NCBI RefSeq assembly: GCF_025215495.1 | Contig: NZ_CP104302.1 | Span: 2,852,001 to 2,916,000 of the forward strand | Origin: Mycolicibacterium brumae | Lineage (GTDB): Bacteria > Actinomycetota > Actinomycetes > Mycobacteriales > Mycobacteriaceae | Reading direction: 5' to 3' | DNA: 64,000 nt | Part shown: positions 1 through 64,000 of the stretch, in pieces | How positions within the stretch are numbered: position 1 is the stretch's first letter | How the letters are laid out: each line of letters opens with the position of its first letter | The notes under the pieces: generated by a model | The model's input: only the letters and a program-made list of their open reading frames with translations | What the model was told of the DNA's origin: nothing | The model's database searches: none | Translations under genes and position numbers: made by a program

Positions 1-1238
1 AGCTTCTGCGGGGCGGCCGCGAGTCTCTGAACCACACGCTCGACACCTGCCAGCGCCCGCTTTCCGGCGTCTTCGATCTGGACACCGACGGCCTTGAGTT
101 GCCGGCTCGCCTGGCGCACCTGCCGTTTCAGCCCGTCGGCGCCCAGATCGGTGACCGCCCGCCCGGGCGTCGCCTGCTTCGCCAGCTTGGTGAGCGTGGT
201 CCGGGCCTGAACCAGCGATGGGCTTTTGTCGCCCGCCGCGACGTCCGTCGCCAGCTCCGCGAGCTCGCCGCTGTCGGACGCGCTCGTTGTGCCGCGGTCC
301 GCCAGCCCGGCGCTCTCCAGCGACCCTGCGCTGCCCACCCCGGTGTCGCGCTCATACGCGTCGGCGAGTTGATCCTGCACGTCGCCGGGGCGGTTGTAAC
401 CCGCTTCAACTGTCGGGCGCAGCATCTTGTCCAGCGTCGGGGCCAGCGGACCGGCCCAGGAGACCAGCGGCATCGTCTTCGTCGGGATCCAGACGTAGGT
501 GATCTGGTTCTCCGCGTCGTAGTAGGTGGCATTGTTCTCGTCGGTGAGATCGATGTCGCGATAGTCGTTGTGGATCGAGAACTGGCCCATCTGCGCGTTG
601 AGCACCGCCAGCAGGTTCGTGGTGTCCTGCGGATAGTCCGCCCAGCCGTCGTACTGTCGGATCACCTCGACGCCGTGGATGTCGGGATTCTTTTCGACCA
701 CGTCCCTGTAGTTGTCCGGAAGACCCTGTCCGTGGTCGTAGCCGATGCCGCCCGCTCGACGGCCGTACGGGTTTTCCGGGTTGCCGAGTGACACCCAGAC
801 CACCTCGCCGTCGGGGACCTCGGCGCGACCATCGGCCCAGCTGCGCAGGCTCGCGTAGATCACCTGACCGCCCTGGCTGTGGCCGAGCAGGATCGTCTTG
901 TCCGTGCCCGATTCTCCGATCGCGGAGTTGAGTTTGACCGCGCCCGCTTCGGTCTGCCATCCCACCGGCAGCGCGAAGTAGTCGACGGGCGAGCAGGTCT
1001 TTGGGCCCGCGCACAGCGAGCCGCGGAGTTGGAGCGGCGTGACGCGCATAAATGCCTGCATCCCGACGAAGCCGCCCTCGAGGGTCAGCGTTCTCGCCCG
1101 ACCATCGATGAGGTCGGCGATGCGGTCGGCGTGTGATTCATGCGCGCCGGCCGCATACGCTGCCGCCGGATGCGCAGTGGCCGTGGCGACGACGGCGACT
1201 GCGGCCATGGCGCTGAACGACGCCGCTGCTTTCCTCAT
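1..1238 (-). CDS. PE-PPE domain alpha/beta hydrolase, secreted (3' end outside window)
   Basis: The frame is open from an ATG at 1238 to the left edge, so at least 412 codons are present and the C-terminus is missing. The first 30 or so residues form a signal peptide with an Ala/Val-rich core. A PE-PPE domain follows: a GHSQGGQ nucleophile elbow near residue 120, a GNPENPYG stretch, and the QYDGWADYP and WAGPL segments characteristic of this mycobacterial family of serine esterases. The tail is rich in Ala, Glu and Lys and looks helical. The product is probably an exported lipid or ester hydrolase acting in the cell envelope. The substrate is not readable from sequence. The start is supported because the signal peptide begins directly after it. 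Confidence 0.8.
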   Translation of the reverse strand, partial: MRKAAASFSAMAAVAVVATATAHPAAAYAAGAHESHADRIADLIDGRARTLTLEGGFVGMQAFMRVTPLQLRGSLCAGPKTCSPVDYFALPVGWQTEAGAVKLNSAIGESGTDKTILLGHSQGGQVIYASLRSWADGRAEVPDGEVVWVSLGNPENPYGRRAGGIGYDHGQGLPDNYRDVVEKNPDIHGVEVIRQYDGWADYPQDTTNLLAVLNAQMGQFSIHNDYRDIDLTDENNATYYDAENQITYVWIPTKTMPLVSWAGPLAPTLDKMLRPTVEAGYNRPGDVQDQLADAYERDTGVGSAGSLESAGLADRGTTSASDSGELAELATDVAAGDKSPSLVQARTTLTKLAKQATPGRAVTDLGADGLKRQVRQASRQLKAVGVQIEDAGKRALAGVERVVQRLAAAPQK

Positions 1239-1327
1239 GGCTTCCCTTCGGTCAGGGAAACCAGTCTCCCTGTCCGACAGGGTATTCGGGCGTCTACGTC
1301 ACCGTGGCGAAAACTCGCGCACGACGA

Positions 1328-1678
1328 TCACCAGATGACGGCGATACCGGCGATGACGAAGGTGATCGCGCCGGTCGCCCAGAACAGCGGCGCCGGCGCC
1401 GGCTCTCCGCTGCGGTCCTGACGCTTCTTGCCGATGCCGATCACCGCGCCCAGCGCCAGCAGCAGCACCAGCTTGGTGGTGATCTTCGGGTAGTTCAGCA
1501 CCGCGCCGCCCCACGGCGCCGCGAGCGCCAACCCGGTGACCAGAGCGAGCAGCAGGCCGTAGTTCATCACCGCGGTCAGCCGGAATCGGCGGGCGGCCGC
1601 CTCGGCGACCCAGGAGCCGAAGATGATCGCGAACGCGACGATATGCAGCAGCACAACTACATGGCGTAGTACTTCCAT
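1328..1678 (-). CDS. Small integral membrane protein, 116 aa
   Basis: The protein starts MEVLRHVVVLLHIVAF and has four hydrophobic segments (about residues 5-25, 38-55, 67-80 and 95-115) separated by short basic loops. One loop contains an Arg/Lys-rich stretch near residue 85. It resembles small mycobacterial membrane proteins of unknown function. The open frame extends further upstream, but the hydrophobic start, the family-like length and the facing nitrilase gene favour the ATG at 1678. It lies between two unrelated genes, so context suggests no function. Confidence 0.6.
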   Translation of the reverse strand: MEVLRHVVVLLHIVAFAIIFGSWVAEAAARRFRLTAVMNYGLLLALVTGLALAAPWGGAVLNYPKITTKLVLLLALGAVIGIGKKRQDRSGEPAPAPLFWATGAITFVIAGIAVIW

Positions 1679-1784
1679 GGTTTGAGAGTACCCGGCCCCT
1701 TTTTGGACATCGCATCGGCCGAATTCCGTCGTGCCGCGCAAGATTCTGCTTCCCGGCCCGGCCACGTTGTGTTGCGATGTCCTA

Positions 1785-2720
1785 ATGGTCAGCACCACCA
1801 AGGCCGATTCGAGGGCCGAGCAGAGTGCCAGGGGGACGGCAATTCGCATCGCCGTCGCTCAGCGCATCCCACCGCAGGACGATGACGTCAGCCCGATTCA
1901 GGACCTGGTGACGACAGCCGTCCAGGCTTCCGGCGCGGAATTGCTGGTGGTTCCGGAGTTGTTCCCGATCGGCGTCCGGCAGCACTACGCCGACCTCAAG
2001 ACCCTGGCCGAGTCCGCCGAGCGGTGGGCCGAACTGGTCGGCGCGGTCGCCACCACCGCCCACATGGCGATCGTCGCGGGCTATCCGGAACTGGCCGCCG
2101 ACGGCTCGGTCTATGACTCGGTGATGTTCGTCGACGAGTTCGGCCGGATGCGCGCGAACTACCGCAAGCTGCACCTCTTCGGTGACGAGCTGCCCGCCTT
2201 CACCCCCGGCAACGCGCCTCCCCCGGTGTTCGACTGGCACGGCTGGCGCGTCGGCCTGGCGATCTGCTACGACATCGAGTTTCCCGAAACCGGGCGGATG
2301 CTCGCCGACCAGGGCGCGGACCTGGTGTGCGTGCCGGCCGGCAACCCGGTCGGATACCGGGAAGTGCCAACGGTTCTGGTGCCCGCGCGCGCGTGCGAGA
2401 ACCAGATGTTCGTCGCGTACGCCAACTACTGCGATTTCGACGGGACCGCCGACTACGACGGTCACAGCATCGTCGTCGGCCCGAACGGCGCCATTCTCGC
2501 AGAGGCGGATTCCACCACGGCGCAGATACTTTGGGCGGAGCTGAATCCGGCCGCGCTCGGTGTCGCACGCTCCAAGAATTCGCATCTGACTGACCGGCGG
2601 TTCCGCATCTATATGGCGGGCGCGCCGCGTTACTACATCGACGCGGATTCGGACACGACCGATGCCCGACGGGCGGCTGCAATAGAATCGCAAGCCTCTT
2701 CATCGCTGGCGCAGCCGTAG
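1785..2720 (+). CDS. Carbon-nitrogen hydrolase (nitrilase superfamily)
   Basis: This 311-residue protein has the three conserved nitrilase-fold blocks carrying the Glu-Lys-Cys catalytic triad: Glu in VVPELF (about residue 58), Lys in YRKLHLFG (about 128) and Cys in LAICYDIEFPE (about 161). The family hydrolyses nitriles or amides through a thioester on the Cys. The YRKLHLFG and CYDIEFPE contexts are more typical of amidases of the omega-amidase or N-carbamoyl type than of true nitrilases, but the substrate cannot be fixed. The frame is open upstream to 1731. The ATG at 1785 was chosen because the protein before it has no homologous character. Confidence 0.85.
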   Translation: MVSTTKADSRAEQSARGTAIRIAVAQRIPPQDDDVSPIQDLVTTAVQASGAELLVVPELFPIGVRQHYADLKTLAESAERWAELVGAVATTAHMAIVAGYPELAADGSVYDSVMFVDEFGRMRANYRKLHLFGDELPAFTPGNAPPPVFDWHGWRVGLAICYDIEFPETGRMLADQGADLVCVPAGNPVGYREVPTVLVPARACENQMFVAYANYCDFDGTADYDGHSIVVGPNGAILAEADSTTAQILWAELNPAALGVARSKNSHLTDRRFRIYMAGAPRYYIDADSDTTDARRAAAIESQASSSLAQP

Positions 2721-2732
2721 ACTCGTCGTTCG

Positions 2733-4034
2733 ATGACAGCTCATCGGGATCGACGCCACCAGCCACGCTCCACTCCGGCGACCCTGCGGGTGCGCGCCGA
2801 GTTGGATGGTTCCGAGCCACCGATCTGGCGACGCCTGGATATCCGGTGCGACTTGCGCCTCGACCTGCTGCATCAAGCCTTGCAAGCGGCGTTCGGTTGG
2901 GAAGACCGCCATCTGCACAGGTTCACCCTCGGTGGCGGACCGTTTGACTCAGGCAGTCAATTCTTCTTGTGCCCATTCGACGTCGCCGACGGAGAGTCCG
3001 ACGGTATGCCCGCGGCGAACGTCAGGGTCGACGAGACGCTGGCCGAGCCGGGCCATGTGCTGCGCTACGTGTACGACTACGGCGACAGTTGGGAACTGAC
3101 CCTGACGCTGGAGCAATTGCTTCCAGCCGACCACAACTCCCCCGCTGTCGTCTTGGTCGACGGCGAGCGCGCGGCGCCGCCGGAGGATTCCGGTGGCCGG
3201 GTCGACGCGGCGGGCCTCGCAGAGGTCCTCGACGACCCCGCTCACTTCGACCTCGACCGAGCCGCGGCCGCGGTCCGCAGGACTGTGTTCACGTTGGGCG
3301 ACTCCGGGATCGACCCGCGGCTGCCACCGATCCTGCGGCGGCTACGCGGAACCTCCGCCGGTCCCGAGTTCGCCGCCCGGCTGTCCCGGGTGTTGTCTGA
3401 TCCACCGGACTATTCGGAGTCCTACGCCGATTCGCTTCGCGCGATCCGCTGGTTCCTCGATCGCGCCGCAGACGGCGGCATTCCACTGACATCCGCCGGG
3501 TACATGAAGCCCGACGATGTGGAAGCGGCCTCGAAAGTCGTTCCTGCAATGGGTGATTGGATCGGGAAGGCGAACCGCGAGATCCATTGCGCGCCGCTGC
3601 TGTTCTTCCGCGAAGCACTCCGGCAGGTTGGGTTGCTGCGCAAATACAAGGGCTCGCTACGGCTGACTCGGGCGACTGCTGCGGTGGTCGGCGACCCCGA
3701 AGCGCTGTGGGATCACCTGGGCGGCCTTCTATCGCCAGCCGGTGACGGTGGCTTCGTCGAGGAGGCCACCCTCACGCTGTTGGTGTATGCGGGCAGCGCC
3801 GATGGTGAGTTGCCGACCGATTCCATCAGTGCCGCTCTCCGCTCACGCGGCTGGCAGCATCAGGACGGCCGCCCAGCCGGCTTCGACGCATTGAGCGGGC
3901 TGCCGGAGCTGACGATCCTGCAGAACATCTCAGATCGCCCGCACAGCTACCGGGACCCCGACTACCTGAGTCCCGCAGCGTCGGCGCTGGCTCGCGCGGC
4001 ATTGTGGGTGGATCGGGAACGCTCCATGGGCTGA
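2733..4034 (+). CDS. Plasmid pRiA4b ORF-3-like domain protein, 433 aa
   Basis: Residues 15-190 match the pRiA4b ORF-3 (IS1096 TnpR-like) family: LRVRAELDGSEPPIWRRLDI, then LHQALQAAFGWEDRHLHRF and the YVYDYGDSWELTLTLE block. The molecular function of this family is unknown despite its transposon-derived name. The C-terminal half (about 230-430) is a separate domain with an IPLTSAGYMKPDDV motif. A very similar segment occurs in the protein at 22577-24469. The gene starts 13 bp after the nitrilase stop and may be co-transcribed with it. No mobile-element ends lie next to it. Confidence 0.75.
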   Translation: MTAHRDRRHQPRSTPATLRVRAELDGSEPPIWRRLDIRCDLRLDLLHQALQAAFGWEDRHLHRFTLGGGPFDSGSQFFLCPFDVADGESDGMPAANVRVDETLAEPGHVLRYVYDYGDSWELTLTLEQLLPADHNSPAVVLVDGERAAPPEDSGGRVDAAGLAEVLDDPAHFDLDRAAAAVRRTVFTLGDSGIDPRLPPILRRLRGTSAGPEFAARLSRVLSDPPDYSESYADSLRAIRWFLDRAADGGIPLTSAGYMKPDDVEAASKVVPAMGDWIGKANREIHCAPLLFFREALRQVGLLRKYKGSLRLTRATAAVVGDPEALWDHLGGLLSPAGDGGFVEEATLTLLVYAGSADGELPTDSISAALRSRGWQHQDGRPAGFDALSGLPELTILQNISDRPHSYRDPDYLSPAASALARAALWVDRERSMG

Positions 4035-4053
4035 CGGGCGCACGGTTCGGCGG

Positions 4054-4090
4054 GTGGGCGCCGGCCGGTGTCGTGCCGACCGGCGCCCAC
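4054..4090 (+). terminator. GC-rich hairpin, candidate terminator
   Basis: A 15-nt arm at 4054-4068 pairs with 4076-4090 with one internal mismatch around a 7-nt loop. It lies 20 bp after the stop codon of the pRiA4b ORF-3-like gene. No T-run follows, which is usual for mycobacterial terminators. Confidence 0.5.
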
Positions 4091-4146
4091 TGTTGGGGCG
4101 CTTGTGTCTCTGTGGAGTTGTCAAGGTTCGTTCGTGCTGGTGACGC

Positions 4147-4211
4147 GTATTCAGTTGTGCCGTGTATTCAGTTGTCCCTGTGTATTCAGTTGTCCCTGTG
4201 TATTCAGTTGT
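4147..4211. repeat. Four tandem copies of an 18-bp unit
   Basis: The core GTATTCAGTTGT begins at 4147, 4164, 4182 and 4200, giving a 17-18 bp period. The spacers of the last two units are CCCTGT. The array lies between the hairpin at 4054 and the 3' end of the disrupted HNH gene, outside the RIT element. It is more AT-rich than its surroundings. There is no spacer diversity, so it is not a CRISPR. Confidence 0.9.
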
Positions 4212-4281
4212 CAGAGAGTCTGATCCGGCTCCCGGGTGTCCGGGTGGCGGCCGGTCGACGCCCTTCGGCGCGGTGCCGCGG

Positions 4282-4446
4282 TCAGGCCGCGGTCGGCAGG
4301 CTGGTCATGGTCCGTCGGGCGTGCGATCGCAGGTGCTCACGTGGCCGGTCCGGGTGCTTGGGGTCAGCCGGCGGGATGAACCACGGGTGCCGGTCGGCGC
4401 CGAGGTACACCTGCCAGCCGCCGTGATGAATCATCGTGTGATGGTG
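4282..4446 (-). pseudogene. 3' fragment of DUF222/HNH endonuclease gene cut by the RIT element
   Basis: Read on the minus strand, the segment encodes HHHTMIHHGGWQVYLGAD and continues for 54 residues to a TGA. This is the normal end of an HNH domain of the 13E12 family, whose last motif is LCRxHHxxxHxGGW. The missing LCR part stands at 7810-7830, on the far side of the RIT element. Joining the two at the shared TCGGCA hexamer gives LCR-HHH in frame. The fragment lacks a start of its own and is presumably not translated. Confidence 0.92.
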
Positions 4447-4537
4447 TCGGCATTATGCCGAGTCGGCGGTTATGCCGATTTTGAGGGAGTCTGTGCTGGT
4501 CAGTGGGTTTTCGGTGGAGTTGTTGTCGGCATAATTT
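4447..4537 (+). repeat. Left inverted repeat of RIT element (91 bp)
   Basis: It is identical to the reverse complement of 7699-7789 over all 91 bases. It contains four copies of the 9-mer TCGGCATAA or close variants: an overlapping pair forming the 15-bp palindrome TCGGCATTATGCCGA at 4447-4461, an inverted copy at 4470-4478, and a direct copy at 4526-4534. These are likely recombinase binding sites. Confidence 0.95.
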
Positions 4538-4584
4538 TGGCCGGTGATGCTTGGTTCTTCCGTCGGATTGGAAGGACTTTGGTC

Positions 4585-5787
4585 ATGGTTGTGGTGTCGC
4601 GTGTGCGGGTGGATGGCCCGTTGCAGGAGTTTGCCGCGGGGTTCTCCGTAGCGCTGGAGTCGGTGGGTTATGCGCCGTTGTCGGCGGCGAATCAGTTGCG
4701 CTTGATGGCGCATCTGAGTCGCTGGATGGCGTTTGAGGGTGTGGCGCCGAGTGAGCTGAATGACGAACTGGTGCAAGCATTTCTATCGGTTCGGTCGGCG
4801 CGGGGGTATGTGGGTTGGTTGTCCGCGCGCGGGTTGGCGCCACTGCTGGGGCATTTACGCGCAGTGGGCGCGGCGCCGGCACCGGTGCCGCGGGTGCCGT
4901 CAGGCCCGGTGGAGGAACTCTTGACCGAGTACCGGGCCTATCTGTTCTGTGAGCGCGGCTTGGTGGCGGCCACGGTGCGTTACTACGCGCAAGAGGCGCG
5001 GCTGTTCTTGACGCGTTCGGGGTCCGGTGAGCTGCGCGAGTTGACCGCCGGCACGGTCACACGGTTCGTCGTCGCCGAGGCTTCAGTTCGATCGACGGGC
5101 GCGGCGAAGTTGATGGTTACGGCGTTGCGGTCTTTGCTGCGGTTCCTGTTGTTGACCGGGCGGGTGGAGACTGATCTGGTCTCGGCTGTCCCGGCGGTGG
5201 CGGGTTGGCGATTGGCGTGGCTGCCGCGTTCTGTGCGACCTGATCAGGTGCGGGTGCTGCTGGAGTCTTGCGAGCAGAATCGGCTTGTGGGTCGGCGGGA
5301 CTTCGCGATCCTGACGGTGTTGACGCGGCTGGGGTTGCGCGCCGGTGAAGTCGCCGCCATGGAACTCGATGATATCGATTGGCGCGCTGGCGAACTCGTC
5401 ATCCGTGGCAAAGGCAATCAACATGACAAGCTTCCGCTGCCGGTTGACGTGGGACAGGCGCTGGTTGGTTATCTGCGTGCGGGCAGGCCGACATCTTCGT
5501 ATCGGCAGGTCTTTCTGACGGCTCTTGCCCCGCATCAGCCGCTGGCGAGCGGTTCGGTTTGCGCCGTGGTGGGCCGTGCGTGTGTTCGGGCCGGCATTGA
5601 GCGCATCGGGGCGCATCGGCTGCGACACACCACCGCCACCAGCGTGTTACAGGCGGGCGCTTCCCTGGAGGAAGTCGGACAACTGTTGCGGCACCGGGAA
5701 CTGAACAGCACCGCCATCTACGCCAAGGTCGACCACGGCCGGCTCGTCTCGGTGACTCGGCCCTGGCCGTCTGGGAGCCCGTCATGA
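4585..5787 (+). CDS. ritA: Tyrosine recombinase RitA (first of the RIT trio)
   Basis: The 400-residue recombinase starts at ATG 4585 with GAAGGA 9 nt upstream. The open frame reaches back through the inverted repeat to 4162, but that part is an artefact of the repeat. The N-terminal half contains a core-binding (SAM-like) domain (about 110-200). The catalytic domain shows Arg in LGLRAGEVAAM (about 251), Lys in RGKGNQHDKLPLP, HRLRHTTATSVL (about 344), LLRHRE and the nucleophile Tyr in AIYAKVD (about 377). The stop overlaps the start of the next gene (ATGA). It is presumed to act with RitB and RitC on the element ends. Confidence 0.9.
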   Translation: MVVVSRVRVDGPLQEFAAGFSVALESVGYAPLSAANQLRLMAHLSRWMAFEGVAPSELNDELVQAFLSVRSARGYVGWLSARGLAPLLGHLRAVGAAPAPVPRVPSGPVEELLTEYRAYLFCERGLVAATVRYYAQEARLFLTRSGSGELRELTAGTVTRFVVAEASVRSTGAAKLMVTALRSLLRFLLLTGRVETDLVSAVPAVAGWRLAWLPRSVRPDQVRVLLESCEQNRLVGRRDFAILTVLTRLGLRAGEVAAMELDDIDWRAGELVIRGKGNQHDKLPLPVDVGQALVGYLRAGRPTSSYRQVFLTALAPHQPLASGSVCAVVGRACVRAGIERIGAHRLRHTTATSVLQAGASLEEVGQLLRHRELNSTAIYAKVDHGRLVSVTRPWPSGSPS

Positions 5788-6713
5788 CCGCCCTGGCCGA
5801 CGCGTTGGCCGACTACCTCACCATGCGGCGTGCGCTGGGATTCAAGCTTGAACGCGCCGGCGGGTTGCTGGCTGACTTCGTCGCCGAGGCTGGGCGGGTC
5901 GGCGCGCAGCGCGTGACCGTCGAGTTGGCGCTGAGGTGGGCCACTGAGCCGGTGGGCGCAGACCCTGTCTGGCACGGCGCTCGGCTGTCAGCGGTGCGCG
6001 GATTCGCGCGCTATCTGGCCGCAATCGACCCAGCCACCGAGATCCCGCCTGCTGACCTGCTGCCCGGGCGATCTCATCGGGCGGTTCCCTACCTCTACAC
6101 CGACGCCGAGATCGCCGCGTTGATGGCGGAGGCCCGGAATCTGCGATCACGGTTGCGGGGGATGACCTACGCCACCTTGATCGGACTGTTGGCCGCCACC
6201 GGGTTGCGCATCGGCGAAGCCATCGCGTTGGACCGTGGTGACGTCGATCTTCCCGGCGCGCTGATCACGGTGCGCAATGCCAAGTTCGGCAAGTCCCGGC
6301 AATTGCCGCTGCATTCCAGCGTCACCAACGCGTTGACCTGCTACGCCGAGACCCGTGACGCGCTGTGCCCGTCGCCACGCACTGATGCCTGGTTCGTTTC
6401 CAACGCCGGCACCCGGCTGATCTATAAAAACGCCCACGAGGTGTTCCACCAGCTCACCGAGCGAGTCGGGCTGCGGGCGCGCGGGCCGCGGTGCCGGCCC
6501 CGCCCGCACGACCTACGGCACACCTTCGCCATCGCCACCGTTTTGGACTGGTATCGCGACGGCGACGACGTCGCCAGTCGCATGCCCCTGTTGTCGACCT
6601 ATCTCGGGCACGTCTCGCCATCGGACACCTACTGGTATCTGTCTGCAGCCCCGGAACTGCTCATCGAAGCCGCCCAACGTCTGGAACCCGACCAGGAGGA
6701 CCATCAGCGATGA
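5784..6713 (+). CDS. ritB: Tyrosine recombinase RitB
   Basis: This 309-residue protein starts at an ATGA overlap with ritA, indicating translational coupling. Catalytic signatures are TGLRIGEAIAL (Arg near 139), the Lys-containing KFGKSRQLPL strand, HDLRHTFAIATVL (about 241), YLGH and a final SDTYWYL with the nucleophile Tyr near 282. An SAM-like core-binding domain precedes them. It is the shortest of the trio, as expected for the middle recombinase of RIT elements. The reason three non-identical recombinases are needed is not known. Confidence 0.9.
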   Translation: MTALADALADYLTMRRALGFKLERAGGLLADFVAEAGRVGAQRVTVELALRWATEPVGADPVWHGARLSAVRGFARYLAAIDPATEIPPADLLPGRSHRAVPYLYTDAEIAALMAEARNLRSRLRGMTYATLIGLLAATGLRIGEAIALDRGDVDLPGALITVRNAKFGKSRQLPLHSSVTNALTCYAETRDALCPSPRTDAWFVSNAGTRLIYKNAHEVFHQLTERVGLRARGPRCRPRPHDLRHTFAIATVLDWYRDGDDVASRMPLLSTYLGHVSPSDTYWYLSAAPELLIEAAQRLEPDQEDHQR

Positions 6714-7699
6714 CCGCCATCGCCGCGACCGTTCAAGCGTTCTTCACTCAACGGCTCATCACCCAGCGCCAGGCCAGCCCGCACACCATCGCCGCCTACC
6801 GCGACACCCTGCGCATGCTGCTGACCTTCATCAGCGAACGGACCCAGACACCGTGTTGCCGTCTGCAATTCAACGATGTCAACGCAGACACCGTGTCAGC
6901 GTTCCTCGACCACCTCGAGCATGACCGCGCCAACAGTGCGCGCACCCGAAATGCCCGCCTCGCGGCGATCCACTCCCTATTCGGATTCGCCGCGCAGCGC
7001 CATCCCGAGCATGCCGCAGACATCACCCGGGTGCTGGCGATACCTGCCAAGCGCGCCGACCACACCGTCATCACCTACCTCGCCGACATCGAAGCCCGAG
7101 CACTGCTCAACGCCCCTGACCGGGCCACCCGCACCGGGCGACGCGACCACGCCATCCTTGCGCTGGCTATCCAGACCGGGCTACGCGCATCAGAGCTAAC
7201 CGCGTTGACTCGCAACGACATCCACCTTGACACCGCAGCCCACGTCGCCTGCCGCGGAAAAGGACGCAAACACCGCATCACCCCGCTGACCAACACCACC
7301 GTCGCGATCCTGAGAACCTGGATAGCCGAAACGTCCGACCCCGACTCAGATCTGCTGTTCGCGACCAACCGTGGCGGCCCGCTGAGCCTGGACGCCCTCG
7401 CCCAACGCGTCGCAGTACACGCCGCCACCGCGACGGCATCGTGCCCCTCCCTGGCCAACAAACACATCACCCCGCACGTGCTGCGGCACACAGCGGCCAT
7501 GCGACTGCTCCACGCCGGAGTCGACACCACCGTCATCGCACTATGGCTCGGACATGAAAGCCTCACCACCACAAGGATTTACCTACAAGCCGACCTCGAA
7601 CTCAAACAACGAGCACTCGACCGAACCGCCCCCATCACCACACGCCCAGGCCGATACCGACCACCCGACAAACTGCTCGCATTCCTTGAATCCCTCTGA
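6710..7699 (+). CDS. ritC: Tyrosine recombinase RitC
   Basis: This 329-residue recombinase starts at an ATGA overlap with ritB, with AGGAGG 13 nt upstream. The frame is open further upstream (6491), but that region overlaps ritB. It shows an N-terminal core-binding domain beginning VQAFFTQRL, then TGLRASELTAL (Arg near 157), RGKGRKHRITPL, HVLRHTAAMRLL (about 256), WLGHESLTTTRIYLQ with Tyr near 290. The TGA ends at 7699, so its last base is the first base of the right inverted repeat. The element has no cargo gene. Confidence 0.9.
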   Translation: MTAIAATVQAFFTQRLITQRQASPHTIAAYRDTLRMLLTFISERTQTPCCRLQFNDVNADTVSAFLDHLEHDRANSARTRNARLAAIHSLFGFAAQRHPEHAADITRVLAIPAKRADHTVITYLADIEARALLNAPDRATRTGRRDHAILALAIQTGLRASELTALTRNDIHLDTAAHVACRGKGRKHRITPLTNTTVAILRTWIAETSDPDSDLLFATNRGGPLSLDALAQRVAVHAATATASCPSLANKHITPHVLRHTAAMRLLHAGVDTTVIALWLGHESLTTTRIYLQADLELKQRALDRTAPITTRPGRYRPPDKLLAFLESL

Positions 7700-7789
7700 A
7701 ATTATGCCGACAACAACTCCACCGAAAACCCACTGACCAGCACAGACTCCCTCAAAATCGGCATAACCGCCGACTCGGCATAATGCCGA
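7699..7789 (-). repeat. Right inverted repeat of RIT element (91 bp)
   Basis: It is an exact reverse complement of 4447-4537, carrying the same four 9-mer motifs in mirrored order. Its inner edge touches the stop codon of ritC. Confidence 0.95.
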
Positions 7790-7815
7790 TTATTCCGATA
7801 TCGGAATAATCGGCA
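7784..7815. repeat. 32-bp perfect palindrome at the right RIT junction
   Basis: The unit TTATTCCGATATCGGAATAA (7790-7809) is a 20-bp palindrome. It is extended on each side by six complementary bases, TGCCGA on the left from the inverted repeat and TCGGCA on the right from the target copy. Nothing like it is present at the left end, so it may mark the crossover or the last integration event. Confidence 0.95.
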
Positions 7816-9120
7816 CAGCATCACCCCGTTGTCGACGCTGGTCACCCCATCGGCCTCCCACTCGTTGATGTGGTGGGCGTCGCACCACGACGCCGGCCGG
7901 CCGCACCCCGGAAACGCGCACCCGCCATCCCGGGCGATCAGCGCCTTACGGATCCGCGGTGGGAACAAGCGTTGCATCCGGCCCACATCCAACGGCGCCC
8001 CCTCACCGTCGACCACGATGGTGTCGATGGTCGCGTCACACGAGATCAGGGTCGCGGTCTTCTTCGTGACCGGGCCGGTGAACCCCAACTGATCCACCGA
8101 CTGTTCGACGGCTGACCCCCAGCTTGGTGTGGTGGCGGGGCGGATGAGGCTCACGTGGGGCAGGACTCCGCCGGAGGTGGGGCGCTCATACCCGGATAGG
8201 TAGGCCCGGATGACCTGGGCGAACCCGTCAGCACGGCGTTTGCCCACCGGCCGCCGATCTACCGACCCGTCCGGGCCCGGGACCGGCCGGCATAAGGCGT
8301 CCAGGGCGGCGTGCAACTCCTCCCCGGCGACCACATCCAAATCGAAGGATCCGACGATGCGGCCATCGGCGCCCTGGGTCAGGGTCATCTCATTGAGCGC
8401 CTCATCCTCAGCCACCGGCACCGGCGACGCCGGTTTGTCGGGGGTGCGGGCGATCGCGATCGCCCGGGCTTTCTTGGCAACCTCGGCTGGGGAGCTCTGC
8501 ACCATCAACGTCGCGACGACGTCGGCGCGCTGCTGCTCGTCGAGGTCGACCCGAGCCCCGATATGAGCCACACCCACACCGATGGCGTCCGCCAACTCGG
8601 CGCCCATCGCGGCGAGACGCTGCGCTTGGGTGACCGCCGGCAACTCATGGGCCGCGCGCCCGACCCGGGCCAGCCGGTACGCCGTCCCGGGCACCACACC
8701 GAGGCCGGTCAATAACTGCGCCCCGGAGCGTAGATGCCGGCGGGTGGGGACACCGGCGCGTTCGGCGGCGGCGGTCGCCGAGGCCAGCACATGATCGGCC
8801 AGATTCCGCAGACCCACCGCCGCAACCAGCACCGCGTCCAACCTCGGCTCGTCGAACACCCGCGTCGGGTTGTACAGCAGATCGAACAACCGCCGCGACC
8901 CGTCATCACCGTCGGGTGGGCCCGGGACCGACGAACCCGGCGGGGACGAACCAGGTGGCGATGACGTCGGCGGTGCGACGAGCGCTGGCGGCGAGACGGT
9001 CACCGCCGGAGGGCTGGTCGTCGGTGGCGGGGCGAGCTGATCAATCAGCGTCCCCACGAACCCGTCGAGCTCACAAATGAAGGCGTCGAGGCCAACGGCC
9101 TCAGAAACTGTGGATTCCAT
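7810..9120 (-). pseudogene. DUF222/HNH endonuclease (13E12 family), 5' part, interrupted by RIT
   Basis: It encodes a DUF222 domain (start MESTVSEAVGLDAF) with a Pro/Ser/Thr linker near residues 45-75. An HNH core follows: CAFPGCGRPASWCDAHHINEW and GVTSVDNGVMLCR. Just after LCR the frame enters the RIT palindrome and inverted repeat and ends at 7702 with about 36 foreign residues, so the last His cluster (HHH...HHGGW) is lost and sits at 4282-4446. Without it the HNH nuclease is probably inactive. The family includes LexA-regulated mycobacterial repeats, and an SOS box lies upstream. A start 27 bp further upstream (9147) is also possible. Confidence 0.9.
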
Positions 9121-9568
9121 TCGATACCGGACTTCCAACCGTCGCACTGGCTGTGCGATTCACTTAATACAGATGGCCCCCAACGCCCCGACCGAGACCG
9201 GAACCGTTCAAGCCGCGCAATGACATCGAGCGGGCGCGAAGTTTCCCTCCCCGGAAAACTTCTTGTCGAACATACTTTCGATTGTACGCTCCGTCGGCGA
9301 CACCGGCAACATTGCGAGGGATGTCACTGAAACCGCTGATCAGAGGTACTTTTTCGACCACAACCGCACCCTACTCCGACCCTCCGACAAGTCACCGACC
9401 ACGGGTTTGAGGCTTCAACGCCAGAGCGATCCCGATGGGAGCGGCAAGCACGGTGCGGACAGGCGGGCTACCGGTGCCCCACACGCAAACCCCTGCCCGG
9501 CAGTGCCGGCAGAATCAAGCCGTCGTCAGCCCTATCGCGCCCGCCACCGGAGGACTACCGTCGGAGCC
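9121..9568. other. 448-bp divergent intergenic region
   Basis: The region lies between the start of the HNH gene (minus) and the lipoprotein gene (plus). It contains an SOS box at 9266-9281 and is less GC-rich near 9230-9370. Several reading frames cross it, but none has a credible start or protein character. Promoters for both genes must lie here. Confidence 0.6.
9266..9281. promoter_or_regulatory. LexA-type SOS box
   Basis: The sequence TCGAACATACTTTCGA matches the mycobacterial/Gram-positive LexA consensus TCGAAC-N4-GTTCGA at 11 of 12 defined bases. It is 145 bp upstream of the HNH gene start. Members of the 13E12 family are known LexA targets in mycobacteria, which supports the assignment. 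Confidence 0.75.
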
Positions 9569-10324
9569 ATGGGCGAACTAACGATTACGCGCAAGGTCGG
9601 AGCCGCATTGGCTGTCGCATCGCTGATCAGTGGAGTCACCGCGTGTAATTCTGGCACCTCCGGCGGCCCGGAGCCGACCACCACGACCTCGACAACCTCC
9701 ACCGAGGCCGAGCCACTCACCGGGTTCCTGGAGCCCACCAGCGGCACCGAGGGCAAGGTGACCTACCAGGCGGATCTGCCGCAGGTGCGCGGCGGCGAAC
9801 CCGCGGTGCGGGACAAATTCAACGCCGATATGAAGGCCGCGCTGGACAAGTACCTGCAGCCCACCGAGGACAACCGATCGGTGACCGTCGCCCCCGGCGC
9901 GCTGGTCGATGAGGTGAAATCCGAAGTGACACACGTCGGCACCGGGTCGGTGTCCGGAGTGCTGATCCTCAACATCTCCGTCGAGCAGGCGGCACACCCG
10001 TTCAACGAGGTCGCAACCACTGTCATCGACGCGCGCACCGCGGACCCGATCAACATCGCCACCCTGTTCACCGACGAAACCGTCGGTCTGACCGCGCTCG
10101 TCGACGCCATCAAGACCGAGATGGCCGCTGACGAGCGGTTGGCCAACCAGCCACCGCCGGACGCCACCCCCGAAGCGCTCAGCCGCTGGGTCGCTGACGA
10201 CGACGGACTGGAGATCTACATCCCCGTCGCCCATGTACTCGGCGACTACTACGAGATCGGTGTGGAGTGGGATGCCCTCGCGCACGTGCTCGCCCCGGGA
10301 ATCCGGGAGACGCTAAGCACCTGA
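9569..10324 (+). CDS. Lipoprotein with DUF3298/RsiV-like domain, 251 aa
   Basis: ATG 9569 gives a lipoprotein signal peptide with lipobox VTAC (Cys26), followed by a Thr/Ser-rich linker (about 30-48). The rest resembles the DUF3298/RsiV-like fold shared with MPT64-type mycobacterial proteins: a region around DARTADPINIATLFTD and a C-terminal YYEIGVEWDALAHVLAPG block. It is probably anchored on the outer face of the membrane. Enzymatic activity is not evident. The frame is open back to 9263, but only the 9569 start gives the signal peptide. Confidence 0.75.
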   Translation: MGELTITRKVGAALAVASLISGVTACNSGTSGGPEPTTTTSTTSTEAEPLTGFLEPTSGTEGKVTYQADLPQVRGGEPAVRDKFNADMKAALDKYLQPTEDNRSVTVAPGALVDEVKSEVTHVGTGSVSGVLILNISVEQAAHPFNEVATTVIDARTADPINIATLFTDETVGLTALVDAIKTEMAADERLANQPPPDATPEALSRWVADDDGLEIYIPVAHVLGDYYEIGVEWDALAHVLAPGIRETLST

Positions 10325-10331
10325 GCGAAGG

Positions 10332-10679
10332 TCATTCGCAGTTGTCGCGCGGCAGCAACTCGATGACCGCAGTGCCCTGCGGACACTTCAGCATCGCCCA
10401 AGGATGTTCTGCCAGTTGACGATCCACCAACTCGCAAATGTCCAATAGGTGGTCGATCTCGTGGAGGAAGTCGATGCCCAGCTGGTGCGCCGCCTCCTCG
10501 ATTCCGCAGCCGAGTGTGATCGCGCCGTCGCGGGAGTCGCCGTCGAGGAAGTCCCCTTCGGCAACTCGTAATTCGGGCCGTCCGTCCGTCCGCGGTATCC
10601 ACCGTATGCGGCATCCGACGTCGTGGAAGCCCGGCATCCGCGGATCCGGATCGATGTAGCAGCTCGTGTCGTATGCCAT
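10332..10679 (-). CDS. Hypothetical protein, 115 aa
   Basis: The start MAYDTSCYIDPDPR at 10679 is preceded by GGGGAGGAG, an excellent ribosome binding site. The protein is acidic, has several Cys residues (about 7, 22, 57, 81, 102, 114) and no membrane segment. I do not recognise a family. It is convergent with the lipoprotein gene (7 bp between stops) and divergent from the beta-CASP gene. Confidence 0.6.
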   Translation of the reverse strand: MAYDTSCYIDPDPRMPGFHDVGCRIRWIPRTDGRPELRVAEGDFLDGDSRDGAITLGCGIEEAAHQLGIDFLHEIDHLLDICELVDRQLAEHPWAMLKCPQGTAVIELLPRDNCE

Positions 10680-10750
10680 GGCGGCTCCTCCCCGGCGTTC
10701 GATCGCCAACTGGACCAAGCATGGCGCCGCCCACCGACAAGTCCCTTCGA

Positions 10751-10798
10751 CAGCCGGATCCGCAGCCCGAATCCGCAGCCGGATCGACAACCGGAATC
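10751..10798. repeat. Four degenerate 12-13 bp tandem repeats
   Basis: Units resembling CGCAGCCGGATC begin at 10751, 10761, 10774 and 10786. They lie in the divergent promoter region between the 115-aa protein and the beta-CASP hydrolase and could be regulator binding sites or simple slippage products. Confidence 0.7.
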
Positions 10799-10841
10799 AG
10801 AGATCCTCCACCACCACGCGACGCTCTGCCAGACTGGAATC

Positions 10842-12233
10842 ATGCCTCCCAGCGCCAGGCCCCAGGACGAACCGAAACTCACGCTGAGCTCCCTGGGGGC
10901 CGCCAGCACCGTCACCGGATCCAAGCACCTGCTGGAGTCCGACGGCAGACGCGTCCTCGTCGACTGCGGATTGTTCCAGGGTCTGAAGAACCTGCGTGAG
11001 CTGAACTGGAAGCGGCTGCCGGTCGAGGCCGACGGCATCGACGCGGTCGTCATCACCCACGCCCACCTCGATCACACCGGCTATCTCCCGCGCCTGGTGC
11101 GCGACGGCTACCGGGGCCCGATCTACTGCACCCCCGCCACCGCCGCGGTCGCCGAGATTATCCTCCGAGACAGCGCCTACCTGCAGGAGCGCGAGGCGGA
11201 TCTGCTCAATCGGCACCACGCCACCAAACACGCCCCGGCTCAGCCGCTGTACACCAGCGACGACGCCGAGCAGGCGATCAAGCAGTTTCGGACCCGGCCG
11301 TTCGGCCAGGAGTTCACTCTGCCCGAGGGCCCGACGGTCACCTTCCGCCGCGCCGGCCACATCCTTGGCGCCGCGACCGTCGACCTCGCTTGGCAGGGCC
11401 GGCGCATCGTGTTCACCGGGGACCTGGGTCGCTACGACGATCCGCTGATGTTCGACCCCGAGCCGGTGCCGGCTGCGGACTACCTGGTGATGGAGTCAAC
11501 CTACGGCGACCGGATCCACGAACAAACCGATCCACTGGACATTCTCGCCGCCATCATCGATGAGACGGTGTCCCGCGGCGGCACGATCGTCGTTCCGGCC
11601 TTCGCCGTCGGTCGCGCGCAGATGCTGCTCTATCTGCTCTGGCGGCTGCGCCGCGCGCACCGTCTTCCCAACATCCCGGTGTACATGGATTCCCCGATGG
11701 CGATCAACGCCAGCAACCTGCTGAGCACCTTCGCCGACGATCATCGGCTCAGTCCCGAGATCTATGAGGAGATGTGCGACATCGCCACCTACGCGCGCGA
11801 TGTCGAAGAGTCCAAACTGATTTCGGCCAGCAACGATCCGAAGATCATCATTTCCGCGAGCGGGATGGGAACCGGCGGACGAGTGTTGCACCACCTCAAG
11901 GCGTTTGCGCCGGATCCACGTAACACCATCATGCTGACGGGCTACCAATCCCCAGGCACCCGGGGTCGCGCGATCGCCGACGGTGCGCCGCAGGTGAAGA
12001 TCTACGGCGAATGGGTCCCGATCAAGGCGCAGGTCGCGAATCTGCGGATGCTTTCGGCGCACGCGGACTCCAACGAGCTCATCCGCTGGGTCTCCGGTTT
12101 CACCACGGCGCCCCGGCGAACGTTCATCGTTCATGGCGAACCACAGGCCGCAGAGACCTTGCGATCACGGCTCAAGCGTGAACTCGGCTGGGAGGCAACC
12201 GTTCCCCGCCAGAACCAGCTGTTCGAGCTCTAA
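10842..12233 (+). CDS. MBL-fold / beta-CASP RNA metallo-hydrolase, 463 aa
   Basis: The metallo-beta-lactamase core carries THAHLDHTG (about residue 73), AGHILGA, FTGDLGRYDDP and a C-terminal HADSNELIRW and IVHGE. The beta-CASP insert shows VPAFAVGRAQ, YMDSPMA and SASGMGTGGRVLHHL. This is the architecture of CPSF73-like bacterial exo/endoribonucleases (YSH1 type) involved in RNA processing. ATG 10842 was chosen because the family begins with a short tail before LSSLGAASTVTGS. Its stop overlaps the stop of the convergent NERD helicase by 4 bp. Confidence 0.9.
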   Translation: MPPSARPQDEPKLTLSSLGAASTVTGSKHLLESDGRRVLVDCGLFQGLKNLRELNWKRLPVEADGIDAVVITHAHLDHTGYLPRLVRDGYRGPIYCTPATAAVAEIILRDSAYLQEREADLLNRHHATKHAPAQPLYTSDDAEQAIKQFRTRPFGQEFTLPEGPTVTFRRAGHILGAATVDLAWQGRRIVFTGDLGRYDDPLMFDPEPVPAADYLVMESTYGDRIHEQTDPLDILAAIIDETVSRGGTIVVPAFAVGRAQMLLYLLWRLRRAHRLPNIPVYMDSPMAINASNLLSTFADDHRLSPEIYEEMCDIATYARDVEESKLISASNDPKIIISASGMGTGGRVLHHLKAFAPDPRNTIMLTGYQSPGTRGRAIADGAPQVKIYGEWVPIKAQVANLRMLSAHADSNELIRWVSGFTTAPRRTFIVHGEPQAAETLRSRLKRELGWEATVPRQNQLFEL

Positions 12234-13879
12234 ATCCCCAGCTGCCAGGCCAACTCCGGGCCACCCACTTCCCGAATGAATTCCGGGTCTCCGCACACCA
12301 CCAGCTGATCGCGCGCCCGGGACAGCCCGACGTACAGTCGCTCGCGGGAGCGGTCCCGCACGCCGGTCTCGTTCACCACCAGCACGACGGCCCGACGCTC
12401 CAGGCCCTTGAAGCCGAGGACGTGCCCGTAGAACACCTGCTCGGCGTCCCAGAAGCTGTCCCAGTACGACGTGTTGCCGTCGGCCTGGCGTTCCACTTGC
12501 TCGGGATGCCTGCTCCCGGTGACCAACAGGGCGAGGTCTTCGGGGCGCCACCCTTGCTCCAGCAGCCATTCCACGTGATCGTCGCCTACGTCCATGGCCT
12601 GGTCGGCAGGGCAAGCGACGAACTTCACCGACGGCCCATCGCCTCCGCGCAACCGCATCGGGTGATCGACCAGCGGCTGGAAGGCCTTTCCGATCTGGCG
12701 GGTGTTGCGCAGATTGTGGTCGAGCACCAGCGGGACCAGCGGCACCGGAGGTGAACCATGTCGGTCGAAGACCCGCTGGCCTTCATCGGTGAACACGTAC
12801 AGACCGCCGGTCTCCTCGTCGCGCAACGCGCCCAGCAGCGGTTCCCACCAGGCGTCGGCGAAGTCCTGCGCCTCGTCGACGACGATCGCGTCGAAGCGGT
12901 GCCCATCGTCGAGATCGGCTGCCAGCGAGGCCATTTCACGGGGTAGTTCTTGCTCCCAAAACCGTGCGGTGTCCGCGTTGCGCAGCGTCTCGTCCGGGCC
13001 GGCCGGCGCGCCCCAGGTCTTGCCGAGGTCGTGGAACTCCCCGACATAGGCCGGCTGCTGATTGCGCGGCCATCCGGCGGTCACCCGTTCCAGATAGGAC
13101 GCCAGTCCGTGCGAGTAGCAGACCAGCGCGACACGTTTCCCCTCGCGCGCCAACCGTCGGGCCTGCTCCATCGCCAGGAAGGTCTTTCCACTGCCAGCCC
13201 CACCCCGGATCTCTACGCGGTTCAGCAACTGGATGGCGCCCAGGATCATGGACTGCTGCTCGGTGAGAATGTCTGCCGCACTCTCGTTTTCGACGGCCCG
13301 CGACACCACCCCGGCCTGGGGTAGCCCGCGTCCGCCGAAAGCCACCTGGAGTTGGTCGATTCCGTCCCCGGTCAGCAGCGGCCGGTCGAGTTCCTGATCA
13401 AGCAGGACCCTGCGGAGCTTTCCGACGATGTCGTCGAGGTCGGTTCGGTCGATCACCTTCCAGCGTGGGCAATCCGCCAACGCGAATCCCTCCGGCAGTT
13501 CGGTGTTGGGCAGCACCACCACGTGATCCCAACGCAGCCGGCCCTGGGTCCAGCGCGGGTCCGACTCGACGAAGCTGCGCAGCGCGTAGCACGCGTCGCG
13601 GGCCTGGCGAACCGGCTCGATGCAATGCTCCTGCCCTCGGCGGATCTGCCGCCAGTTGGTCCCGTCGTGCCAGACCTGGCCGCCCTTGACCTCGAGGCAG
13701 ACGATGCCGGCGCCCTCGATGGCGACGACGAAGTCGACCTCGTGGTCCTTGAGGTGGTCGGTGACGCGCTTGCCGGCGACCAGCACGTCGCCGGAACCCA
13801 GCTGCTGGTTCAGCAGCGTCCACACCTGGCGCTCGGCCCCGTTGGCCAGCCGCGGCTCGCCTCCACGAGCATTCGACAC
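12230..13879 (-). CDS. NERD-domain UvrD-like DNA helicase, 549 aa
   Basis: The N-terminal 120 residues form a NERD (nuclease-related) domain: AERQVWTLLNQQL, then EVDFVVAIEGAGIVCLEVKGG, the PD-(D/E)xK-like core. A superfamily-1 helicase follows with Walker A RGGAGSGKTFLA (about 233), motif II VVDEAQDF, a LDHNLRNTRQIG region and a C-terminal VLGFKGLERRAVVL and YVGLSRARDQL. It is probably a DNA repair or defence helicase-nuclease. GTG 13879 is preceded by GAGGGG. The open frame runs on upstream to 14689, but only over the opposing gene. Confidence 0.85.
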   Translation of the reverse strand: MSNARGGEPRLANGAERQVWTLLNQQLGSGDVLVAGKRVTDHLKDHEVDFVVAIEGAGIVCLEVKGGQVWHDGTNWRQIRRGQEHCIEPVRQARDACYALRSFVESDPRWTQGRLRWDHVVVLPNTELPEGFALADCPRWKVIDRTDLDDIVGKLRRVLLDQELDRPLLTGDGIDQLQVAFGGRGLPQAGVVSRAVENESAADILTEQQSMILGAIQLLNRVEIRGGAGSGKTFLAMEQARRLAREGKRVALVCYSHGLASYLERVTAGWPRNQQPAYVGEFHDLGKTWGAPAGPDETLRNADTARFWEQELPREMASLAADLDDGHRFDAIVVDEAQDFADAWWEPLLGALRDEETGGLYVFTDEGQRVFDRHGSPPVPLVPLVLDHNLRNTRQIGKAFQPLVDHPMRLRGGDGPSVKFVACPADQAMDVGDDHVEWLLEQGWRPEDLALLVTGSRHPEQVERQADGNTSYWDSFWDAEQVFYGHVLGFKGLERRAVVLVVNETGVRDRSRERLYVGLSRARDQLVVCGDPEFIREVGGPELAWQLGI

Positions 13880-13991
13880 ACGGATCCCCTCGCCCTGGCT
13901 ATGACGGCTTTCAGCGAGGCTATCGAATGCCCGACCTGCGCGGACCGCGACCCGCACTACCATCGATGACAAGCTGCTGTGGGAGGCGTCA

Positions 13992-14897
13992 ATGATCCGG
14001 ATGGTCGTTCCGGTGCTGCTGGTCATCGGGACCTTCGTGCTCGTGTACATGGCAATGGGGGCGCTCGGTGGCTCGAAACAGCCATTGGGCCCGGCCCCGG
14101 CCACCCCGAAGGGGGCCCTGAGCTCGACCCAGTGGACGGTGCTGTCGCTGACGGGACTGCTCGCGTTCAGCGGCGCCATCGCTCTCGCGATTCTCACCGA
14201 CGGGTTCTGGTGGGCGATTCCGGTCGCCGCCTGGATCGCCGGACTGATCGCCACCCGACGGTCGGCCAAGAGCCGCGGGGTGAAGGCCGAAGCGGAGGAA
14301 CAGGCAGCGCAGGAGGCGCACATCGACGAGCTCAGCAAGCCGGAACGGGTGCTGCTGGAGAACGCCGAGGCCGCCGTCAAGCGCATCCAGAGCACCGAGG
14401 CCGCGCAAGCCGGTTGGCTCGGCGATCCCGCGGATCTGGACTTCAGCGCGGACCTGCAGTTCATCGCCAACAACACCGCGACCGCACGCCGGTTGCGCAA
14501 TCTCATCTTCGAGCTGGGCGAAATTCCGAATCCCAGCCCGGCGGATCGCACCTTGATCACCGATGCCGAACGTGAAATCGACAGTCTGGCGGTGCATTCC
14601 ATCGAGCGAACCCGCCTGCTCGAGTCGTGCGCGGAGAAGGCCGAACGGATCGACGAGTCGCTGCGCGAGGATCGGGAGAACGAGCGCAACGAGTTGCACC
14701 GCGACGAGGTGCGAGCCCGGATGTCGGCCCTGCTCTACGGCACCGGCAGCGGCGCCGGCACGGCTAGCCCGACCAGCACGCCCTCGGCATCCGCGGACCG
14801 CGTCGTCGCGCTGACGGCGGCGTTCCAGGAGCTCAAGGACACCATCGACTTCGACCGGACCGCCGCGGGCATGATTCCTCGGGACCTCGACCGCTGA
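13992..14897 (+). CDS. Membrane protein with cytoplasmic coiled coil (paralogue of 45314-46105)
   Basis: The 301-residue protein has hydrophobic segments at about 4-25, 48-68 and 70-86, followed by a long charged helical region (90-245) and a low-complexity Ser/Thr/Ala linker. Its middle, QAGWLGDPADLDFSADLQF through CAEKAERIDESLREDRE and ARMSALLYG, is recognisably shared with the membrane protein at 45314-46105 (DGWLG...DFSADL, RRIDESL, LHGMLYG). No known domain is recognised. It starts 112 bp from the divergent helicase gene. Confidence 0.7.
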   Translation: MIRMVVPVLLVIGTFVLVYMAMGALGGSKQPLGPAPATPKGALSSTQWTVLSLTGLLAFSGAIALAILTDGFWWAIPVAAWIAGLIATRRSAKSRGVKAEAEEQAAQEAHIDELSKPERVLLENAEAAVKRIQSTEAAQAGWLGDPADLDFSADLQFIANNTATARRLRNLIFELGEIPNPSPADRTLITDAEREIDSLAVHSIERTRLLESCAEKAERIDESLREDRENERNELHRDEVRARMSALLYGTGSGAGTASPTSTPSASADRVVALTAAFQELKDTIDFDRTAAGMIPRDLDR

Positions 14898-14915
14898 GCA
14901 ATCCCCGCGCAGCCA

Positions 14916-14952
14916 GGCCGGCGCACTCAGTCCGCGCGCACTCACGCCGGCC
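14916..14952 (+). terminator. Hairpin with 8-bp GC stem, weak candidate terminator
   Basis: GGCCGGCG at 14916-14923 is exactly complementary to CGCCGGCC at 14945-14952. It lies 18 bp after the stop of the coiled-coil membrane protein. The loop is long (21 nt) and no T-run follows. Confidence 0.35.
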
Positions 14953-15036
14953 ACCCATTTACCCGGTTCCTGTGAAAAACCTGAGCACGGCGCCCTAAGG
15001 TGGCGTAAGTCCACTTCTACTTGGGGGGTTCCCGTC

Positions 15037-15231
15037 ATGGTCCGTGTGTTGTCCGCTTCCGCCCTCGCCATCGGAGTGCTGGGAGTGACCGCCGCGCCCG
15101 CGGCGGTGGCCGCGCCTTACAAGAACTGCTCCGAGGCCCGCGCCAACGGCGACACCGACATCCCGTCGTCCAGCGACAAGTACGGCAGCCACCTGGACAG
15201 GGACGGCGACGGCATCGGTTGCGAGTCCTGA
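15037..15231 (+). CDS. Excalibur calcium-binding domain secreted peptide, 64 aa
   Basis: The protein has a signal peptide (residues 1-26, ending AVAAP) followed by a complete excalibur domain: YKNCSEARANG then HLDRDGDGIGCES with the DxDxDG calcium loop and two Cys. A strong GGGGGG Shine-Dalgarno lies 9 nt upstream. Excalibur domains often accompany secreted nucleases, and here the next gene is an SNase-type nuclease that overlaps this one by 13 bp, so the pair is probably coupled. Confidence 0.88.
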   Translation: MVRVLSASALAIGVLGVTAAPAAVAAPYKNCSEARANGDTDIPSSSDKYGSHLDRDGDGIGCES

Positions 15232-15749
15232 TCCGCGCGCTGCTGGCAGCCCTGCTGCTGACCGGGCTGGTCAGCTGCTCCACGCGGGCCACCGCCGAAG
15301 TCGTCGACACCACCGCCGTCGTGCTTCGGGTGGTCGACGGCGACACCATCGACGTGCGCGACGACAACCGCGGCCGGCTGCGCATCCGGGTGCTCGGCAT
15401 CGACACTCCGGAGACCAAGAAACCCCGATACACCGTCGGCTGCTGGGGTCCGGAGGCGACCGCGTTCGCCCAAGAGCAGCTGCTCGATCAGCGGGTGGCC
15501 GTCGTGTACGACGACACCCAGGACCTGCACGACCACTACGGGCGCACGCTGGCCTACCTGGTCAAGGCCGACGGCTGGGACTACTCGGTGGAGGCCGCGC
15601 GGGCCGGGACGGCGCACGCCTACATCTACGATGACAACCCGGTGCAGCGGTACCCGCTGATCGCGGCCGCCGAGGCCGAGGCCCGAGCAGCCGGGCGGGG
15701 TCTCTGGGGCCCGCCCTGCAACGGCAACACCGAATCGGTCCGGCGCTAA
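15219..15749 (+). CDS. Thermonuclease (SNase-family) lipoprotein, 176 aa
   Basis: The SNase domain shows VVDGDTIDV, RIRVLGIDTPETKKP (catalytic Arg/Asp/Glu region), YGRTLAYL and AGRGLWG. The best start is TTG 15219, giving a hydrophobic signal with lipobox LVSC (Cys20). There is no ATG or GTG in the right place. It overlaps the end of the excalibur gene in a different frame, which suggests translational coupling. Family members are calcium-dependent nucleases cutting DNA and RNA. This one would be tethered outside the membrane. Confidence 0.8.
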   Translation: MRVLIRALLAALLLTGLVSCSTRATAEVVDTTAVVLRVVDGDTIDVRDDNRGRLRIRVLGIDTPETKKPRYTVGCWGPEATAFAQEQLLDQRVAVVYDDTQDLHDHYGRTLAYLVKADGWDYSVEAARAGTAHAYIYDDNPVQRYPLIAAAEAEARAAGRGLWGPPCNGNTESVRR

Positions 15750-15759
15750 GGAGGCCAGT

Positions 15760-16131
15760 GTGGCCACGGCAATCATCATCGTCTCCGCGGTGTTCTTCGC
15801 CGGCATGGGCGTGGTCGCGATGGTCACCCCGGACGGCACGATGAAACCGTTCGGGACGGTGCTCCCCCAGTCCACCGCACGCGCCGAGATCCGCGCGGTC
15901 TACGGCGGGTTCGGGTTGGCGATCGCCGCGGTGCTCGGCTACGCCGCCGCCACACCGGGCCCGGTGCGCACCGGGATCCTGCTGACCGTCGGCGCGGCGA
16001 TGGCCGGGATGGCGATCGGGCGGGTGGTGTCGGCGTTCATCGACGACCGAACCCCGTTCTACCCCAACTGGTTCTACGCGCTGGTCGAGGTCGTTATCGC
16101 GGCCCCACTGTTCTTCGTGGCCTGCGGCTGA
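15760..16131 (+). CDS. DUF4345-family membrane protein, 123 aa
   Basis: GTG 15760 is preceded by AAGGAGG at 15748-15754, so the start is firm. Four hydrophobic helices span the protein, with the family signature STARAEIRAVYGGFGLAIA around residues 37-56 and a GRVVSAFIDD loop. The function of DUF4345 is unknown. Its 3' end overlaps the end of the opposing monooxygenase gene by 58 bp. Confidence 0.8.
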   Translation: MATAIIIVSAVFFAGMGVVAMVTPDGTMKPFGTVLPQSTARAEIRAVYGGFGLAIAAVLGYAAATPGPVRTGILLTVGAAMAGMAIGRVVSAFIDDRTPFYPNWFYALVEVVIAAPLFFVACG

Positions 16132-17591
16132 CTCAAAACCACGTGGTAGTCCGCGTCGATCGGGCGGCCCAGCATCTCGATCATCTTGTCCCGCCGGAAC
16201 GGCCACAGATCGATGGTGTTCCCCTCGGTGAAGTACCACGAGTTGCACCCGGTGTTCCACACGGTCGGGCCCATCGCCACGGCGACCTCGTCGTTGAAGC
16301 GGCTGGTGGCCTCCTCGGTCACCTCGACCTGCGAGAGCTCCCCGGCGCGGAACCGCTCCAGCCAGGCAGCGATGTACTTCGCGGTCAGTTCCGAGGAGTA
16401 CTGCAGGTGGATGGACCCCGACGGCGAGTTCGGGCCCAGCACGGTGAACAGGTTGGGGAAGCCGGGGATGGCGGTCATCGCATACGCCCGCGGCCCCTTG
16501 CCCCAGGCGTCGTCGATGCTGAGGCCGTCGCGGCCGATCACCCGCATCGGCCGCATGTAGTCATGTGCGCGGAATCCCGTTGCCAACACAATGATGTCGG
16601 TCTGGTGCAGGGCCCCGTCGGCGGTGCGGATGCCGGTCGGGGTCACCTCCGCGATGTCCTCGGTGATCAGCGCGGCGTTGTCGGCTTGGATCGCCGGGTA
16701 GTACCGGCCCGAGATCACCTGCCGTTTGCACAGCGGCTCGTAGTCGGGGGTGAGCTTGTCACGCAGCTCCGGGTCGCGGACCTGAAGCCGTAGTGACAGG
16801 CGGGCGTAGTTCTGCACCAGGCTCCGCCGCCACGACGGTCGGGTGCAGATGTCGGCCAGGATCTGTGATCCCCACAGCAGCGAGTCGAACATCCGCTTGT
16901 GCAGGCCCGGATACCGGCCCAGCAACGCCGCGGTTCCGGGCAGCTGCGGCATCGACATGGGCGCCCACAGCACCCACTGCGGCGAGCGCACATAGTGCTC
17001 AATGGACGCGGCGACGCGTTGCAGCGCCGAAACCACCTGCACGCCAGTGGATCCGGTGCCGATGACGGCGATCCTCTTGCCGTCGGTCACCAGATCGTCG
17101 TCCCAGCGTGCGGTGTGCACGACGGGACCGTCGAAGTCGTCGAGCCCCGGGATGTCGGGGATGGCGGGATGGTGCAGCACCCCGGTGGCGCACACCACGA
17201 AGTCGGCGACGTGGGTGTCGCCGGCGGCGGTGGTGACCGTCCAGGTCTGCGCCGCGTCATCCCATTCGGCGGCGACGACTTCGGTGTTCAGCTGGATCAG
17301 CGGCGTCAGACCGAGTTTGTCGACGACGTCGCGGTGGTAGCGCTGGATGGCCGGCCCGTCGGCCCAGACGTGGTTCCAGTCCGGCTTCGGCGCGAAGCCG
17401 AACTGGTAGATCTGGGAGGGCACATCGCAGGTCAGCCCCGGATAGTGGTTCCAGTGCCACACGCCGCCGACATCGGATCCCTTCTCCAGCACGGTGATGT
17501 TGCCGAACCCGCGTTCCCGCAGCACGTGCGCGGTGCTGATCCCGGCGACGCCGGCGCCGATGATGACCACGCGGGGATCGCGGCCGGTCAT
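16074..17591 (-). CDS. FAD-dependent monooxygenase (Baeyer-Villiger/FMO type), 505 aa
   Basis: The protein has an FAD-binding GAGVAGIS fingerprint (residues 12-19), GGVWHWNHYPGLTCDVPS, a second dinucleotide fingerprint GTGSTGVQV (about 178) and LATGFRAHDYM. The sequence HTARWDDD near 158 lies where the FMO/BVMO motif FxGxxxHTxxW would fall (VVHTARW). It should insert oxygen into a ketone or soft nucleophile using NADPH. It is the last gene of a three-gene operon, overlapping the upstream patatin gene by 4 bp. The order FMO/hydrolase/SDR recalls the mycobacterial mymA operon for envelope lipids, though here the hydrolase is a patatin. Confidence 0.88.
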   Translation of the reverse strand: MTGRDPRVVIIGAGVAGISTAHVLRERGFGNITVLEKGSDVGGVWHWNHYPGLTCDVPSQIYQFGFAPKPDWNHVWADGPAIQRYHRDVVDKLGLTPLIQLNTEVVAAEWDDAAQTWTVTTAAGDTHVADFVVCATGVLHHPAIPDIPGLDDFDGPVVHTARWDDDLVTDGKRIAVIGTGSTGVQVVSALQRVAASIEHYVRSPQWVLWAPMSMPQLPGTAALLGRYPGLHKRMFDSLLWGSQILADICTRPSWRRSLVQNYARLSLRLQVRDPELRDKLTPDYEPLCKRQVISGRYYPAIQADNAALITEDIAEVTPTGIRTADGALHQTDIIVLATGFRAHDYMRPMRVIGRDGLSIDDAWGKGPRAYAMTAIPGFPNLFTVLGPNSPSGSIHLQYSSELTAKYIAAWLERFRAGELSQVEVTEEATSRFNDEVAVAMGPTVWNTGCNSWYFTEGNTIDLWPFRRDKMIEMLGRPIDADYHVVLSQPQATKNSGAAITTSTSA

Positions 17592-18514
17592 GCGCTCGCC
17601 TCGGCCGTCAACGCCCGACGCACAGTCTTGGGCGCGGTGACCATCGCCGCTTCGAACGCGGCGCGGCGGTGGCCGCGGTCCATGAAGTTCGGGCCGAGTC
17701 CGGCCAGGTCGGCGCGGTCGGGGGTGATGACGACGACGGTCGTGCCACGGGCGCGGGCCGCGGCCACCTCCTCATCGAGGGTCTTGGACATCGGCCGGCG
17801 CAACAGGGCGTCCTCCAGCAAGCCGCCGATTCCCGGAACACGTTGTCCGGCAGCCGAAGCCATCGGCGCGATCACGTAGATGACATCGGCTTCGTCGGCG
17901 CCGATCAGGTCGACCGATGCGGTGGAGCGGGCGCCGCCGTCGACGTAGCGGTGGCCGTCGACGGCGACGACGGGCATCCAACCGGGAATGGCCCAGGACG
18001 CGCGCAACGCTTCCCCGACGGTCGCGGTCGGGGCGCCGGGCGCACCGAAGGCCACCCGCCGGCCGACGTCGATATCGAAAGCCACCATGCGAGAGCCTGG
18101 GTGCGCCAGCCAGGGGCCCTCGGCGAACCCGTCGGCCAATCGCTGCAGCCAGCTCGCGTCGCCGCGCCCCTCGGGGGCGATCCCGGTCAGCGCGGCCAGC
18201 CCGGATTGCGAGCGCAGCAGGCGCGGGTTCAGCAGCCGGGGAGCGGGCAGCGGCGGCAGGTTCGACGGGGTGTCGGCGAGGTGCGCGCTCAATCGCGGGT
18301 CGGCGCTCTGGCCGCGCTGCATGGCCACCAGATCCTCGACCCGCACGCCGCCGCCGATCATGGTGACCATCTCGGCGCCCGCCGAGGTGCCCTGCAGGAT
18401 GTCGAAATCCCCTGCTGCGACGCTGATCTCATCGCACAGCGCGGACAGCGCCGCGATGATCCAGGCGCCGCCGATGGTGCCGCCGCAACCGATGACCAGC
18501 GCGCGTCGGGTCAT
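17588..18514 (-). CDS. Patatin-like phospholipase, 308 aa
   Basis: Signature blocks are the oxyanion loop GCGGTIGGAW (residues 9-18), the nucleophile elbow GTSAG (about 43) and DGGARS (about 193) carrying the dyad Asp. This identifies a patatin-type lipid acyl hydrolase. It overlaps both neighbours by 4 bp (ATGA), so the three genes 19389-16074 form one operon with the SDR first and the monooxygenase last. The product is probably cytoplasmic, since there is no signal peptide. Confidence 0.88.
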   Translation of the reverse strand: MTRRALVIGCGGTIGGAWIIAALSALCDEISVAAGDFDILQGTSAGAEMVTMIGGGVRVEDLVAMQRGQSADPRLSAHLADTPSNLPPLPAPRLLNPRLLRSQSGLAALTGIAPEGRGDASWLQRLADGFAEGPWLAHPGSRMVAFDIDVGRRVAFGAPGAPTATVGEALRASWAIPGWMPVVAVDGHRYVDGGARSTASVDLIGADEADVIYVIAPMASAAGQRVPGIGGLLEDALLRRPMSKTLDEEVAAARARGTTVVVITPDRADLAGLGPNFMDRGHRRAAFEAAMVTAPKTVRRALTAEASA

Positions 18515-19389
18515 TTCGCCGCCTCGCTGATCTCACCGTGCTCGCGGGCCTGGCGTTCCAGGCGGTCGGTATAGGCGGCGCGACCGTCAACGTCGATGGA
18601 GGTCAGCGCACGACGGTCGTCGATGAGCCGGCGGGCCACGTTCTGCACACCCTCGGGCACGAAGCTGCGGGCGTCCCAGGCCGGGGCGACCCATTTCGGC
18701 ACCGATCGGCGGGCGGCCTTCGAGCCGGTGACCTCGAGGATCGCGGCTGCGACGTCCTGCGGGTCGACGGTCGGCATCCCGCCGCCGAGCGTCGCGCCGG
18801 AGGACAGTTCGGTGCGCACCGCCGACGGCAGGATGGCCGAGACGCTCACCCCGGTGCCGAGGTATTCCTGCCGGGCGGCCAGGGACGCGCCGAGCACCGC
18901 GAACTTGCTGGCGTTGTAGGTGACCATGCCGGGGATGGCGATCATCCCGGCCATCGAGGCGACGTTGATGATCTGACCGCGACCGCGTTCGACCATGCCG
19001 GCCACCACGGCTTGCATGCCATTGAGCACGCCGCGCACGTTCACGTCGAGGATCAGGTCCCGGACCTCTTCGCGCTCGTCGGCCAGCGGGCCCAGCGGCA
19101 TGACGCCGGCGTTGTTGACCAGGATGTCGACGGGTCCGTCCTCGGATTCGACGCGGGCGACGAAGTCTCTCCAGGACGCCATGTCGGTGACGTCGAGGCG
19201 TCCGCCGTTGACGCCGAGAGCGGCCGCGGTGGCCGCGCACACGTCGTCGTCGACGTCGCCGATCCATACTCGCGCGCCGCGGGCGGCGAACAGTTCGGCG
19301 GTCGCCGCGCCGATGCCGCGCGCTCCTCCGGTGATGAGGACCCGCAGGCCGTCGACCGAGGGATTCTTGCCGTTGCCCAACAAACCCAC
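18511..19389 (-). CDS. Short-chain dehydrogenase/reductase, 292 aa
   Basis: It has the classical SDR pattern: TGGARGIG cofactor loop (about residue 20), DVTD, NNAG (about 91), the catalytic Ser in NVASMAG (about 143) and YNASK (about 157). An Asp in WIGDVDDD after strand 2 favours NAD(H). The C-terminal extension of about 60 residues resembles SDRs in mycobacterial lipid operons. It is the first gene of the operon, with a likely promoter in 19390-19530 shared divergently with the SRPBCC gene. Confidence 0.88.
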   Translation of the reverse strand: MGLLGNGKNPSVDGLRVLITGGARGIGAATAELFAARGARVWIGDVDDDVCAATAAALGVNGGRLDVTDMASWRDFVARVESEDGPVDILVNNAGVMPLGPLADEREEVRDLILDVNVRGVLNGMQAVVAGMVERGRGQIINVASMAGMIAIPGMVTYNASKFAVLGASLAARQEYLGTGVSVSAILPSAVRTELSSGATLGGGMPTVDPQDVAAAILEVTGSKAARRSVPKWVAPAWDARSFVPEGVQNVARRLIDDRRALTSIDVDGRAAYTDRLERQAREHGEISEAAK

Positions 19390-19531
19390 TGCGCGCCTCC
19401 TCGGCGTTCGAATTAGCGGACCGATATGTCAGTCAGCGTAGCGCAGTGTGACAACGGGCACATCCACCACGCCGAATGACCGCTTCCGCGGTCGGTATAC
19501 GCTCAGCGCCACCCCCTGCGAAAGGACACCC

Positions 19532-19969
19532 ATGGCCCGCTACGTCAGCGAGACCGTTTTCCCGGCCCCGCGCGAGATCGTCTACGACGTGTTCGCCGAC
19601 CGGGAGGGATACAGCAGGTTCATGCCGGTGGGATCCAAGCTGGTGCGCGCCGGCAAGGATCAGCGCCAGGGCGTCGGCGCGGTGCACAAGATCGGCCTCG
19701 GCCCGATCGGGGCCAGCGAGGAGATCGTCGAGCTCGTTCCCGGCGAGAAGATCGTGTACAAGGTGGTCGGCGGGCTGCCGGTGCGCTCGCACATCGGCGC
19801 CATCGTGCTGGCCGACCACCCGGAGGGGACGCTGGTGACCTACTCGATGGATTCGACTCCGTCGCTGCCGGTGCCCGACGCCGTGATCGTCCCGGTGCTG
19901 CGCGGCCTGACCACCACTCTGGTCAAGGGCGCGGCCAAGGAATCCAAGCGTCGGGCCGGCAACAGGTAA
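19532..19969 (+). CDS. SRPBCC-family (START-like) protein, 145 aa
   Basis: It starts MARYVSETVFPAPREIVYDVFADREGYSRFMP, typical of SRPBCC/polyketide-cyclase-like helix-grip proteins. ATG 19532 has AAAGGA 7 nt upstream. The family binds hydrophobic ligands in a deep pocket. It is divergent from the SDR-patatin-monooxygenase operon, which is consistent with lipid-related work, though this is only an inference. Confidence 0.8.
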   Translation: MARYVSETVFPAPREIVYDVFADREGYSRFMPVGSKLVRAGKDQRQGVGAVHKIGLGPIGASEEIVELVPGEKIVYKVVGGLPVRSHIGAIVLADHPEGTLVTYSMDSTPSLPVPDAVIVPVLRGLTTTLVKGAAKESKRRAGNR

Positions 19970-19974
19970 CGGAT

Positions 19975-20769
19975 CTAGCGCCGGAAGCGGCTCTTCGCTT
20001 CGGCGCGGACGTTCTTGGATCGGTCACGCAGCTCGACGGCCGCGTCCTCGAGGGCGGCCTGGGCGTCCACGGCCTTCTCGCCGGCGACCGCGGCGGCCTG
20101 CTCCAGCCGGGGTTTGGCGACCGCGGCCGCGTGCGAGGCCCGCTCGGCGACGACATTCGCGGCGTGCTCGACGCGCGGCTTCGCGGCCTCGACAAAGCCC
20201 GAGATCCGTTCTGCGGCCACATCTTTGCCATCACCGAGCCGTTCGGCGGCGACGGCGGCGGCGTGCTTGGCCTTGTCGACGTACTCGTCAACGTCGATGT
20301 GGTGCGAGTCATCGGAGAAGCGGTCGGAGGCGCGGGCGGCCAGCTTGCGGGCCCGCCACTTGACCCCCGGCTTGCCCTCGGTGTCGAAGCCGGCGATCAG
20401 CAGCCCACCCATCAGGGAGGCGTCCTTGAGGAACCGCATGGTCTTCTCCTGCCGGGCGACGGGGTCCGACTCCGCCCAGAACTGCTGCGTCACCGCGGCG
20501 GGCGCCAGCGAACCGGCGAGCACCAGGGACGCCAACCGCGGCAGCTTGCCGGCCGCCAACAACAGCCCCGCCCCCAGCTGCACGCCACCGTAGGCGCGCG
20601 CCAAGGTCTGGTCGTCGAGCTGCGGGGACGCCACCGGGAACTCCATCTCGGCCGCGGTGTCGATCAGCGGCTTGGCCCGGTCGACCACCGGAGCGGGGTT
20701 GGTCAGCGCTCGGAATCCGGAGTAGACGAAGACCGATCCCAGGAGCGGACGGGCGATTTGGCGGATCAC
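19975..20769 (-). CDS. DoxX-family membrane protein with Ala-rich helical tail (copy 1)
   Basis: GTG 20769 (VIRQIARPLLGSVFVYSGFR) is preceded by AAGGGA. The N-terminal 150 residues form the four-helix DoxX domain with PLIDTA, RAYGGVQLGAGLLLA and GGLLIAGFDTEGKPG. The last 110 residues are a highly regular Ala/Glu/Arg helix with the repeated segment AERASHAAAVAKPRLE. A close paralogue lies at 21567-22373, so the locus arose by duplication. DoxX proteins have been linked to redox or thiol homeostasis. The role of the tail is unknown. Confidence 0.85.
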   Translation of the reverse strand: MIRQIARPLLGSVFVYSGFRALTNPAPVVDRAKPLIDTAAEMEFPVASPQLDDQTLARAYGGVQLGAGLLLAAGKLPRLASLVLAGSLAPAAVTQQFWAESDPVARQEKTMRFLKDASLMGGLLIAGFDTEGKPGVKWRARKLAARASDRFSDDSHHIDVDEYVDKAKHAAAVAAERLGDGKDVAAERISGFVEAAKPRVEHAANVVAERASHAAAVAKPRLEQAAAVAGEKAVDAQAALEDAAVELRDRSKNVRAEAKSRFRR

Positions 20770-20843
20770 AGGTGTTTCCCTTCTGCCGCGGACGGCGCGG
20801 CGGTGATTGGGCGCGCGGCATCCGCCGCGCACCGTGGTTCGGA

Positions 20844-21113
20844 TCAGTGCTTTCGGAGAGCGTCGATCAGTTCGTTCTTATTCATCGACGAACGGCCGTC
20901 GATATCGAGTTCCGCGGCGCGTTCACGCAGTTCGTCGACGGTCCACTCGTCGTAGGACGGGGACTTTCCGCCGCGGCGGCCGACGGCGCTGCGGCTGGTG
21001 TCCGCCGCGGCGTTGGCGATCCGCGCCGATTTCTCCTTCGAGTTGCCCTCGTCGCGGAGCTTCTCGTAGAGCTCTTTGTCTTTGACGCTGGGCCCGGGGT
21101 CACGCTGTGGCAT
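20844..21113 (-). CDS. Small protein with C-terminal Rho-N/SAP-like motif, 89 aa
   Basis: The N-terminus MPQRDPGPSVKDKELYEKLRDEG resembles a plasmid-stabilisation/DUF7218-like helical segment. The C-terminus TVDELRERAAELDIDGRSSMNKNELIDALRKH matches the helix-extended-loop-helix of the Rho N-terminal/SAP fold, which binds nucleic acids. It lies between the two DoxX genes, 74 bp upstream of copy 1. Confidence 0.75.
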   Translation of the reverse strand: MPQRDPGPSVKDKELYEKLRDEGNSKEKSARIANAAADTSRSAVGRRGGKSPSYDEWTVDELRERAAELDIDGRSSMNKNELIDALRKH

Positions 21114-21224
21114 GGGGCCGCCTTTCGCTGACGTGGTCGGTGTACGGACACCGAGTACCCGCCCGCGCCGGGTTTCAACCGGGCCCAGGTGTCGGCGGCT
21201 CGACCGCCGTCCGCCCGAACCCGC

Positions 21225-21523
21225 TCACACCAGCCTCCGGTGCCCCGTCAGCCACGCCGCGCAGCGGTAGAGCACTTCCAGCGGGGACAGCCCGGCCTCG
21301 TCGAGGTCACGTCGCCGGAGGAACGCCGCGCCCGCCCCGACGCGTGCGCCATCGGCGTCGTACCCCCACAGCCGAGCCGGGATGGCATGGGTGCTCAGCC
21401 GCTGGGTCCACCAGTCCAGCTCGATAGGCGCGACATCGTCCTCGACGACCAGGTGATAGTCCTGCTTCCGGCACCACTGCGCGCATTCGTCCGGAAGCCG
21501 CAGGTCCCACCGTGTGTGTCCAT
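21225..21523 (-). pseudogene. Small ORF frameshifted at an (AC)4 repeat, about 98 aa if restored
   Basis: From 21513 to the TGA at 21225 one frame reads TRWDLRLPDECAQWC, DWWTQRLSTHAIPARLWGYD and LSPLEVLYRCAAWLTGHRR, which looks like real protein with codon bias and Trp/Cys content. No start codon exists in that frame. An in-frame stop lies 21 nt upstream of the coding part. The ATG at 21523 would enter this frame if the ACACACAC run (21512-21519) lost one AC, giving MDTRWDLR. It is either a pseudogene, a slippage-controlled gene or a sequencing error. I do not recognise the family. Confidence 0.6.
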
Positions 21524-21566
21524 GGCGTCATGGTCGCACCGGCCACCGACAAGTCCGGAGACTCGA

Positions 21567-22373
21567 TCAGCGGCGCACGCGGCTCTTCGCCCGGGCCCGC
21601 AACTCCGCGGACTTCTCGTGCAGGTCGCCGACCTTGTCGCTGAGCACAACCTGGGCGTCGGCGGCCTTCTCCGCGGCGACCGCGGCCGCGTGCGAGATCT
21701 TCGGCTTGGCCACGGCCGCCGCGTGCGAGGCGCGCTCGGCGGCCACACTCGCGGCGTGCTCGACGCGCGGCTTGGCGGCGTCGACGGCGTCCGAGATCCG
21801 TTCGGCCGCAGCCGAACTGCGGTCCTCGAAGCGCTCCCCCAGGTTCGCCGCGGCGGCCTTGGCGCGATCGGCGTACTCGGCGAGGTGCACCGTCTGGTCG
21901 GCGACCAGACCGAGCGCCGCTGCCTTCTTGGCGGCTTTCTTGGCCAGCCGTCGGGCCCGCCACTGCACCCCGGGCTTGCCTTCGGTGTCGAAGCCGGCGA
22001 TCATCAGGCCGCCGATCAGGGAGGCGTCCTTGAGGAAGTCGGCCGCCTTCTGCTGGCGGGCGGCGTCGTCGGGCTCATCCCAGAAGCGGTGGGTGACCGT
22101 CGCCGGGGCCATGGTTCCGGCCAGCGCCAGCGAGGAGATCCGCGGCAGCTTCCCGGTGGCCAGCAGCAGCCCGGCGCCCAACTGGACTCCGCCGTAGGCC
22201 CGCGCCAGCGTCAGGTTGTCCGGCTGCGACGCCCCGCCCAGCAGGTTGAGGTCGGTGGCGGTGTCGATCAGCGGCTCGACTGCGGCGGCCACTGGGGTGG
22301 GGTTCACCAGCGCCCGGAATCCGGAGTAAACGAAGAACGAACCCAGCAGCGGTCGGGCGATACGGCGGATCAT
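21567..22373 (-). CDS. DoxX-family membrane protein with Ala-rich helical tail (copy 2)
   Basis: This 268-residue protein starts MIRRIARPLLGSFFVYSGFRALVNP and is collinear with the protein at 19975-20769 over its whole length, including GLMIAGFDTEGKPGVQWRAR and the tail VEHAASVAAERASHAAAVAKP. The membrane domain keeps four helices. Upstream (22374-22576) is a divergent promoter region. Divergence between the copies is clear at protein level, so the duplication is not recent. Confidence 0.85.
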   Translation of the reverse strand: MIRRIARPLLGSFFVYSGFRALVNPTPVAAAVEPLIDTATDLNLLGGASQPDNLTLARAYGGVQLGAGLLLATGKLPRISSLALAGTMAPATVTHRFWDEPDDAARQQKAADFLKDASLIGGLMIAGFDTEGKPGVQWRARRLAKKAAKKAAALGLVADQTVHLAEYADRAKAAAANLGERFEDRSSAAAERISDAVDAAKPRVEHAASVAAERASHAAAVAKPKISHAAAVAAEKAADAQVVLSDKVGDLHEKSAELRARAKSRVRR

Positions 22374-22576
22374 TGAGCGAGAGTCCTTTCGGCGCGCGGA
22401 CCCAAGCGCCTACCGCGGCCCCCGGGCATCGATCAACCCGTTCCGGGTGATCGTGTCCGCCCGATGATAGGCCGAGCGGCGGCAGGTGTCGCGGAAAGCG
22501 CGAAGCCTCGCCGCGACACCTGCCGAAGATATGTCGGCGCGCACCCGCGAGCACACTGTCGGCGGCGACGAGCACA

Positions 22577-24469
22577 ATGCTTGGAATGACGAACGCCGAG
22601 TTGCTCGAGCAGTTCACGGATTGGCTCAATGAGTGTCAGTACCCCGCTCCGGAGTCGGCCGCGGCCGCGGCCGAGCTCCTCGTCAACTGGTGGAATGGCG
22701 CACGCGGCGGTCCGTTGGCGGACGTCGGCGAGCCCGATATTCGTGAGTTCCTGCTGCGCTGGTGCCCGCGACAGCTGACCATGGCGCCGGAAGACGCACC
22801 CGGGATGTGCGACGAGTTGGCCGAGTTCCTGCTTTTTCTGGGATTGGGCCGCCGCGCGCCGGGCGGTCCAGCGCACTTCCGCAGGCTCGCCCGGCAGACC
22901 CTCGGGTTGTCAGACGCCATGCAAGCCGCGATGGCGGACCCCAACAATTGGGGAATGGCCAAGTCGATGTTCGCGGGGGTCGCGGACGCCGATTCCTTGA
23001 CGGAGGAGGAGCTGCTCGCCGCCGTTCAGCAGCAGGTGGACGAACACAACGCATTGTCGCTCGAGGAGCGACACGCGCGGACCGACCGGTTCTTCACCGA
23101 AGGACCGAAGCTCCTGGAGTTGCCGTTCCCCTACATCCCTCCTACGGAAGCAGAGGTCACCGCCGACGTGGCCGTGGCCGCGCTACCCGCCAAGGTGCGG
23201 GCATTGCGCGACTACCTCGGGGAGAACGGCGTGCCGCTCACCGCGAAAGGGAACTTGAAGCTCGCCGACGGGCGGGCTCTGGTTGAGCTCCTGGACACCG
23301 GCGATGACATCGACCCGCAAATCGGCTCACGTGTCTTCCGGACGATGTCGACTCAGGAGTTGAGATCCCTGATGTTCCTGGTCGGCGTTGCCCGGCGCGC
23401 CGGTGCGGTGCGCCTGTACCGCAACCGGCTGGCGCCGGTCGAAGCGTGGGCGAAACGACCCGATGTCGACGCTGCGGCCAAGTTGTTCGCGTCGGTCATC
23501 GAACCGGGGCCGCTCCCCACCGACGGGACGGGGTTCTTCAATGACGTCTACGAAACCGTCAACGGCGGCGTGGTGACCTGGCTGTCTCGGTTGCTGGAGC
23601 CCGGCAGCAGCCTCGAGTTCGACGCCATCCACGAGATGAACAAGGGGGCCATACGCGTCCAGTTCGACGACGAATTCATCGAACGCTACGTCTCCGGAAC
23701 AAGCCTGGAACGGGATCTCAGTCAAGTGCTGGCGGCACTCGTCATGACCGGCGCCGTCCATTGGGCCGACAGGCACGAACAGGCAGATCACTGGGGATCG
23801 CCGTTCTGGACGGGCGGGTCGATCGCACTCACCGCCTTCGGGCGGCGCGTGCTGCCTGAGCACCTCGAGGGCGCCGGCATCAAACTTGCCGACGGTCCCG
23901 ACTTTGCGAACCTTGACGCGAGAGAACTGGTTGATGAACTGAATTCTGCTCCGTCACAAGCACATTCATCAATCCTGGCAGCGTGGCGACCGGATCTGGC
24001 TCCCACCGAGCGAGCCGCGTTGGTGGCCGCGATGGCCGGCGAAGCAACCGACTCCTTCAGCCGGATCGCGGGGATCCACTTACTCGGCCACTTCGAAGCC
24101 GACGTCGCCGAACCCCATGTGCGGCAATTGCTCGACACCGAGGCCGCGGGCCACGCGGCCATCTGGTTACTCGATCGTGAGTTGGCCGAACCGGAGACGG
24201 TGGCCGCGTTCATCACGCCCGCCGTCCTGGTGGACATCCTGTCCCAACTGGTCGAGTTCCCCGACGCGCTGTGCCAGCAGTTCCTCACCGCACCCGATCC
24301 GGAACAGCTGCTGGATTATCTCTGGCATCACCCCGCCGCAGAGGCAGAAGCCGTGCTCAACGTCTTGGGAAGAAGCCTGCCCGACCGTCGGCTTGCCAAG
24401 CTCGCACGAACTGCCGCGATGAAACACCGCAGCTGGTCGGCCAACCGTGAAAGCAGAGGTCAGGCCTGA
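22577..24469 (+). CDS. Uncharacterised 630-aa protein sharing a domain with the pRiA4b ORF-3-like protein
   Basis: The protein is soluble, acidic and mostly helical. Residues about 205-320 (VRALRDYLGENGVPLTAKGNLKL... LVGVARRAGAVRLYRNRL) align by eye with the C-terminal domain of the protein at 2733-4034 (LRAIRWFLDRAADGGIPLTSAGYMK...ALRQVGLLRKYKGSLRL). This domain resembles a winged-helix region often attached to pRiA4b ORF-3 proteins. The C-terminal part has HEAT-like helices. A second start (ATG 22586) is possible. Function unknown. Confidence 0.7.
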   Translation: MLGMTNAELLEQFTDWLNECQYPAPESAAAAAELLVNWWNGARGGPLADVGEPDIREFLLRWCPRQLTMAPEDAPGMCDELAEFLLFLGLGRRAPGGPAHFRRLARQTLGLSDAMQAAMADPNNWGMAKSMFAGVADADSLTEEELLAAVQQQVDEHNALSLEERHARTDRFFTEGPKLLELPFPYIPPTEAEVTADVAVAALPAKVRALRDYLGENGVPLTAKGNLKLADGRALVELLDTGDDIDPQIGSRVFRTMSTQELRSLMFLVGVARRAGAVRLYRNRLAPVEAWAKRPDVDAAAKLFASVIEPGPLPTDGTGFFNDVYETVNGGVVTWLSRLLEPGSSLEFDAIHEMNKGAIRVQFDDEFIERYVSGTSLERDLSQVLAALVMTGAVHWADRHEQADHWGSPFWTGGSIALTAFGRRVLPEHLEGAGIKLADGPDFANLDARELVDELNSAPSQAHSSILAAWRPDLAPTERAALVAAMAGEATDSFSRIAGIHLLGHFEADVAEPHVRQLLDTEAAGHAAIWLLDRELAEPETVAAFITPAVLVDILSQLVEFPDALCQQFLTAPDPEQLLDYLWHHPAAEAEAVLNVLGRSLPDRRLAKLARTAAMKHRSWSANRESRGQA

Positions 24470-24591
24470 GCCCAGTTCCGCAGCGCGGCCATCAGGTCGC
24501 GCTCGGCGGGGTCGGACTCGACGTCCGATTCACCCGGGGAGAACCAGTCGGCGAGTTCGCCGACGTGAAGGTCTTCGATTGTCTGGGACAT
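24460..24591 (-). CDS. Small acidic protein, 43 aa
   Basis: The short frame encodes MSQTIEDLHVGELADWF followed by an acidic stretch and LMAALRNWAQA, with no Lys. It lies 28 bp downstream of the SDR gene on the same strand and overlaps the 3' end of the convergent 630-aa gene by 10 bp. The composition looks protein-like, but no family is recognised. Confidence 0.45.
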   Translation of the reverse strand: MSQTIEDLHVGELADWFSPGESDVESDPAERDLMAALRNWAQA

Positions 24592-24630
24592 CGTGCTCAC
24601 CTCACATATCTGGGTTCTTCGCAAAGCCCG

Positions 24631-25431
24631 TCAGCTGACGTTGGCGAATTCCCGGACCTTGCGGCCCACGGCGGTGGATTCGTGCCAGGTGGCCAGCTGG
24701 CTCAGCAGCCGGTCCGGCAGGATCGCGCCGGGGTTGGCGGCCGGCGCGCTGGTGTCGGCGTAGACGATCGAGGCCGGCAGCGGCTGCACGGTCGCCAGCG
24801 CGACGGCGGCGGCGACCTGCGGGACGGCCGGATCGTGCTGGTGGGCCAGCGCCTGCGCCTCCGGGGAGTCCTCGGCGGCCTCCAGGAAGTCGCCGGTGAC
24901 GACGGTGCACGCGACACCGCGGCGGCTGATCTCCGGACGCATGGCGTAGAGGTCGGACTCGTCGTCGCGCTTGCTGGCCAGGATGGGCTCGTAGCCCTTC
25001 AGCACACCCTTGTTCGGGTAGAAGTGCGCCTGGTTGCTGGTGACGAACACGATCCGCGAGCCGGGGGCCATCAGCTCCAGGGCGGCGGCGACGAACTTGC
25101 GCTGCGCGTCGCGCTTGGCGGCCTTGGCGTCGGCGGACACCGGGACCGCGGTGGCGTTGAGCACCAGGGTGTCGATGTGGCCGAACTGGCGGCGGATGTC
25201 GTCGGTCATCGCGGAGACGGAGTCGCCGTCGAGGATGTCGGTCTCCAGGGCGCGGGCCTCTCCGCCGGCGCCGCGGATGTCGGCGACGACGGCGTCGGCG
25301 TCATCCCGGTTGTCCCGGTAGGCGACGATGACCTGCGCGCCGTTCTGCGCGAGCTGGCGTGCGACCTCGGCGCCGAGTCCGCAGGATGCGCCAGTGACCA
25401 GCGCGACCTGCGGCTGAGTGTCTGTGTGCAT
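24631..25431 (-). CDS. Short-chain dehydrogenase/reductase, 266 aa
   Basis: It has a TGASCGLGAEVARQL cofactor loop near residue 13, an AYRDN segment after strand 2 and VLNATAVPV in place of the usual NNAG. A VFVTSNQAHF segment carries the catalytic Ser, but the YxxxK motif is replaced by YEPILASKRDDE, so the Tyr-Lys spacing is unusual (Y-x6-K). It may be an atypical SDR. ATG 25431 is preceded by GAAAGG. The upstream extension to 25548 was rejected as non-homologous. Confidence 0.75.
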   Translation of the reverse strand: MHTDTQPQVALVTGASCGLGAEVARQLAQNGAQVIVAYRDNRDDADAVVADIRGAGGEARALETDILDGDSVSAMTDDIRRQFGHIDTLVLNATAVPVSADAKAAKRDAQRKFVAAALELMAPGSRIVFVTSNQAHFYPNKGVLKGYEPILASKRDDESDLYAMRPEISRRGVACTVVTGDFLEAAEDSPEAQALAHQHDPAVPQVAAAVALATVQPLPASIVYADTSAPAANPGAILPDRLLSQLATWHESTAVGRKVREFANVS

Positions 25432-25644
25432 ATCGCGACCTTTCGCTTGGGTTACGCCCTGTGCGAGGAACTCCGGCTCGGGTGGCCGGGGAGCTTCGGC
25501 GGGTATGCCAGCCAAGAGTACACGAAAATTAAGATTCTTAAGAGCCATCCTTAGATAACAATGTGGTCAAGCGTTTCGCGGCCGGAAAACCGCTGCGCAG
25601 ACCCGGTTGCGCCGCCGCTTGTGCCCATGGTCACAATGGTCGGC

Positions 25645-26436
25645 ATGACCGTCCCACGCCGCGTGCGCGAAGAGCAGGAACTGAAGCCCTACCAGGTCGA
25701 ACTGCTGAAGCTGCAACGCTGCCTCGAGGACGAGAACCGCCGAATGATCGTGCTGTTCGAGGGCCGCGACGCCGCGGGTAAGGGCGGCACCATCCGTCGG
25801 GTCACCCGCTACATGAATGAGAAGCACTACCGTGTCGTCGCCCTGGGCAAGCCCACCGAGGAGCAGCGCAGTCAGTGGTACTTCCAGCGCTACGTCGCCC
25901 AGTTCCCCACCGGCGGGGAGATGGTGCTGTTCGACCGCTCGTGGTACAACCGCGCGATGGTGGAGCCGGTGTTCGGCTTCTGCACCGACGAGGAGCACCG
26001 CAACTTCCTCAAGGGTGTGGTCGGGTTCGAGAAGGACCTGGTGCGTCAGGGCACCATCCTGGTGAAGCTGTATTTCAGCGTCACCAAGGAGGAGCAGGCC
26101 CGCCGGTTCGAGCGTCGTCGCGATGACCCGCTGCGGCAGTGGAAGCTCTCGGAGATCGATGTCCAGGCTCAAGAGCACTGGGACGACTTCACCGACGCGA
26201 AGTACCAGATGCTGCGTCGCACCAGCACCAATGACGCCCCGTGGACGATCATCCGCTCGGAGAACAAGCACTCCGCCCGGCTCAACGCGTTCCGCGTCAT
26301 CCTCAACGCGGTGAACTATTCGGGCCGCGGGGACGACGTCGATTTCGTGCCGGATCCCAACATCGTCATCCCGGCCGCCCAGGAACTCGCTTTGATGGAC
26401 GCCGACCGCATCCGCAGCGGCAAGTTCACCGGATGA
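25645..26436 (+). CDS. ppk2: Polyphosphate kinase 2
   Basis: This 263-residue P-loop kinase has Walker A EGRDAAGKGGTI, followed by FDRSWYNRAMVEPVFGF (the PPK2 lid/Walker B block), KLYFSVTKEEQARRFERRRDDP and WKLSEIDVQAQEHWDDF. Family members transfer phosphate between polyphosphate and nucleoside di- or monophosphates. The single-domain layout and this sequence are typical of PPK2 class I (ADP/GDP). Starts at 25627 and 25636 are in frame too. None has a strong ribosome binding site. Confidence 0.92.
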   Translation: MTVPRRVREEQELKPYQVELLKLQRCLEDENRRMIVLFEGRDAAGKGGTIRRVTRYMNEKHYRVVALGKPTEEQRSQWYFQRYVAQFPTGGEMVLFDRSWYNRAMVEPVFGFCTDEEHRNFLKGVVGFEKDLVRQGTILVKLYFSVTKEEQARRFERRRDDPLRQWKLSEIDVQAQEHWDDFTDAKYQMLRRTSTNDAPWTIIRSENKHSARLNAFRVILNAVNYSGRGDDVDFVPDPNIVIPAAQELALMDADRIRSGKFTG

Positions 26437-26487
26437 CTCGACGAGCAAGCGAGGAAGAGGTCAGCCGCAACACCACCGGGCAGCGCC

Positions 26488-27153
26488 TCAGCAGGGCCCG
26501 GCGGGCTCCCAGGTCATCATGACCCGGTCCATGCCGTCCTCGTCGAGGGCCGGCACCGGCAGCGCGCCCTGATCGGTCCGGGCGCGCATGCCGTCGAGCA
26601 GCATCGCGACGTAGCGTCGCCACAGCTGCGGGTCCACTTCACCGGCGAACTCGCTGACGGTGCCGACCAACAGCGCGAAGATCGGGGTGTCCGCCGACTC
26701 CACCCCGACGCGCAGATAGCCGTCGTCCTGGGCGCGCTCGACGAGCCGACGCACCACCGGCACCAGCCGGTCACGCGCCTCGCGGACCCGCTCGCCGCCG
26801 TAGGCCTTGCTGAACACGATCTCGCGGGAGGCCCGGTCGGTGGCGGTGCGCTCGCACATCTGCCACACGTAGCAGACAAATCCGTCCCAGGAGTTCTCCG
26901 CGGCCAGCGCCGCCTCGCCCAGCGCCGTGAGTTTGTCGAGCACGTCGGCGTAGATCGCCTCGATGAGCTCGGCCTTGGTCGGGAAGCGCCGGTAGACGGT
27001 GCCGACGCCGACGCCGGCGTGCTTGGCGACGTCGTTGAGGTTGGGTTCCAGGCCCTTGGCCGCGAACAGGTCGCGCGCGGCGTCGATGATGCGCTGCCGG
27101 TTCTTCTCGGCGTCGCGGCGCAGCGGGCGACCGAAGTCGGGACAGGGCTTCAC
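26488..27153 (-). CDS. TetR-family transcriptional regulator, 221 aa
   Basis: The N-terminal HTH is clear: KNRQRIIDAARDLFAAKGLEPNLNDVAKHAGVGVGTVYRRFPTKAEL with the TVYRRF recognition helix. The C-terminal ligand domain is of the TetR_C type common in actinobacteria. GTG 27153 was selected because residues before it overlap the promoter. The gene is divergent from mmpS-mmpL with 135 bp between starts, so it most likely represses that pair and itself. Confidence 0.88.
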   Translation of the reverse strand: MKPCPDFGRPLRRDAEKNRQRIIDAARDLFAAKGLEPNLNDVAKHAGVGVGTVYRRFPTKAELIEAIYADVLDKLTALGEAALAAENSWDGFVCYVWQMCERTATDRASREIVFSKAYGGERVREARDRLVPVVRRLVERAQDDGYLRVGVESADTPIFALLVGTVSEFAGEVDPQLWRRYVAMLLDGMRARTDQGALPVPALDEDGMDRVMMTWEPAGPC

Positions 27154-27179
27154 GAGCAGAAGTGTAACCAGGGCAACTC

Positions 27180-27214
27180 TTAACCGGATTGACCTCATCC
27201 ACTTATCGGGTTAG
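27180..27214. promoter_or_regulatory. Imperfect inverted repeat, candidate TetR operator
   Basis: TTAACCGGAT (27180-27189) and ATCGGGTTAG (27205-27214) are inverted copies matching at 8 of 10 positions with a 15-bp gap. They lie in the divergent region between the TetR regulator and mmpS. Confidence 0.4.
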
Positions 27215-27288
27215 TTTTTCCCGGAGACAGCTGTCGACACGCTGTCACCGCGTCGCCACCCATGTGAGACCTGCTGAAAGGCCTTTCC

Positions 27289-27714
27289 GTGATCGGTTTG
27301 CTCCGACGTACGTGGCTGCCGATCCTGATCGTGGTGGCGGTGACCGCCGGCGGGCTGGCGGTGTTCAACCTGCGCAAAGTGTTCGGCGCGCACCCCGTGA
27401 TCGTCACCGAGATCACCTCCGACAACGCCGAGGACTTCAACCCCACCGTGGTGACCTACGAGGTCTACGGCACCGGGAGTCTCGGCGTCATCAACTACAT
27501 GGACCTCGACGGCGTGCCGCAACGCGCCGAGGACGTGCCGCTGCCCTGGACGCTCACGCTGAGCACCACCCTGCCGTCGGTGCAGCCCAACATCATGGCC
27601 TCCAGTGACGGCGACCAGATCAACTGCCGGGTGACCGTCGACGACGAGGTCAAAGACGAGAGGACGGCGACCGGATTGAACGCCCAGACCTTCTGCTACG
27701 TGAAGGCAGCATGA
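27289..27714 (+). CDS. mmpS: MmpS-family accessory protein
   Basis: The 141-residue protein has a single N-terminal transmembrane helix (about 8-26) and a periplasmic domain with [21 protein letters not shown] and a paired-Cys C-terminus (CRVTVDD...FCYVKAA), all typical of MmpS proteins. GTG 27289 follows GAAAGG. It overlaps mmpL by 4 bp. MmpS works with its MmpL partner in exporting lipids or siderophores to the mycobacterial envelope, and several such pairs also export drugs. Confidence 0.92.
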
Positions 27715-30578
27715 CCGCCCCCGCCGTGCACGCCGCGCACAAGGAACACACCGGCCTGCCCCGACTGATCCGCACGCTGGCACTGCCGATCATCCTGGGC
27801 TGGATCGTCATCGTCGCGATGCTCAACACGCTGGTCCCCCAGCTCGAGGTCGTCGGCAAGATGCGCGCGGTGTCGATGAGCCCCAACGACGCGCCGTCGA
27901 TGATCGCGGTCAAGGAAGTCGGCAAGGTCTTCCAGGAGTACGACACCTCCAGTTCGGTGATGATCGTGCTCGAAGGCGACGAGCCGCTGGGCCTGGACGC
28001 GCACGTCTTCTACGACCAGATGGTCCGCGACCTGCGCGCCGACACCAAGCACGTGCAGCACGTGCAGGACTTCTGGGGCGACACCCTGACCGCCAAGGGC
28101 GCCCAGAGCCGCGACGGCCACGCCGCCTACGTGCAGGTCTACATCTCCGGCGACCAGGGCGAGACACTGGCCAACGAATCGGTGGAGACGGTCCGCCAGA
28201 TCGCCACCGAACGCGAAAAGCCCGACGGGCTCAACGTTTTCGTGACCGGGTCGGCGGCCACCAGCCACGACCAGAACCTCGTCGGCGACGCCAGCATGCG
28301 CACCATCGAAGGGGTGACCTTCCTGGTCATCACCATCATGCTGCTGCTGGTCTACCGCTCCGTGGTGACGACGCTCGTCGTGCTGGCGATGGTGGTGGTC
28401 TCCCTCGCCGGCGCCCGCGGCGTGGTGGCCTTCCTCGGCTACAACGAGCTGTTCGGCCTGACGACGTTCGCCTCCAACATGTTGGTGACGCTGGCGATCG
28501 CGGCGTCCACCGACTACGCGATCTTCCTGATAGGCCGATATCAGGAGGCCAGACGCAACGGCGAGGACAAGAAGTCGGCGTTCTTCACGATGTATCACGG
28601 CACCGCGCACGTGGTGCTGGCCTCCGGGCTGACCATCGCCGGCGCGACGTTATGCCTGCACTTCACCCGGCTGCCGTACTTCCAGACCATGGGCATCCCG
28701 CTGTCGATCGGCATGGTGGTCGTGGTCGTGATCGCCCTGACGCTGGGGCCGGCGGTGATCACCGTGGTCACCCGGTTCGGGAAGATCCTGGAGCCCAAGC
28801 GAAGTGGCCGCTCGGCGCTGTGGCACAAGGTCGGCACCGCGACGGTGCGCTGGCCCGGCGCGATCCTGGTCTGCGCGATCGTCGCGTCGCTGATCGGCCT
28901 GCTGGCGCTGCCCGGCTACCACACCAGCTACAACGACCGGATCTACCTGCCAAAGGACACCCCGGCCAACCTCGGGTACGACGCCGCGTTCCGGCACTTC
29001 TCGCAGGCCAAGATGAACCCGGACCTGATGATGATCGAGATGGACCGGGATCTGCGGAACCCGGCGGACTTCCTGGTCATCGACAAGATCGCCAAGGCGC
29101 TGCGCAACGTGCACGGCATCGCGCAGGTGCAGACCATCACCCGGCCCGACGGCGACCCGATCAAGCACTCCACGCTGGCCTACACGGTCGGTCAGAGCGG
29201 CAGCGCTCAGATCATGAACAACGACTACGCGCAGGCCAACCTGGACAACCTGCTGCAGCAGGCCGACGACCTGCAGTCGAGCATTGACGCGATGACCGAG
29301 ATGATGAGCATCCAGGATGAGCTGGCCGCGGTGTCGCAGCGGATGTCCGACAAGATGAATGTCACGTCCGAGGACATGAACGACACCCGCGATCACCTGG
29401 CCGATTTCGACGACTTCTTCCGCCCGATCCGCAACTACCTGTACTGGGAGCCGCACTGCGCGAACATCCCGGTGTGCTGGTCGATGCGATCGATCTTCGA
29501 CACGCTCGACGGAATCGACACCCTGGCGGGTGATTTCGAGGACATCGTGCCCGAGATGCAGAAGATGGCGGCGTTGATGCCGCGGATGGTCGCGGTGATG
29601 CCGGCGCAGATCACCTCGCTGAAGAACCAGAAGAAGACCCTGCTGACGCAGTACCAGATCCAGAAGGCGCAGCAGGATCAGGCGATGGCGATGCAGGAGA
29701 ACGCCACCGCGATGGGCGAGGCGTTCGACACCGCCAAGAACGACGACACGTTCTACCTGCCGCCGGAGGCGTTCGAGACCGCCGACTTCCAGCGCGGACT
29801 GAAGCTGTTCCTGTCGCCGGACGGACATGCCGTGCGGTTCACCATCATTCACCAGGGTGACCCGCTGACCCCGGAGGGCACTTCGCGGATCGAGCCGCTG
29901 AAGGTCGCCGCGGCGGACGCCATCAAGGGCACGCCGTTCGAGGGCGCGAAGATCTATCTGGGTGGCAGTTCGGCGACCTACAACGACATGCAGATCGGCG
30001 CGAACTACGACCTGCTGGTGGTCGCCGCCGCGGCGCTGGTGCTGATCTTCGTGATCATGCTGGTGCTGACCCGGGCGGTGGTCGCCTCGGCGGTGATCGT
30101 CGGGACGGTGGTGCTCTCGCTGGCCTCGGCGTTCGGATTGTCAGTTCTGTTGTGGCAGCACATCATCGGCATTCCGCTGCACTGGATGGTGATGCCGATG
30201 TCGGTGATCGTGTTGCTGGCCGTCGGCGCGGACTACAACCTGCTATTGGTGTCCCGGATCAAGGAGGAGATCGGCGCGGGCCTGAACACCGGCATCATCC
30301 GGGCAATGGTCGGCACCGGCTCGGTGGTCACCGCCGCCGGTCTGGTGTTCGCGTTCACCATGATGTCGATGTCGGTCAGCAACCTGGTCACCATCGGCCA
30401 GGTCGGCACCACGATCGGCCTGGGTCTGCTGTTCGACACGCTGGTGGTGCGCTCGCTGATGACGCCATCCATCGCGACCCTGCTGGGCCGCTGGTTCTGG
30501 TGGCCCCAGCACGTGCGGCAACGCCCCCTGCCCCAGCCGTGGCCGAAGCCGCGGGAGGTTGAGGAGGCCGCGGTTTAG
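27711..30578 (+). CDS. mmpL: MMPL-family RND transporter
   Basis: At 955 residues it has the full RND layout: one N-terminal helix, a porter domain, a cluster of helices (about 205-370), a second porter domain with a long coiled coil (about 480-700), and the final helices (about 760-945). Conserved motifs [19 protein letters not shown] and [15 protein letters not shown] carry the Asp-Tyr pairs of the proton relay. The ATGA overlap with mmpS and the divergent TetR gene suggest an inducible export system. The cargo cannot be told from sequence. Confidence 0.95.
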
Positions 30579-30631
30579 CCGTACCCGCGGGATCATCTGC
30601 GAAGCTGTCCGGGTGGAAGGAACACACTGAG

Positions 30632-31618
30632 ATGGCCGACGTCGGAACCGAACTGCTCAGCAGGCTCGTCGAGAAGTTGATGATCGACGACGAGTGGATC
30701 ATCCCGCGCGCCCGCGGCTTCACCTGGTGGAGCTACCGACTCGCCCAGCACGTCGAGGTCGGGCAACCGGTCTCCGACGGCGCCCTCGACGTGTGCACGG
30801 TCCGGATCTGGACCGAGATCGTCCGCGACGCCGATCCCGCGACGAATCCGGCGGAGTTCCTCGGCCTCCTCAACACCCAAGCGACGCTGAACGCGCTGGT
30901 GTGGCATCCCGATAACGGTGCCATCGGCGACCACTGCACCGCCTACGTGCACAAGGACAATATCGACTGGCTGGCCGACCTGCTGGCCACCGCGGCGGTC
31001 ATCCAGAATGCCTCCGCGCACGGCCGGGCGCACGGGATCGCGCAAGCCTGCGGCGGCGCCCCTGCGGCGACCGTCCACCCGAAGTCCGGACCGCGGGCCG
31101 AGATGGACGAGATTCTGCAGATGCCCGCCCAGGTCCTCGCGCCGGCGGGACGCGAACCTTCCCAGTTCGCCGGCCCCGCCATGGCGAGCGTGGCCGATTT
31201 CCTCCACAAGCACGGCATCGTCGGGACCGCCAGCGACACCGAGATCAGTTGCCAGGTGGCGTTCGCCGAACCGCAGGTCGCTCAGGCCGAGGTTCCCGTA
31301 GCCGTCGTGCAGATCCTCACCGATGTCCCGCACCCGGAGGCCGGCAATGGCGCGCTCGTACTGCTGGCGCCGCCGGAGTCCGCGGTGATCGACGACCCGG
31401 CGGCGACGGCGAACGCGCTGAACCTGGCCGAAGCGAAGGGTCAGTCCGGGGTGCCGCTGCTCGGCGCGTGGTGCCCCTCGCCCATCGACCCGGACACCGC
31501 GATCGCCTATTGCAGCTTCCTGCCGAACATGGTCGCCACGGCTGGTTCTGACCAGTTGGAGAAGCAGGTTCTCTTTGCGCGGAACCGGTCGATGTTCGCG
31601 TCGCAGTGGCTCGACTGA
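30632..31618 (+). CDS. Hypothetical protein, 328 aa
   Basis: ATG 30632 is preceded by GGAAGGA. The protein is soluble and has two similar-sized halves. The first half begins with a segment (LMIDDEWIIPRARGFTWWSYRLAQHVEV) that recalls YbjN/type III chaperone-like folds often found in actinobacterial secretion loci, but I cannot confirm this. There is no signal peptide. It follows mmpL by 53 bp and could be read through from it. Confidence 0.65.
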   Translation: MADVGTELLSRLVEKLMIDDEWIIPRARGFTWWSYRLAQHVEVGQPVSDGALDVCTVRIWTEIVRDADPATNPAEFLGLLNTQATLNALVWHPDNGAIGDHCTAYVHKDNIDWLADLLATAAVIQNASAHGRAHGIAQACGGAPAATVHPKSGPRAEMDEILQMPAQVLAPAGREPSQFAGPAMASVADFLHKHGIVGTASDTEISCQVAFAEPQVAQAEVPVAVVQILTDVPHPEAGNGALVLLAPPESAVIDDPAATANALNLAEAKGQSGVPLLGAWCPSPIDPDTAIAYCSFLPNMVATAGSDQLEKQVLFARNRSMFASQWLD

Positions 31619-31633
31619 GTCAACTGCGCGGTG

Positions 31634-32041
31634 TCAGCCGCCGAACGGCGGGGTGACCCGGTCGGCCTCGACCGTGACGATGATGCGCTTCTGCGTGTCG
31701 CCGCCGTAGTTCGCGTACGGAGCGCCGGTGTACTTGTGCGCGATTTCGTCGATGCTCTCGGCGCCACCCTCGGTGGTCATGGACACCGCGCGACCGCGCA
31801 CGCCGTAGTAGCGGGTCAGATCGTCGGGGTCGACGACATTCAACGCGATCCGGGGTTCCCGGGCGAGGTTCCGCGCCTTCTGCATGCCCTCGACGATATT
31901 GAGCACGACGTGCTCGCCGTCGGTGTGCACCCAGGTCTCGGTGAGCTGCGGCGCGCCGTCCGGCATCAGCGTCGCCACGAAACATGGGGCCGGCCTGCGC
32001 AACAGGTCGATCAGCCCGTCGGGAAGTGGTTGTTGGGTCAT
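31634..32041 (-). CDS. PPOX-class FMN/F420-binding oxidoreductase, 135 aa
   Basis: It has the split-barrel fold of pyridoxamine-phosphate-oxidase-like proteins: LLRRPAPCFVATLMPDGAPQLTETWVHTDG, then NIVEGMQKARNLAREPRIALNVVDPDD and YVGVRG-like YYGVRGRAVSMTTEGG. The short length and RNLAREPR block fit the F420-dependent mycobacterial subgroup. Convergent with the 328-aa gene (15 bp between stops). Confidence 0.85.
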   Translation of the reverse strand: MTQQPLPDGLIDLLRRPAPCFVATLMPDGAPQLTETWVHTDGEHVVLNIVEGMQKARNLAREPRIALNVVDPDDLTRYYGVRGRAVSMTTEGGAESIDEIAHKYTGAPYANYGGDTQKRIIVTVEADRVTPPFGG

Positions 32042-32144
32042 CGGCTGTCTCCTCGTGCTGACCGTTCTTGGCCACAGATTCGCACATGAAGCTGGCAGTC
32101 CCCCTGTGCGGGCTTCTTCTCGCGGGCGGTGGCATCATCGGGTC

Positions 32145-32588
32145 ATGAGCACCGACGAGCGCGTCGTCTCGGCGACCCGGCTGATCCGAGCCGATCCCGT
32201 CACCATCTTCGAGTTGATCGCCGATCCCGCCCAACAGCCACGCTGGGATGGCAACGACAACCTGAGCACCGCCCCCGATGGCCAGCGGGTGCGGGCCGTC
32301 GGCGACGTCTTCACCATGACGCTGACCAATGGCCATGTGCGGGAGAACCACATCGTCGAATTCGAGGAAGGCAGGCTGATCGCCTGGCGTCCGTCACCGG
32401 TCGACGCTCCGCAGCCTGGTCATCTGTGGCGCTGGGAACTCCGGCCGGTCGATGGCGGCGCCGAGGTGACCCACACCTACGACTGGACGCAGCTGACCGA
32501 CGAGTCCCGGTTCTCCCGCGCGCGGGCCACCACGTCCGAGAAGCTGGCCGCGTCCGTGGACCGACTGGCGGCAGTCGCCGAGGCGTGA
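32145..32588 (+). CDS. SRPBCC-family protein, 147 aa
   Basis: It starts MSTDERVVSATRLIRADPVTIFELIADPAQQPRWDG and continues with the strand pattern of polyketide-cyclase/dehydrase-like SRPBCC proteins (WRWELRPVDGGAEVTHTYDWTQ). The ATG at 32145 is favoured over the longer frame, which runs into the divergent PPOX gene. Ligand unknown. Confidence 0.8.
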   Translation: MSTDERVVSATRLIRADPVTIFELIADPAQQPRWDGNDNLSTAPDGQRVRAVGDVFTMTLTNGHVRENHIVEFEEGRLIAWRPSPVDAPQPGHLWRWELRPVDGGAEVTHTYDWTQLTDESRFSRARATTSEKLAASVDRLAAVAEA

Positions 32589-32984
32589 TCGGTCCGATCA
32601 TTCAGTCCGGGCCGAAACCACGCCGCCCAGTTCCTCGGGGCAGCGCACCTCGCTAACCGCCTCGAGTGCGGCGACTTCCGCGTTCCCTCTGCCCGATATT
32701 CATCTTCTGTCGTCACCGTACGACTTGACTACGACAAATCGATCTGAACAGCTCTGAACGGCTCGAATCCGACGCGGATCGCCCCCCGGCGACTACGTCT
32801 GCGTGGATGCACGCTCGTCACTGCGGGGACCCGGTTCACAAATAAAAAGATGCGGCGCCGCGCAACCGGTGCGACACTGGCTGGGCTGACAACCTCAGCG
32901 TCTCTGCGCCCCACCGTCGCGGCGCCACGTTCGAGTTCATCGCCTTGGCTCCGGCCGGGCGAGACGACTTCCGGAGTTTCGACC
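32589..32984. other. 396-bp intergenic region without a clear gene
   Basis: No credible reading frame was found. The region is locally AT-richer near 32840-32852. It could contain a promoter for the small Cys-rich ORF or the 354-aa protein. Confidence 0.5.
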
Positions 32985-33131
32985 ATGCCTTACCTGACGC
33001 GCATCTGCCGCAGCCCCGGCTGCACCGCCACCCCCGCCGAGGGAAGCCGCCGCTGCGAGTACCACGGCATCGCCCGGTATCCGGCCTACGGGGCCGCAGG
33101 CCAGTCTGGTTCGCACGGCTCCCAGTCCTGA
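32985..33131 (+). CDS. Possible Cys-rich zinc-binding peptide, 48 aa
   Basis: MPYLTRICRSPGCTATPAEGSRRCEYHGIAR carries C-x4-C-x9-C-x2-H, the small zinc knuckle seen at the N-terminus of phage and actinobacterial HNH nucleases, but no HNH domain follows. It ends in a Gly/Ser/Tyr tail. The ORF may be a remnant or an independent small protein. A CGGAGT site stands 9 nt upstream. Confidence 0.4.
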   Translation: MPYLTRICRSPGCTATPAEGSRRCEYHGIARYPAYGAAGQSGSHGSQS

Positions 33132-33176
33132 CGAGGCTCCGGGGTCGCGACAGCATCTGTCTGCGACGATCACTCG

Positions 33177-34241
33177 GTGAATCGATTCGTCACCGCCGGG
33201 CTGCGCCGGGCCGCAACCATGGCCCTGAAAGTGCTCGACGACGCCGACGCCGCGTCGCAGCGCCCGTTCGCCGAACCGGAGATCCTGGCGCCCAATCTGG
33301 ATTCCCGCCGGTTCGGCTGGACCCACTACGGCGTGATGATTCCGGACCTACCCGAGCCGCACCGGTTCCTCAGCGTCATGTCACTGATCGGCGCGACGGG
33401 CGCGCTGGCGTTCGACACCGACCATGCGCTGCCCGGCCCGCCGCGGCGCACCGCCGCCGTGGTGGCCGGGACCGCCGCCTCCCATCCGGGCCACTTCGGC
33501 GCCTACCTGTTCGGCGATGACTTCACCGCCACCAGCGACGGCTCAGACCTGCGCTTCGGCGATGACCTGCGGCTGACCGGCCGCTACCCACATTTCCGGC
33601 TCACCGGCACACCCGGCGGAGTCGACGTCGATCTGAAGTTGACCTGCAGCGACACCGCGACGTGGTTCTTCCACTCCGCGGTGTACAAACATTTGGGCCT
33701 GCTCACCGAGTACCGCGGAACCCTGACCGCCACCGAGACCATCGAGGTCGAGGGGTTGTGCTCATTCGAGTACGCCGCCTGCCCCAGCCCGTACCTGGCG
33801 CGGAAGTCACCGCTACCGCCGAAAAGCAAAGCCCCGCTGGACTATTTCGTCTATCAGATCGTCAACCTCGACGCCGAAAATCAGGTCCTGCTCAGCCAGT
33901 ACTGCTTCGGCGGGGTACCGCTGTTCACCATCGCCTATCACCGGGCACGACACGGCCGGTCGACAACCTTCCGCGATGTCCGCTTCGACGTGACCGCGGT
34001 GCGAGACACACCCGAGGCCACCCCGTACGGCATCCCGATGCCGGTGCCGGCGGCCACCCGCTTCCAGGTCCGCGACGACGCGGGTCAGGTGTGGCTCGAT
34101 CTGCACGCCACCATGGACTCCCCGTTCACCTACGGGCTGGGTTCGGGGTTCGTTACCGGATTTTCTCACCAATCCCGTTGGCGCGGTGCGGAAGTAGCCG
34201 GCCGCGGTTACCTGGAGTACATCGACCGACGAGCGCGGTGA
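33177..34241 (+). CDS. Uncharacterised 354-aa protein (DUF6670-like)
   Basis: GTG 33177 starts a soluble, beta-rich protein. Notable blocks are FGWTHYGVMIPDLPEPHRFLSVMSLIGATGALAFD, FGDDFTATSDG and LTGRYPHFRLTGTPGGVDVDLKLT, the latter resembling the lipocalin-like AttH/carotenoid-hydratase fold in which a two-barrel protein binds a lipid. I associate this pattern with DUF6670 but cannot verify that here. No catalytic motif is evident. Confidence 0.65.
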   Translation: MNRFVTAGLRRAATMALKVLDDADAASQRPFAEPEILAPNLDSRRFGWTHYGVMIPDLPEPHRFLSVMSLIGATGALAFDTDHALPGPPRRTAAVVAGTAASHPGHFGAYLFGDDFTATSDGSDLRFGDDLRLTGRYPHFRLTGTPGGVDVDLKLTCSDTATWFFHSAVYKHLGLLTEYRGTLTATETIEVEGLCSFEYAACPSPYLARKSPLPPKSKAPLDYFVYQIVNLDAENQVLLSQYCFGGVPLFTIAYHRARHGRSTTFRDVRFDVTAVRDTPEATPYGIPMPVPAATRFQVRDDAGQVWLDLHATMDSPFTYGLGSGFVTGFSHQSRWRGAEVAGRGYLEYIDRRAR

Positions 34242-34255
34242 GCGCCCGCCGTAGT

Positions 34256-35224
34256 TCACGAAGCCCGGGACGAGACGATCCGATCGGCCAGGTCGGCGAG
34301 CCCGGCGGCGTCCATGCCCGGCCAACCGTGCAGGATCTCCATCCATTCCACCGGAACCGCTGAAACGCCATAGGCCGCGCCCAGCAGTCCCCCGGCGATC
34401 GCCGCCACCGTGTCGGTGTCGTGCCCACCGCGAACGGCCGACTCCAAACCCGACTTCAGGTGATTGCCGCCGGCATCCAGAGTTGTGGCGATGGCCGACC
34501 ATGCGCCTTGCAGGGCGTGCACAACCCACCCGTTCTTGGTGAAGTCCGCCGGCCGGGATCGCTCGGCGACATCCAGGCGCTCCGACCACAGCTCACGCCG
34601 GTCGCTATCGATGCGACCCAGTCCGATGCGCGCGTCGATTTCACCCGTGAGGACGCCATGTCGTATCGCCAGACACCACAGCACGCACGCGTCGCCCGCT
34701 TCGGGGTCGAAGTGCGTCAGCTCGCCCACCACCCGGGCAGCCTCGACCAGGCCGACCTCATCGCTCAGATAGGCCAGAGCGACGGGCGCAGTCCGCATGA
34801 GCGATCCGTTGCCGCCGCTGCGGCCGGCCCGGTCATGGTGCTCGGCGGCCGCCTGCCGCGCAGACGCCGCTCCGATTCCAGCGTGCGCCGACGCGGACAG
34901 CACCGAACGGGTCTGAATGCCAACGTCTTTGGCGCTGCGGGACCATCCGTGCCAACGCCGCACAATCCGGTCCAGTTCTGCGTCGTCGAGCAGATCGGCG
35001 CCGGTGGCGGCCACCTCGGCGATCGCGATGGCCATCGACGTGTCGTCGGTCCACTCCCCCGGAGCGAACGGCCCGATGCCACCGCCGATCATGGCGATCG
35101 GGTAGTCATCCGGGCGTGGCGGACCGAACTCGTATCCGGCGCCCAGCGCGTCGCCGGCCGCTGTTCCCAGCAGGACGCCCACCGCGCGATCACGCTGGTC
35201 CGCAGTCAGGATTCTGTCGTACAT
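34256..35224 (-). CDS. ADP-ribosylglycohydrolase family protein, 322 aa
   Basis: Metal-binding motifs of the DraG/ARH fold are complete: GTAAGDALGAGYEFG, GEWTDDTSMAIAIAE and the C-terminal GGHDTDTVAAIAGGLLGAAYG. The enzyme removes ADP-ribose from proteins or small molecules with two Mg ions. ATG 35224 is preceded by AAGGGGGAAG. The open frame before it runs through the divergent gene. It is not near a recognisable ADP-ribosyltransferase. Confidence 0.9.
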   Translation of the reverse strand: MYDRILTADQRDRAVGVLLGTAAGDALGAGYEFGPPRPDDYPIAMIGGGIGPFAPGEWTDDTSMAIAIAEVAATGADLLDDAELDRIVRRWHGWSRSAKDVGIQTRSVLSASAHAGIGAASARQAAAEHHDRAGRSGGNGSLMRTAPVALAYLSDEVGLVEAARVVGELTHFDPEAGDACVLWCLAIRHGVLTGEIDARIGLGRIDSDRRELWSERLDVAERSRPADFTKNGWVVHALQGAWSAIATTLDAGGNHLKSGLESAVRGGHDTDTVAAIAGGLLGAAYGVSAVPVEWMEILHGWPGMDAAGLADLADRIVSSRAS

Positions 35225-35308
35225 CGCTTCCCCCTTCGGTCGTGTCGCCACCATAGACAGCGCCTCGGACAATGTCGGTGGCAGAACATCGGGCCATACA
35301 CTTGCCGG

Positions 35309-36007
35309 GTGAACATCGGCGATCGCATTTCCGGCTGGGTAGTGGATTCGATCCGCGTCGGCGTCAAAGTCGCCGACGCCGGCCTGGAAGTCGCCACGGT
35401 CGCGCTCGGCGCCGTGAAGCAGTCGTTGGGCGAACAGGGCCCGACGACCCATGACGCCATCACCGAACTGCTGCCCGTGCGCGGCGCGATCGTCGGCGCC
35501 AACCGGGTCGCCGAACTGACCGAGAGTGACCGCGCACTGGGTCGCATGCTCGCCCGTGGTGGGCCGGCAGATCAGTTGACTGCCCCCGGCGGCGTCGTCG
35601 ACCTGCTGACCGGATTGCTCGAGCGCGCCTCCAAGGGAGGAACATCCTCGCTAGAGCGGATCCTGGCGCCGGGCGGGCTGGCCGATCGGCTGCTCGCCGA
35701 GGAGGGAGCACTGGAGCGCATCCTGGCCGAGGACGGCATCGTCGAGCGATTGTTCGCCGAGGAAGGCGTCATCGACAAGATGCTGGCCAAGAACGGACCG
35801 CTGGACCAGATCACCGAGGTCGCCGAGATTCTGAGCCGGCTGCAACCCGCGCTTGAGACATTGATGCCGACCGCCGACACCCTAGAGTCCGCTGTCGACA
35901 GACTCAACAAGGCTGCGCAGTCGATGAGTGGCATCACCGATCGCTTTCCGCGGCGGCGAGCGACCGCCCGGGCGAAGCGCAATGCGATTTTGGGGCCGGA
36001 CGCGTGA
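35309..36007 (+). CDS. Protein with tandem acidic/hydrophobic 10-11 residue repeats, 232 aa
   Basis: GTG 35309 opens a protein whose residues about 110-170 are five degenerate units of the form LERILAEDGI, for example GGLADRLLAEEGA, LERILAEDGI, VERLFAEEGV and IDKMLAKNGP. The rest is helical with a basic C-terminal tail (RFPRRRATARAKRN). No domain is recognised. It could be a scaffold that wraps as a solenoid or coiled coil. Divergent from the ADP-ribosylglycohydrolase. Confidence 0.7.
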   Translation: MNIGDRISGWVVDSIRVGVKVADAGLEVATVALGAVKQSLGEQGPTTHDAITELLPVRGAIVGANRVAELTESDRALGRMLARGGPADQLTAPGGVVDLLTGLLERASKGGTSSLERILAPGGLADRLLAEEGALERILAEDGIVERLFAEEGVIDKMLAKNGPLDQITEVAEILSRLQPALETLMPTADTLESAVDRLNKAAQSMSGITDRFPRRRATARAKRNAILGPDA

Positions 36008-36082
36008 ACTGAACGACGCGGCCACTTCCGCTGCGACATCACCGGTGCGACAATGCAGTTCGGGGTGGGAAAGGGGCGGGTG

Positions 36083-36568
36083 GTGATCATCTACACCGAC
36101 ACCGTGAAGACCTGGGCCACACGGCCACCGCGCACTACACGCACCCCGAGCGCGACCGTCCTCGCGCAGACATCGCTGGCGATGCACCTGCAGTTCAACG
36201 CGAACCTGCCACCGTCGCCGATGTTCCGCAGTTACGGCTTCATCCGCACAGCGGTGGCCGACGGCGCCCCGATCACCGTGAACGGGCCGTGGCTGGCGGC
36301 GTCGGGCTTGTCCGAGCTGACGGTCGAGCTCTTCACCGACAACGGGGCGTCGGCGGCCCTGGTCAACGAGTTCGACACCACCGGCGCTCACGTCGGCGAA
36401 AAGGAAGCAATCGCAGCTGCGGTGGCGAAACTTCCGTCCCTCGGCTTGGACGCGGCCGAACTGATCATGAAGATGACGACGGATCCAGCGAGCGCGTCCC
36501 GTCCGCAGCGTCTCGACGTCGCCAATGACGCGCTGGTCGACGAGCCCTTCGACGGTCTTTTCCGGTAG
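36083..36568 (+). CDS. Hypothetical protein, 161 aa
   Basis: GTG 36083 follows AAAGGGGCGG at a good distance. An ATG at 36053 in the same frame lacks one. The product has no signal peptide or membrane segment. I do not recognise a domain. Composition and third-position GC are in line with its neighbours. Confidence 0.55.
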   Translation: MIIYTDTVKTWATRPPRTTRTPSATVLAQTSLAMHLQFNANLPPSPMFRSYGFIRTAVADGAPITVNGPWLAASGLSELTVELFTDNGASAALVNEFDTTGAHVGEKEAIAAAVAKLPSLGLDAAELIMKMTTDPASASRPQRLDVANDALVDEPFDGLFR

Positions 36569-36613
36569 CGACGAACCCCTTGCCTGACAGCGCTTCAGAT
36601 CATGCGAGCGCAA

Positions 36614-37990
36614 TCAGCCGCCGGCGGTGATGTCGGCGTCCGATGGCGCGTACTCAGCGCTGGACCCGAGAACACTGCTGGGGTTCGCGTTCTCGATCCT
36701 CGTCGATGAGCCCAGGGCGGACATCGGGTCGTCCAACGACTCCTGGGTGCCGAAGAACGGGATCAGGAACGGGGCGACCATGCCCGGCGGCGCCTGCACC
36801 ATGGTGTAGACGCGCAGCAGCGGGTTATCGAATACCAATTCCTCGACGGCGCCCCGGGACGCGAGCTGCAGCTCGACGCACAGCGTCTTACCGTCCACGA
36901 AGTCGTGGGTTTCCATCGATTCTCCGAAGAATCCCTCCGGGTCCTGGGTCAGGCTCCGCTGCGGTGGATAGCAGGTGCGGGTGTCCCGAACCGATCGGTG
37001 GGTGATGGCCACGACGGTGGAGTCCAGGCTGACCAATCGGACATCGCGCGAGTCGATGTCAATCACGGCGGTGGTGGTGCTCGTCGACCCCGGAGGCAGG
37101 TAACCCCCGAGCGTTCCGGCCCGGGCGAAGACCAACCGCGCTTCGGCAGGAGAAATCGGGATTTCGCGATAGCTGCTGATCTGGCTTCCGACCGGATTCA
37201 GGTGCGAGGCCACATTTTCGGGGGTGGCGGGCTCGTGCAGCGTGGTCTTCGGGTAGGTGACGATGCGGGTCAGCCCGGCAGCCACGTCGACTTGGAACGA
37301 CCCCCGGTTGTGCAGCGTGGTCGTGGCCTGTAGGTGGATGATCGGCCCGGTCGATCCCAGCGCGACGAGTTCGGTCGTCACGTCGACCAACGGGATCGAG
37401 CTGTTGGGCAGGAATTGATTCTGGATCCAGAACTGTCCCAGCCCGGCGAGGGGAAACAGCGCCACGACGACGACGCCGGCCTTACTCAGGGCGCCCACCG
37501 CGTATCTGCTCAGGTACACGACCCAGCACAGGGCGATGGCGCCCACCGCGAGGGCGACGCCCGTGACACCGCGCATCTGACCGAACGGGCTGCGCAGGTC
37601 GACCATCCAGAAGTAGCCGGCCAGGCACACCACGAAGATCTGGCTGGCCAGGGCGACGAGCGCGGCACTGTGGGAATTCCTGATGACCGCCCCGGTGGCC
37701 AGCACGCAGGTGACGCCGATGCCGAGCAGCAGCGCGGTCCCCACCAGATCCCAGCTGCTCTGCGTCAGCGAGGCGTTCCACATTGCCAGCGCCAACGCGA
37801 TGGCGGCGGTGATCGCCAACCAGGCCAGCAGCAGCATCCGGGTCCGCCGCGTCATGTGGTTCAGGGCGGATACGGGAGGAGCCTCGGACTTCTTGGCTTT
37901 CTTCCGCTTCTTGGACTTTTTGGCCTTTGCCGGCTCGTCCTCAGCGACTTGCTCCGGGGCGCCGACGGGCGTCTCGAGTTCGGCTTCCAT
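36614..37990 (-). CDS. Membrane protein with basic N-terminus and beta-rich external domain, 458 aa
   Basis: A cytoplasmic N-terminal region has a Lys-rich run (AKKSKKRKKAKKSEA, about 23-37). Five hydrophobic helices follow between about 50 and 205. The C-terminal 250 residues look exported and beta-rich, with two Cys (about 350 and 378) and a disordered end. The gene lies 63 bp downstream of the Ser/Thr kinase gene on the same strand and could be its substrate or partner. No family recognised. Confidence 0.7.
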   Translation of the reverse strand: MEAELETPVGAPEQVAEDEPAKAKKSKKRKKAKKSEAPPVSALNHMTRRTRMLLLAWLAITAAIALALAMWNASLTQSSWDLVGTALLLGIGVTCVLATGAVIRNSHSAALVALASQIFVVCLAGYFWMVDLRSPFGQMRGVTGVALAVGAIALCWVVYLSRYAVGALSKAGVVVVALFPLAGLGQFWIQNQFLPNSSIPLVDVTTELVALGSTGPIIHLQATTTLHNRGSFQVDVAAGLTRIVTYPKTTLHEPATPENVASHLNPVGSQISSYREIPISPAEARLVFARAGTLGGYLPPGSTSTTTAVIDIDSRDVRLVSLDSTVVAITHRSVRDTRTCYPPQRSLTQDPEGFFGESMETHDFVDGKTLCVELQLASRGAVEELVFDNPLLRVYTMVQAPPGMVAPFLIPFFGTQESLDDPMSALGSSTRIENANPSSVLGSSAEYAPSDADITAGG

Positions 37991-38053
37991 CTGGCCCCCT
38001 CCCCGCGCCCATCGGGCCCGAAGACAGGAAAATAGTATCGGCTCAACGCCTCG

Positions 38054-39928
38054 TCAGGGGTTGAACTTCGTGCTTCCCTCGACCGGATGCGTCATGCTCA
38101 CCCACTTGGCGATGCAGTTGTCCCGATCGAATCCTTCCTCGGTGCACCAGGACAGGATGTCGTCGTAGTCGTACGACCACACGCCAACCACGGTCACCCA
38201 GAAATTTTGCCCGTCGAAGGTCGACCAGTCCCCCGACCACAGCAGCTTCACGGCCGGGTAGATGCTGCGCAGTCGCAGGTGTTCTCGAAGGATCGCCTCG
38301 TTGTTCCAGGTGATCCCCTTCGCCACCAACCCCACACGCTTGGAACTGATTTGAGGAATCCAGCGGTCCGCGAGATTGACCGCGACAACGGGTCCGTCTT
38401 CGGCTGCGATCGCCTGCAGCCGAGCCAGGGCTTGCTGTTCTGGACTGGGCCCAGGGGTCACCGTGACGGTGTGGGTTGGCGCGGGTTTGGACGGCTCGGC
38501 CGACGTTGTAGGGGTTGGACGCGCGGTCTCGCCGAGCATGAACTCCACGCCGGCCCTGGCCTCGTCTTCGGTGTAGCTCATCTCGTGGTGCTGGCCGATC
38601 TGCACCCGATAGAACCGCGAACCCGCCGGGACATCGGAGACTTCGAATGTGAGAAGGCACGCTTCGCGGACGCGACTGCTGCTCTGAATCGAGCCTTTCG
38701 CCAGGAGCTTTCCGGTCTCGTCCTCCACCAGGATGGGAGTGCTGGATCCGATGTCTGCGAAGTCGTTCACACCCGCGCAGGCATAGCCGGCCGAAGTCTT
38801 CTCCTCGACATCGGAAGCCAGCCGCACCGAGCCCACGAGACTGAAGGAGCCGGCGTCCCGATTCACAGCCTCAGGTTTGAGCACGACGAAGGCCAGCACA
38901 CCAAGCGCTGCGACAAGCGCGATGACCGTCGCCCCCAAAAGGAAGTTGATCCGGCGGGCCGACGGGGCATCCGGTTGCGATGGCATCGGCGGCTCGGATG
39001 GTAAAGCCGCGGGCACCGGCGGGGTGGCAACGGCGACCGGCGCGATCATCGTTTCATCGGTGTTGAAACTCGGGGACGGCGCGACGGGAACGTCCTCGGC
39101 CGCGTTCTGGAGCGCCCGAGCGAATTCCACGCAGCTTGGGTACCGCCTCTCGGGGTCCTTCGCCAACGCGCGGGCCAGAACCAGGTCAAGTGGTGCGAGA
39201 TCGGCTCGGTTCCCGCTGAGCGACGGAGCCGGGGCGTTCAAGTGCTTGCTGATCACCACCGCCGGGTTTGTGTGCGGGAACAGTTGCTCGCCGGTGAGCA
39301 GGTGATAGGCCGTGGCCGCCAACGAGTACTGGTCGGCTCGCCCGTCGATCTCGAGGCCCATCAGCTGCTCGGGGGCGGCGTAGGCCGTGGTGCCGACGGT
39401 CATGTTCGTGGCGGTCAGACCCGCGGAGTCTTGGTCCGCGACGTCGCGGGCGACGCCGAAGTCCGCCAGCAGCGCTCGGCCGTCTGCGGCCGAAGCGATC
39501 AGGATGTTCGACGGTTTCACATCACGGTGGACGAAGCCGTGCCCGTGCGCGTAATCCAGCGCAGCGGCAACACCATTGACGATGTCGAGTACCTCTTCGG
39601 TCGCCATACCGTCGGGGTGCTGCTGCAGCAGATGACCGGCGTCGGTTCCATCGACGAACTCCATGGAGATCCACAGTCTGCCGCGGTACTTCCCGCAGTC
39701 GTGGACGCCAACGATGTTGGGATGCCACAGTTTGGCCGCGAGATTGGCTTCCCGGTTGAATCGCTCGATGTAATCAGGGTCGGACGAAATGTCCGAGCGC
39801 AGCACCTTCAGAGCGTCACGCCGTGGCAGCCGAGGGTGCTGGGCGAGGTAGACCTCACCCATCCCCCCGGAGCCAAGCCTGCGCTCGATCGTGTATCCGG
39901 CAAACGTCGTACCGTCCCCTAGCGGCAT
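38054..39928 (-). CDS. PknB-type Ser/Thr protein kinase with extracellular domain, 624 aa
   Basis: The kinase domain (about 10-270) has the Gly loop [13 protein letters not shown], Lys in DALKVL, catalytic [15 protein letters not shown], a Thr-rich activation loop and APEQLMG. One transmembrane helix follows a Pro-rich juxtamembrane region (about 305-350). The outside part contains two Cys-bearing modules separated by a Pro/Thr linker. ATG 39928 is the usual start ([19 protein letters not shown]). Such receptor kinases sense envelope or nutrient state. The ligand is unknown. Confidence 0.92.
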
Positions 39929-40037
39929 GGTCGGAGCGTAGCGACCCGCACTGACAACTGCGTCACGAACGGAGTCAGCTATTGACAGCTGCGGCCGCAG
40001 CCGCCGTAGAACGTGATGGGCCTGGATGAACTTTCTG

Positions 40038-40877
40038 TCAGACTCGCCATTCGTAACCGCACTCGCCGCAAACCCAATCCGGCCGCGGCTCTCTGACCAC
40101 GCATCCCATGGTGGCGACCCACGGCTCCTCAAACGGCCCGCCGATCGGAAACCCGAACCTTGGTGTCTCGGTGCGTCGTTCACCACAATCTGGGCACTCC
40201 GGTCGCCTGGCGAATAGGAATGGGGGGAAGCTGGCGAATCCCCCGGACCGCATCGACTCATGGCAGCCCATGCACAACACAGCCGGCCAGTCCTGAACCT
40301 CATCGCGATCGCCGTATGAGTCCCACAGCCCTGGTTCGGCTCCACCGTCGACGAAAAGGTCGGTGGTGTGGATGTGGAACTGATCGCGCGCCATGCTCCC
40401 CGCGAGCGGCAGGAAAACCCCGCAGGCACCGCAACGCCCCTTGGAGCTCAGCAAGGTCCGCGCCGCCGCCAACGAGCTGTGGCCGAACTTTGCGCGCGCC
40501 AGCCGCGTCCAGCTTTTCTTCAGGCAAGACAACCAGTCGTCCAGCCCGCACAGCATTTCCAGGCTCGTCAGCTCCACAATCTGGTCGGCGCGCATCCGCT
40601 CGATCGCCGTCTGGATATCGGCGTCATCGCCGACCGTGGCGACTCCGGCGATCACCGATACGGGATCTGTATCCAGCGTGACGATCAACTGATCACCCGG
40701 CTCAACATCGGCTGCGATAATCCACGGCCGATACGGCGACCTCGGCTGCAAGAGGGTGATGACGGCGTCCACCCACGGACGCCCATGCACTCGATGAACC
40801 GGCTGCCCATTCAATCGGTGGACCAACCGGGCATCCGAATCCACGAACTCGCGTTCCTCATTGAACTCTTCCCCCAT
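40038..40877 (-). CDS. Cys-rich zinc-finger protein, 279 aa
   Basis: The C-terminal half contains at least four CxxC-type pairs: GRCGACGV (about 148), [18 protein letters not shown] and [11 protein letters not shown]. The first two pairs with [10 protein letters not shown] and the [10 protein letters not shown] segment resemble an HNH-like zinc fold, but the second catalytic His is not evident. The N-terminal half is without recognisable domains. It stands at the left edge of the accessory region. Function unknown. Confidence 0.6.
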
Positions 40878-40939
40878 GTGCCAATTCTCCCAGCAGGCAC
40901 CGACAAGTTCGGAGCCTGCTGAAACCTCTCAGTCGGCCC

Positions 40940-41046
40940 TTGACCTCAGCTTTCTCGATCAATCCCGGATCCTGGTAGGCCGCGACCCGGGAGCGGACGC
41001 GAAGTTGATCGAAGAGTTGTCCGACCACTGGAGGTGACGCCGTTGG
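40940..41046 (-). pseudogene. Remnant of the coiled-coil membrane protein family (3' end)
   Basis: The minus strand encodes RVRSRVAAYQDPGLIEKAE, matching RVMSRVAAYQEIKTLIEQGA at the C-terminus of the protein at 45314-46105, with similar DNA (rc TCCCGGGTCGCGGCCTACCA against TCCCGCGTTGCGGCGTACCA). No start or membrane part remains. The limits are approximate. Confidence 0.45.
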
Positions 41047-41106
41047 CGCGAGCATTCAATTCATCGGGCCGAACGATGTCATCCGCGGAGACGCGCGTCC
41101 CAGACG

Positions 41107-42696
41107 ATGACTCGCTCTAGAGTTCCGCGCATGGGCGGGCACTTATTCATCGTCAACGGAGACCTGACCAAGCTTGCATGCGATGCGATTCTCGTGCCGA
41201 CCGACGTGGCCGGCCGTGTCGAGAGTCCATGGCGTTACGTTCTCGACGACCGGGAGTACGTCGATGTCGACTGGGGCGAGAACCTAGCGAAGTTGTACTC
41301 GGCGGTTCCCGGTCAACCGCAGATCTGGCTCGGCAGAGTGGGCCGCCCCGGAAAAGGTTCGGACTTTGCCTCATACGCGCCGACGGTCGAGGAATTCATC
41401 ACCCAAGCAATCGCCGGACTCGATGGCCACCGGATCTACCCATCACCCAAGTTCCGACTCGCCGTCAACGTCGTGGGCTCAGGGCGCGGCGGGGGCGAGC
41501 AGAGAAAGGGCCATCTCATCAAGGGCCTGGTAGGCGCGTTGACTGCTCTCGCCGACGAGCACGACGTGGACATCGTGCTCGTTACCTACGGCCACAAGCC
41601 GTATTCCGCAGCGCAGCGCGCCCGCCGGAAACTGATCGGCACCGACGACGAGTCGTTGGCGACCGCTTGGCAGTTCGACGCCACCGCGAATCCTGAACTC
41701 ACCACCTACGCCCGACGACTGGCCGACGACGCTATCGCGCGACACCTCGTGCTATTCATCGGCGCAGGCGCCAGTGCCGGTGCCGGCCTGCCGATCTGGA
41801 GCTCACTATTGGATGCCGCGGCCAGCGCCGCGGGAATCGACGCCGACGAACGAAAGCAGCTCGCCAAGATCGACTACCGAGATCGGGCCACACTGATTGA
41901 ACGCCGCCTCAGGACCTCATCCCCGCAACCGGGTGCTGACAGCGTTTCCCTGAAAAGCATTGTCGCGCATCAGCTTCAACAGCACTCACGCTATTCGCTA
42001 CAACACGGTCTGCTGGCTTCATTGCCCAGCCAAGAAGCCGTCACCACCAACTTTGACTCGCTCTTTGAGGCCGCCTCACGCATCGACGGTCAGAAAGTCG
42101 CGGTACTCCCGGCGGATCCCCGCAACGCGGGCGGGCGGCTCCTTCTCAAGCTGCACGGCTCGGTCAACGATCCCGAGAATATGATCCTTACACGCTCGGA
42201 CTACCTGAGTATGCCAAGGCGCTACGGCGCATTGATGGGCCTGGTGCAAGGCCTGCTACTGACGCGCCGGATGGTGTTCGTCGGATACTCGTTGAGCGAC
42301 GAAGATTTCCACGAACTCATCGAGGAGGTGCGGGCGGCTCGTGGAGATCGCACATCCGAGGTGGGCAAAGGCGTCGTGCTCACACTGCGGGACAACCAGT
42401 TTGAGCGACAGCTGTGGGAAGGCGACCTCGAGATCATGCCGATCACCACGGCAGAGCCATTCGACATCCCAAAGGCAGCAAGGGAGCTTGAGCTCTTCCT
42501 CGACCTCGTCGGGTATCTGTCGACCACATCTGCCGCTTTCTTCTTGGATGAGACCTATAGCGATCTCACCGATGACGAATCCTCCCTTCGTGATGCTCTC
42601 ACCGCACTCGCACAACAAACGGCGGATAGCTCACCCGGGACAGTCGCCGACATCGTCCGTGAGTTCCTCAACGAGTTAGGCCCATCGTCGGGCTAG
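41107..42696 (+). CDS. Macro-like + SIR2 domain protein, candidate antiphage effector
   Basis: This 529-residue protein combines two NAD/ADP-ribose-related modules. Residues about 10-185 begin HLFIVNGDLTKLACDAILVPTD, like the start of a macro domain. Residues about 208-480 form an SIR2 domain: FIGAGASAGAGLPIW, TTNFDSLF (about 312), LLKLHGS (about 347) and FVGYSLSDEDF (about 393). SIR2 domains of this type deplete NAD in several defence systems. An ATG at 41131 (MGGHLF) is an alternative start. It lies alone between a pseudogene remnant and cutinase fragment A, at the entry to the island. Confidence 0.8.
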   Translation: MTRSRVPRMGGHLFIVNGDLTKLACDAILVPTDVAGRVESPWRYVLDDREYVDVDWGENLAKLYSAVPGQPQIWLGRVGRPGKGSDFASYAPTVEEFITQAIAGLDGHRIYPSPKFRLAVNVVGSGRGGGEQRKGHLIKGLVGALTALADEHDVDIVLVTYGHKPYSAAQRARRKLIGTDDESLATAWQFDATANPELTTYARRLADDAIARHLVLFIGAGASAGAGLPIWSSLLDAAASAAGIDADERKQLAKIDYRDRATLIERRLRTSSPQPGADSVSLKSIVAHQLQQHSRYSLQHGLLASLPSQEAVTTNFDSLFEAASRIDGQKVAVLPADPRNAGGRLLLKLHGSVNDPENMILTRSDYLSMPRRYGALMGLVQGLLLTRRMVFVGYSLSDEDFHELIEEVRAARGDRTSEVGKGVVLTLRDNQFERQLWEGDLEIMPITTAEPFDIPKAARELELFLDLVGYLSTTSAAFFLDETYSDLTDDESSLRDALTALAQQTADSSPGTVADIVREFLNELGPSSG

Positions 42697-42852
42697 TCGC
42701 CACGATCTCGTGTTGCCGCCAGCGCAGGAACGCAAGGACCTCGTCGCGGCAGGTTGTCCGACGTGGCGACGTGGAGATCACCGTCGATTGCCGCCCGCGC
42801 GGGGTCCGGACGTTCGAATAGCCGGTCAGCACCGTCCGATTCAGCTATACAC

Positions 42853-42919
42853 GGGCAGCCACGAAATCGGCTGCCTGCGCAACCTTTCCAGACTGGACAT
42901 AGTTCACGTGGGCTCCCAT
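42853..42919 (-). repeat. Cutinase 3'-end copy A (67 bp)
   Basis: On the minus strand it encodes MGAHVNYVQSGKVAQAADFV then AARV and a TAG, the same as the last 24 residues of the cutinase at 46213-46848 except for one Ser to Asn change. The rest of the gene is missing. The stop of the VbhA-like ORF lies inside this copy in another frame. Confidence 0.85.
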
Positions 42920-43119
42920 TTCGCGTCACCTGACAGCCCTGAGACAAACCTCGAAACTACCGCCGCCACAGCATCGACAGCGCTGATCGTCCCTTCACAT
43001 ATTTGGTCCATCAGCTGCCGCGTGTAGGGATCGATCTCACCGCCTGACAGGCCGATCGCTGCGGTCGCCACGGTGGCTACTTCCCGAGACCGCTCCGTCG
43101 GGTTCACCGGGCGATTCAT
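42904..43119 (-). CDS. VbhA-antitoxin-like small protein, 71 aa
   Basis: The central segment AAIGLSGGEIDPYTRQLMDQICEGTISAVDAVAAVVSRF follows the pattern of VbhA-type antitoxins that block Fic AMP-transferases (two helices around a G-x-I-S turn). No Fic gene is in the window, so it is either an orphan antitoxin or a different small protein. The ATG lies 1 bp after the stop of the upstream 55-aa ORF, indicating a coupled pair. Its last residues come from cutinase fragment A. Confidence 0.55.
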   Translation of the reverse strand: MNRPVNPTERSREVATVATAAIGLSGGEIDPYTRQLMDQICEGTISAVDAVAAVVSRFVSGLSGDAKWEPT

Positions 43120-43120
43120 T

Positions 43121-43288
43121 TCATCGCTCGTAGCTCTGTGCGCGGGCAACGTCGTCCACAATCATCCGCGCCTGGATCCGCAGGCGCTCCTCCGTCGAGC
43201 CATCGGGCTCCGAGCCTGGGTTCTCCTCGCGCCACAACCTCATCATCAGCTGGAACTGCTTCTCATGTAGATCCATGTAACCTGCCAC
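43121..43288 (-). CDS. Small helical protein upstream of the VbhA-like gene, 55 aa
   Basis: GTG 43288 is preceded by GGAGGA 8 nt away. An ATG at 43276 is also possible. The product (MDLHEKQFQLMMRLWREENPG then STEERLRIQARMIVDDVARAQSYER) is charged and helical and would suit a small partner protein in a toxin-antitoxin-like operon. Family not recognised. Confidence 0.5.
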   Translation of the reverse strand: MAGYMDLHEKQFQLMMRLWREENPGSEPDGSTEERLRIQARMIVDDVARAQSYER

Positions 43289-43384
43289 TACTGCCTCCTC
43301 CGGTATGAGCCCGCAGTATGGCAGGACGTTCCGACAGCGCTTCCTTCGCCGAAAACTCCCAGGCCGGCGGCCGAGCCCTAAACT

Positions 43385-43469
43385 CGGTTGCCACGAAAAC
43401 GGCTGCCTGCACAACCTTTCCCGACTGCACATAGTTCACGTGGGCAGCCATATCCATGCCACCCTCCCA
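43385..43469 (-). repeat. Cutinase 3'-end copy B (85 bp)
   Basis: It encodes MDMAAHVNYVQSGKVVQAA then VFVATEF on the minus strand, corresponding to the last 25-30 cutinase residues without the stop. DNA identity with 46221-46305 is high over the whole stretch. It ends exactly where the GreA/GreB-C-like gene (stop at 43470) ends. Confidence 0.85.
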
Positions 43470-44192
43470 TCAGGGAGCCATATCCCTCGCTGATGCCGGT
43501 TCAACTGACAGGATCCTAATTCTGCGGGTGCCCGCAGGAAGTTTGGCCGTGACAACCTGCCCCACCCGGGCACCCTCTATCGCCGCGCCCAGCGGTTGCT
43601 TGTCGGTGACGATCTCGGGTCCGTCATCCGGTAATTTTTCGAGTCGGTACACCACGGCTTCAGTTTCTTCGGGGGCCCCGCCGAAACTCACCGTCACCCT
43701 GGCCCCACAGAGCACGACCCCCTCCGCTGCGATCCGCTTGTCTAGCTCCTCGCGTTCCCAGAACTGACGCCACAAACGTTTCTGAAAGCGCCGCTCGCTG
43801 GCACCACCGTGTTGAGCCGGCGTCCGCGGCTCATCCCCATTGGGATCACCCCAAGACTGCGCGTTCCCGAAACTCTGGTAGCACTTTCGACGTTCCGATG
43901 CCGCAACCTGCCCAGCCTCAGACGCCGGCACCTGACGGTTGTCACGCAGCCAGGCGATGAACGCTCCGCACGGCCGGTCACCATCCACGCACAGCGCAGG
44001 CAACAGCGGCTCACCGCGACTACTGCATTCATCGGCCACAGCCTTGAGCAGCGCGGTCATCGAAGGGCGGTCGTCCCCGGCTTGCTCCAGCATGTTCACG
44101 AGACTGGACTGGTAAATCACCGCGCCGGGGGTGTACGCAGCGCGGAGCAACACAGCCCTGGTCGCAGCTATCGCGCGCTTCGGTAGGTTCAT
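43470..44192 (-). CDS. Protein with GreA/GreB C-terminal-like domain, 240 aa
   Basis: The last 70 residues (ARVTVSFGGAPEETEAVVYRLEKLPDDG... QPLGAAIEGARVGQVVTAKLPAG) match the GreA/GreB C-terminal FKBP-like fold, including the SPLG-like PLGAAIEG and VGQVV blocks. The N-terminal coiled coil of Gre factors is absent. Instead there is a domain (LLKAVADECSSRGEPLLPALCVDGD-RPCGAFIAWLRDN, about 50-90) that I associate with nuclease- or defence-linked proteins. ATG 44192 follows GAAGGGA. Possibly it acts on RNA polymerase or as a regulator. Confidence 0.65.
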   Translation of the reverse strand: MNLPKRAIAATRAVLLRAAYTPGAVIYQSSLVNMLEQAGDDRPSMTALLKAVADECSSRGEPLLPALCVDGDRPCGAFIAWLRDNRQVPASEAGQVAASERRKCYQSFGNAQSWGDPNGDEPRTPAQHGGASERRFQKRLWRQFWEREELDKRIAAEGVVLCGARVTVSFGGAPEETEAVVYRLEKLPDDGPEIVTDKQPLGAAIEGARVGQVVTAKLPAGTRRIRILSVEPASARDMAP

Positions 44193-44327
44193 GGTTCCCT
44201 TCAATCCCGAAACAGTCCGAGTTTCAGTTCCTGCGGCGTTGCTCTCCTGCCACGGTACGACTCACCACCGACAATGAGATCAACGGCAGACTGCGGACAT
44301 CAAATGACCTCGTGCCAGGATTTAGCA

Positions 44328-44978
44328 ATGGCACGCAAGATGGCTGACCCCGAGTTCCGGACGCAGCAGGAACAAAACAAGACGGACCCGCACATGAAGC
44401 GGATCAACGAATTCGTGGCCAGCCTCCAGGACAAAGACGCGGGCAAATGGCTGCCTGAAGTCGCCCCGATGCACGGCGGAGTCGACGCCCGCGTCCTGAG
44501 CGTGCTCCGCGACCCGGGGCCTGCAACCAAGAAGGGCAAAGGACCGGGTTTTCTGTGCGTCGAGAACGACGACCCGACTGCCGAACGACAGGCCAACCTC
44601 TTCACCAAGTACGGCATCGACCCCCGCGACGTACTCCCGTGGAACGCCTATCCCTGGTACATCCACGAAAGTGCCAAAGCTCCGAACGCTGCTCAGTTGG
44701 AGGATGGTGCCGACGTTCTCTGCAGGCTCATCGGCCTGCTTCCCGACCTGCGCGTCGTTCTCCTGCAGGGCCGGCACGCGGAGAATGTGTGGAAGCGTGT
44801 TCTCAAACGCCGACCGAACATCGAAACCGAGCTCAGTCTGACGGTGGTCGGCTGTATTCACCCCAGCCCCCAGGCTCTGTGGGCCAAGCCACCCGTTCCC
44901 GAGCAACGCTTAGCGAAACAGCAGAAAGCCTACGAAGCGACCGCCGCCGCACTCAAGGACAAGGCTTCGCCGAAGTAA
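44328..44978 (+). CDS. Uracil-DNA-glycosylase-fold protein, 216 aa
   Basis: Motifs of the UDG superfamily are visible: VLSVLRDPGPATKKGKGPGF (motif 1 region), DVLPWNAYPWYI, VVLLQGRHA and CIHPSPQAL (motif 2 HPSP). Length and the HPSP motif suit a glycosylase acting on uracil or a modified base, a useful function against phage with altered DNA. The ATG at 44328 was preferred to 44274 because conserved residues begin after it and CCAGGA lies 8 nt upstream. Confidence 0.75.
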   Translation: MARKMADPEFRTQQEQNKTDPHMKRINEFVASLQDKDAGKWLPEVAPMHGGVDARVLSVLRDPGPATKKGKGPGFLCVENDDPTAERQANLFTKYGIDPRDVLPWNAYPWYIHESAKAPNAAQLEDGADVLCRLIGLLPDLRVVLLQGRHAENVWKRVLKRRPNIETELSLTVVGCIHPSPQALWAKPPVPEQRLAKQQKAYEATAAALKDKASPK

Positions 44979-44992
44979 CCGCTTGCAGCATC

Positions 44993-45313
44993 TCACAATT
45001 CAGAAGCCGGCGGAAGATCCTGACTCGTCGCCGCCGGGTGCTGCCTGAGCGCATCGAGAATGCTTCGCATCTCGGGGAACTCGATGAACACCGAATCCCA
45101 GGCACCCCCATGGCGGTGCGCCCGCACGATGTAGAACGCCCACCCGCGCAGCAGGTCGACACCGGCCCATTCGGGCACACGACCGTGTTGGTCATAAGCA
45201 CGTTTCAACGGCTCGATCTGCGTCCACAGGTGGTCAGGTCCCCCGGCGATCCTGCTGTAGCCGTCGTAGGTGTGTGCCCACTCGATGACGGACTGTTCGT
45301 AGCTGTCGTACAC
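44993..45313 (-). CDS. Hypothetical protein, 106 aa
   Basis: The GTG at 45313 directly follows the TAG of the upstream membrane protein gene, so the two are translationally coupled. The product is aromatic-rich (WAHTYDGYSRIAGG, LLRGWAFYIVRAH) and soluble. No family recognised. It is convergent with the UDG-like gene (14 bp between stops). Confidence 0.65.
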   Translation of the reverse strand: MYDSYEQSVIEWAHTYDGYSRIAGGPDHLWTQIEPLKRAYDQHGRVPEWAGVDLLRGWAFYIVRAHRHGGAWDSVFIEFPEMRSILDALRQHPAATSQDLPPASEL

Positions 45314-46105
45314 CTAAGCCCCCTGCTCGATCAGTGTCTTTATCTCCTGGTACGCCGCAACGCGGGACATGACCCGCTCAGCTCCGGAGTCTGCCGGCGA
45401 AACGCTCGGGGCCTTCGCGATTCCGTAAAGCATGCCGTGCAACTGGCCGTTCAACTGCGCACGCTCGTCGGCAGTCCGCGCCGACTCCCGCTCTCTCGCC
45501 AGGGACTCGTCGATCCGTCGGGCCTCGCTCGCGCACTTCTTGATCAGGTCGATGCGGTCGAAGGCGATGCGGTCGATCTTCGACGCAGCGGCTTTCGCGT
45601 CCTTGAGGATCTGGCGGTCGCTTTCGGACGGCTCGGCCAGCTCGGACAGCTTCTTCGCGGTCCGGCGCAGGGCGATCGCCCGCTGCAGATCGTCGAAGGT
45701 GCAGCGCAGGTCGGCGCTGAAGTCGATCTCGCCGAGCCACCCGTCGCGGGCGGCTTCGGTTGTGGAGATCTGCTCGACGGCCTTCAACGCGACGTTGAAT
45801 CGCTCCGCGTACCGCGGGCCGATTAGCTCACGTCGGTGCTGTCGCTCCTTGTCCCCATTGCCCCGCATGACGGACGCGGGAATCTCGCGCTGGACCGTGG
45901 CGGCCCGTTCCTTCCCGAGCTCACCACTGGTCCAGACGACCAGCCCGATCACCACCCCGACGACCACCAGGATCCCGAGGCCGACCCCGACTTCCTTGGG
46001 CACGACGGCGATCGCGGCGGCGATCCCGCCCACAACCATCACCACGAATGAGCCGACCGCGAACAGCGCAGCTTCGTCTGCGCTGTTATTGCCCTTCTTC
46101 CCCAT
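45314..46105 (-). CDS. Membrane protein with cytoplasmic coiled coil (paralogue of 13992-14897), 263 aa
   Basis: Two hydrophobic helices (about 16-36 and 42-60) are followed by a long charged helical region. The middle (RDGWLGEIDFSADLRC, RRTAKKLSELAEPSESDRQI, CASEARRIDESLARERE, LNGQLHGMLYG) matches the 301-aa protein at 13992. ATG 46105 is chosen over the longer frame, which overlaps cutinase sequences. The partner is the coupled 106-aa protein. No function is known. Confidence 0.75.
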   Translation of the reverse strand: MGKKGNNSADEAALFAVGSFVVMVVGGIAAAIAVVPKEVGVGLGILVVVGVVIGLVVWTSGELGKERAATVQREIPASVMRGNGDKERQHRRELIGPRYAERFNVALKAVEQISTTEAARDGWLGEIDFSADLRCTFDDLQRAIALRRTAKKLSELAEPSESDRQILKDAKAAASKIDRIAFDRIDLIKKCASEARRIDESLARERESARTADERAQLNGQLHGMLYGIAKAPSVSPADSGAERVMSRVAAYQEIKTLIEQGA

Positions 46106-46212
46106 GACGTTCCCCCAGACCCGCCGGCCACATGACCGGCTGGTTGGACACGGTAGATCAGGGCACCGACAGTGCCGTCCGATCCGGTCGCCGCGGAACG
46201 GCGGGTGACACT

Positions 46213-46848
46213 CTAGACCCGGGCGGCCACGAAATCGGCTGCCTGCGCGACCTTTCCGGACTGCACATAGCTCACGTGGGCGCCCATATCCATGCCGCCC
46301 TCCCAGCAGATCGGGTCGCCGACGTTGCACTGATCGATGGCGTTGGCGGCGTACTGCGGAGCCAGGCTCGGCAGTGCCTGACCGGAGGCGAGCATGCTGG
46401 AGAAGCTGCTGCGCGGGGCGCCGAACAGCGCGCTGGCCGCGACGTGGTCACCGGATTGCGCCGTGGCCTCGTTGGCGGCCAGCTGGACCACCGCGGCCCC
46501 CTGCGAGAAGCCGCCGAGCACCATCTTGGTGTTCGGGCAGCTGGCCGCGGTTGACTCGATGAGCGCCCGAGCTGCTGAGGTGCCGGCGGGAACGCTGTTG
46601 CCGAAGTCATTGGTGGCCGGATAGTCAACGGCTGTGCCGACGACGCTCTGCGGCGCGACCTTGGCCCTGAGGTCTTCGACGAACGGGCCGCCCACACTGC
46701 CCAACCCTGCCGGCTCCGTCGTGCCGCGGGCGAAGATCACCTGCACATCAGGGCAGGGCTCAGCGGTTGCGGACGGCGCCGCAGCAATTGTCGAAACGGC
46801 AGCGGCAAAGGTCGCGACCGCCAAGGTGGACATCAGCTTGCTAGTCAT
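46213..46848 (-). CDS. Secreted cutinase (CFP21-type), 211 aa
   Basis: It carries a signal peptide (MTSKLMSTLAVATFAAAVS... ATAEP), CPDVQVIFARGTTEP, the serine-elbow GGFSQGAAVV, the Asp in CNVGDPIC and the His in MGAHVSYVQSG. These give the complete Ser-Asp-His triad and paired Cys of mycobacterial cutinase-like esterases. The protein hydrolyses lipid or wax esters outside the cell. Partial copies of its 3' end occur at 42853 and 43385, and the same 3' segment here is 46221-46305 (copy C). It is divergent from mcrB (151 bp). Confidence 0.92.
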   Translation of the reverse strand: MTSKLMSTLAVATFAAAVSTIAAAPSATAEPCPDVQVIFARGTTEPAGLGSVGGPFVEDLRAKVAPQSVVGTAVDYPATNDFGNSVPAGTSAARALIESTAASCPNTKMVLGGFSQGAAVVQLAANEATAQSGDHVAASALFGAPRSSFSSMLASGQALPSLAPQYAANAIDQCNVGDPICWEGGMDMGAHVSYVQSGKVAQAADFVAARV

Positions 46849-46999
46849 ACCGACCGATCGTACGGACGTCCCTGCGCTACGAGGCGGCCTGAACGCGGCG
46901 GTCACCGCTCGATTCTTGGCGCAACACGGCGATTCGAGCAGTGCCGAGAACACCCATCGTTGACACTTGATCGACCGGAGCATAAGGAGGAGCCTCACG

Positions 47000-49096
47000 A
47001 TGCTCGACAGAGCGAGACGCGACAGCGTTCGGGCGGCACTCAACTCATGGGACAGAGCCGCGGTCAAAGCGACCGTCGACGAAGCCGACGTGCTCCAACA
47101 AGAGTTCGTCGAACGCTTTCCCATTTCTGAATGGCGCACGATGCCGCTGTCGGAATACGCGCTCGGGCAGTCAAACCAAGACACGGTGTCTTGGTGGGTC
47201 GAGTACAAGACGAAGCCGGCAGGGAGCATGAAGGGAGGGTCGGCGTACAAGCATCTGATCTTCCGCTCCGCGGACGGAAGGTGGCGTTTCCCCACGGAGT
47301 ACGAGGATGTCGACCAGGCCTGGGCTGCCGTCCGAACCGGATTCGTCGAGATGCTCGACGCAGCGGACCACGGTCGTATCGAGGACGCCGACGATATCAA
47401 GGTGCTGACCAGTGCGCCCGCGTTGAGAGCCAAGCTGCTGTACCTGTACTTCCCCGACCTCATTCCGCCAGTGGCCTCCAAGACTCATATCGACCATTTT
47501 CTGCGCGCGCTCACCAAGGATCCAGAGCCGACCGTCGTCCGCGCGAACCGACAGTTGCTCGCCGCCCTCCGCGATATCCCTGAACTCCAGGGCTTGACTA
47601 CGCAAGGACTCGGCCAGTTCGTTTACCACTGGAACAATCCGACGACGTCCCACCGCGTGGTGAAAATCGCCCCAGGAGAGCTGGGGCGGTACTGGCGGGA
47701 CTGTCTTTCTGGCGGCTATATCTGCGTCGGTTGGGATGAGGTCGGAGATCTGTCTCACTACGGAAGCAAGGAAGAATTCCGGGAGAGTTTCCGCAGCTTC
47801 TACCCCTACAACGGGGTCGAACAGCAGGTTAGCCGAAAGGCCAACGAGCTGTGGACGCTCATGGAACTTCAGCCAGGCGACCAGGTCATCGCCAACAGAG
47901 GAACCAAGGACATCCTCGGGGTCGGAACTGTGAACGAAGTTGGATACAAGTGGCGGCCGGACCGCGCAGAGTACCGTCACACCCTCGGGATCGATTGGGA
48001 CACCTCGAAAGCCGGGGAGATCCCTCCAGTCAAGGCGTGGGCGACCACCACCATCTCCAAGGTTGCCCCCGCGCTGGCCCGCCAGATTCTCGGCACCCCG
48101 GCGGAACCCAGATCCATCGCCGACGATCCGCAATGCCTCGAGATCGAAGCTGCACTGAAACGCCGAGGCCAAACCGTGCTGTACGGCCCACCCGGAACCG
48201 GAAAAACGTATGTTGCGCGCCGCGCAGCCGTCTGGCTTGCCGCCGGCGGGCAGGCCAACTCACAAGCGAATGCTCTATTGAGCGACGAGGCAGCGCTTCG
48301 CGCTCGCGAACAACAGCTGATGGAGCCCAAGGATGGCAGGCAGTGCGCGCAAGTCACCCGAGTGACCTTCCATCCTTCCTACGCGTACGAAGATTTCATC
48401 GAAGGGTTCCGGCCACAACAGTCCACCGATGGGACGCTGCAGTTGAAGCTCACCGACGGGATCTTCAAGAAGGTTTGCCGGACAGCGGACGCCGACCCCG
48501 CCAACACCTACATCGTCGTGATTGATGAACTCAATCGCGGCAACGTCCCCAAGATACTCGGCGAACTGATCACCCTGATCGAAAAGGACAAACGGGGCAT
48601 GACCGTTCAGCTTTCACAAAGTGGGGACAAGTTCTCGGTGCCGCCCAATGTGTTCCTGATCTGCACCATGAACACCGCGGACCGAAGCATTCACCTGCTG
48701 GACACCGCGTTACGCCGACGATTTCAGTTCATCGAGGTGCTTCCCGACAGCAATCTCCTGGAGGGAAGGACCGCGGGAGCGCTTGCCTTGGATACCTTCC
48801 TCGATGGACTGAACGACGAGATTTCTCGAAAGTTCGGTCGAGACAAACAGATCGGGCATTCCCTCTTCTACCAGGATGACGAGGTGATCGACAGTCCCGA
48901 AGAGTTCGCCGCAGTGTTCCGATACGAGTTGCTCCCTCTGCTCCAGGAGTATCTCTACGACGACTACGCCGCGCTCGCCGATCTGCTCGGCGAAGACGTT
49001 ATCGACTCATCCTCTCTGCGAATCTCGGATGCTGCCGAAGACCCTGCCGAGCTATGCCGGCGGTTGGCTGGCAAGTTCGGCAGCGCATCTGCTTAG
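47000..49096 (+). CDS. mcrB: McrB-type AAA+ GTPase subunit of a modification-dependent restriction system
   Basis: The 698-residue protein starts at ATG 47000 with AAGGAGG 9 nt upstream. The AAA+ domain has Walker A GPPGTGKT (about 395), VIDELNRGNVPKILGELITLIE (about 508), the McrB GTP-recognition-like NTADRS (about 557) and RRRFQFIEVLPD. N-terminal to it, ELQPGDQVIANRGTKDILGVGTV (about 290-320) resembles an EVE/PUA-like modified-base reader. It should form hexamers that drive the McrC nuclease. mcrC follows 2 bp later. Confidence 0.92.
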   Translation: MLDRARRDSVRAALNSWDRAAVKATVDEADVLQQEFVERFPISEWRTMPLSEYALGQSNQDTVSWWVEYKTKPAGSMKGGSAYKHLIFRSADGRWRFPTEYEDVDQAWAAVRTGFVEMLDAADHGRIEDADDIKVLTSAPALRAKLLYLYFPDLIPPVASKTHIDHFLRALTKDPEPTVVRANRQLLAALRDIPELQGLTTQGLGQFVYHWNNPTTSHRVVKIAPGELGRYWRDCLSGGYICVGWDEVGDLSHYGSKEEFRESFRSFYPYNGVEQQVSRKANELWTLMELQPGDQVIANRGTKDILGVGTVNEVGYKWRPDRAEYRHTLGIDWDTSKAGEIPPVKAWATTTISKVAPALARQILGTPAEPRSIADDPQCLEIEAALKRRGQTVLYGPPGTGKTYVARRAAVWLAAGGQANSQANALLSDEAALRAREQQLMEPKDGRQCAQVTRVTFHPSYAYEDFIEGFRPQQSTDGTLQLKLTDGIFKKVCRTADADPANTYIVVIDELNRGNVPKILGELITLIEKDKRGMTVQLSQSGDKFSVPPNVFLICTMNTADRSIHLLDTALRRRFQFIEVLPDSNLLEGRTAGALALDTFLDGLNDEISRKFGRDKQIGHSLFYQDDEVIDSPEEFAAVFRYELLPLLQEYLYDDYAALADLLGEDVIDSSSLRISDAAEDPAELCRRLAGKFGSASA

Positions 49097-49098
49097 CC

Positions 49099-50421
49099 AT
49101 GCGTCAGACCGTCGAACTCGCCGAATATGAATCGCGCATCGTCCGGTTCGGCAAACCGACGAGCGATGATCAGAGCTTGGCCGCGCGCTTATCCCGTGGC
49201 GGTGACCTCGGAGCCCGTCTCGACGTGCGGTGGCTGGCAGGCGGTCGCGCAGAGGTCAAAGCGAATTCGTGGGTCGGTGTCGCACAGTTCTCCAATGTTG
49301 ATGTTCGCGTAGTTCCCAAGATCGTCGGCGGCCCGTTACGCGTCGTCGAGATGATCGAGTACTCCGCAGGGATCTCGCTCCTTGAACGGATTCCGGAAGC
49401 CACGCTGAATGCTTCTGGTAGAGATCTTTTCGAACTTATCGTGCGGCTTTTCGTTGAGGAGACGAATCGACTAGCGCGGGATGGCCTCAACCGAGACTAC
49501 CGACAGACCGAAGAGACTCTGCCTGTCATGCGGGGCCGCCTGCGCACTCGAGAACAGTTCATGCGGCAGTACGGAACCGTCCATCGCCTCGAATGTTGCT
49601 ACGACGAGTACGACGGTGACATCCCCGACAATCAGATTCTCGCGCAGGCGCTCGCCGCGGCCTCGGCACACGCCCTAAGCGACGGATTGCGTGCGGACTT
49701 GGCGACGTTGGTGCGCCTGTTCGCCTCCGTCTGCGATCCGCCTAAGCATCGAATCGATTGGTACACCGGCAGAATCCGCTACAACCGCCGCAACGAGCGC
49801 TACCGGCGTGCGCACGAACTCGCGACCCTGGTGATACAGGGTCTCACCCTGGACAATCTGCTCGACACTTCCGCGCAGAAGGTGGATGCCTTCTTGATCG
49901 ACATGAATGTTATTTTTGAGCGGTTCATCACCCGGTTGGTGACCGATGCGCTGAAACGAACCGAGTTCTCGGTCTCTCCACAAGAGTCCTTTCGCGCAGT
50001 CGTGATCAACGAACGAACCGGCAAAACCTACGGAAGAATCCGGCCCGATCTAGTCATCAACGACCATGCCGGCAACCGCTACCCCGTTGACGTCAAGTAC
50101 AAGCTATACAGCGAGCAAAAGATCAGCGCGGACGATATCTATCAAACTTTCCTCTACGCATACGCTCTCGGCGGAGATCGGGACCAGGCGACCGCGGGAC
50201 TGATCTTCCCTGCAACATCGTCCGAGCCGGGGCCCAGAATTCGCATCCAGCGGGAGAACAATTTTGCGGTGGCCGCCCGCATCCTGAGCACCGGGGTGGA
50301 CGTGCCGTCAGTCCTGTCGGCGCTCCGTCGACACGACCCCGATCTGACCTACGCCGCGATTCGCGGATTCCTTCGCGAAATCCTCAGGCAACCCATTTCC
50401 CCAAGGTGGACCCAAGTCTGA
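49099..50421 (+). CDS. mcrC: McrC nuclease subunit
   Basis: The 440-residue partner of McrB has the N-terminal bundle and central segment (NLPVMRGRLRTREQF-like LPVMRGRLRTREQF) and a C-terminal PD-(D/E)xK nuclease domain: GRIRPDLVINDHAGNRYPVDVKYK, with Asp near 316 and Asp-x-Lys near 331-333. Together McrBC cuts DNA carrying modified cytosines between paired sites. ATG 49099 is two bases after the mcrB stop. An upstream start (49054) overlaps mcrB and is less likely. Confidence 0.92.
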   Translation: MRQTVELAEYESRIVRFGKPTSDDQSLAARLSRGGDLGARLDVRWLAGGRAEVKANSWVGVAQFSNVDVRVVPKIVGGPLRVVEMIEYSAGISLLERIPEATLNASGRDLFELIVRLFVEETNRLARDGLNRDYRQTEETLPVMRGRLRTREQFMRQYGTVHRLECCYDEYDGDIPDNQILAQALAAASAHALSDGLRADLATLVRLFASVCDPPKHRIDWYTGRIRYNRRNERYRRAHELATLVIQGLTLDNLLDTSAQKVDAFLIDMNVIFERFITRLVTDALKRTEFSVSPQESFRAVVINERTGKTYGRIRPDLVINDHAGNRYPVDVKYKLYSEQKISADDIYQTFLYAYALGGDRDQATAGLIFPATSSEPGPRIRIQRENNFAVAARILSTGVDVPSVLSALRRHDPDLTYAAIRGFLREILRQPISPRWTQV

Positions 50422-50431
50422 TCACCGAACG

Positions 50432-52600
50432 TCAATGGCCGCACTTGACTCCAGTCAGCAGCGGTGACGGTTTTCCGGTCCACAGGATGGCCAGGCGCTC
50501 GCGCGCCCGCGAGCCGGCGACGTAGAGCACCCGCAGGACCTTCTGCTCTTCCTGGTCGCGCTCGAGGCCGGCCAGTCGACTCAGGTATGCGGGCGGGAAC
50601 GAGGTAGACCCGAGCCGGGCCAGCGCAACAGCTCTGTACTCCAGCCCCTTCGCGCGGTGCATCGTCATCACACGAACGACGTCGCCCAACCGTGTCTCAT
50701 CGGTATCCCCGTCCACAATCGATGCCGCGACTCCGCCGGCGTTAAGCGCACTGGCTACCTCGCGGACATCATTCCTCTCGTACACGAACACGCCGACGTC
50801 CGAAGCGGAAACGCCCTCGACTTGCCAGTCCCTGATCTTCGCGATCAAGCCGTTGTTCTCCGCAGACACGGACTCGAAGCCCAAGAGCTCTGGAGCAGGG
50901 CCGCTGAAAACCGATCGCGCACCAACCAGACTGTCTGCGCCGGCGTCCAGATCGTCGATGTCAGCCGGCGAGATCGAGAGGACCCACTCGAGGATCTCTC
51001 GGCTCGTCCGGTAGTTCACCGTAAGGCGACGTGATCGACCACGGGTTTCGATCCCGAACCGCGAAAGCGGTGCAGGCTTACCGTAGATACGTTGGTGAGC
51101 GTCCCCCACGATGAACATGTCGTCGGTATCTCGCGGGACCAGTGCCCGCAGCAGATTCCAATGGACGGGATGCAGATCTTGAGCTTCATCGATGACTGCG
51201 TGCCGGTACCGGAACTTCCGCGCCAAACTCTGGTCTGCTGTCAACGCAGCCGCCGCATTCGCGGCTATCTCCGTGAAGGTCGTCAATTTCCGCGACTGCA
51301 TCAATTTCTGAAACCTCTCGATCGCGGCCCATACATCGACCCGCTCGGAACGGCTCAACCGCACCAACCGCCCAGCTCGGGGCGCACGAAGGTACCCAGA
51401 TTCGTCAATTATCGCGTTCCCCAAGACCACGTAGGACCACTCATCTTCGAGGAACCGATGGTCCCATTCTCCGATGCATCCGCGGGCAGCGATCCTCCAG
51501 AGTTCGTTCGTTTGGACACTCGAAACAACTTTCATCGAATTCACCAAAGTTCGACCACCGGGGGTTCCGGCCAGCACCGCGCGAGCGAGGGCATCGATGT
51601 TGGTGGTGTGTACGCGGTCAGTGACTCCGGGGCCCGCGAGCTGAACAAGCTGAACTTCAATCGCGTTCGCCAGGTTCCTTGTGAACGTGGTGAACAACAC
51701 GCGGACCTTCGCGTCGGCTCCGGCCGCGCTCAGGCGATTAGCGAGGAATCGCGCTCGGTGCACTGCAGTGACGGTCTTCCCAGTCCCGGCCCCACCGGTC
51801 ACCCGAAACGGGCCATTCCAGCCCTCGTGCCGCGCAAGCTTGTGCTGAAGGGGGTGCAACCAGATTCGCCATGCCGCAAGGTCGCCGGACAGCATCGCCA
51901 GTAATTCATCAGGATTATCGGTGTCGATGGGAGCGAAGCTGGCGCGGGATACCTCGCGATCGGCAGCAGCACGAAAATCATCGGAATCGAATGCGCCGGG
52001 AGACTGGGCCAGGAGCTCGCTCCAGACATCCTGCGGATCCTTGCCGCTGACGAGCTCGAGGATCGCGAACCCCTGGTTGACGGGGAGCGCATCAACCAGA
52101 TGGTACAGAGCGTGTTCGTCTGCAATCTTCTTCAGCTCGACAGCTACGTCCGGAGACACACCGAATCGTTCCAAGTCTGCCTGACTTACGGTGGCGGGGA
52201 CGATCGGGGCTGCGGCTTCCTCCGGGCGAGCATTCTCGATTGCGGTAGAAACGGCAATGGGGTCGAAGATTTCAGCTGCGCCTACCTTCTTGTTGACTCC
52301 GACCGAAACGGTCTCAGCGAACTTGTAGGCCTCGTCATGTGGCTTGACCGCAACAAGGTACAACCGTGAAATATCCTCCCTCGCACCGGCATTCACCAGA
52401 ACAGCACGGTAATTGTCGGTCACGCGTGCCGTTCGAACCCTCTTGTCCGCAGCGCCTTTCGGCTGCTTGAAATCCAGTCCAGGAGCCTCGGGGTCCTGCT
52501 GGATCTTCTCGAGGAACTGCATCATGCGTTTCAGAACACCGGCGTCTAGCCCCGAAGAAGACTTATGGAACAGTTCGTGAAGGACGACTTCAACCTTCAT
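50432..52600 (-). CDS. RelE/ParE-like domain fused to UvrD-type helicase, 722 aa
   Basis: Residues 1-95 follow the RelE/ParE toxin pattern: FHKSSSGLDAGVLKRMMQFLEKIQQDPEAPGL, RVRTARVTDNYRAVLV and the LVAVKPHDEAYKFAE ending. Residues about 220-720 are a superfamily-1 helicase with Walker A GGAGTGKTVTA (about 266), VIDEAQDLHPVHW (about 467), VNYRTSREI, TMHRAKGLEY and VAGSRARERL. ATG 52600 is preceded by AAGGAG. It lies 41 bp after drmB on the same strand, so it probably belongs to the DrmAB array. It is convergent with mcrC (10 bp). Confidence 0.85.
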   Translation of the reverse strand: MKVEVVLHELFHKSSSGLDAGVLKRMMQFLEKIQQDPEAPGLDFKQPKGAADKRVRTARVTDNYRAVLVNAGAREDISRLYLVAVKPHDEAYKFAETVSVGVNKKVGAAEIFDPIAVSTAIENARPEEAAAPIVPATVSQADLERFGVSPDVAVELKKIADEHALYHLVDALPVNQGFAILELVSGKDPQDVWSELLAQSPGAFDSDDFRAAADREVSRASFAPIDTDNPDELLAMLSGDLAAWRIWLHPLQHKLARHEGWNGPFRVTGGAGTGKTVTAVHRARFLANRLSAAGADAKVRVLFTTFTRNLANAIEVQLVQLAGPGVTDRVHTTNIDALARAVLAGTPGGRTLVNSMKVVSSVQTNELWRIAARGCIGEWDHRFLEDEWSYVVLGNAIIDESGYLRAPRAGRLVRLSRSERVDVWAAIERFQKLMQSRKLTTFTEIAANAAAALTADQSLARKFRYRHAVIDEAQDLHPVHWNLLRALVPRDTDDMFIVGDAHQRIYGKPAPLSRFGIETRGRSRRLTVNYRTSREILEWVLSISPADIDDLDAGADSLVGARSVFSGPAPELLGFESVSAENNGLIAKIRDWQVEGVSASDVGVFVYERNDVREVASALNAGGVAASIVDGDTDETRLGDVVRVMTMHRAKGLEYRAVALARLGSTSFPPAYLSRLAGLERDQEEQKVLRVLYVAGSRARERLAILWTGKPSPLLTGVKCGH

Positions 52601-52641
52601 CCCCACTCCTTGTCGGTGGAACGCCTTGCACCGCATCATCC

Positions 52642-54378
52642 TTACGACTGCGCACGCTCGATAAACTCACTGAACAGACCCATCCCCTCGCCGCCTTCGT
52701 CGTGTGTCCCGAACAGGAGGGCACGGTCCAGGAAAGAGTTGTTCATCTCGCAGGAGGTCTCGGGTGCCAACACGCAGGCATGGCATGCCGCGAGATTGAG
52801 TCCACCAGATCCCGAACTCACCGACTCGATACAAACTGGGTCCGACGAGCACCACGACATCCTCTGCAGGCCCTCGCTGAGAGCCGCACCAAGACGCTCA
52901 GGTTCCGCCATCGAGGCCACTCCGCCCAAGCTGCCCGCCGAATCCGAACTTGCGGTGTAGATAAGCAGTCCAGCAATCCTCTCGTCGACGAAAAGCCGCT
53001 CACGCAAAGCGGCAGCAGGGTAGCCGGCGTCGAGCGACAACTGGTCGATGATGATGTGCGACAACGTGTGGATGGCAACCTTGACGATGTCGACTTCGGA
53101 TTTGTCGCGGTTGTAATCGGCCGAAACACGATCAGAAGTCTTCTGGAGCAGGCGTCGACGTTCGGTTGCGAATTCACCGAAAGCCCAACTGTCAAGTGCA
53201 GGTCGGTCGAAAGCCATGAAGACACCTTCGCCGATTACCTCGATGGCGGGCAGCCAGAACTCCCGATCACGAGACAACGCGCACAGTTTCTGAACCGGAC
53301 CGGATGGGTCCGGCGCACCGTCGAGACGCGTGAACCCTTGTAGAGCACGGACTTCACGCAGCCTGGTCACCTTCCGAACCGCCGAAATCAGCGATTCAAA
53401 CCCGGCTGGGACCTCGCGATGGAGGCAAACGAAATCTGATCCCAGGTCGCCTTCTTCGCGACCTTCGACAAGCGCCTTGAACTCATCAGCACGGAGAATC
53501 TCCTCGGTCACCGGATCGTCTCCGTCAAACTCGCCGTGGCGTCTGTCGATTTCACCCTTGATCTGCTCGACAGTGAAGCGGCCCTTCGATTTTGCGGCCA
53601 GCCCATTCAGCACCGGCGGGATTACGGCTGCGGGGTCCTTGACCACATCCCATTCGCGGGAGACGAACTTGGCGAGGGCCTCCGAGTACGGAGGGATTGA
53701 GATCGAAGAGCGCACCGCCGGGAACCAGACGTTGGACGCACCGCGCTGAACAACTCTAGGAATCTGATCGCAATCCTCGTGGGTATCAAGCCCCAACCAC
53801 GGCCGAAGGCCCCGGCAGCGTCCGTATGCCGCCAAGGATCCGGCAGTGATCGCACCTTCCAGATTGCGGTCATCGACGCCACAACCGCATGTGAGGGTGA
53901 GATCCGCGAGTGATGACGTTCGACCGAGCGCATTGAGCTTCATCACGTGGTCTTCCGAACGGATCTTTTCCTTCTGGTCGTTGTGCAGCCATTCGAAAAC
54001 CGGAAATTCGCTCACATGCCCATTGCGGCACGCGGCAATCAGGCGAAAGGGGTTCAGGTCAACCCCGTCCTCCTTGCACCGGGCTTTGATCGAGTCCTTG
54101 GACAGCTTGGACAACGGCCCAATCCGTCGGCACTTCGGACAGACCTGGGTGTATGGATACCGGATGACGGGAACATCCCGCCTACCGCCTGCCGGGGGTG
54201 CCTTGAGTTCCGACACACCGAGAGCCCTGGCCAGACGCGGCTCCTCGATCGTTTCGGCCTTCTCAACCTTCCACTCGTGCAATCCCGCAATCATGAAGCT
54301 GGTTGACTCCGAGGGGAACAGACCACCGACACCGTACGTGCTCAGCAGCTGACTACGTCGAACCTTCGCCTCAGTCAT
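52642..54378 (-). CDS. drmB: DISARM protein DrmB (DUF1998)
   Basis: At 578 residues it starts MTEAKVRRSQLLSTYGVGGLFPS, typical of DrmB, with an N-terminal zinc cluster (VCPKCRRIGPLSKLSKD, ACRNGHVSEFP). The DUF1998 signature near the C-terminus reads WCSSDPVC... GLNLAACHACVLAPETSCEMNN with four or five Cys and FLDRALL. DrmB and DrmA form the core complex of DISARM, which recognises and unwinds invading DNA. It overlaps drmA by 4 bp. No phospholipase-D gene (drmC) follows. Confidence 0.9.
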   Translation of the reverse strand: MTEAKVRRSQLLSTYGVGGLFPSESTSFMIAGLHEWKVEKAETIEEPRLARALGVSELKAPPAGGRRDVPVIRYPYTQVCPKCRRIGPLSKLSKDSIKARCKEDGVDLNPFRLIAACRNGHVSEFPVFEWLHNDQKEKIRSEDHVMKLNALGRTSSLADLTLTCGCGVDDRNLEGAITAGSLAAYGRCRGLRPWLGLDTHEDCDQIPRVVQRGASNVWFPAVRSSISIPPYSEALAKFVSREWDVVKDPAAVIPPVLNGLAAKSKGRFTVEQIKGEIDRRHGEFDGDDPVTEEILRADEFKALVEGREEGDLGSDFVCLHREVPAGFESLISAVRKVTRLREVRALQGFTRLDGAPDPSGPVQKLCALSRDREFWLPAIEVIGEGVFMAFDRPALDSWAFGEFATERRRLLQKTSDRVSADYNRDKSEVDIVKVAIHTLSHIIIDQLSLDAGYPAAALRERLFVDERIAGLLIYTASSDSAGSLGGVASMAEPERLGAALSEGLQRMSWCSSDPVCIESVSSGSGGLNLAACHACVLAPETSCEMNNSFLDRALLFGTHDEGGEGMGLFSEFIERAQS

Positions 54379-57300
54379 CGCGGGACCTTCCTGGCTGGAA
54401 TCTGGAATAGCGCGCTCTCGGCGTCAACATCCCGCATGCTCTGGGGTGTGGGCCAAGGTGTTTCGGAAGTGTTGTACTCGATGCCCTCGACGTTGGCCAG
54501 CGCTGTGTCGGCGGGGATGAGCAATGAACTGTCCCAGTCCTTGCTGTCCCGGTAGAGCATCTCCGGGTTCACGTCGGCCGCTTCGGTCCACACCCGAATC
54601 AAGTCGTCAATCTGCCTGCGGGCGTCTTCGGCCTCGTCATAGCCCGTGACGGCGCGCGCACGTTCCGCGAGAAGTTCCCCGATCTGGGCCAACTCGTCGT
54701 AGCGCTCAGACGCCCGTCCGGCCTGACGGTCGTGAGCAAGGTCGTCGACCAGGACTCGGGTAAGAGCAACCAGTACGCCGTGCAGCGCACGGTCGCGCGC
54801 ACGAGCCGCAAAAGGTGTCGCACTCGTAGCTTCCACGGCTCGGTACAGTGCCTGGTGAAAGGGAACAAAGTTTTCGTAGTGCGAACGATCCCTGGAGCGA
54901 GCGGAATTGAAGATCGTGACCACAAGTCCGGGATGCTTTCGCCCGACCCGGCTGGTCGCCTGGATGTACTCGGCGCTGGATTGCGGCTGCCCCATCACCG
55001 CCATGAGTCCAAGCCTGTCGATGTCGACACCGACCGAAATCATGTTCGTCGCCAGGACCACGTCCATGGCTCTACCGGACGCGACATCGTCCTCGAGCCC
55101 TTTCAACCTCGCCGGGATCTCCGCCGAGGGAACTCGACTGGTGAGTTCTTCCGGCGGTCGAATCTCCCGCGGCGAGACTTCGTTTCGACCCGCCACAACC
55201 CGGAGCCTGTCCCGAACGTCATCCTGGACCTGCAGACTGGCGCTGCCAAGTACTCGAAGGCTGTTGAAGTATCCCAACAGCGTCCAGTAGGGATCACGGA
55301 TTGCATCACCTCCGGGCAGGTCGAGGGCGGACTGCAGAAGTGCAGCGTAAACACGGACCAGGAGCGTGGCATGGCTCGTTCCCGGGGCCATGACGCCGAC
55401 ATACTCTCTGGTCCCCAGTTGATCCCTTGACGCCGGCTCAGCGAAGAACGATTCGTCGGGATTGACGCCTGGCGGAGGAAACTGCTCGGCTCGTCGACGA
55501 AACACCGCTTTGATCTGATGATCCGCGCGACGGATCGTCGCCGTCGATGCAATGATCTTCGGCCGTCCACGCACCACGCCTTCCGGCGTCACTTCGGAAC
55601 AAGCGGCGTCGATCGCCGTTTCATACAGTCCGACCATCGAGCCCAGCGGACCAGAGATGAGGTGCAGTTCGTCCTGGATGATCAATGACGGTCTCGAGCC
55701 AACTCCGTCACGCGCGAACAGCTTCCGTACGTCCTCGCGCCAGCACATCTGGGCGAACTTGTCGACAGTGCCGAGAACGAGCTCCGGGCGCACACGGTAG
55801 ACATCCTCATCGACGACGTAGGCCGGCAGACCACCGCCGAAGTCGCACGCACCGTTGCGACAGGCGATGTTGAGTCGCTCTTCGGGGCGCTTCAACACCT
55901 CGTAGTTCGATACATCCAGTTTCTGCCCACACCAGGGGCATTGGGTGAGTTGGACCGGATTCTTCTCATTGAGTTCCTGATTGCCCCTGAGTGCGTCGAG
56001 TGACTTCCGCGCATCCACGAGCGTATTCGGTGTTGCCCCGGCGCCAACCCACAGACCGATGGAGAACGGTCTGTGTCCCAGATCTCGTTCCGAGATTCGC
56101 ATCCGCTCCAACGAACACATCAACATCGTCGCACGTTCAAATTGCTGAATCGTCAACAGCCGCAACGTATACCGCATGATAACGGCCACGCCGGACGCAC
56201 CATCATCCCTGATTCTACGAAGCAGGATCGTGAAAGCCACCAAGCCGAGATACGCCTCGGTTTTGCCGCCGCCCGTGGGGAACCACAAGAGGTCCGCGAT
56301 ATCCCGGTCCTCATGGTTTGCATCAGCCAGGCCCGGCAGGTTCAACAGAATATAGGCGATCTGGAACGGCCGCCAAGCTTGATCGACTCCGGTCGGCACG
56401 GCACCCACGGAACCCTCGCGCACCCAATCCTGCCGGGCTCGCTGCGTCTGCATCGCCTTATTGGCGAGCCGAAAGGCACGGCCGACGTCCTTGTCGCTGA
56501 CCACGAGGTCGATTCCACTTTGAATGCGGTCTGCCGCCTCCCGAGCCTTCCGCAGATGCTCGCCCGCAACACCGGAGAGACCTGGCTCCACACCCGCCAC
56601 GCCCCTGGTCACATCATGACTGAGCTGTTCAATCCAGGCCCGGTACTCGACGACCAGACCTCCGAGATTCTCTGCCAGCTGCTGATCCGATGCTGTGCTC
56701 AGGAAGGACATCCGTAGATCGACATCGCTTTTGAGTGCGCCCGGCTTCGCTCTGGCCACCTCCTGTCGGGGCACGAAGGTGGACGCCACCCGTCCAACGG
56801 TCTCGCCTGGTGACTCGCCGCCCCATTCGGCGGCACAGCCGTGGCCCACTCCGTATACGCGCGCGTTGCGATACAACAGCGCCGCCGTCCGCAGATCGGC
56901 ATCATCGCTCAGAACCCCATAGGACGAGCGATCTGCAATCGCCTGCTCAGGCGATGTGATCTCCAAGCCCACCTGGAACCAGGCGTATCCGTCACGGAAC
57001 TCGCCCTTCGGCACCTCCAACAGGTTTCGCAGAGCCACCGAAACAGCTACCCGACCGTTCTTCGGAGTGCGCGCCAGGACGTACAGCTCCAGTCCTGGCG
57101 CGATCTCCATTCTCCTCGCCCCAGGCGCAGAAACATTCCACTCGACAGGTTCGAGGCCCAATGGCTGCCTCCGCCATGCGTCCGGCTTGGCCCCACGTCG
57201 CATGCGAGACGGTTCGCCTCCCGCCTCCACTGCATCACGTCCAGACGGCAGGTACTTCGCAGCAGCAACAGCAATCTGCACGTTCGTCGCCAGCGACAAG

Positions 57301-57578
57301 TCGACGGAGAAGGTTAGGCCCATCGATGTCGGATATCTCATGAGCGCCTGAGAGATCGGACTATCACCATCGCTTTCTTCATCGGCCTCCCCGCTGTCGG
57401 GTTCCGCAGCCTCCTGCAGTTCGCCGTCCACCGGCCACAAGACGCCTACGACGTAGCGGTCCAACGGAAGGTCTGTGATGACCTCCTCAACCCCACTCGC
57501 CGGCCCAACCAGATCCCCGATCAATTGATCGATGAGTCCATCCCTGAACTCATACTTCTGCGCAAGATCATTCGTCAT
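54375..57578 (-). CDS. drmA: DISARM-type helicase DrmA
   Basis: This 1067-residue protein has a helicase core with Walker A LWFPTGGGKTEAYLG (about 430) and motif II IIQDELHLISGPLGS (about 630). A zinc pair precedes the core's second part (QCPWCGQKLDV, about 540). The second RecA-like domain carries VGVDIDRLGLM and QATSRVGRKHPG (about 880). The DEXX box reads DELH and the family-specific GRVGRK... region matches DrmA. It has a long N-terminal domain (about 1-330) beginning DGLIDQLIGDLVGP. It lies 13 bp downstream of a UvrD gene. Confidence 0.9.
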   Translation of the reverse strand: MTNDLAQKYEFRDGLIDQLIGDLVGPASGVEEVITDLPLDRYVVGVLWPVDGELQEAAEPDSGEADEESDGDSPISQALMRYPTSMGLTFSVDLSLATNVQIAVAAAKYLPSGRDAVEAGGEPSRMRRGAKPDAWRRQPLGLEPVEWNVSAPGARRMEIAPGLELYVLARTPKNGRVAVSVALRNLLEVPKGEFRDGYAWFQVGLEITSPEQAIADRSSYGVLSDDADLRTAALLYRNARVYGVGHGCAAEWGGESPGETVGRVASTFVPRQEVARAKPGALKSDVDLRMSFLSTASDQQLAENLGGLVVEYRAWIEQLSHDVTRGVAGVEPGLSGVAGEHLRKAREAADRIQSGIDLVVSDKDVGRAFRLANKAMQTQRARQDWVREGSVGAVPTGVDQAWRPFQIAYILLNLPGLADANHEDRDIADLLWFPTGGGKTEAYLGLVAFTILLRRIRDDGASGVAVIMRYTLRLLTIQQFERATMLMCSLERMRISERDLGHRPFSIGLWVGAGATPNTLVDARKSLDALRGNQELNEKNPVQLTQCPWCGQKLDVSNYEVLKRPEERLNIACRNGACDFGGGLPAYVVDEDVYRVRPELVLGTVDKFAQMCWREDVRKLFARDGVGSRPSLIIQDELHLISGPLGSMVGLYETAIDAACSEVTPEGVVRGRPKIIASTATIRRADHQIKAVFRRRAEQFPPPGVNPDESFFAEPASRDQLGTREYVGVMAPGTSHATLLVRVYAALLQSALDLPGGDAIRDPYWTLLGYFNSLRVLGSASLQVQDDVRDRLRVVAGRNEVSPREIRPPEELTSRVPSAEIPARLKGLEDDVASGRAMDVVLATNMISVGVDIDRLGLMAVMGQPQSSAEYIQATSRVGRKHPGLVVTIFNSARSRDRSHYENFVPFHQALYRAVEATSATPFAARARDRALHGVLVALTRVLVDDLAHDRQAGRASERYDELAQIGELLAERARAVTGYDEAEDARRQIDDLIRVWTEAADVNPEMLYRDSKDWDSSLLIPADTALANVEGIEYNTSETPWPTPQSMRDVDAESALFQIPARKVPR

Positions 57579-57591
57579 TTATGCCTGCCCC

Positions 57592-59427
57592 TCAGGTAGT
57601 GGAAAGATCGGGCTCTGCCAGCCCGGTTACTCGTGGAACAAGCCAAAAGCCGCTTCGTCCGGCGCCAACCTTCTCGCATTCTGCCGGGTCACCCGCGACT
57701 GTTTCGATCGACGCAAGCGACAGTCCCTCGATGAGCTTCGGCCGATTGCGCAGCCAGTGGAAGTAGTGGTGGAACTCAACGCCAAAGGATTCACTCGTCC
57801 GTCCGATGAACTGGTCGTCGCAGTAGAGCAGGTACGACGGCGTCGTCGACAACGCCGAGGCAGGGTCCAGTCGGGCGATCACCGCTGATCCAACAAAATC
57901 GGCGTTCAAGAGCAACCCCTGCACATCGCGTGCATTGGTCTTCCGCGACGATGCCGGTGCCGTTACGTAGACGTCGTCGTACCGAAACTCGATGGCACTC
58001 GTGTACCTGCGCCCTCTTTTGCCGTACTTCTGTTCGGTGAAACGACCGGACCGCCGCTTATCCGGTCCGACTGCTGACTTCGATTCCATCGCGCTGCAAA
58101 CGTAGATGGAGTCTCTTGCTCGGCTCAGTGCGACATAGTCCCGACATACCCGGGGCCATATCCCTTCATCGTCGGGCCTCCAACCGGGTTCGATGATGAA
58201 GACCCGGTCGAACTCAAGCCCCTTGGCTCGATGAATCGTCGACACAATCACCGAACTCTCGTCCGGTTCGGTGAGCGGAAGCGCCAGGTTTCGCGCCTCT
58301 AGGACACGACGCAGGCGCATCAGATCGAGCGAATCATACGAGCGTGAACCTCCTTCAGCCGCCTTCAGATCCATCCATCGTTGGCTCACCCCTTCGGATT
58401 CCAGTACCCGGGCAAGCGCTCCTTCAACGTCTGATCGCCAGACCTTGGTGCCGGACAGGCCTCCGAGTGCACCTGCAATCCACCGTGCCGCACCGAAATC
58501 CTGAGCTTGGCGCCGTACTGCATGCGCGACGGACTGCCGATTCAGCGCCCGCGAGACTCGGAGAACATCCGCGTTCGTGGTGCAGAGCACAGCGGTGGTC
58601 TTCTCATCCGAAGAACCGACCCGCCCGCACCATTGGTCAAACGCGCCCAGGTAGGGAGCATCGTCCATCAGTTCATCGACGATATCTTCAGCTTTGCGCG
58701 CGTCATGTGCGTCATACGCTCTTCGCAACGCGCCTGCCTTCGCGACCACGTGCTTCGGATACTTACCTCGCGCACGGTAATTCGCACCAAGCCCGACTTC
58801 CTCACACTCGAAACGGCTGCGGAGGACCCCGAACACGTCCTTCGAAGAAGTCTTGCTGGCAGACTCCTCAATCTGAAAGTCATACACCCCCTGCAGGGGG
58901 TCGCCGAGAGCGGTGATTCCGGCCGCTCTATCCAGCCTCTTCATGAGTGCCAGAACGAAGTCCGCGCGGTCTCCCACCAGGTCTTGAATCTCGTCAATGA
59001 TTATGTGCTGCAACAGTTCTACGGCGGGCGGGACTTCCTCCGACTCCTCCAGCAATCGAGTCGCGCGGCGAACGCGGGCTTCGTAGCTCCCGACAGCTTC
59101 GACGTCGGCGTCTAGGAGCAACAATCCCGCGAAGGAATCGAATGTCCGAACATTAGGCGTCGGGACATCGCGGAGGTCGAGGCGCTTCTTGACCGCCGAC
59201 ACAGCTGCCCGCGAGAAACTCAGCACCAACAGTTCGTTGGTTTCCAGGCTCTCATACCGCGTGAGGTGGTCAATCCTGCTGACGACAACCTCGGTCTTGC
59301 CCTGGCCGGCACCTGCGATGACGAGCAACCTTGCGTCAGGTGCGGCCTCGACGACATCTCGCTGCTCATCGTTGAGTTCGACATCATCGGAGTTCGATTC
59401 ATTCGCCCACCGTTTGAGCCAACGCAT
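57592..59427 (-). CDS. UvrD-like superfamily-1 helicase in the DrmAB array, 611 aa
   Basis: It begins MRWLKRWANESN and has ELNDEQRDVVEA, Walker A IAGAGQGKTEVV (about 37-48), IIDEIQDLVGDR where DEAQD is usual (about 145), GDPLQGVYDFQ, TIHRAKGLEFDRVFI and YVALSRARDSIYV. The C-terminal 100 residues are an added domain. The chosen start overlaps the end of the GHKL-helicase gene by 29 bp, so the genes are coupled. In this position it probably supports DNA translocation or processing by DrmAB. Confidence 0.85.
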   Translation of the reverse strand: MRWLKRWANESNSDDVELNDEQRDVVEAAPDARLLVIAGAGQGKTEVVVSRIDHLTRYESLETNELLVLSFSRAAVSAVKKRLDLRDVPTPNVRTFDSFAGLLLLDADVEAVGSYEARVRRATRLLEESEEVPPAVELLQHIIIDEIQDLVGDRADFVLALMKRLDRAAGITALGDPLQGVYDFQIEESASKTSSKDVFGVLRSRFECEEVGLGANYRARGKYPKHVVAKAGALRRAYDAHDARKAEDIVDELMDDAPYLGAFDQWCGRVGSSDEKTTAVLCTTNADVLRVSRALNRQSVAHAVRRQAQDFGAARWIAGALGGLSGTKVWRSDVEGALARVLESEGVSQRWMDLKAAEGGSRSYDSLDLMRLRRVLEARNLALPLTEPDESSVIVSTIHRAKGLEFDRVFIIEPGWRPDDEGIWPRVCRDYVALSRARDSIYVCSAMESKSAVGPDKRRSGRFTEQKYGKRGRRYTSAIEFRYDDVYVTAPASSRKTNARDVQGLLLNADFVGSAVIARLDPASALSTTPSYLLYCDDQFIGRTSESFGVEFHHYFHWLRNRPKLIEGLSLASIETVAGDPAECEKVGAGRSGFWLVPRVTGLAEPDLSTT

Positions 59428-62400
59428 TTTCGAACTCACCCCCCTCGGAGTCGACGATGTCCTGGATGCTCTGATACACGATGCTGTGCCCGAACTCGAT
59501 AATGTTGTCAAGCATGTTGACAATCAAGACTTCTTCGGTGCCGCCGTTCTTGGGACCTCGAAGCCCCCTACCGACCATTTGCTGGTAGCGCACTTCGCTG
59601 CTTGTCGGCCTGGTGATATAGACGGCGTCGGTCTTGGGCGCGTCGAAACCCTGTGACAGCACGGCATAGTTTGTGAGCACCTTCAGATCGCCCGCTTTGA
59701 ACCGTTCAATGGCCGCCCGGCGGTCCTCCGGGCTGGTGTCCTGATCGATCGAGGCGGCGGACCTGCCGCTCAGCGTCAGGAGTGTCGCGAGGGTTTGTGC
59801 GTTCTCGACCGAAGCAGCGAAGACAACGATCTGCCAATCCGCCGGCTTCTTCAGAATCGACTCGACGATGGTCCGCGTGCGATCCTCATCGCGGCCGAGC
59901 CGAGCCTCGGCACTCTTCGAAAGCCACCCTTTCGATCTGAACTCTTCAAGTTCGTGATCGGCAAGGTCGATCGAGATTCCGTCGATGATCTCGAGGCGGG
60001 CGTGGGCGAGCACGCGGTCTCTCTGGAGTCGCACCTGCGGGTGCTCGTCACCGAACACCCCTTCGTCCAGGCGGTTGTCGTCGAACCTGCGCAGCAGCCG
60101 CTCTGTCTCTTCGCTGTCCCGGCGTCCGCGAAATGGCGTTGCAGTGAGCCCGATCAAGGGCTGGTCCCGTTGCCGTGTCCCACGCTGGAGCCATTCCAGA
60201 ATGCTTGTGTAGGAGGGCGTATAGGCCCCGTGTGCCTCATCGATGATCGCGATAGGAGCCTCAGCCAACCAAGCGAAAGACTCGTTTCCCACTGCCCTCT
60301 GCTTGATTTTCTGCCATGTTGCGACGACAACCTGGACCCCGCCCGATTCTTCCTCCATCTCATAGTTCGACCAGAATCGGCTGAGAATCAATTGGGTGTC
60401 CTGACGTCCGACGGCACGCCACAGATATGACCAGGTGTCGATCGCCTGCTCGCAGAGCTCCTCACCGTCGGCCAGCCACAGGATCGGTCCCGCAAATGGG
60501 CCGTCCTGAGGGCCGTCGAGTTGGCCATCTCTGATGCACTCAATGATCGTCTGCACGGTCACCCGGGTTTTGCCAGCACCAGTTGGCAACGACACGATGC
60601 CTCGGCGCAGGCCATTTCCGGTCAGCAGTCGCTTGAGCCGCAACGACACTTCCTGTTGGTAGTCGTGCAGCGCATCGAGTTGGGTCGGGCCATCGACGAA
60701 CTCCGTCGGCTTGTTTCGCCTGCCGCCTCGTTGGCCGGCCCACTCCTCACCGAAACCAAGACTCTTGACCCATTTCCGCGTGTTGTAAGAACCGGCCCAA
60801 GTGGATGGGACGTCGTCCGGGAGCTTGTCCGAGTCGATCTTGGATGCTCGTTCCAGGGCGCGTACCCCTAGCATCGTGATACAGAGTTGCGCCAACTCCA
60901 TGCCGTGCGGCTCAACGGAGCCCTCATTTTCCAAGTAGGTCAGGGCCGATTTGGGGATCAGCGCTTGGAGTCGGTCTTCGCCGGCCAGCATCAACAGCCG
61001 CTCAGCATCCGTGGATGCTCCCCTGATCTCGCGGATCCGCTTGGAGTTTCGACGGCGCTGCAGGGTATCCATCAGCATCGCCACCTGTTGATCGGAGTCG
61101 TCGCATAGCAGTTGCCCCAAAACCTGTTTCAAGATCGCGGCCTCGCTGCTCCCGGTCACCAAGATGTGCTGGCCCTCGATGCCGGCCAGGCAATCAACCC
61201 TCATCTCTGGTTGCCCCGGTACCGCAGCCACCTTGCTGATCGACAGGCACTTCTGCAACTTCAGGCCATCGAGGTCGTCAACGGTTTCGAGAATGTTCAG
61301 GACGGGAAACACGTCGGTCAGCACTTCAGGGTCGGCACTCGTTTCGTAGGAGTACGCAATCGGGAGTTCCCGACCTTCGAGGCAGTCCCAGAACTCGCTC
61401 AAGGTATGGACGTCCTCGGCAGCTCCCACCACTACGCAGGGGATTCCGAACTCATCGAGAACTCTCGATTCATCAATACCGTGGACGACGGCAACCTGGC
61501 TGGTCTGCACTTCTTCCCATTTGCCACGACAATGAACCCACAAACGTTCAGGAGGCGCATCGGTACGAAGGGTCCAGCACCACCAGGCGTAGGTTTGACC
61601 GACACGTTCGACGTCGTTGCGAGCCACATGTGTCTCGACAAGAGCGCCGAATGCCCTCTCGTCGAGATCGCCGATGTCTTTCTTCAGGTTCAGGACGGTT
61701 TCCATGTCGGTGGTGAGCACGACTTGTGTCACCGAGGGAACCAGGCCGGTCGGGATTCCCGGCACCTCGGGGACAAAGGCTTCCGATACGGGCATCGGCC
61801 CGAGCGTGGTCGGCAGCATCCCCGCCAGGCGTACCCACCAGATTTCAGGAGCGACGTACTGCCCGGATTTCCGCACACTAGGGTGACTTACCCCAACCCT
61901 GGGCACCTCGATCTCGTTGATGACCGCCGTGCTGAGCGCAACCCTGTTCGTGACGCTCAGATTCGGCAAACACTCGAGCGGGCCGAGAAGGTTGTCGATC
62001 GTCTGAATCTGAATGTTCTCGCGGGCGGACTGACTGAGCGTCAATGCGTCACCGATGTCGTCATGGACGGTTCGTCGGTACTTCGAGAGCCACTTTTCGG
62101 GGACAGACCTACGGGATCGGGTCGGACGAGACCGAAGGCCCAGAAGGTACAAGATCGGGTGATCGGCTGCGTGATAGTTGCCATCGACCAGATAGTCGCC
62201 ATCTTCCCGAATCTGCCTCAAACAATCGCCCGGGACGTACAAACTCCCGGGAAGCACCCAGCGTCCATGGCCGTTACGAACACAGACGATCTGCGCGGCG
62301 CGTCCCTCGAGCACTCCATCGAACGCTTCCTGAACTTGCTGGAGGCCGGATCCGCGCATCGCCATCCACAGCTCGTCCCAGTCGACCGTTCCCGTCTGCC

Positions 62401-64000
62401 GAAGCTGCGTGAGCAGTTGGAGCATCTCTCCGCCATCTTCGAACGGAGTTACCCCAAGATCTTTCAACGCCGCTTCGGTCGAAGGACGACCGGCCACTCC
62501 GGCATCGACGAACGAAGTTCCGGACTGTGTCGGGTTCGTCCGGAGGAAGCATCGGCCACGGACTGGCTGCGCCAGCGTGCCGTTTTCCAGCAGGACAATT
62601 CGCGAGTCTCGGATGTCCTGCTCCGCATTCCTCGCGTTGGGATCGCGGTTGACGCCCAGTTGACCGGACAACTGCGCGGCCAATTCGATCGCGGCCGCCG
62701 ATTGGTCGGCACCCGGTTGAGCCACTACCGATTGCAGCCAGTGCTGCACCCTTCCCTGTGTTGCCCTCGGCCGATCACTGTCCTGCATCAGGCGATCGAC
62801 CTTGGAGCGCCGCTCATTACTCGTGGTGCAGTCCGGGTGCACCCACTCTGAACGATTGCCGGTTACCTCCAACCAACGACCCGCGAGTTCGGTGGTCAGC
62901 TCCGGAATACGACGAACGACACTCGGTGACCTGAGTTGCCCGTCCAGGTCCGGCAGGCACCGCTTCTCCCTGAGCGTCGCGAATACCGGTTCATTCAGGA
63001 CTCTGTCAGCCCAGCTGCGCGCTTCCTTGCCGCGCGCGGGGAGCACGTCGATGTACCTTCCGAATGCACCGTTGCCGACCAGCTCCTTGCGGGCGCCGGC
63101 AACCAACTGCGGTACAACGTCCACGAGCAGTTCCTCGTTGAAGGCACATTCGATGACGTTGATGCGGTCGTCCGACAGTTTCCAGGGTGCGTTCAGTCGA
63201 CCGCTCAGGGTGGTTTCGGATTTGACCGGGAAGTAGGCAGACAGCTGGCCGATCTCGACACGACCGGTAAGGGGCAGAGCCCAGCTGACAGTGACGGAGT
63301 CACGCCGCGCCGCGTGCCCCGCAGACTCCAGAGCACGTTCAGAAGGTTGATGCTCCTTGGAGACAACCAGGTACTGCCGGTCACCACCTTCTGTCGTCAA
63401 TGTGACGCGGTTGCCTCGTTTGGAAGCTTTGAAGTGGCGTTCATTGCCACCCAGCTCGTCAACGAGGTCGAGAACCCGCACGTGCGGCGCGAACAGATTG
63501 AAGGATTCGTCGAATTCCTTGATCTCTTCCGAGAGCTGTTCTGCTGCGCCTTCCTTCAGCGGGATCTTGATGACTGTGATCGCCCATCTGCCGAGTTCCG
63601 CCAGCACGGGATCACCCTGAAACTCCACGGCAGGACTCAGCGGCCACGCAAGTCGTAGCGCCGGAACATCGTCCGGATCGAAGTGACGGCCCAGTTCTTC
63701 GGAAAGGGATGTGGCCGTTTGGTTCCGATGGAACTCGAACGAAACACTGCGACTGAAGATCTGGGGATTGTCCGAGATTCCACTGATCGACTTGAAGCCA
63801 AGTCCGAACCGACCGATCTCCGTGCCTGTCTTATTGGACAGATGGGTATACAAGAGAGCTCGGAGCCCGCTCTCTTCGAACGGCTTGCCTTCATTCGCAA
63901 CGTAGAGGGTATCTGCGGTGAGCGTTACCTGGGCGCGGCCAGGAGCCCTTTGCAGCGCGTCCGCGGCGTTCTGGATCAGCTCCTGGATCTGCTTGCGGCC
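59399..64000 (-). CDS. GHKL-ATPase/superfamily-2 helicase giant protein (5' end outside window)
   Basis: At least 1533 codons are present and the frame stays open to the right edge. The visible N-terminus has a sacsin/HSP90-like GHKL ATP-binding fold: QELIQNAADALQRAPG, then LYVANEG and GRFGLGFKSI. The C-terminal 480 residues are a type III-restriction/DEAD-like helicase: LRRGIVSLPTGAGKTRVTVQT, IAIIDEAHGAYTP, GLTATPFRGRR, LSQGFDAPKTDAVY and QMVGRGLRGPK. The middle (about 400-1000) shows no known domain. It is the most upstream visible gene of the array. Confidence 0.88.
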   Translation of the reverse strand, partial: GRKQIQELIQNAADALQRAPGRAQVTLTADTLYVANEGKPFEESGLRALLYTHLSNKTGTEIGRFGLGFKSISGISDNPQIFSRSVSFEFHRNQTATSLSEELGRHFDPDDVPALRLAWPLSPAVEFQGDPVLAELGRWAITVIKIPLKEGAAEQLSEEIKEFDESFNLFAPHVRVLDLVDELGGNERHFKASKRGNRVTLTTEGGDRQYLVVSKEHQPSERALESAGHAARRDSVTVSWALPLTGRVEIGQLSAYFPVKSETTLSGRLNAPWKLSDDRINVIECAFNEELLVDVVPQLVAGARKELVGNGAFGRYIDVLPARGKEARSWADRVLNEPVFATLREKRCLPDLDGQLRSPSVVRRIPELTTELAGRWLEVTGNRSEWVHPDCTTSNERRSKVDRLMQDSDRPRATQGRVQHWLQSVVAQPGADQSAAAIELAAQLSGQLGVNRDPNARNAEQDIRDSRIVLLENGTLAQPVRGRCFLRTNPTQSGTSFVDAGVAGRPSTEAALKDLGVTPFEDGGEMLQLLTQLRQTGTVDWDELWMAMRGSGLQQVQEAFDGVLEGRAAQIVCVRNGHGRWVLPGSLYVPGDCLRQIREDGDYLVDGNYHAADHPILYLLGLRSRPTRSRRSVPEKWLSKYRRTVHDDIGDALTLSQSARENIQIQTIDNLLGPLECLPNLSVTNRVALSTAVINEIEVPRVGVSHPSVRKSGQYVAPEIWWVRLAGMLPTTLGPMPVSEAFVPEVPGIPTGLVPSVTQVVLTTDMETVLNLKKDIGDLDERAFGALVETHVARNDVERVGQTYAWWCWTLRTDAPPERLWVHCRGKWEEVQTSQVAVVHGIDESRVLDEFGIPCVVVGAAEDVHTLSEFWDCLEGRELPIAYSYETSADPEVLTDVFPVLNILETVDDLDGLKLQKCLSISKVAAVPGQPEMRVDCLAGIEGQHILVTGSSEAAILKQVLGQLLCDDSDQQVAMLMDTLQRRRNSKRIREIRGASTDAERLLMLAGEDRLQALIPKSALTYLENEGSVEPHGMELAQLCITMLGVRALERASKIDSDKLPDDVPSTWAGSYNTRKWVKSLGFGEEWAGQRGGRRNKPTEFVDGPTQLDALHDYQQEVSLRLKRLLTGNGLRRGIVSLPTGAGKTRVTVQTIIECIRDGQLDGPQDGPFAGPILWLADGEELCEQAIDTWSYLWRAVGRQDTQLILSRFWSNYEMEEESGGVQVVVATWQKIKQRAVGNESFAWLAEAPIAIIDEAHGAYTPSYTSILEWLQRGTRQRDQPLIGLTATPFRGRRDSEETERLLRRFDDNRLDEGVFGDEHPQVRLQRDRVLAHARLEIIDGISIDLADHELEEFRSKGWLSKSAEARLGRDEDRTRTIVESILKKPADWQIVVFAASVENAQTLATLLTLSGRSAASIDQDTSPEDRRAAIERFKAGDLKVLTNYAVLSQGFDAPKTDAVYITRPTSSEVRYQQMVGRGLRGPKNGGTEEVLIVNMLDNIIEFGHSIVYQSIQDIVDSEGGEFENALAQTVGE

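What the first reader, a model, noticed from the sequence alone, without database searches (positions are those of the whole stretch)
50432..64000. DrmA-DrmB core in a five-gene multi-helicase array without the usual DISARM partners
DrmA and DrmB are joined with a GHKL-ATPase/SF2 helicase giant protein, a UvrD helicase and a RelE-like/UvrD fusion, all on one strand with overlaps or gaps of 42 bp or less. Class 1 and class 2 DISARM carry a DNA methyltransferase and a PLD nuclease (DrmC). None is visible here. The array therefore looks like a DISARM-related system whose self/non-self logic is not methylation, unless missing genes lie to the right of the window.
Basis: partly seen in the sequence, partly recalled or inferred. 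Interest (0 to 1): 0.85.

Follow-up and report, generated by a model that had tools for sequence, protein, structure and literature searches.

The report
DISARM-like helicase operon with neighbouring methylase
This is a bacterial gene cluster, probably anti-virus, related to a known defence system called DISARM but built with extra DNA motors; the DNA-marking enzyme that seemed to be missing sits just outside the sequence window, and some relatives join the cluster to a second defence system in one long gene row.

Summary
The array is real: five open genes, the first starting 150 bp outside the window; DrmA and DrmB pass NCBI's cut-offs. The claim that self/non-self logic is not methylation is not supported. 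A C5-cytosine methylase starts 208 bp upstream, divergently, followed by a Vsr gene that an insertion sequence interrupts. In relatives the order GHKL/S5-SF2 fusion, helicase, DrmA, DrmB is kept in 74 of 76 testable loci (in two of these the helicase is not the UvrD type), with a C5 methylase in 74 of 79 loci and Vsr in 50. No PLD nuclease (DrmC) over cut-off lies near it in 13 genomes, although six of them have one beside another DrmA. 32 of 34 sampled DrmAs form one clade apart from class 1. The fifth gene is not core: it is an ArmD homologue. In three relatives the core runs straight into a whole ARMADA type II operon ending in its orthologue; here ArmA-C are missing and a separate ARMADA lies 73 kb away. 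Best reading: a third, 5mC-linked DISARM architecture using the GHKL/UvrD/Vsr/methylase toolkit of MutL-type repair and paraMORC restriction systems. The paper searches gave no description of it. Function is inferred.

The parts
59399..64000 (-). GHKL/S5 ATPase fused to RadD-like SF2 helicase, 1583 aa; the ATG is at 64150, outside the window. Two further parts lie beyond the window edge (window-style numbers): the divergent C5-cytosine methylase 64359-65468 (+), and a Vsr-type gene 65469-65948 (-) interrupted by a 1.8-kb insertion sequence at about 65757-67576
57592..59427 (-). UvrD-family helicase with about 145-aa C-terminal extension of unassigned fold
54375..57578 (-). DrmA helicase, short form; its residue 18 aligns with Serratia DrmA residue 143
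   Evidence: NF038325 993.1 bits over cut-off; 573 bits to DrmA of 7s9v
52642..54378 (-). DrmB with DUF1998/MZB zinc-binding domain
   Evidence: NF038324 431.9 bits and PF09369 31.3 bits, both over cut-off; 256 bits to DrmB of 7s9v
50432..52639 (-). ArmD-like UvrD helicase (N-terminal RelE-like domain unproven); ARMADA-type fifth gene
   Evidence: UvrD/GajB-like; homologue lies in an ARMADA type II gene row; orthologue ends an eight-gene row in three relatives

Best explanation
A DISARM-type restriction system of a third architecture. Self mark: a linked C5 methylase (inferred from linkage). Sensor/motor: DrmA-DrmB loads on unmethylated single-strand ends of incoming or replicating phage DNA; this is shown by others for Serratia DrmAB and inferred here. 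Processing: the UvrD helicase and the RadD-like SF2 motor, fused to a MutL/MORC-like GHKL-S5 ATPase, extend unwinding and act as an ATP-gated clamp (fold shown, role inferred). Cutting: by the linked Vsr where intact, otherwise by a host nuclease (inferred; here vsr is interrupted while methylase and core are open, so Vsr is probably an accessory). The ArmD-like fifth gene is an add-on of ARMADA type, as seen where the same core is joined to a whole ARMADA operon in relatives.
For: DISARM equivalog/subfamily scores. Four-gene order in 74 of 76 testable named loci and 12 of 13 class-sample loci, own excluded, two of them the same DNA as named loci. C5 methylase within 6 kb in 11 of 13 genomes, expected 0.15; in 74 of 79 named loci; in 0 of 8 class 1 loci. 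No PLD over cut-off near the core in 13 genomes, but PLD 2.2-2.5 kb from a second, high-scoring DrmA in the 6 of them that have one. UvrD partner on plasmids: 5 of 5 records hold it beside DrmA, two of them one strain. DrmA clade SH-aLRT 100. GHKL-S5 and UvrD folds. Acidic loop in the place of the Serratia trigger loop in 44 of 47 parsed DrmAs. Published: DrmAB ATPase is stimulated by unmethylated and reduced by 5mC DNA (PMC9142583, passages).
Against: No functional data. The methylase varies between loci (50 of 79 have one over 450 bits to the session profile), lies on either side of the core and is often separated by other genes; 5 of 79 named loci show none, nor do G101 and, within 6 kb, G118; the first of two cores in G290 (L026) has none close by either. 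Vsr is a usual companion of C5 methylases and may be repair only (recalled). A C5 methylase is not exclusive: Serratia class 1 DISARM has one too, and NERD-DrmA-DrmB loci have one in 7 of 7. In L138 and L153 the second gene is another helicase and the DrmA is of another clade. Core genes look broken in two frames in L028 (DrmB) and L107 (UvrD). Bravo et al. argue DISARM can discriminate by DNA structure as well as by methylation.
Confidence: 0.6

Rival explanations
1. The core discriminates by DNA structure alone; the C5 methylase and Vsr are an independent dcm-vsr restriction-modification remnant that happens to share the defence island.
For: Methylase type, side and distance vary; DrmAB of Serratia recognises 5' overhangs; 5 of 79 loci lack a detected methylase.
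Against: Adjacency far above chance, absent at 8 class 1 loci used as control; here the methylase is divergent with 208 bp between the starts.
Confidence: 0.2
2. Several autonomous systems side by side: a paraMORC-type restriction system (GHKL-SF2, methylase, Vsr), a UvrD-DrmA-DrmB system, and ARMADA, each working alone.
For: Parts occur apart: GHKL protein directly behind ArmB-ArmC-ArmD without DrmAB next to it (L037; UvrD-DrmA-DrmB lies about 30 kb away on that contig, L169), UvrD-DrmA-DrmB without an adjacent GHKL protein (L071, L072, L073, L169, L179), ArmD with ARMADA elsewhere.
Against: Fixed order and tight spacing of the four genes in 74 of 76 loci.
Confidence: 0.22
3. One reading: a five-gene system with non-methylation self/non-self logic.
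For: No methylase within the array.
Against: Methylase just outside and conserved; fifth gene variable, over 250 bits in 12 of 79 loci and directly after DrmB, same strand, in three of these.
Confidence: 0.05
4. A DNA-repair operon (mismatch or very-short-patch type), not defence.
For: GHKL, UvrD, Vsr and C5 methylase are parts of mismatch and very-short-patch repair (Iyer 2008).
Against: DrmA/DrmB curated-model scores; patchy spread (15 of 296 genomes of the class, two of them partial matches); defence-type neighbours.
Confidence: 0.05

Closest known systems
DISARM class 1 and class 2 (class definitions recalled; Bravo 2022 PMC9142583, passages)
   Same: DrmA and separate DrmB over NCBI cut-offs; methylase next door; class 2-type 5mC chemistry
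   Different: no DrmC, DrmD, DrmMI or DrmE detected in the own locus; GHKL-SF2 fusion and UvrD instead; DrmA lacks roughly the first 125 residues of Serratia DrmA and falls in its own clade; methylase fits MTase_II, not DrmMII, models best
ARMADA type II (Bell 2025, PMC12458937)
   Same: fifth gene is an ArmD homologue; in three relatives ArmA-ArmB-ArmC-ArmD follow DrmB directly; a complete ARMADA lies elsewhere in this genome
   Different: no ArmA, ArmB or ArmC in this array; DrmA/DrmB are split DISARM-type proteins, not the fused ARMADA YprA helicase
MORC/paraMORC GHKL restriction-modification operons (Iyer 2008, PMC2292703)
   Same: GHKL-S5 ATPase + SF2 helicase + cytosine methylase + Vsr
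   Different: GHKL and helicase fused in one protein; joined to UvrD and DrmA/DrmB, which the parts and passages I read do not mention as members of these operons
UvrD-DrmA-DrmB-NERD helicase operons on alphaproteobacterial plasmids (L072, L073, L179)
   Same: UvrD directly upstream of DrmA-DrmB, a second helicase directly downstream
   Different: no GHKL-SF2 fusion detected; NERD helicase in the fifth place
Tiamat (TmtA) and Gabija (GajB) models in PADLOC (system names recalled)
   Same: TmtA matches the GHKL part, GajB the UvrD parts
   Different: partial matches only; no GajA-like protein seen; not a single-gene system

Membership tests
DISARM | DrmA helicase of the DISARM equivalog | tested here: met
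   NF038325 993.1 > 950; 7s9v DrmA E 9.7e-171
DISARM | separate DrmB with DUF1998 | tested here: met
   NF038324 431.9 > 240; PF09369 31.3 > 24.2
DISARM | linked DNA methyltransferase | tested here: met
   C5 methylase 208 bp upstream; conserved
[quoted passage not shown]
   0 of 13 genomes have a PLDc_2 match over cut-off near the core; one sub-threshold match at G161:C1:4365873; a Nostoc drmC reference, of low sensitivity, matched 0 of 95 loci
DISARM class 1 | DrmD SNF2 helicase and DrmMI methylase | tested here: not met
   no match in the own locus. Elsewhere the drmD reference matched 10 of 95 loci, nine of them those with ArmA after DrmB (the tenth L082), and drmMI one, L037, in its ArmB
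DISARM class 2 | DrmE | tested here: not met
   one reference from a Lactiplantibacillus plasmid (its DrmE identity inferred from gene order) matched 0 of 95 loci
DISARM class 2 | DrmMII C5 methylase | tested here: inconclusive
   C5 methylase present, but best PADLOC model is MTase_II 297.7 bits against 65.4 for the best DrmMII model listed
ARMADA type II | ArmA-ArmB-ArmC-ArmD in order with fused YprA-DUF1998 helicase | tested here: not met
   only ArmD in this array; full set about 73 kb away at G000:C1 2988734-3005564
MORC/paraMORC restriction systems | GHKL-S5 ATPase with SF2 helicase, cytosine methylase, Vsr | tested here: met
   folds, helicase, methylase and Vsr; fused, not separate; Vsr interrupted here
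MORC/paraMORC restriction systems | MORC-specific S5 motif | not tested
   -
Gabija | GajA ATPase-nuclease beside GajB | tested here: inconclusive
   no GajA in the PADLOC lists, some of which were capped at 25; no such domains in the Pfam lists of the array and scanned neighbours
any of these | anti-phage activity | not testable with these tools
   needs phage challenge

The most novel reading that the evidence does not exclude
The cluster is a 'mismatch-repair-style' restriction machine: the GHKL-S5/SF2 fusion acts as a MutL-like ATP clamp, Vsr nicks, UvrD and DrmAB strip the unmethylated strand, and the C5 methylase marks self; in some mycobacteria and relatives it is built into one eight-gene row with ARMADA type II, so that a 5mC-based and a PglX-based system share one transcript and one ArmD, making DISARM and ARMADA two modules of one machine.
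Probability: 0.2. Interest if true: 0.85.

Novelty: new variant of a known kind. Interest (0 to 1): 0.66.

Why it matters
It adds an architecture to DISARM that is common enough in Actinomycetota to give 74 four-gene loci in one capped scan (one in a Chloroflexota MAG), in which the usual nuclease was not found and GHKL, UvrD and Vsr proteins stand in its place. That makes an open DISARM question, what cuts the DNA after DrmAB loads, testable by comparing architectures. The eight-gene rows show DISARM-type and ARMADA genes physically joined, and this window holds what looks like a trimmed form of such a row. It also shows why a window edge must be crossed before a 'missing' methylase is interpreted.

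Tried and rejected
Rejected: absence of a methylase; five genes as the conserved unit; Gabija or Tiamat as the home family (partial model matches only); phage carriage as the usual vehicle: in viral contigs only 1 of the 80 kept loci (L193) matches the giant over most of its length, the rest match the helicase end, and in the phage collection 2 records match, helicase part only. The McrBC-associated 'DISARM-like' cassette of Bell 2024 was considered because McrBC lies beside the array; the abbreviations in its figure legend include YprA, DUF1998, SWI2/SNF2 and PglX (passages), which is ARMADA-like and does not fit the core here.

Led nowhere: the C-terminal domain of UvrD (144 aa) has no Pfam match at E<=1 and was hardly tested by the fold searches, nor was the giant beyond residue 480 of the model; the RelE label found no Pfam or PDB support. 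Plasmid record L179 carries no gene annotation in the stretch.

The 74 of 76 includes L138 and L153, where the second gene scores only 30 and 61 bits with the UvrD profile and matches a NERD helicase about as well or better; without them it is 72 of 76. Two of the 13 class-sample loci are the same DNA as named loci (L032/L110, L038/L135), and L106 and L128 share one DrmA. C5 genes per genome were tallied by me from the rows, and the 6-kb distances computed by me. Of the 89 DrmAs from these loci only 47 were parsed for the acidic loop, and 3 of 8 of class 1. Class 1 labels of L171 and L174 rest on drmC and the tree only; of the six second DrmAs in the PLD control only L170 and L171 were looked at. 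The tree is the quick method, SH-aLRT only; NERD and 'other' rows mix. Supplementary tables of PMC12458937 were not read.

Full report
OBSERVATION. The five open frames are present where stated, on the minus strand, with small gaps and overlaps. The first gene runs past the window edge: its ATG lies at window-style 64150 and the protein has 1583 aa. DrmA and DrmB are DISARM proteins by NCBI's curated cut-offs (993.1 against 950 and 431.9 against 240) and align with the solved Serratia DrmA and DrmB over most of their length. The window is 2852001-2916000 of a single 3.99-Mb contig, so both flanks could be read.

WHAT LIES OUTSIDE. Immediately right of the window, divergent from the array and 208 bp from the giant's start, lies a C5-cytosine methylase gene (window-style 64359-65468; PF00145 97.6 bits; PPCQ motif). 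Next is a Vsr-type endonuclease gene on the other strand. It is interrupted by a 1.8-kb insertion sequence with 21-nt inverted ends, two near-identical copies of which lie elsewhere in the genome. Left of the array, convergent, is an McrB-McrC pair (46967-50421), then other defence-type genes.

IS THE METHYLASE PART OF IT? In 13 genomes that carry the giant gene, 11 have a C5 methylase within 6 kb of a core; with the number of C5 genes per genome taken into account 0.15 would be expected (P about 1e-20). The exceptions are G101 and G118. In G290, which has two cores, only one (L028) has a methylase that close. In 79 named loci, 74 hold a C5 methylase (43 of them two, one three) and 50 hold Vsr. 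As a control, none of eight class 1 DISARM loci has a C5 methylase in its 14-23 kb stretch. Against exclusiveness: seven of seven NERD-DrmA-DrmB loci have one too, and Serratia class 1 DISARM is reported with one. Methylase type, side and distance vary, so the link is strong but not rigid.

THE CONSERVED UNIT. The order GHKL-SF2, UvrD, DrmA, DrmB, all co-directional, is kept in 74 of 76 named loci long enough to judge; three more end too early, and L106 and L150 lack it. In two of the 74 (L138, L153) the second gene is only weakly like this UvrD and resembles a NERD helicase. In the separately drawn class sample (15 of 296 genomes matched, two of them partially) 12 of 13 full-length loci other than the window's own show it; L037 does not; two of the 13 are the same DNA as named loci, and in L028 DrmB lies in two frames. 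The named list is the best 80 of at least 504 relatives, so it leans to close relatives. A genome of another family of the phylum adds one more example, with methylase and Vsr next to it and a NERD-type helicase after DrmB (G458, L273). The UvrD partner is found on plasmids in 5 records, each with it beside DrmA; two records are one strain, and the Tsukamurella record has a second copy behind ArmD. A quick DrmA tree of 67 rows puts 32 of the 34 GHKL-system rows in one clade with SH-aLRT 100, together with two UvrD-DrmA-DrmB loci without the giant next to them, apart from class 1 (96); L138 and L153 fall elsewhere.

NUCLEASE. A PLD nuclease of the DrmC kind is not near the core in any of 13 genomes above the family cut-off; one sub-threshold match lies about 5 kb upstream of the giant in G161. 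In the six of these genomes that hold a second, high-scoring DrmA (1340-1452 bits), a PLD gene lies 2.2-2.5 kb from that DrmA in all six. So the search would have found it. Vsr is the only linked nuclease candidate I saw. Here it is interrupted while methylase and core are open, which fits an accessory rather than an essential part (inference).

THE FIFTH GENE. The homologue of the RelE-like/UvrD protein on an E. coli plasmid follows a DEAD/DEAH helicase, a DNA methyltransferase and a 2113-aa helicase, the order of ARMADA type II as described by Bell et al. (PMC12458937, parts 1-3 of 8 and passages read). In nine of 95 loci the gene right after DrmB is ArmA. In three relatives, M. setense (L276), M. 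peregrinum (L277) and Prescottella (L278), DrmB is followed without a break by ArmA, ArmB, ArmC and ArmD, and that ArmD is the closest relative of the window's fifth gene in the 18 genomes searched (64, 65 and 59% identity). In G290, whose contig of 5,349,645 bp has the length of a record labelled M. phlei, ARMADA also follows a core, with an ArmD of another branch. A Tsukamurella plasmid shows UvrD-DrmA-DrmB followed by ARMADA genes, ArmD and a further UvrD. The window's genome has a separate complete ARMADA at 2988734-3005564, about 73 kb from the array's start at 2916150, whose ArmD is only 35% identical to the fifth gene. So this array is best read as the four-gene core plus an ArmD left over from, or borrowed from, an ARMADA row; L092 shows the same trimmed form, and in L110 and L148 an ArmD also follows DrmB.

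MECHANISM. Shown here: gene content, linkage, predicted folds, conserved motifs. Shown by others: Serratia DrmAB binds 5' overhangs, is autoinhibited by a trigger loop, and its ATPase is stimulated by unmethylated DNA and reduced by 5mC DNA (PMC9142583, passages). An acidic loop lies in the corresponding place in 44 of 47 parsed DrmAs of this group, of 89. Inferred: methylase marks self; DrmAB senses unmarked ends; UvrD and the GHKL-SF2 fusion extend unwinding and clamp; Vsr or a host nuclease cuts. Iyer et al. (PMC2292703, parts 1-2 of 4 and passages) already proposed that GHKL proteins, SF2 helicases, cytosine methylases and Vsr work together in restriction systems and noted the parallel to MutL, UvrD and Vsr in repair; the cluster here adds UvrD and DrmA-DrmB to that set.

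NOVELTY. Searches of the paper library (open-licence papers only) and term look-ups in the ARMADA paper (no GHKL, Hsp90 or cytosine; UvrD once, for ArmD) gave no description of this architecture. PADLOC and NCBIfam do label its DrmA and DrmB, so the parts are known and the arrangement is the new element. I file it as DISARM-related, a new variant, not as class 1 or class 2.

Noticed in passing
window 46967-50421 (+): McrB-McrC type IV (modified-cytosine) restriction genes end about 10 bp from the end of the array, on the opposite strand, beside a system with a linked C5 methylase; the methylase's site context would have to escape McrBC.
   Followed up: no
window 41107-42696 (+): SIR2-domain protein resembling ThsA, a defence effector.
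   Followed up: no
window 44274-44978 (+): Weak uracil-DNA-glycosylase superfamily match, just under the Pfam cut-off, among the defence genes.
   Followed up: no
L005:5326-7503 (-), window-style 68326-70503: GmrSD-type restriction protein with a C-terminal RAMA domain.
   Followed up: no
G000:C1 2988734-3005564: Complete ARMADA type II gene set in the same genome, with an ArmD of a different branch.
   Followed up: partly
L276, L277, L278 with L077, L078, L093: Eight-gene co-directional rows joining GHKL-SF2, UvrD, DrmA, DrmB to ArmA-B-C-D.
   Followed up: yes
L096, L101, L118 and others, between methylase and giant: 47 of 95 loci hold homologues of both a 700-aa HTH protein and a DUF6339 protein; in L118 these and a 325-aa protein lie in a row on the other strand.
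   Followed up: partly
L037 and L150: The GHKL-SF2 protein occurs next to ArmD (L037: behind ArmB-ArmC-ArmD) without DrmA-DrmB beside it.
   Followed up: no
L158, L161, L164, L165, L166, L168, L176: Another DISARM relative, NERD protein-DrmA-DrmB, with a C5 methylase in 7 of 7 loci.
   Followed up: partly
L071: Tsukamurella plasmid with a RelA/SpoT-domain protein between C5 methylase and UvrD-DrmA-DrmB-ARMADA genes.
   Followed up: no
L276:19279-19899 (-) and L274:14452-16296 (-): Pieces of a further GHKL-SF2-like gene on the other strand beyond ArmD.
   Followed up: no
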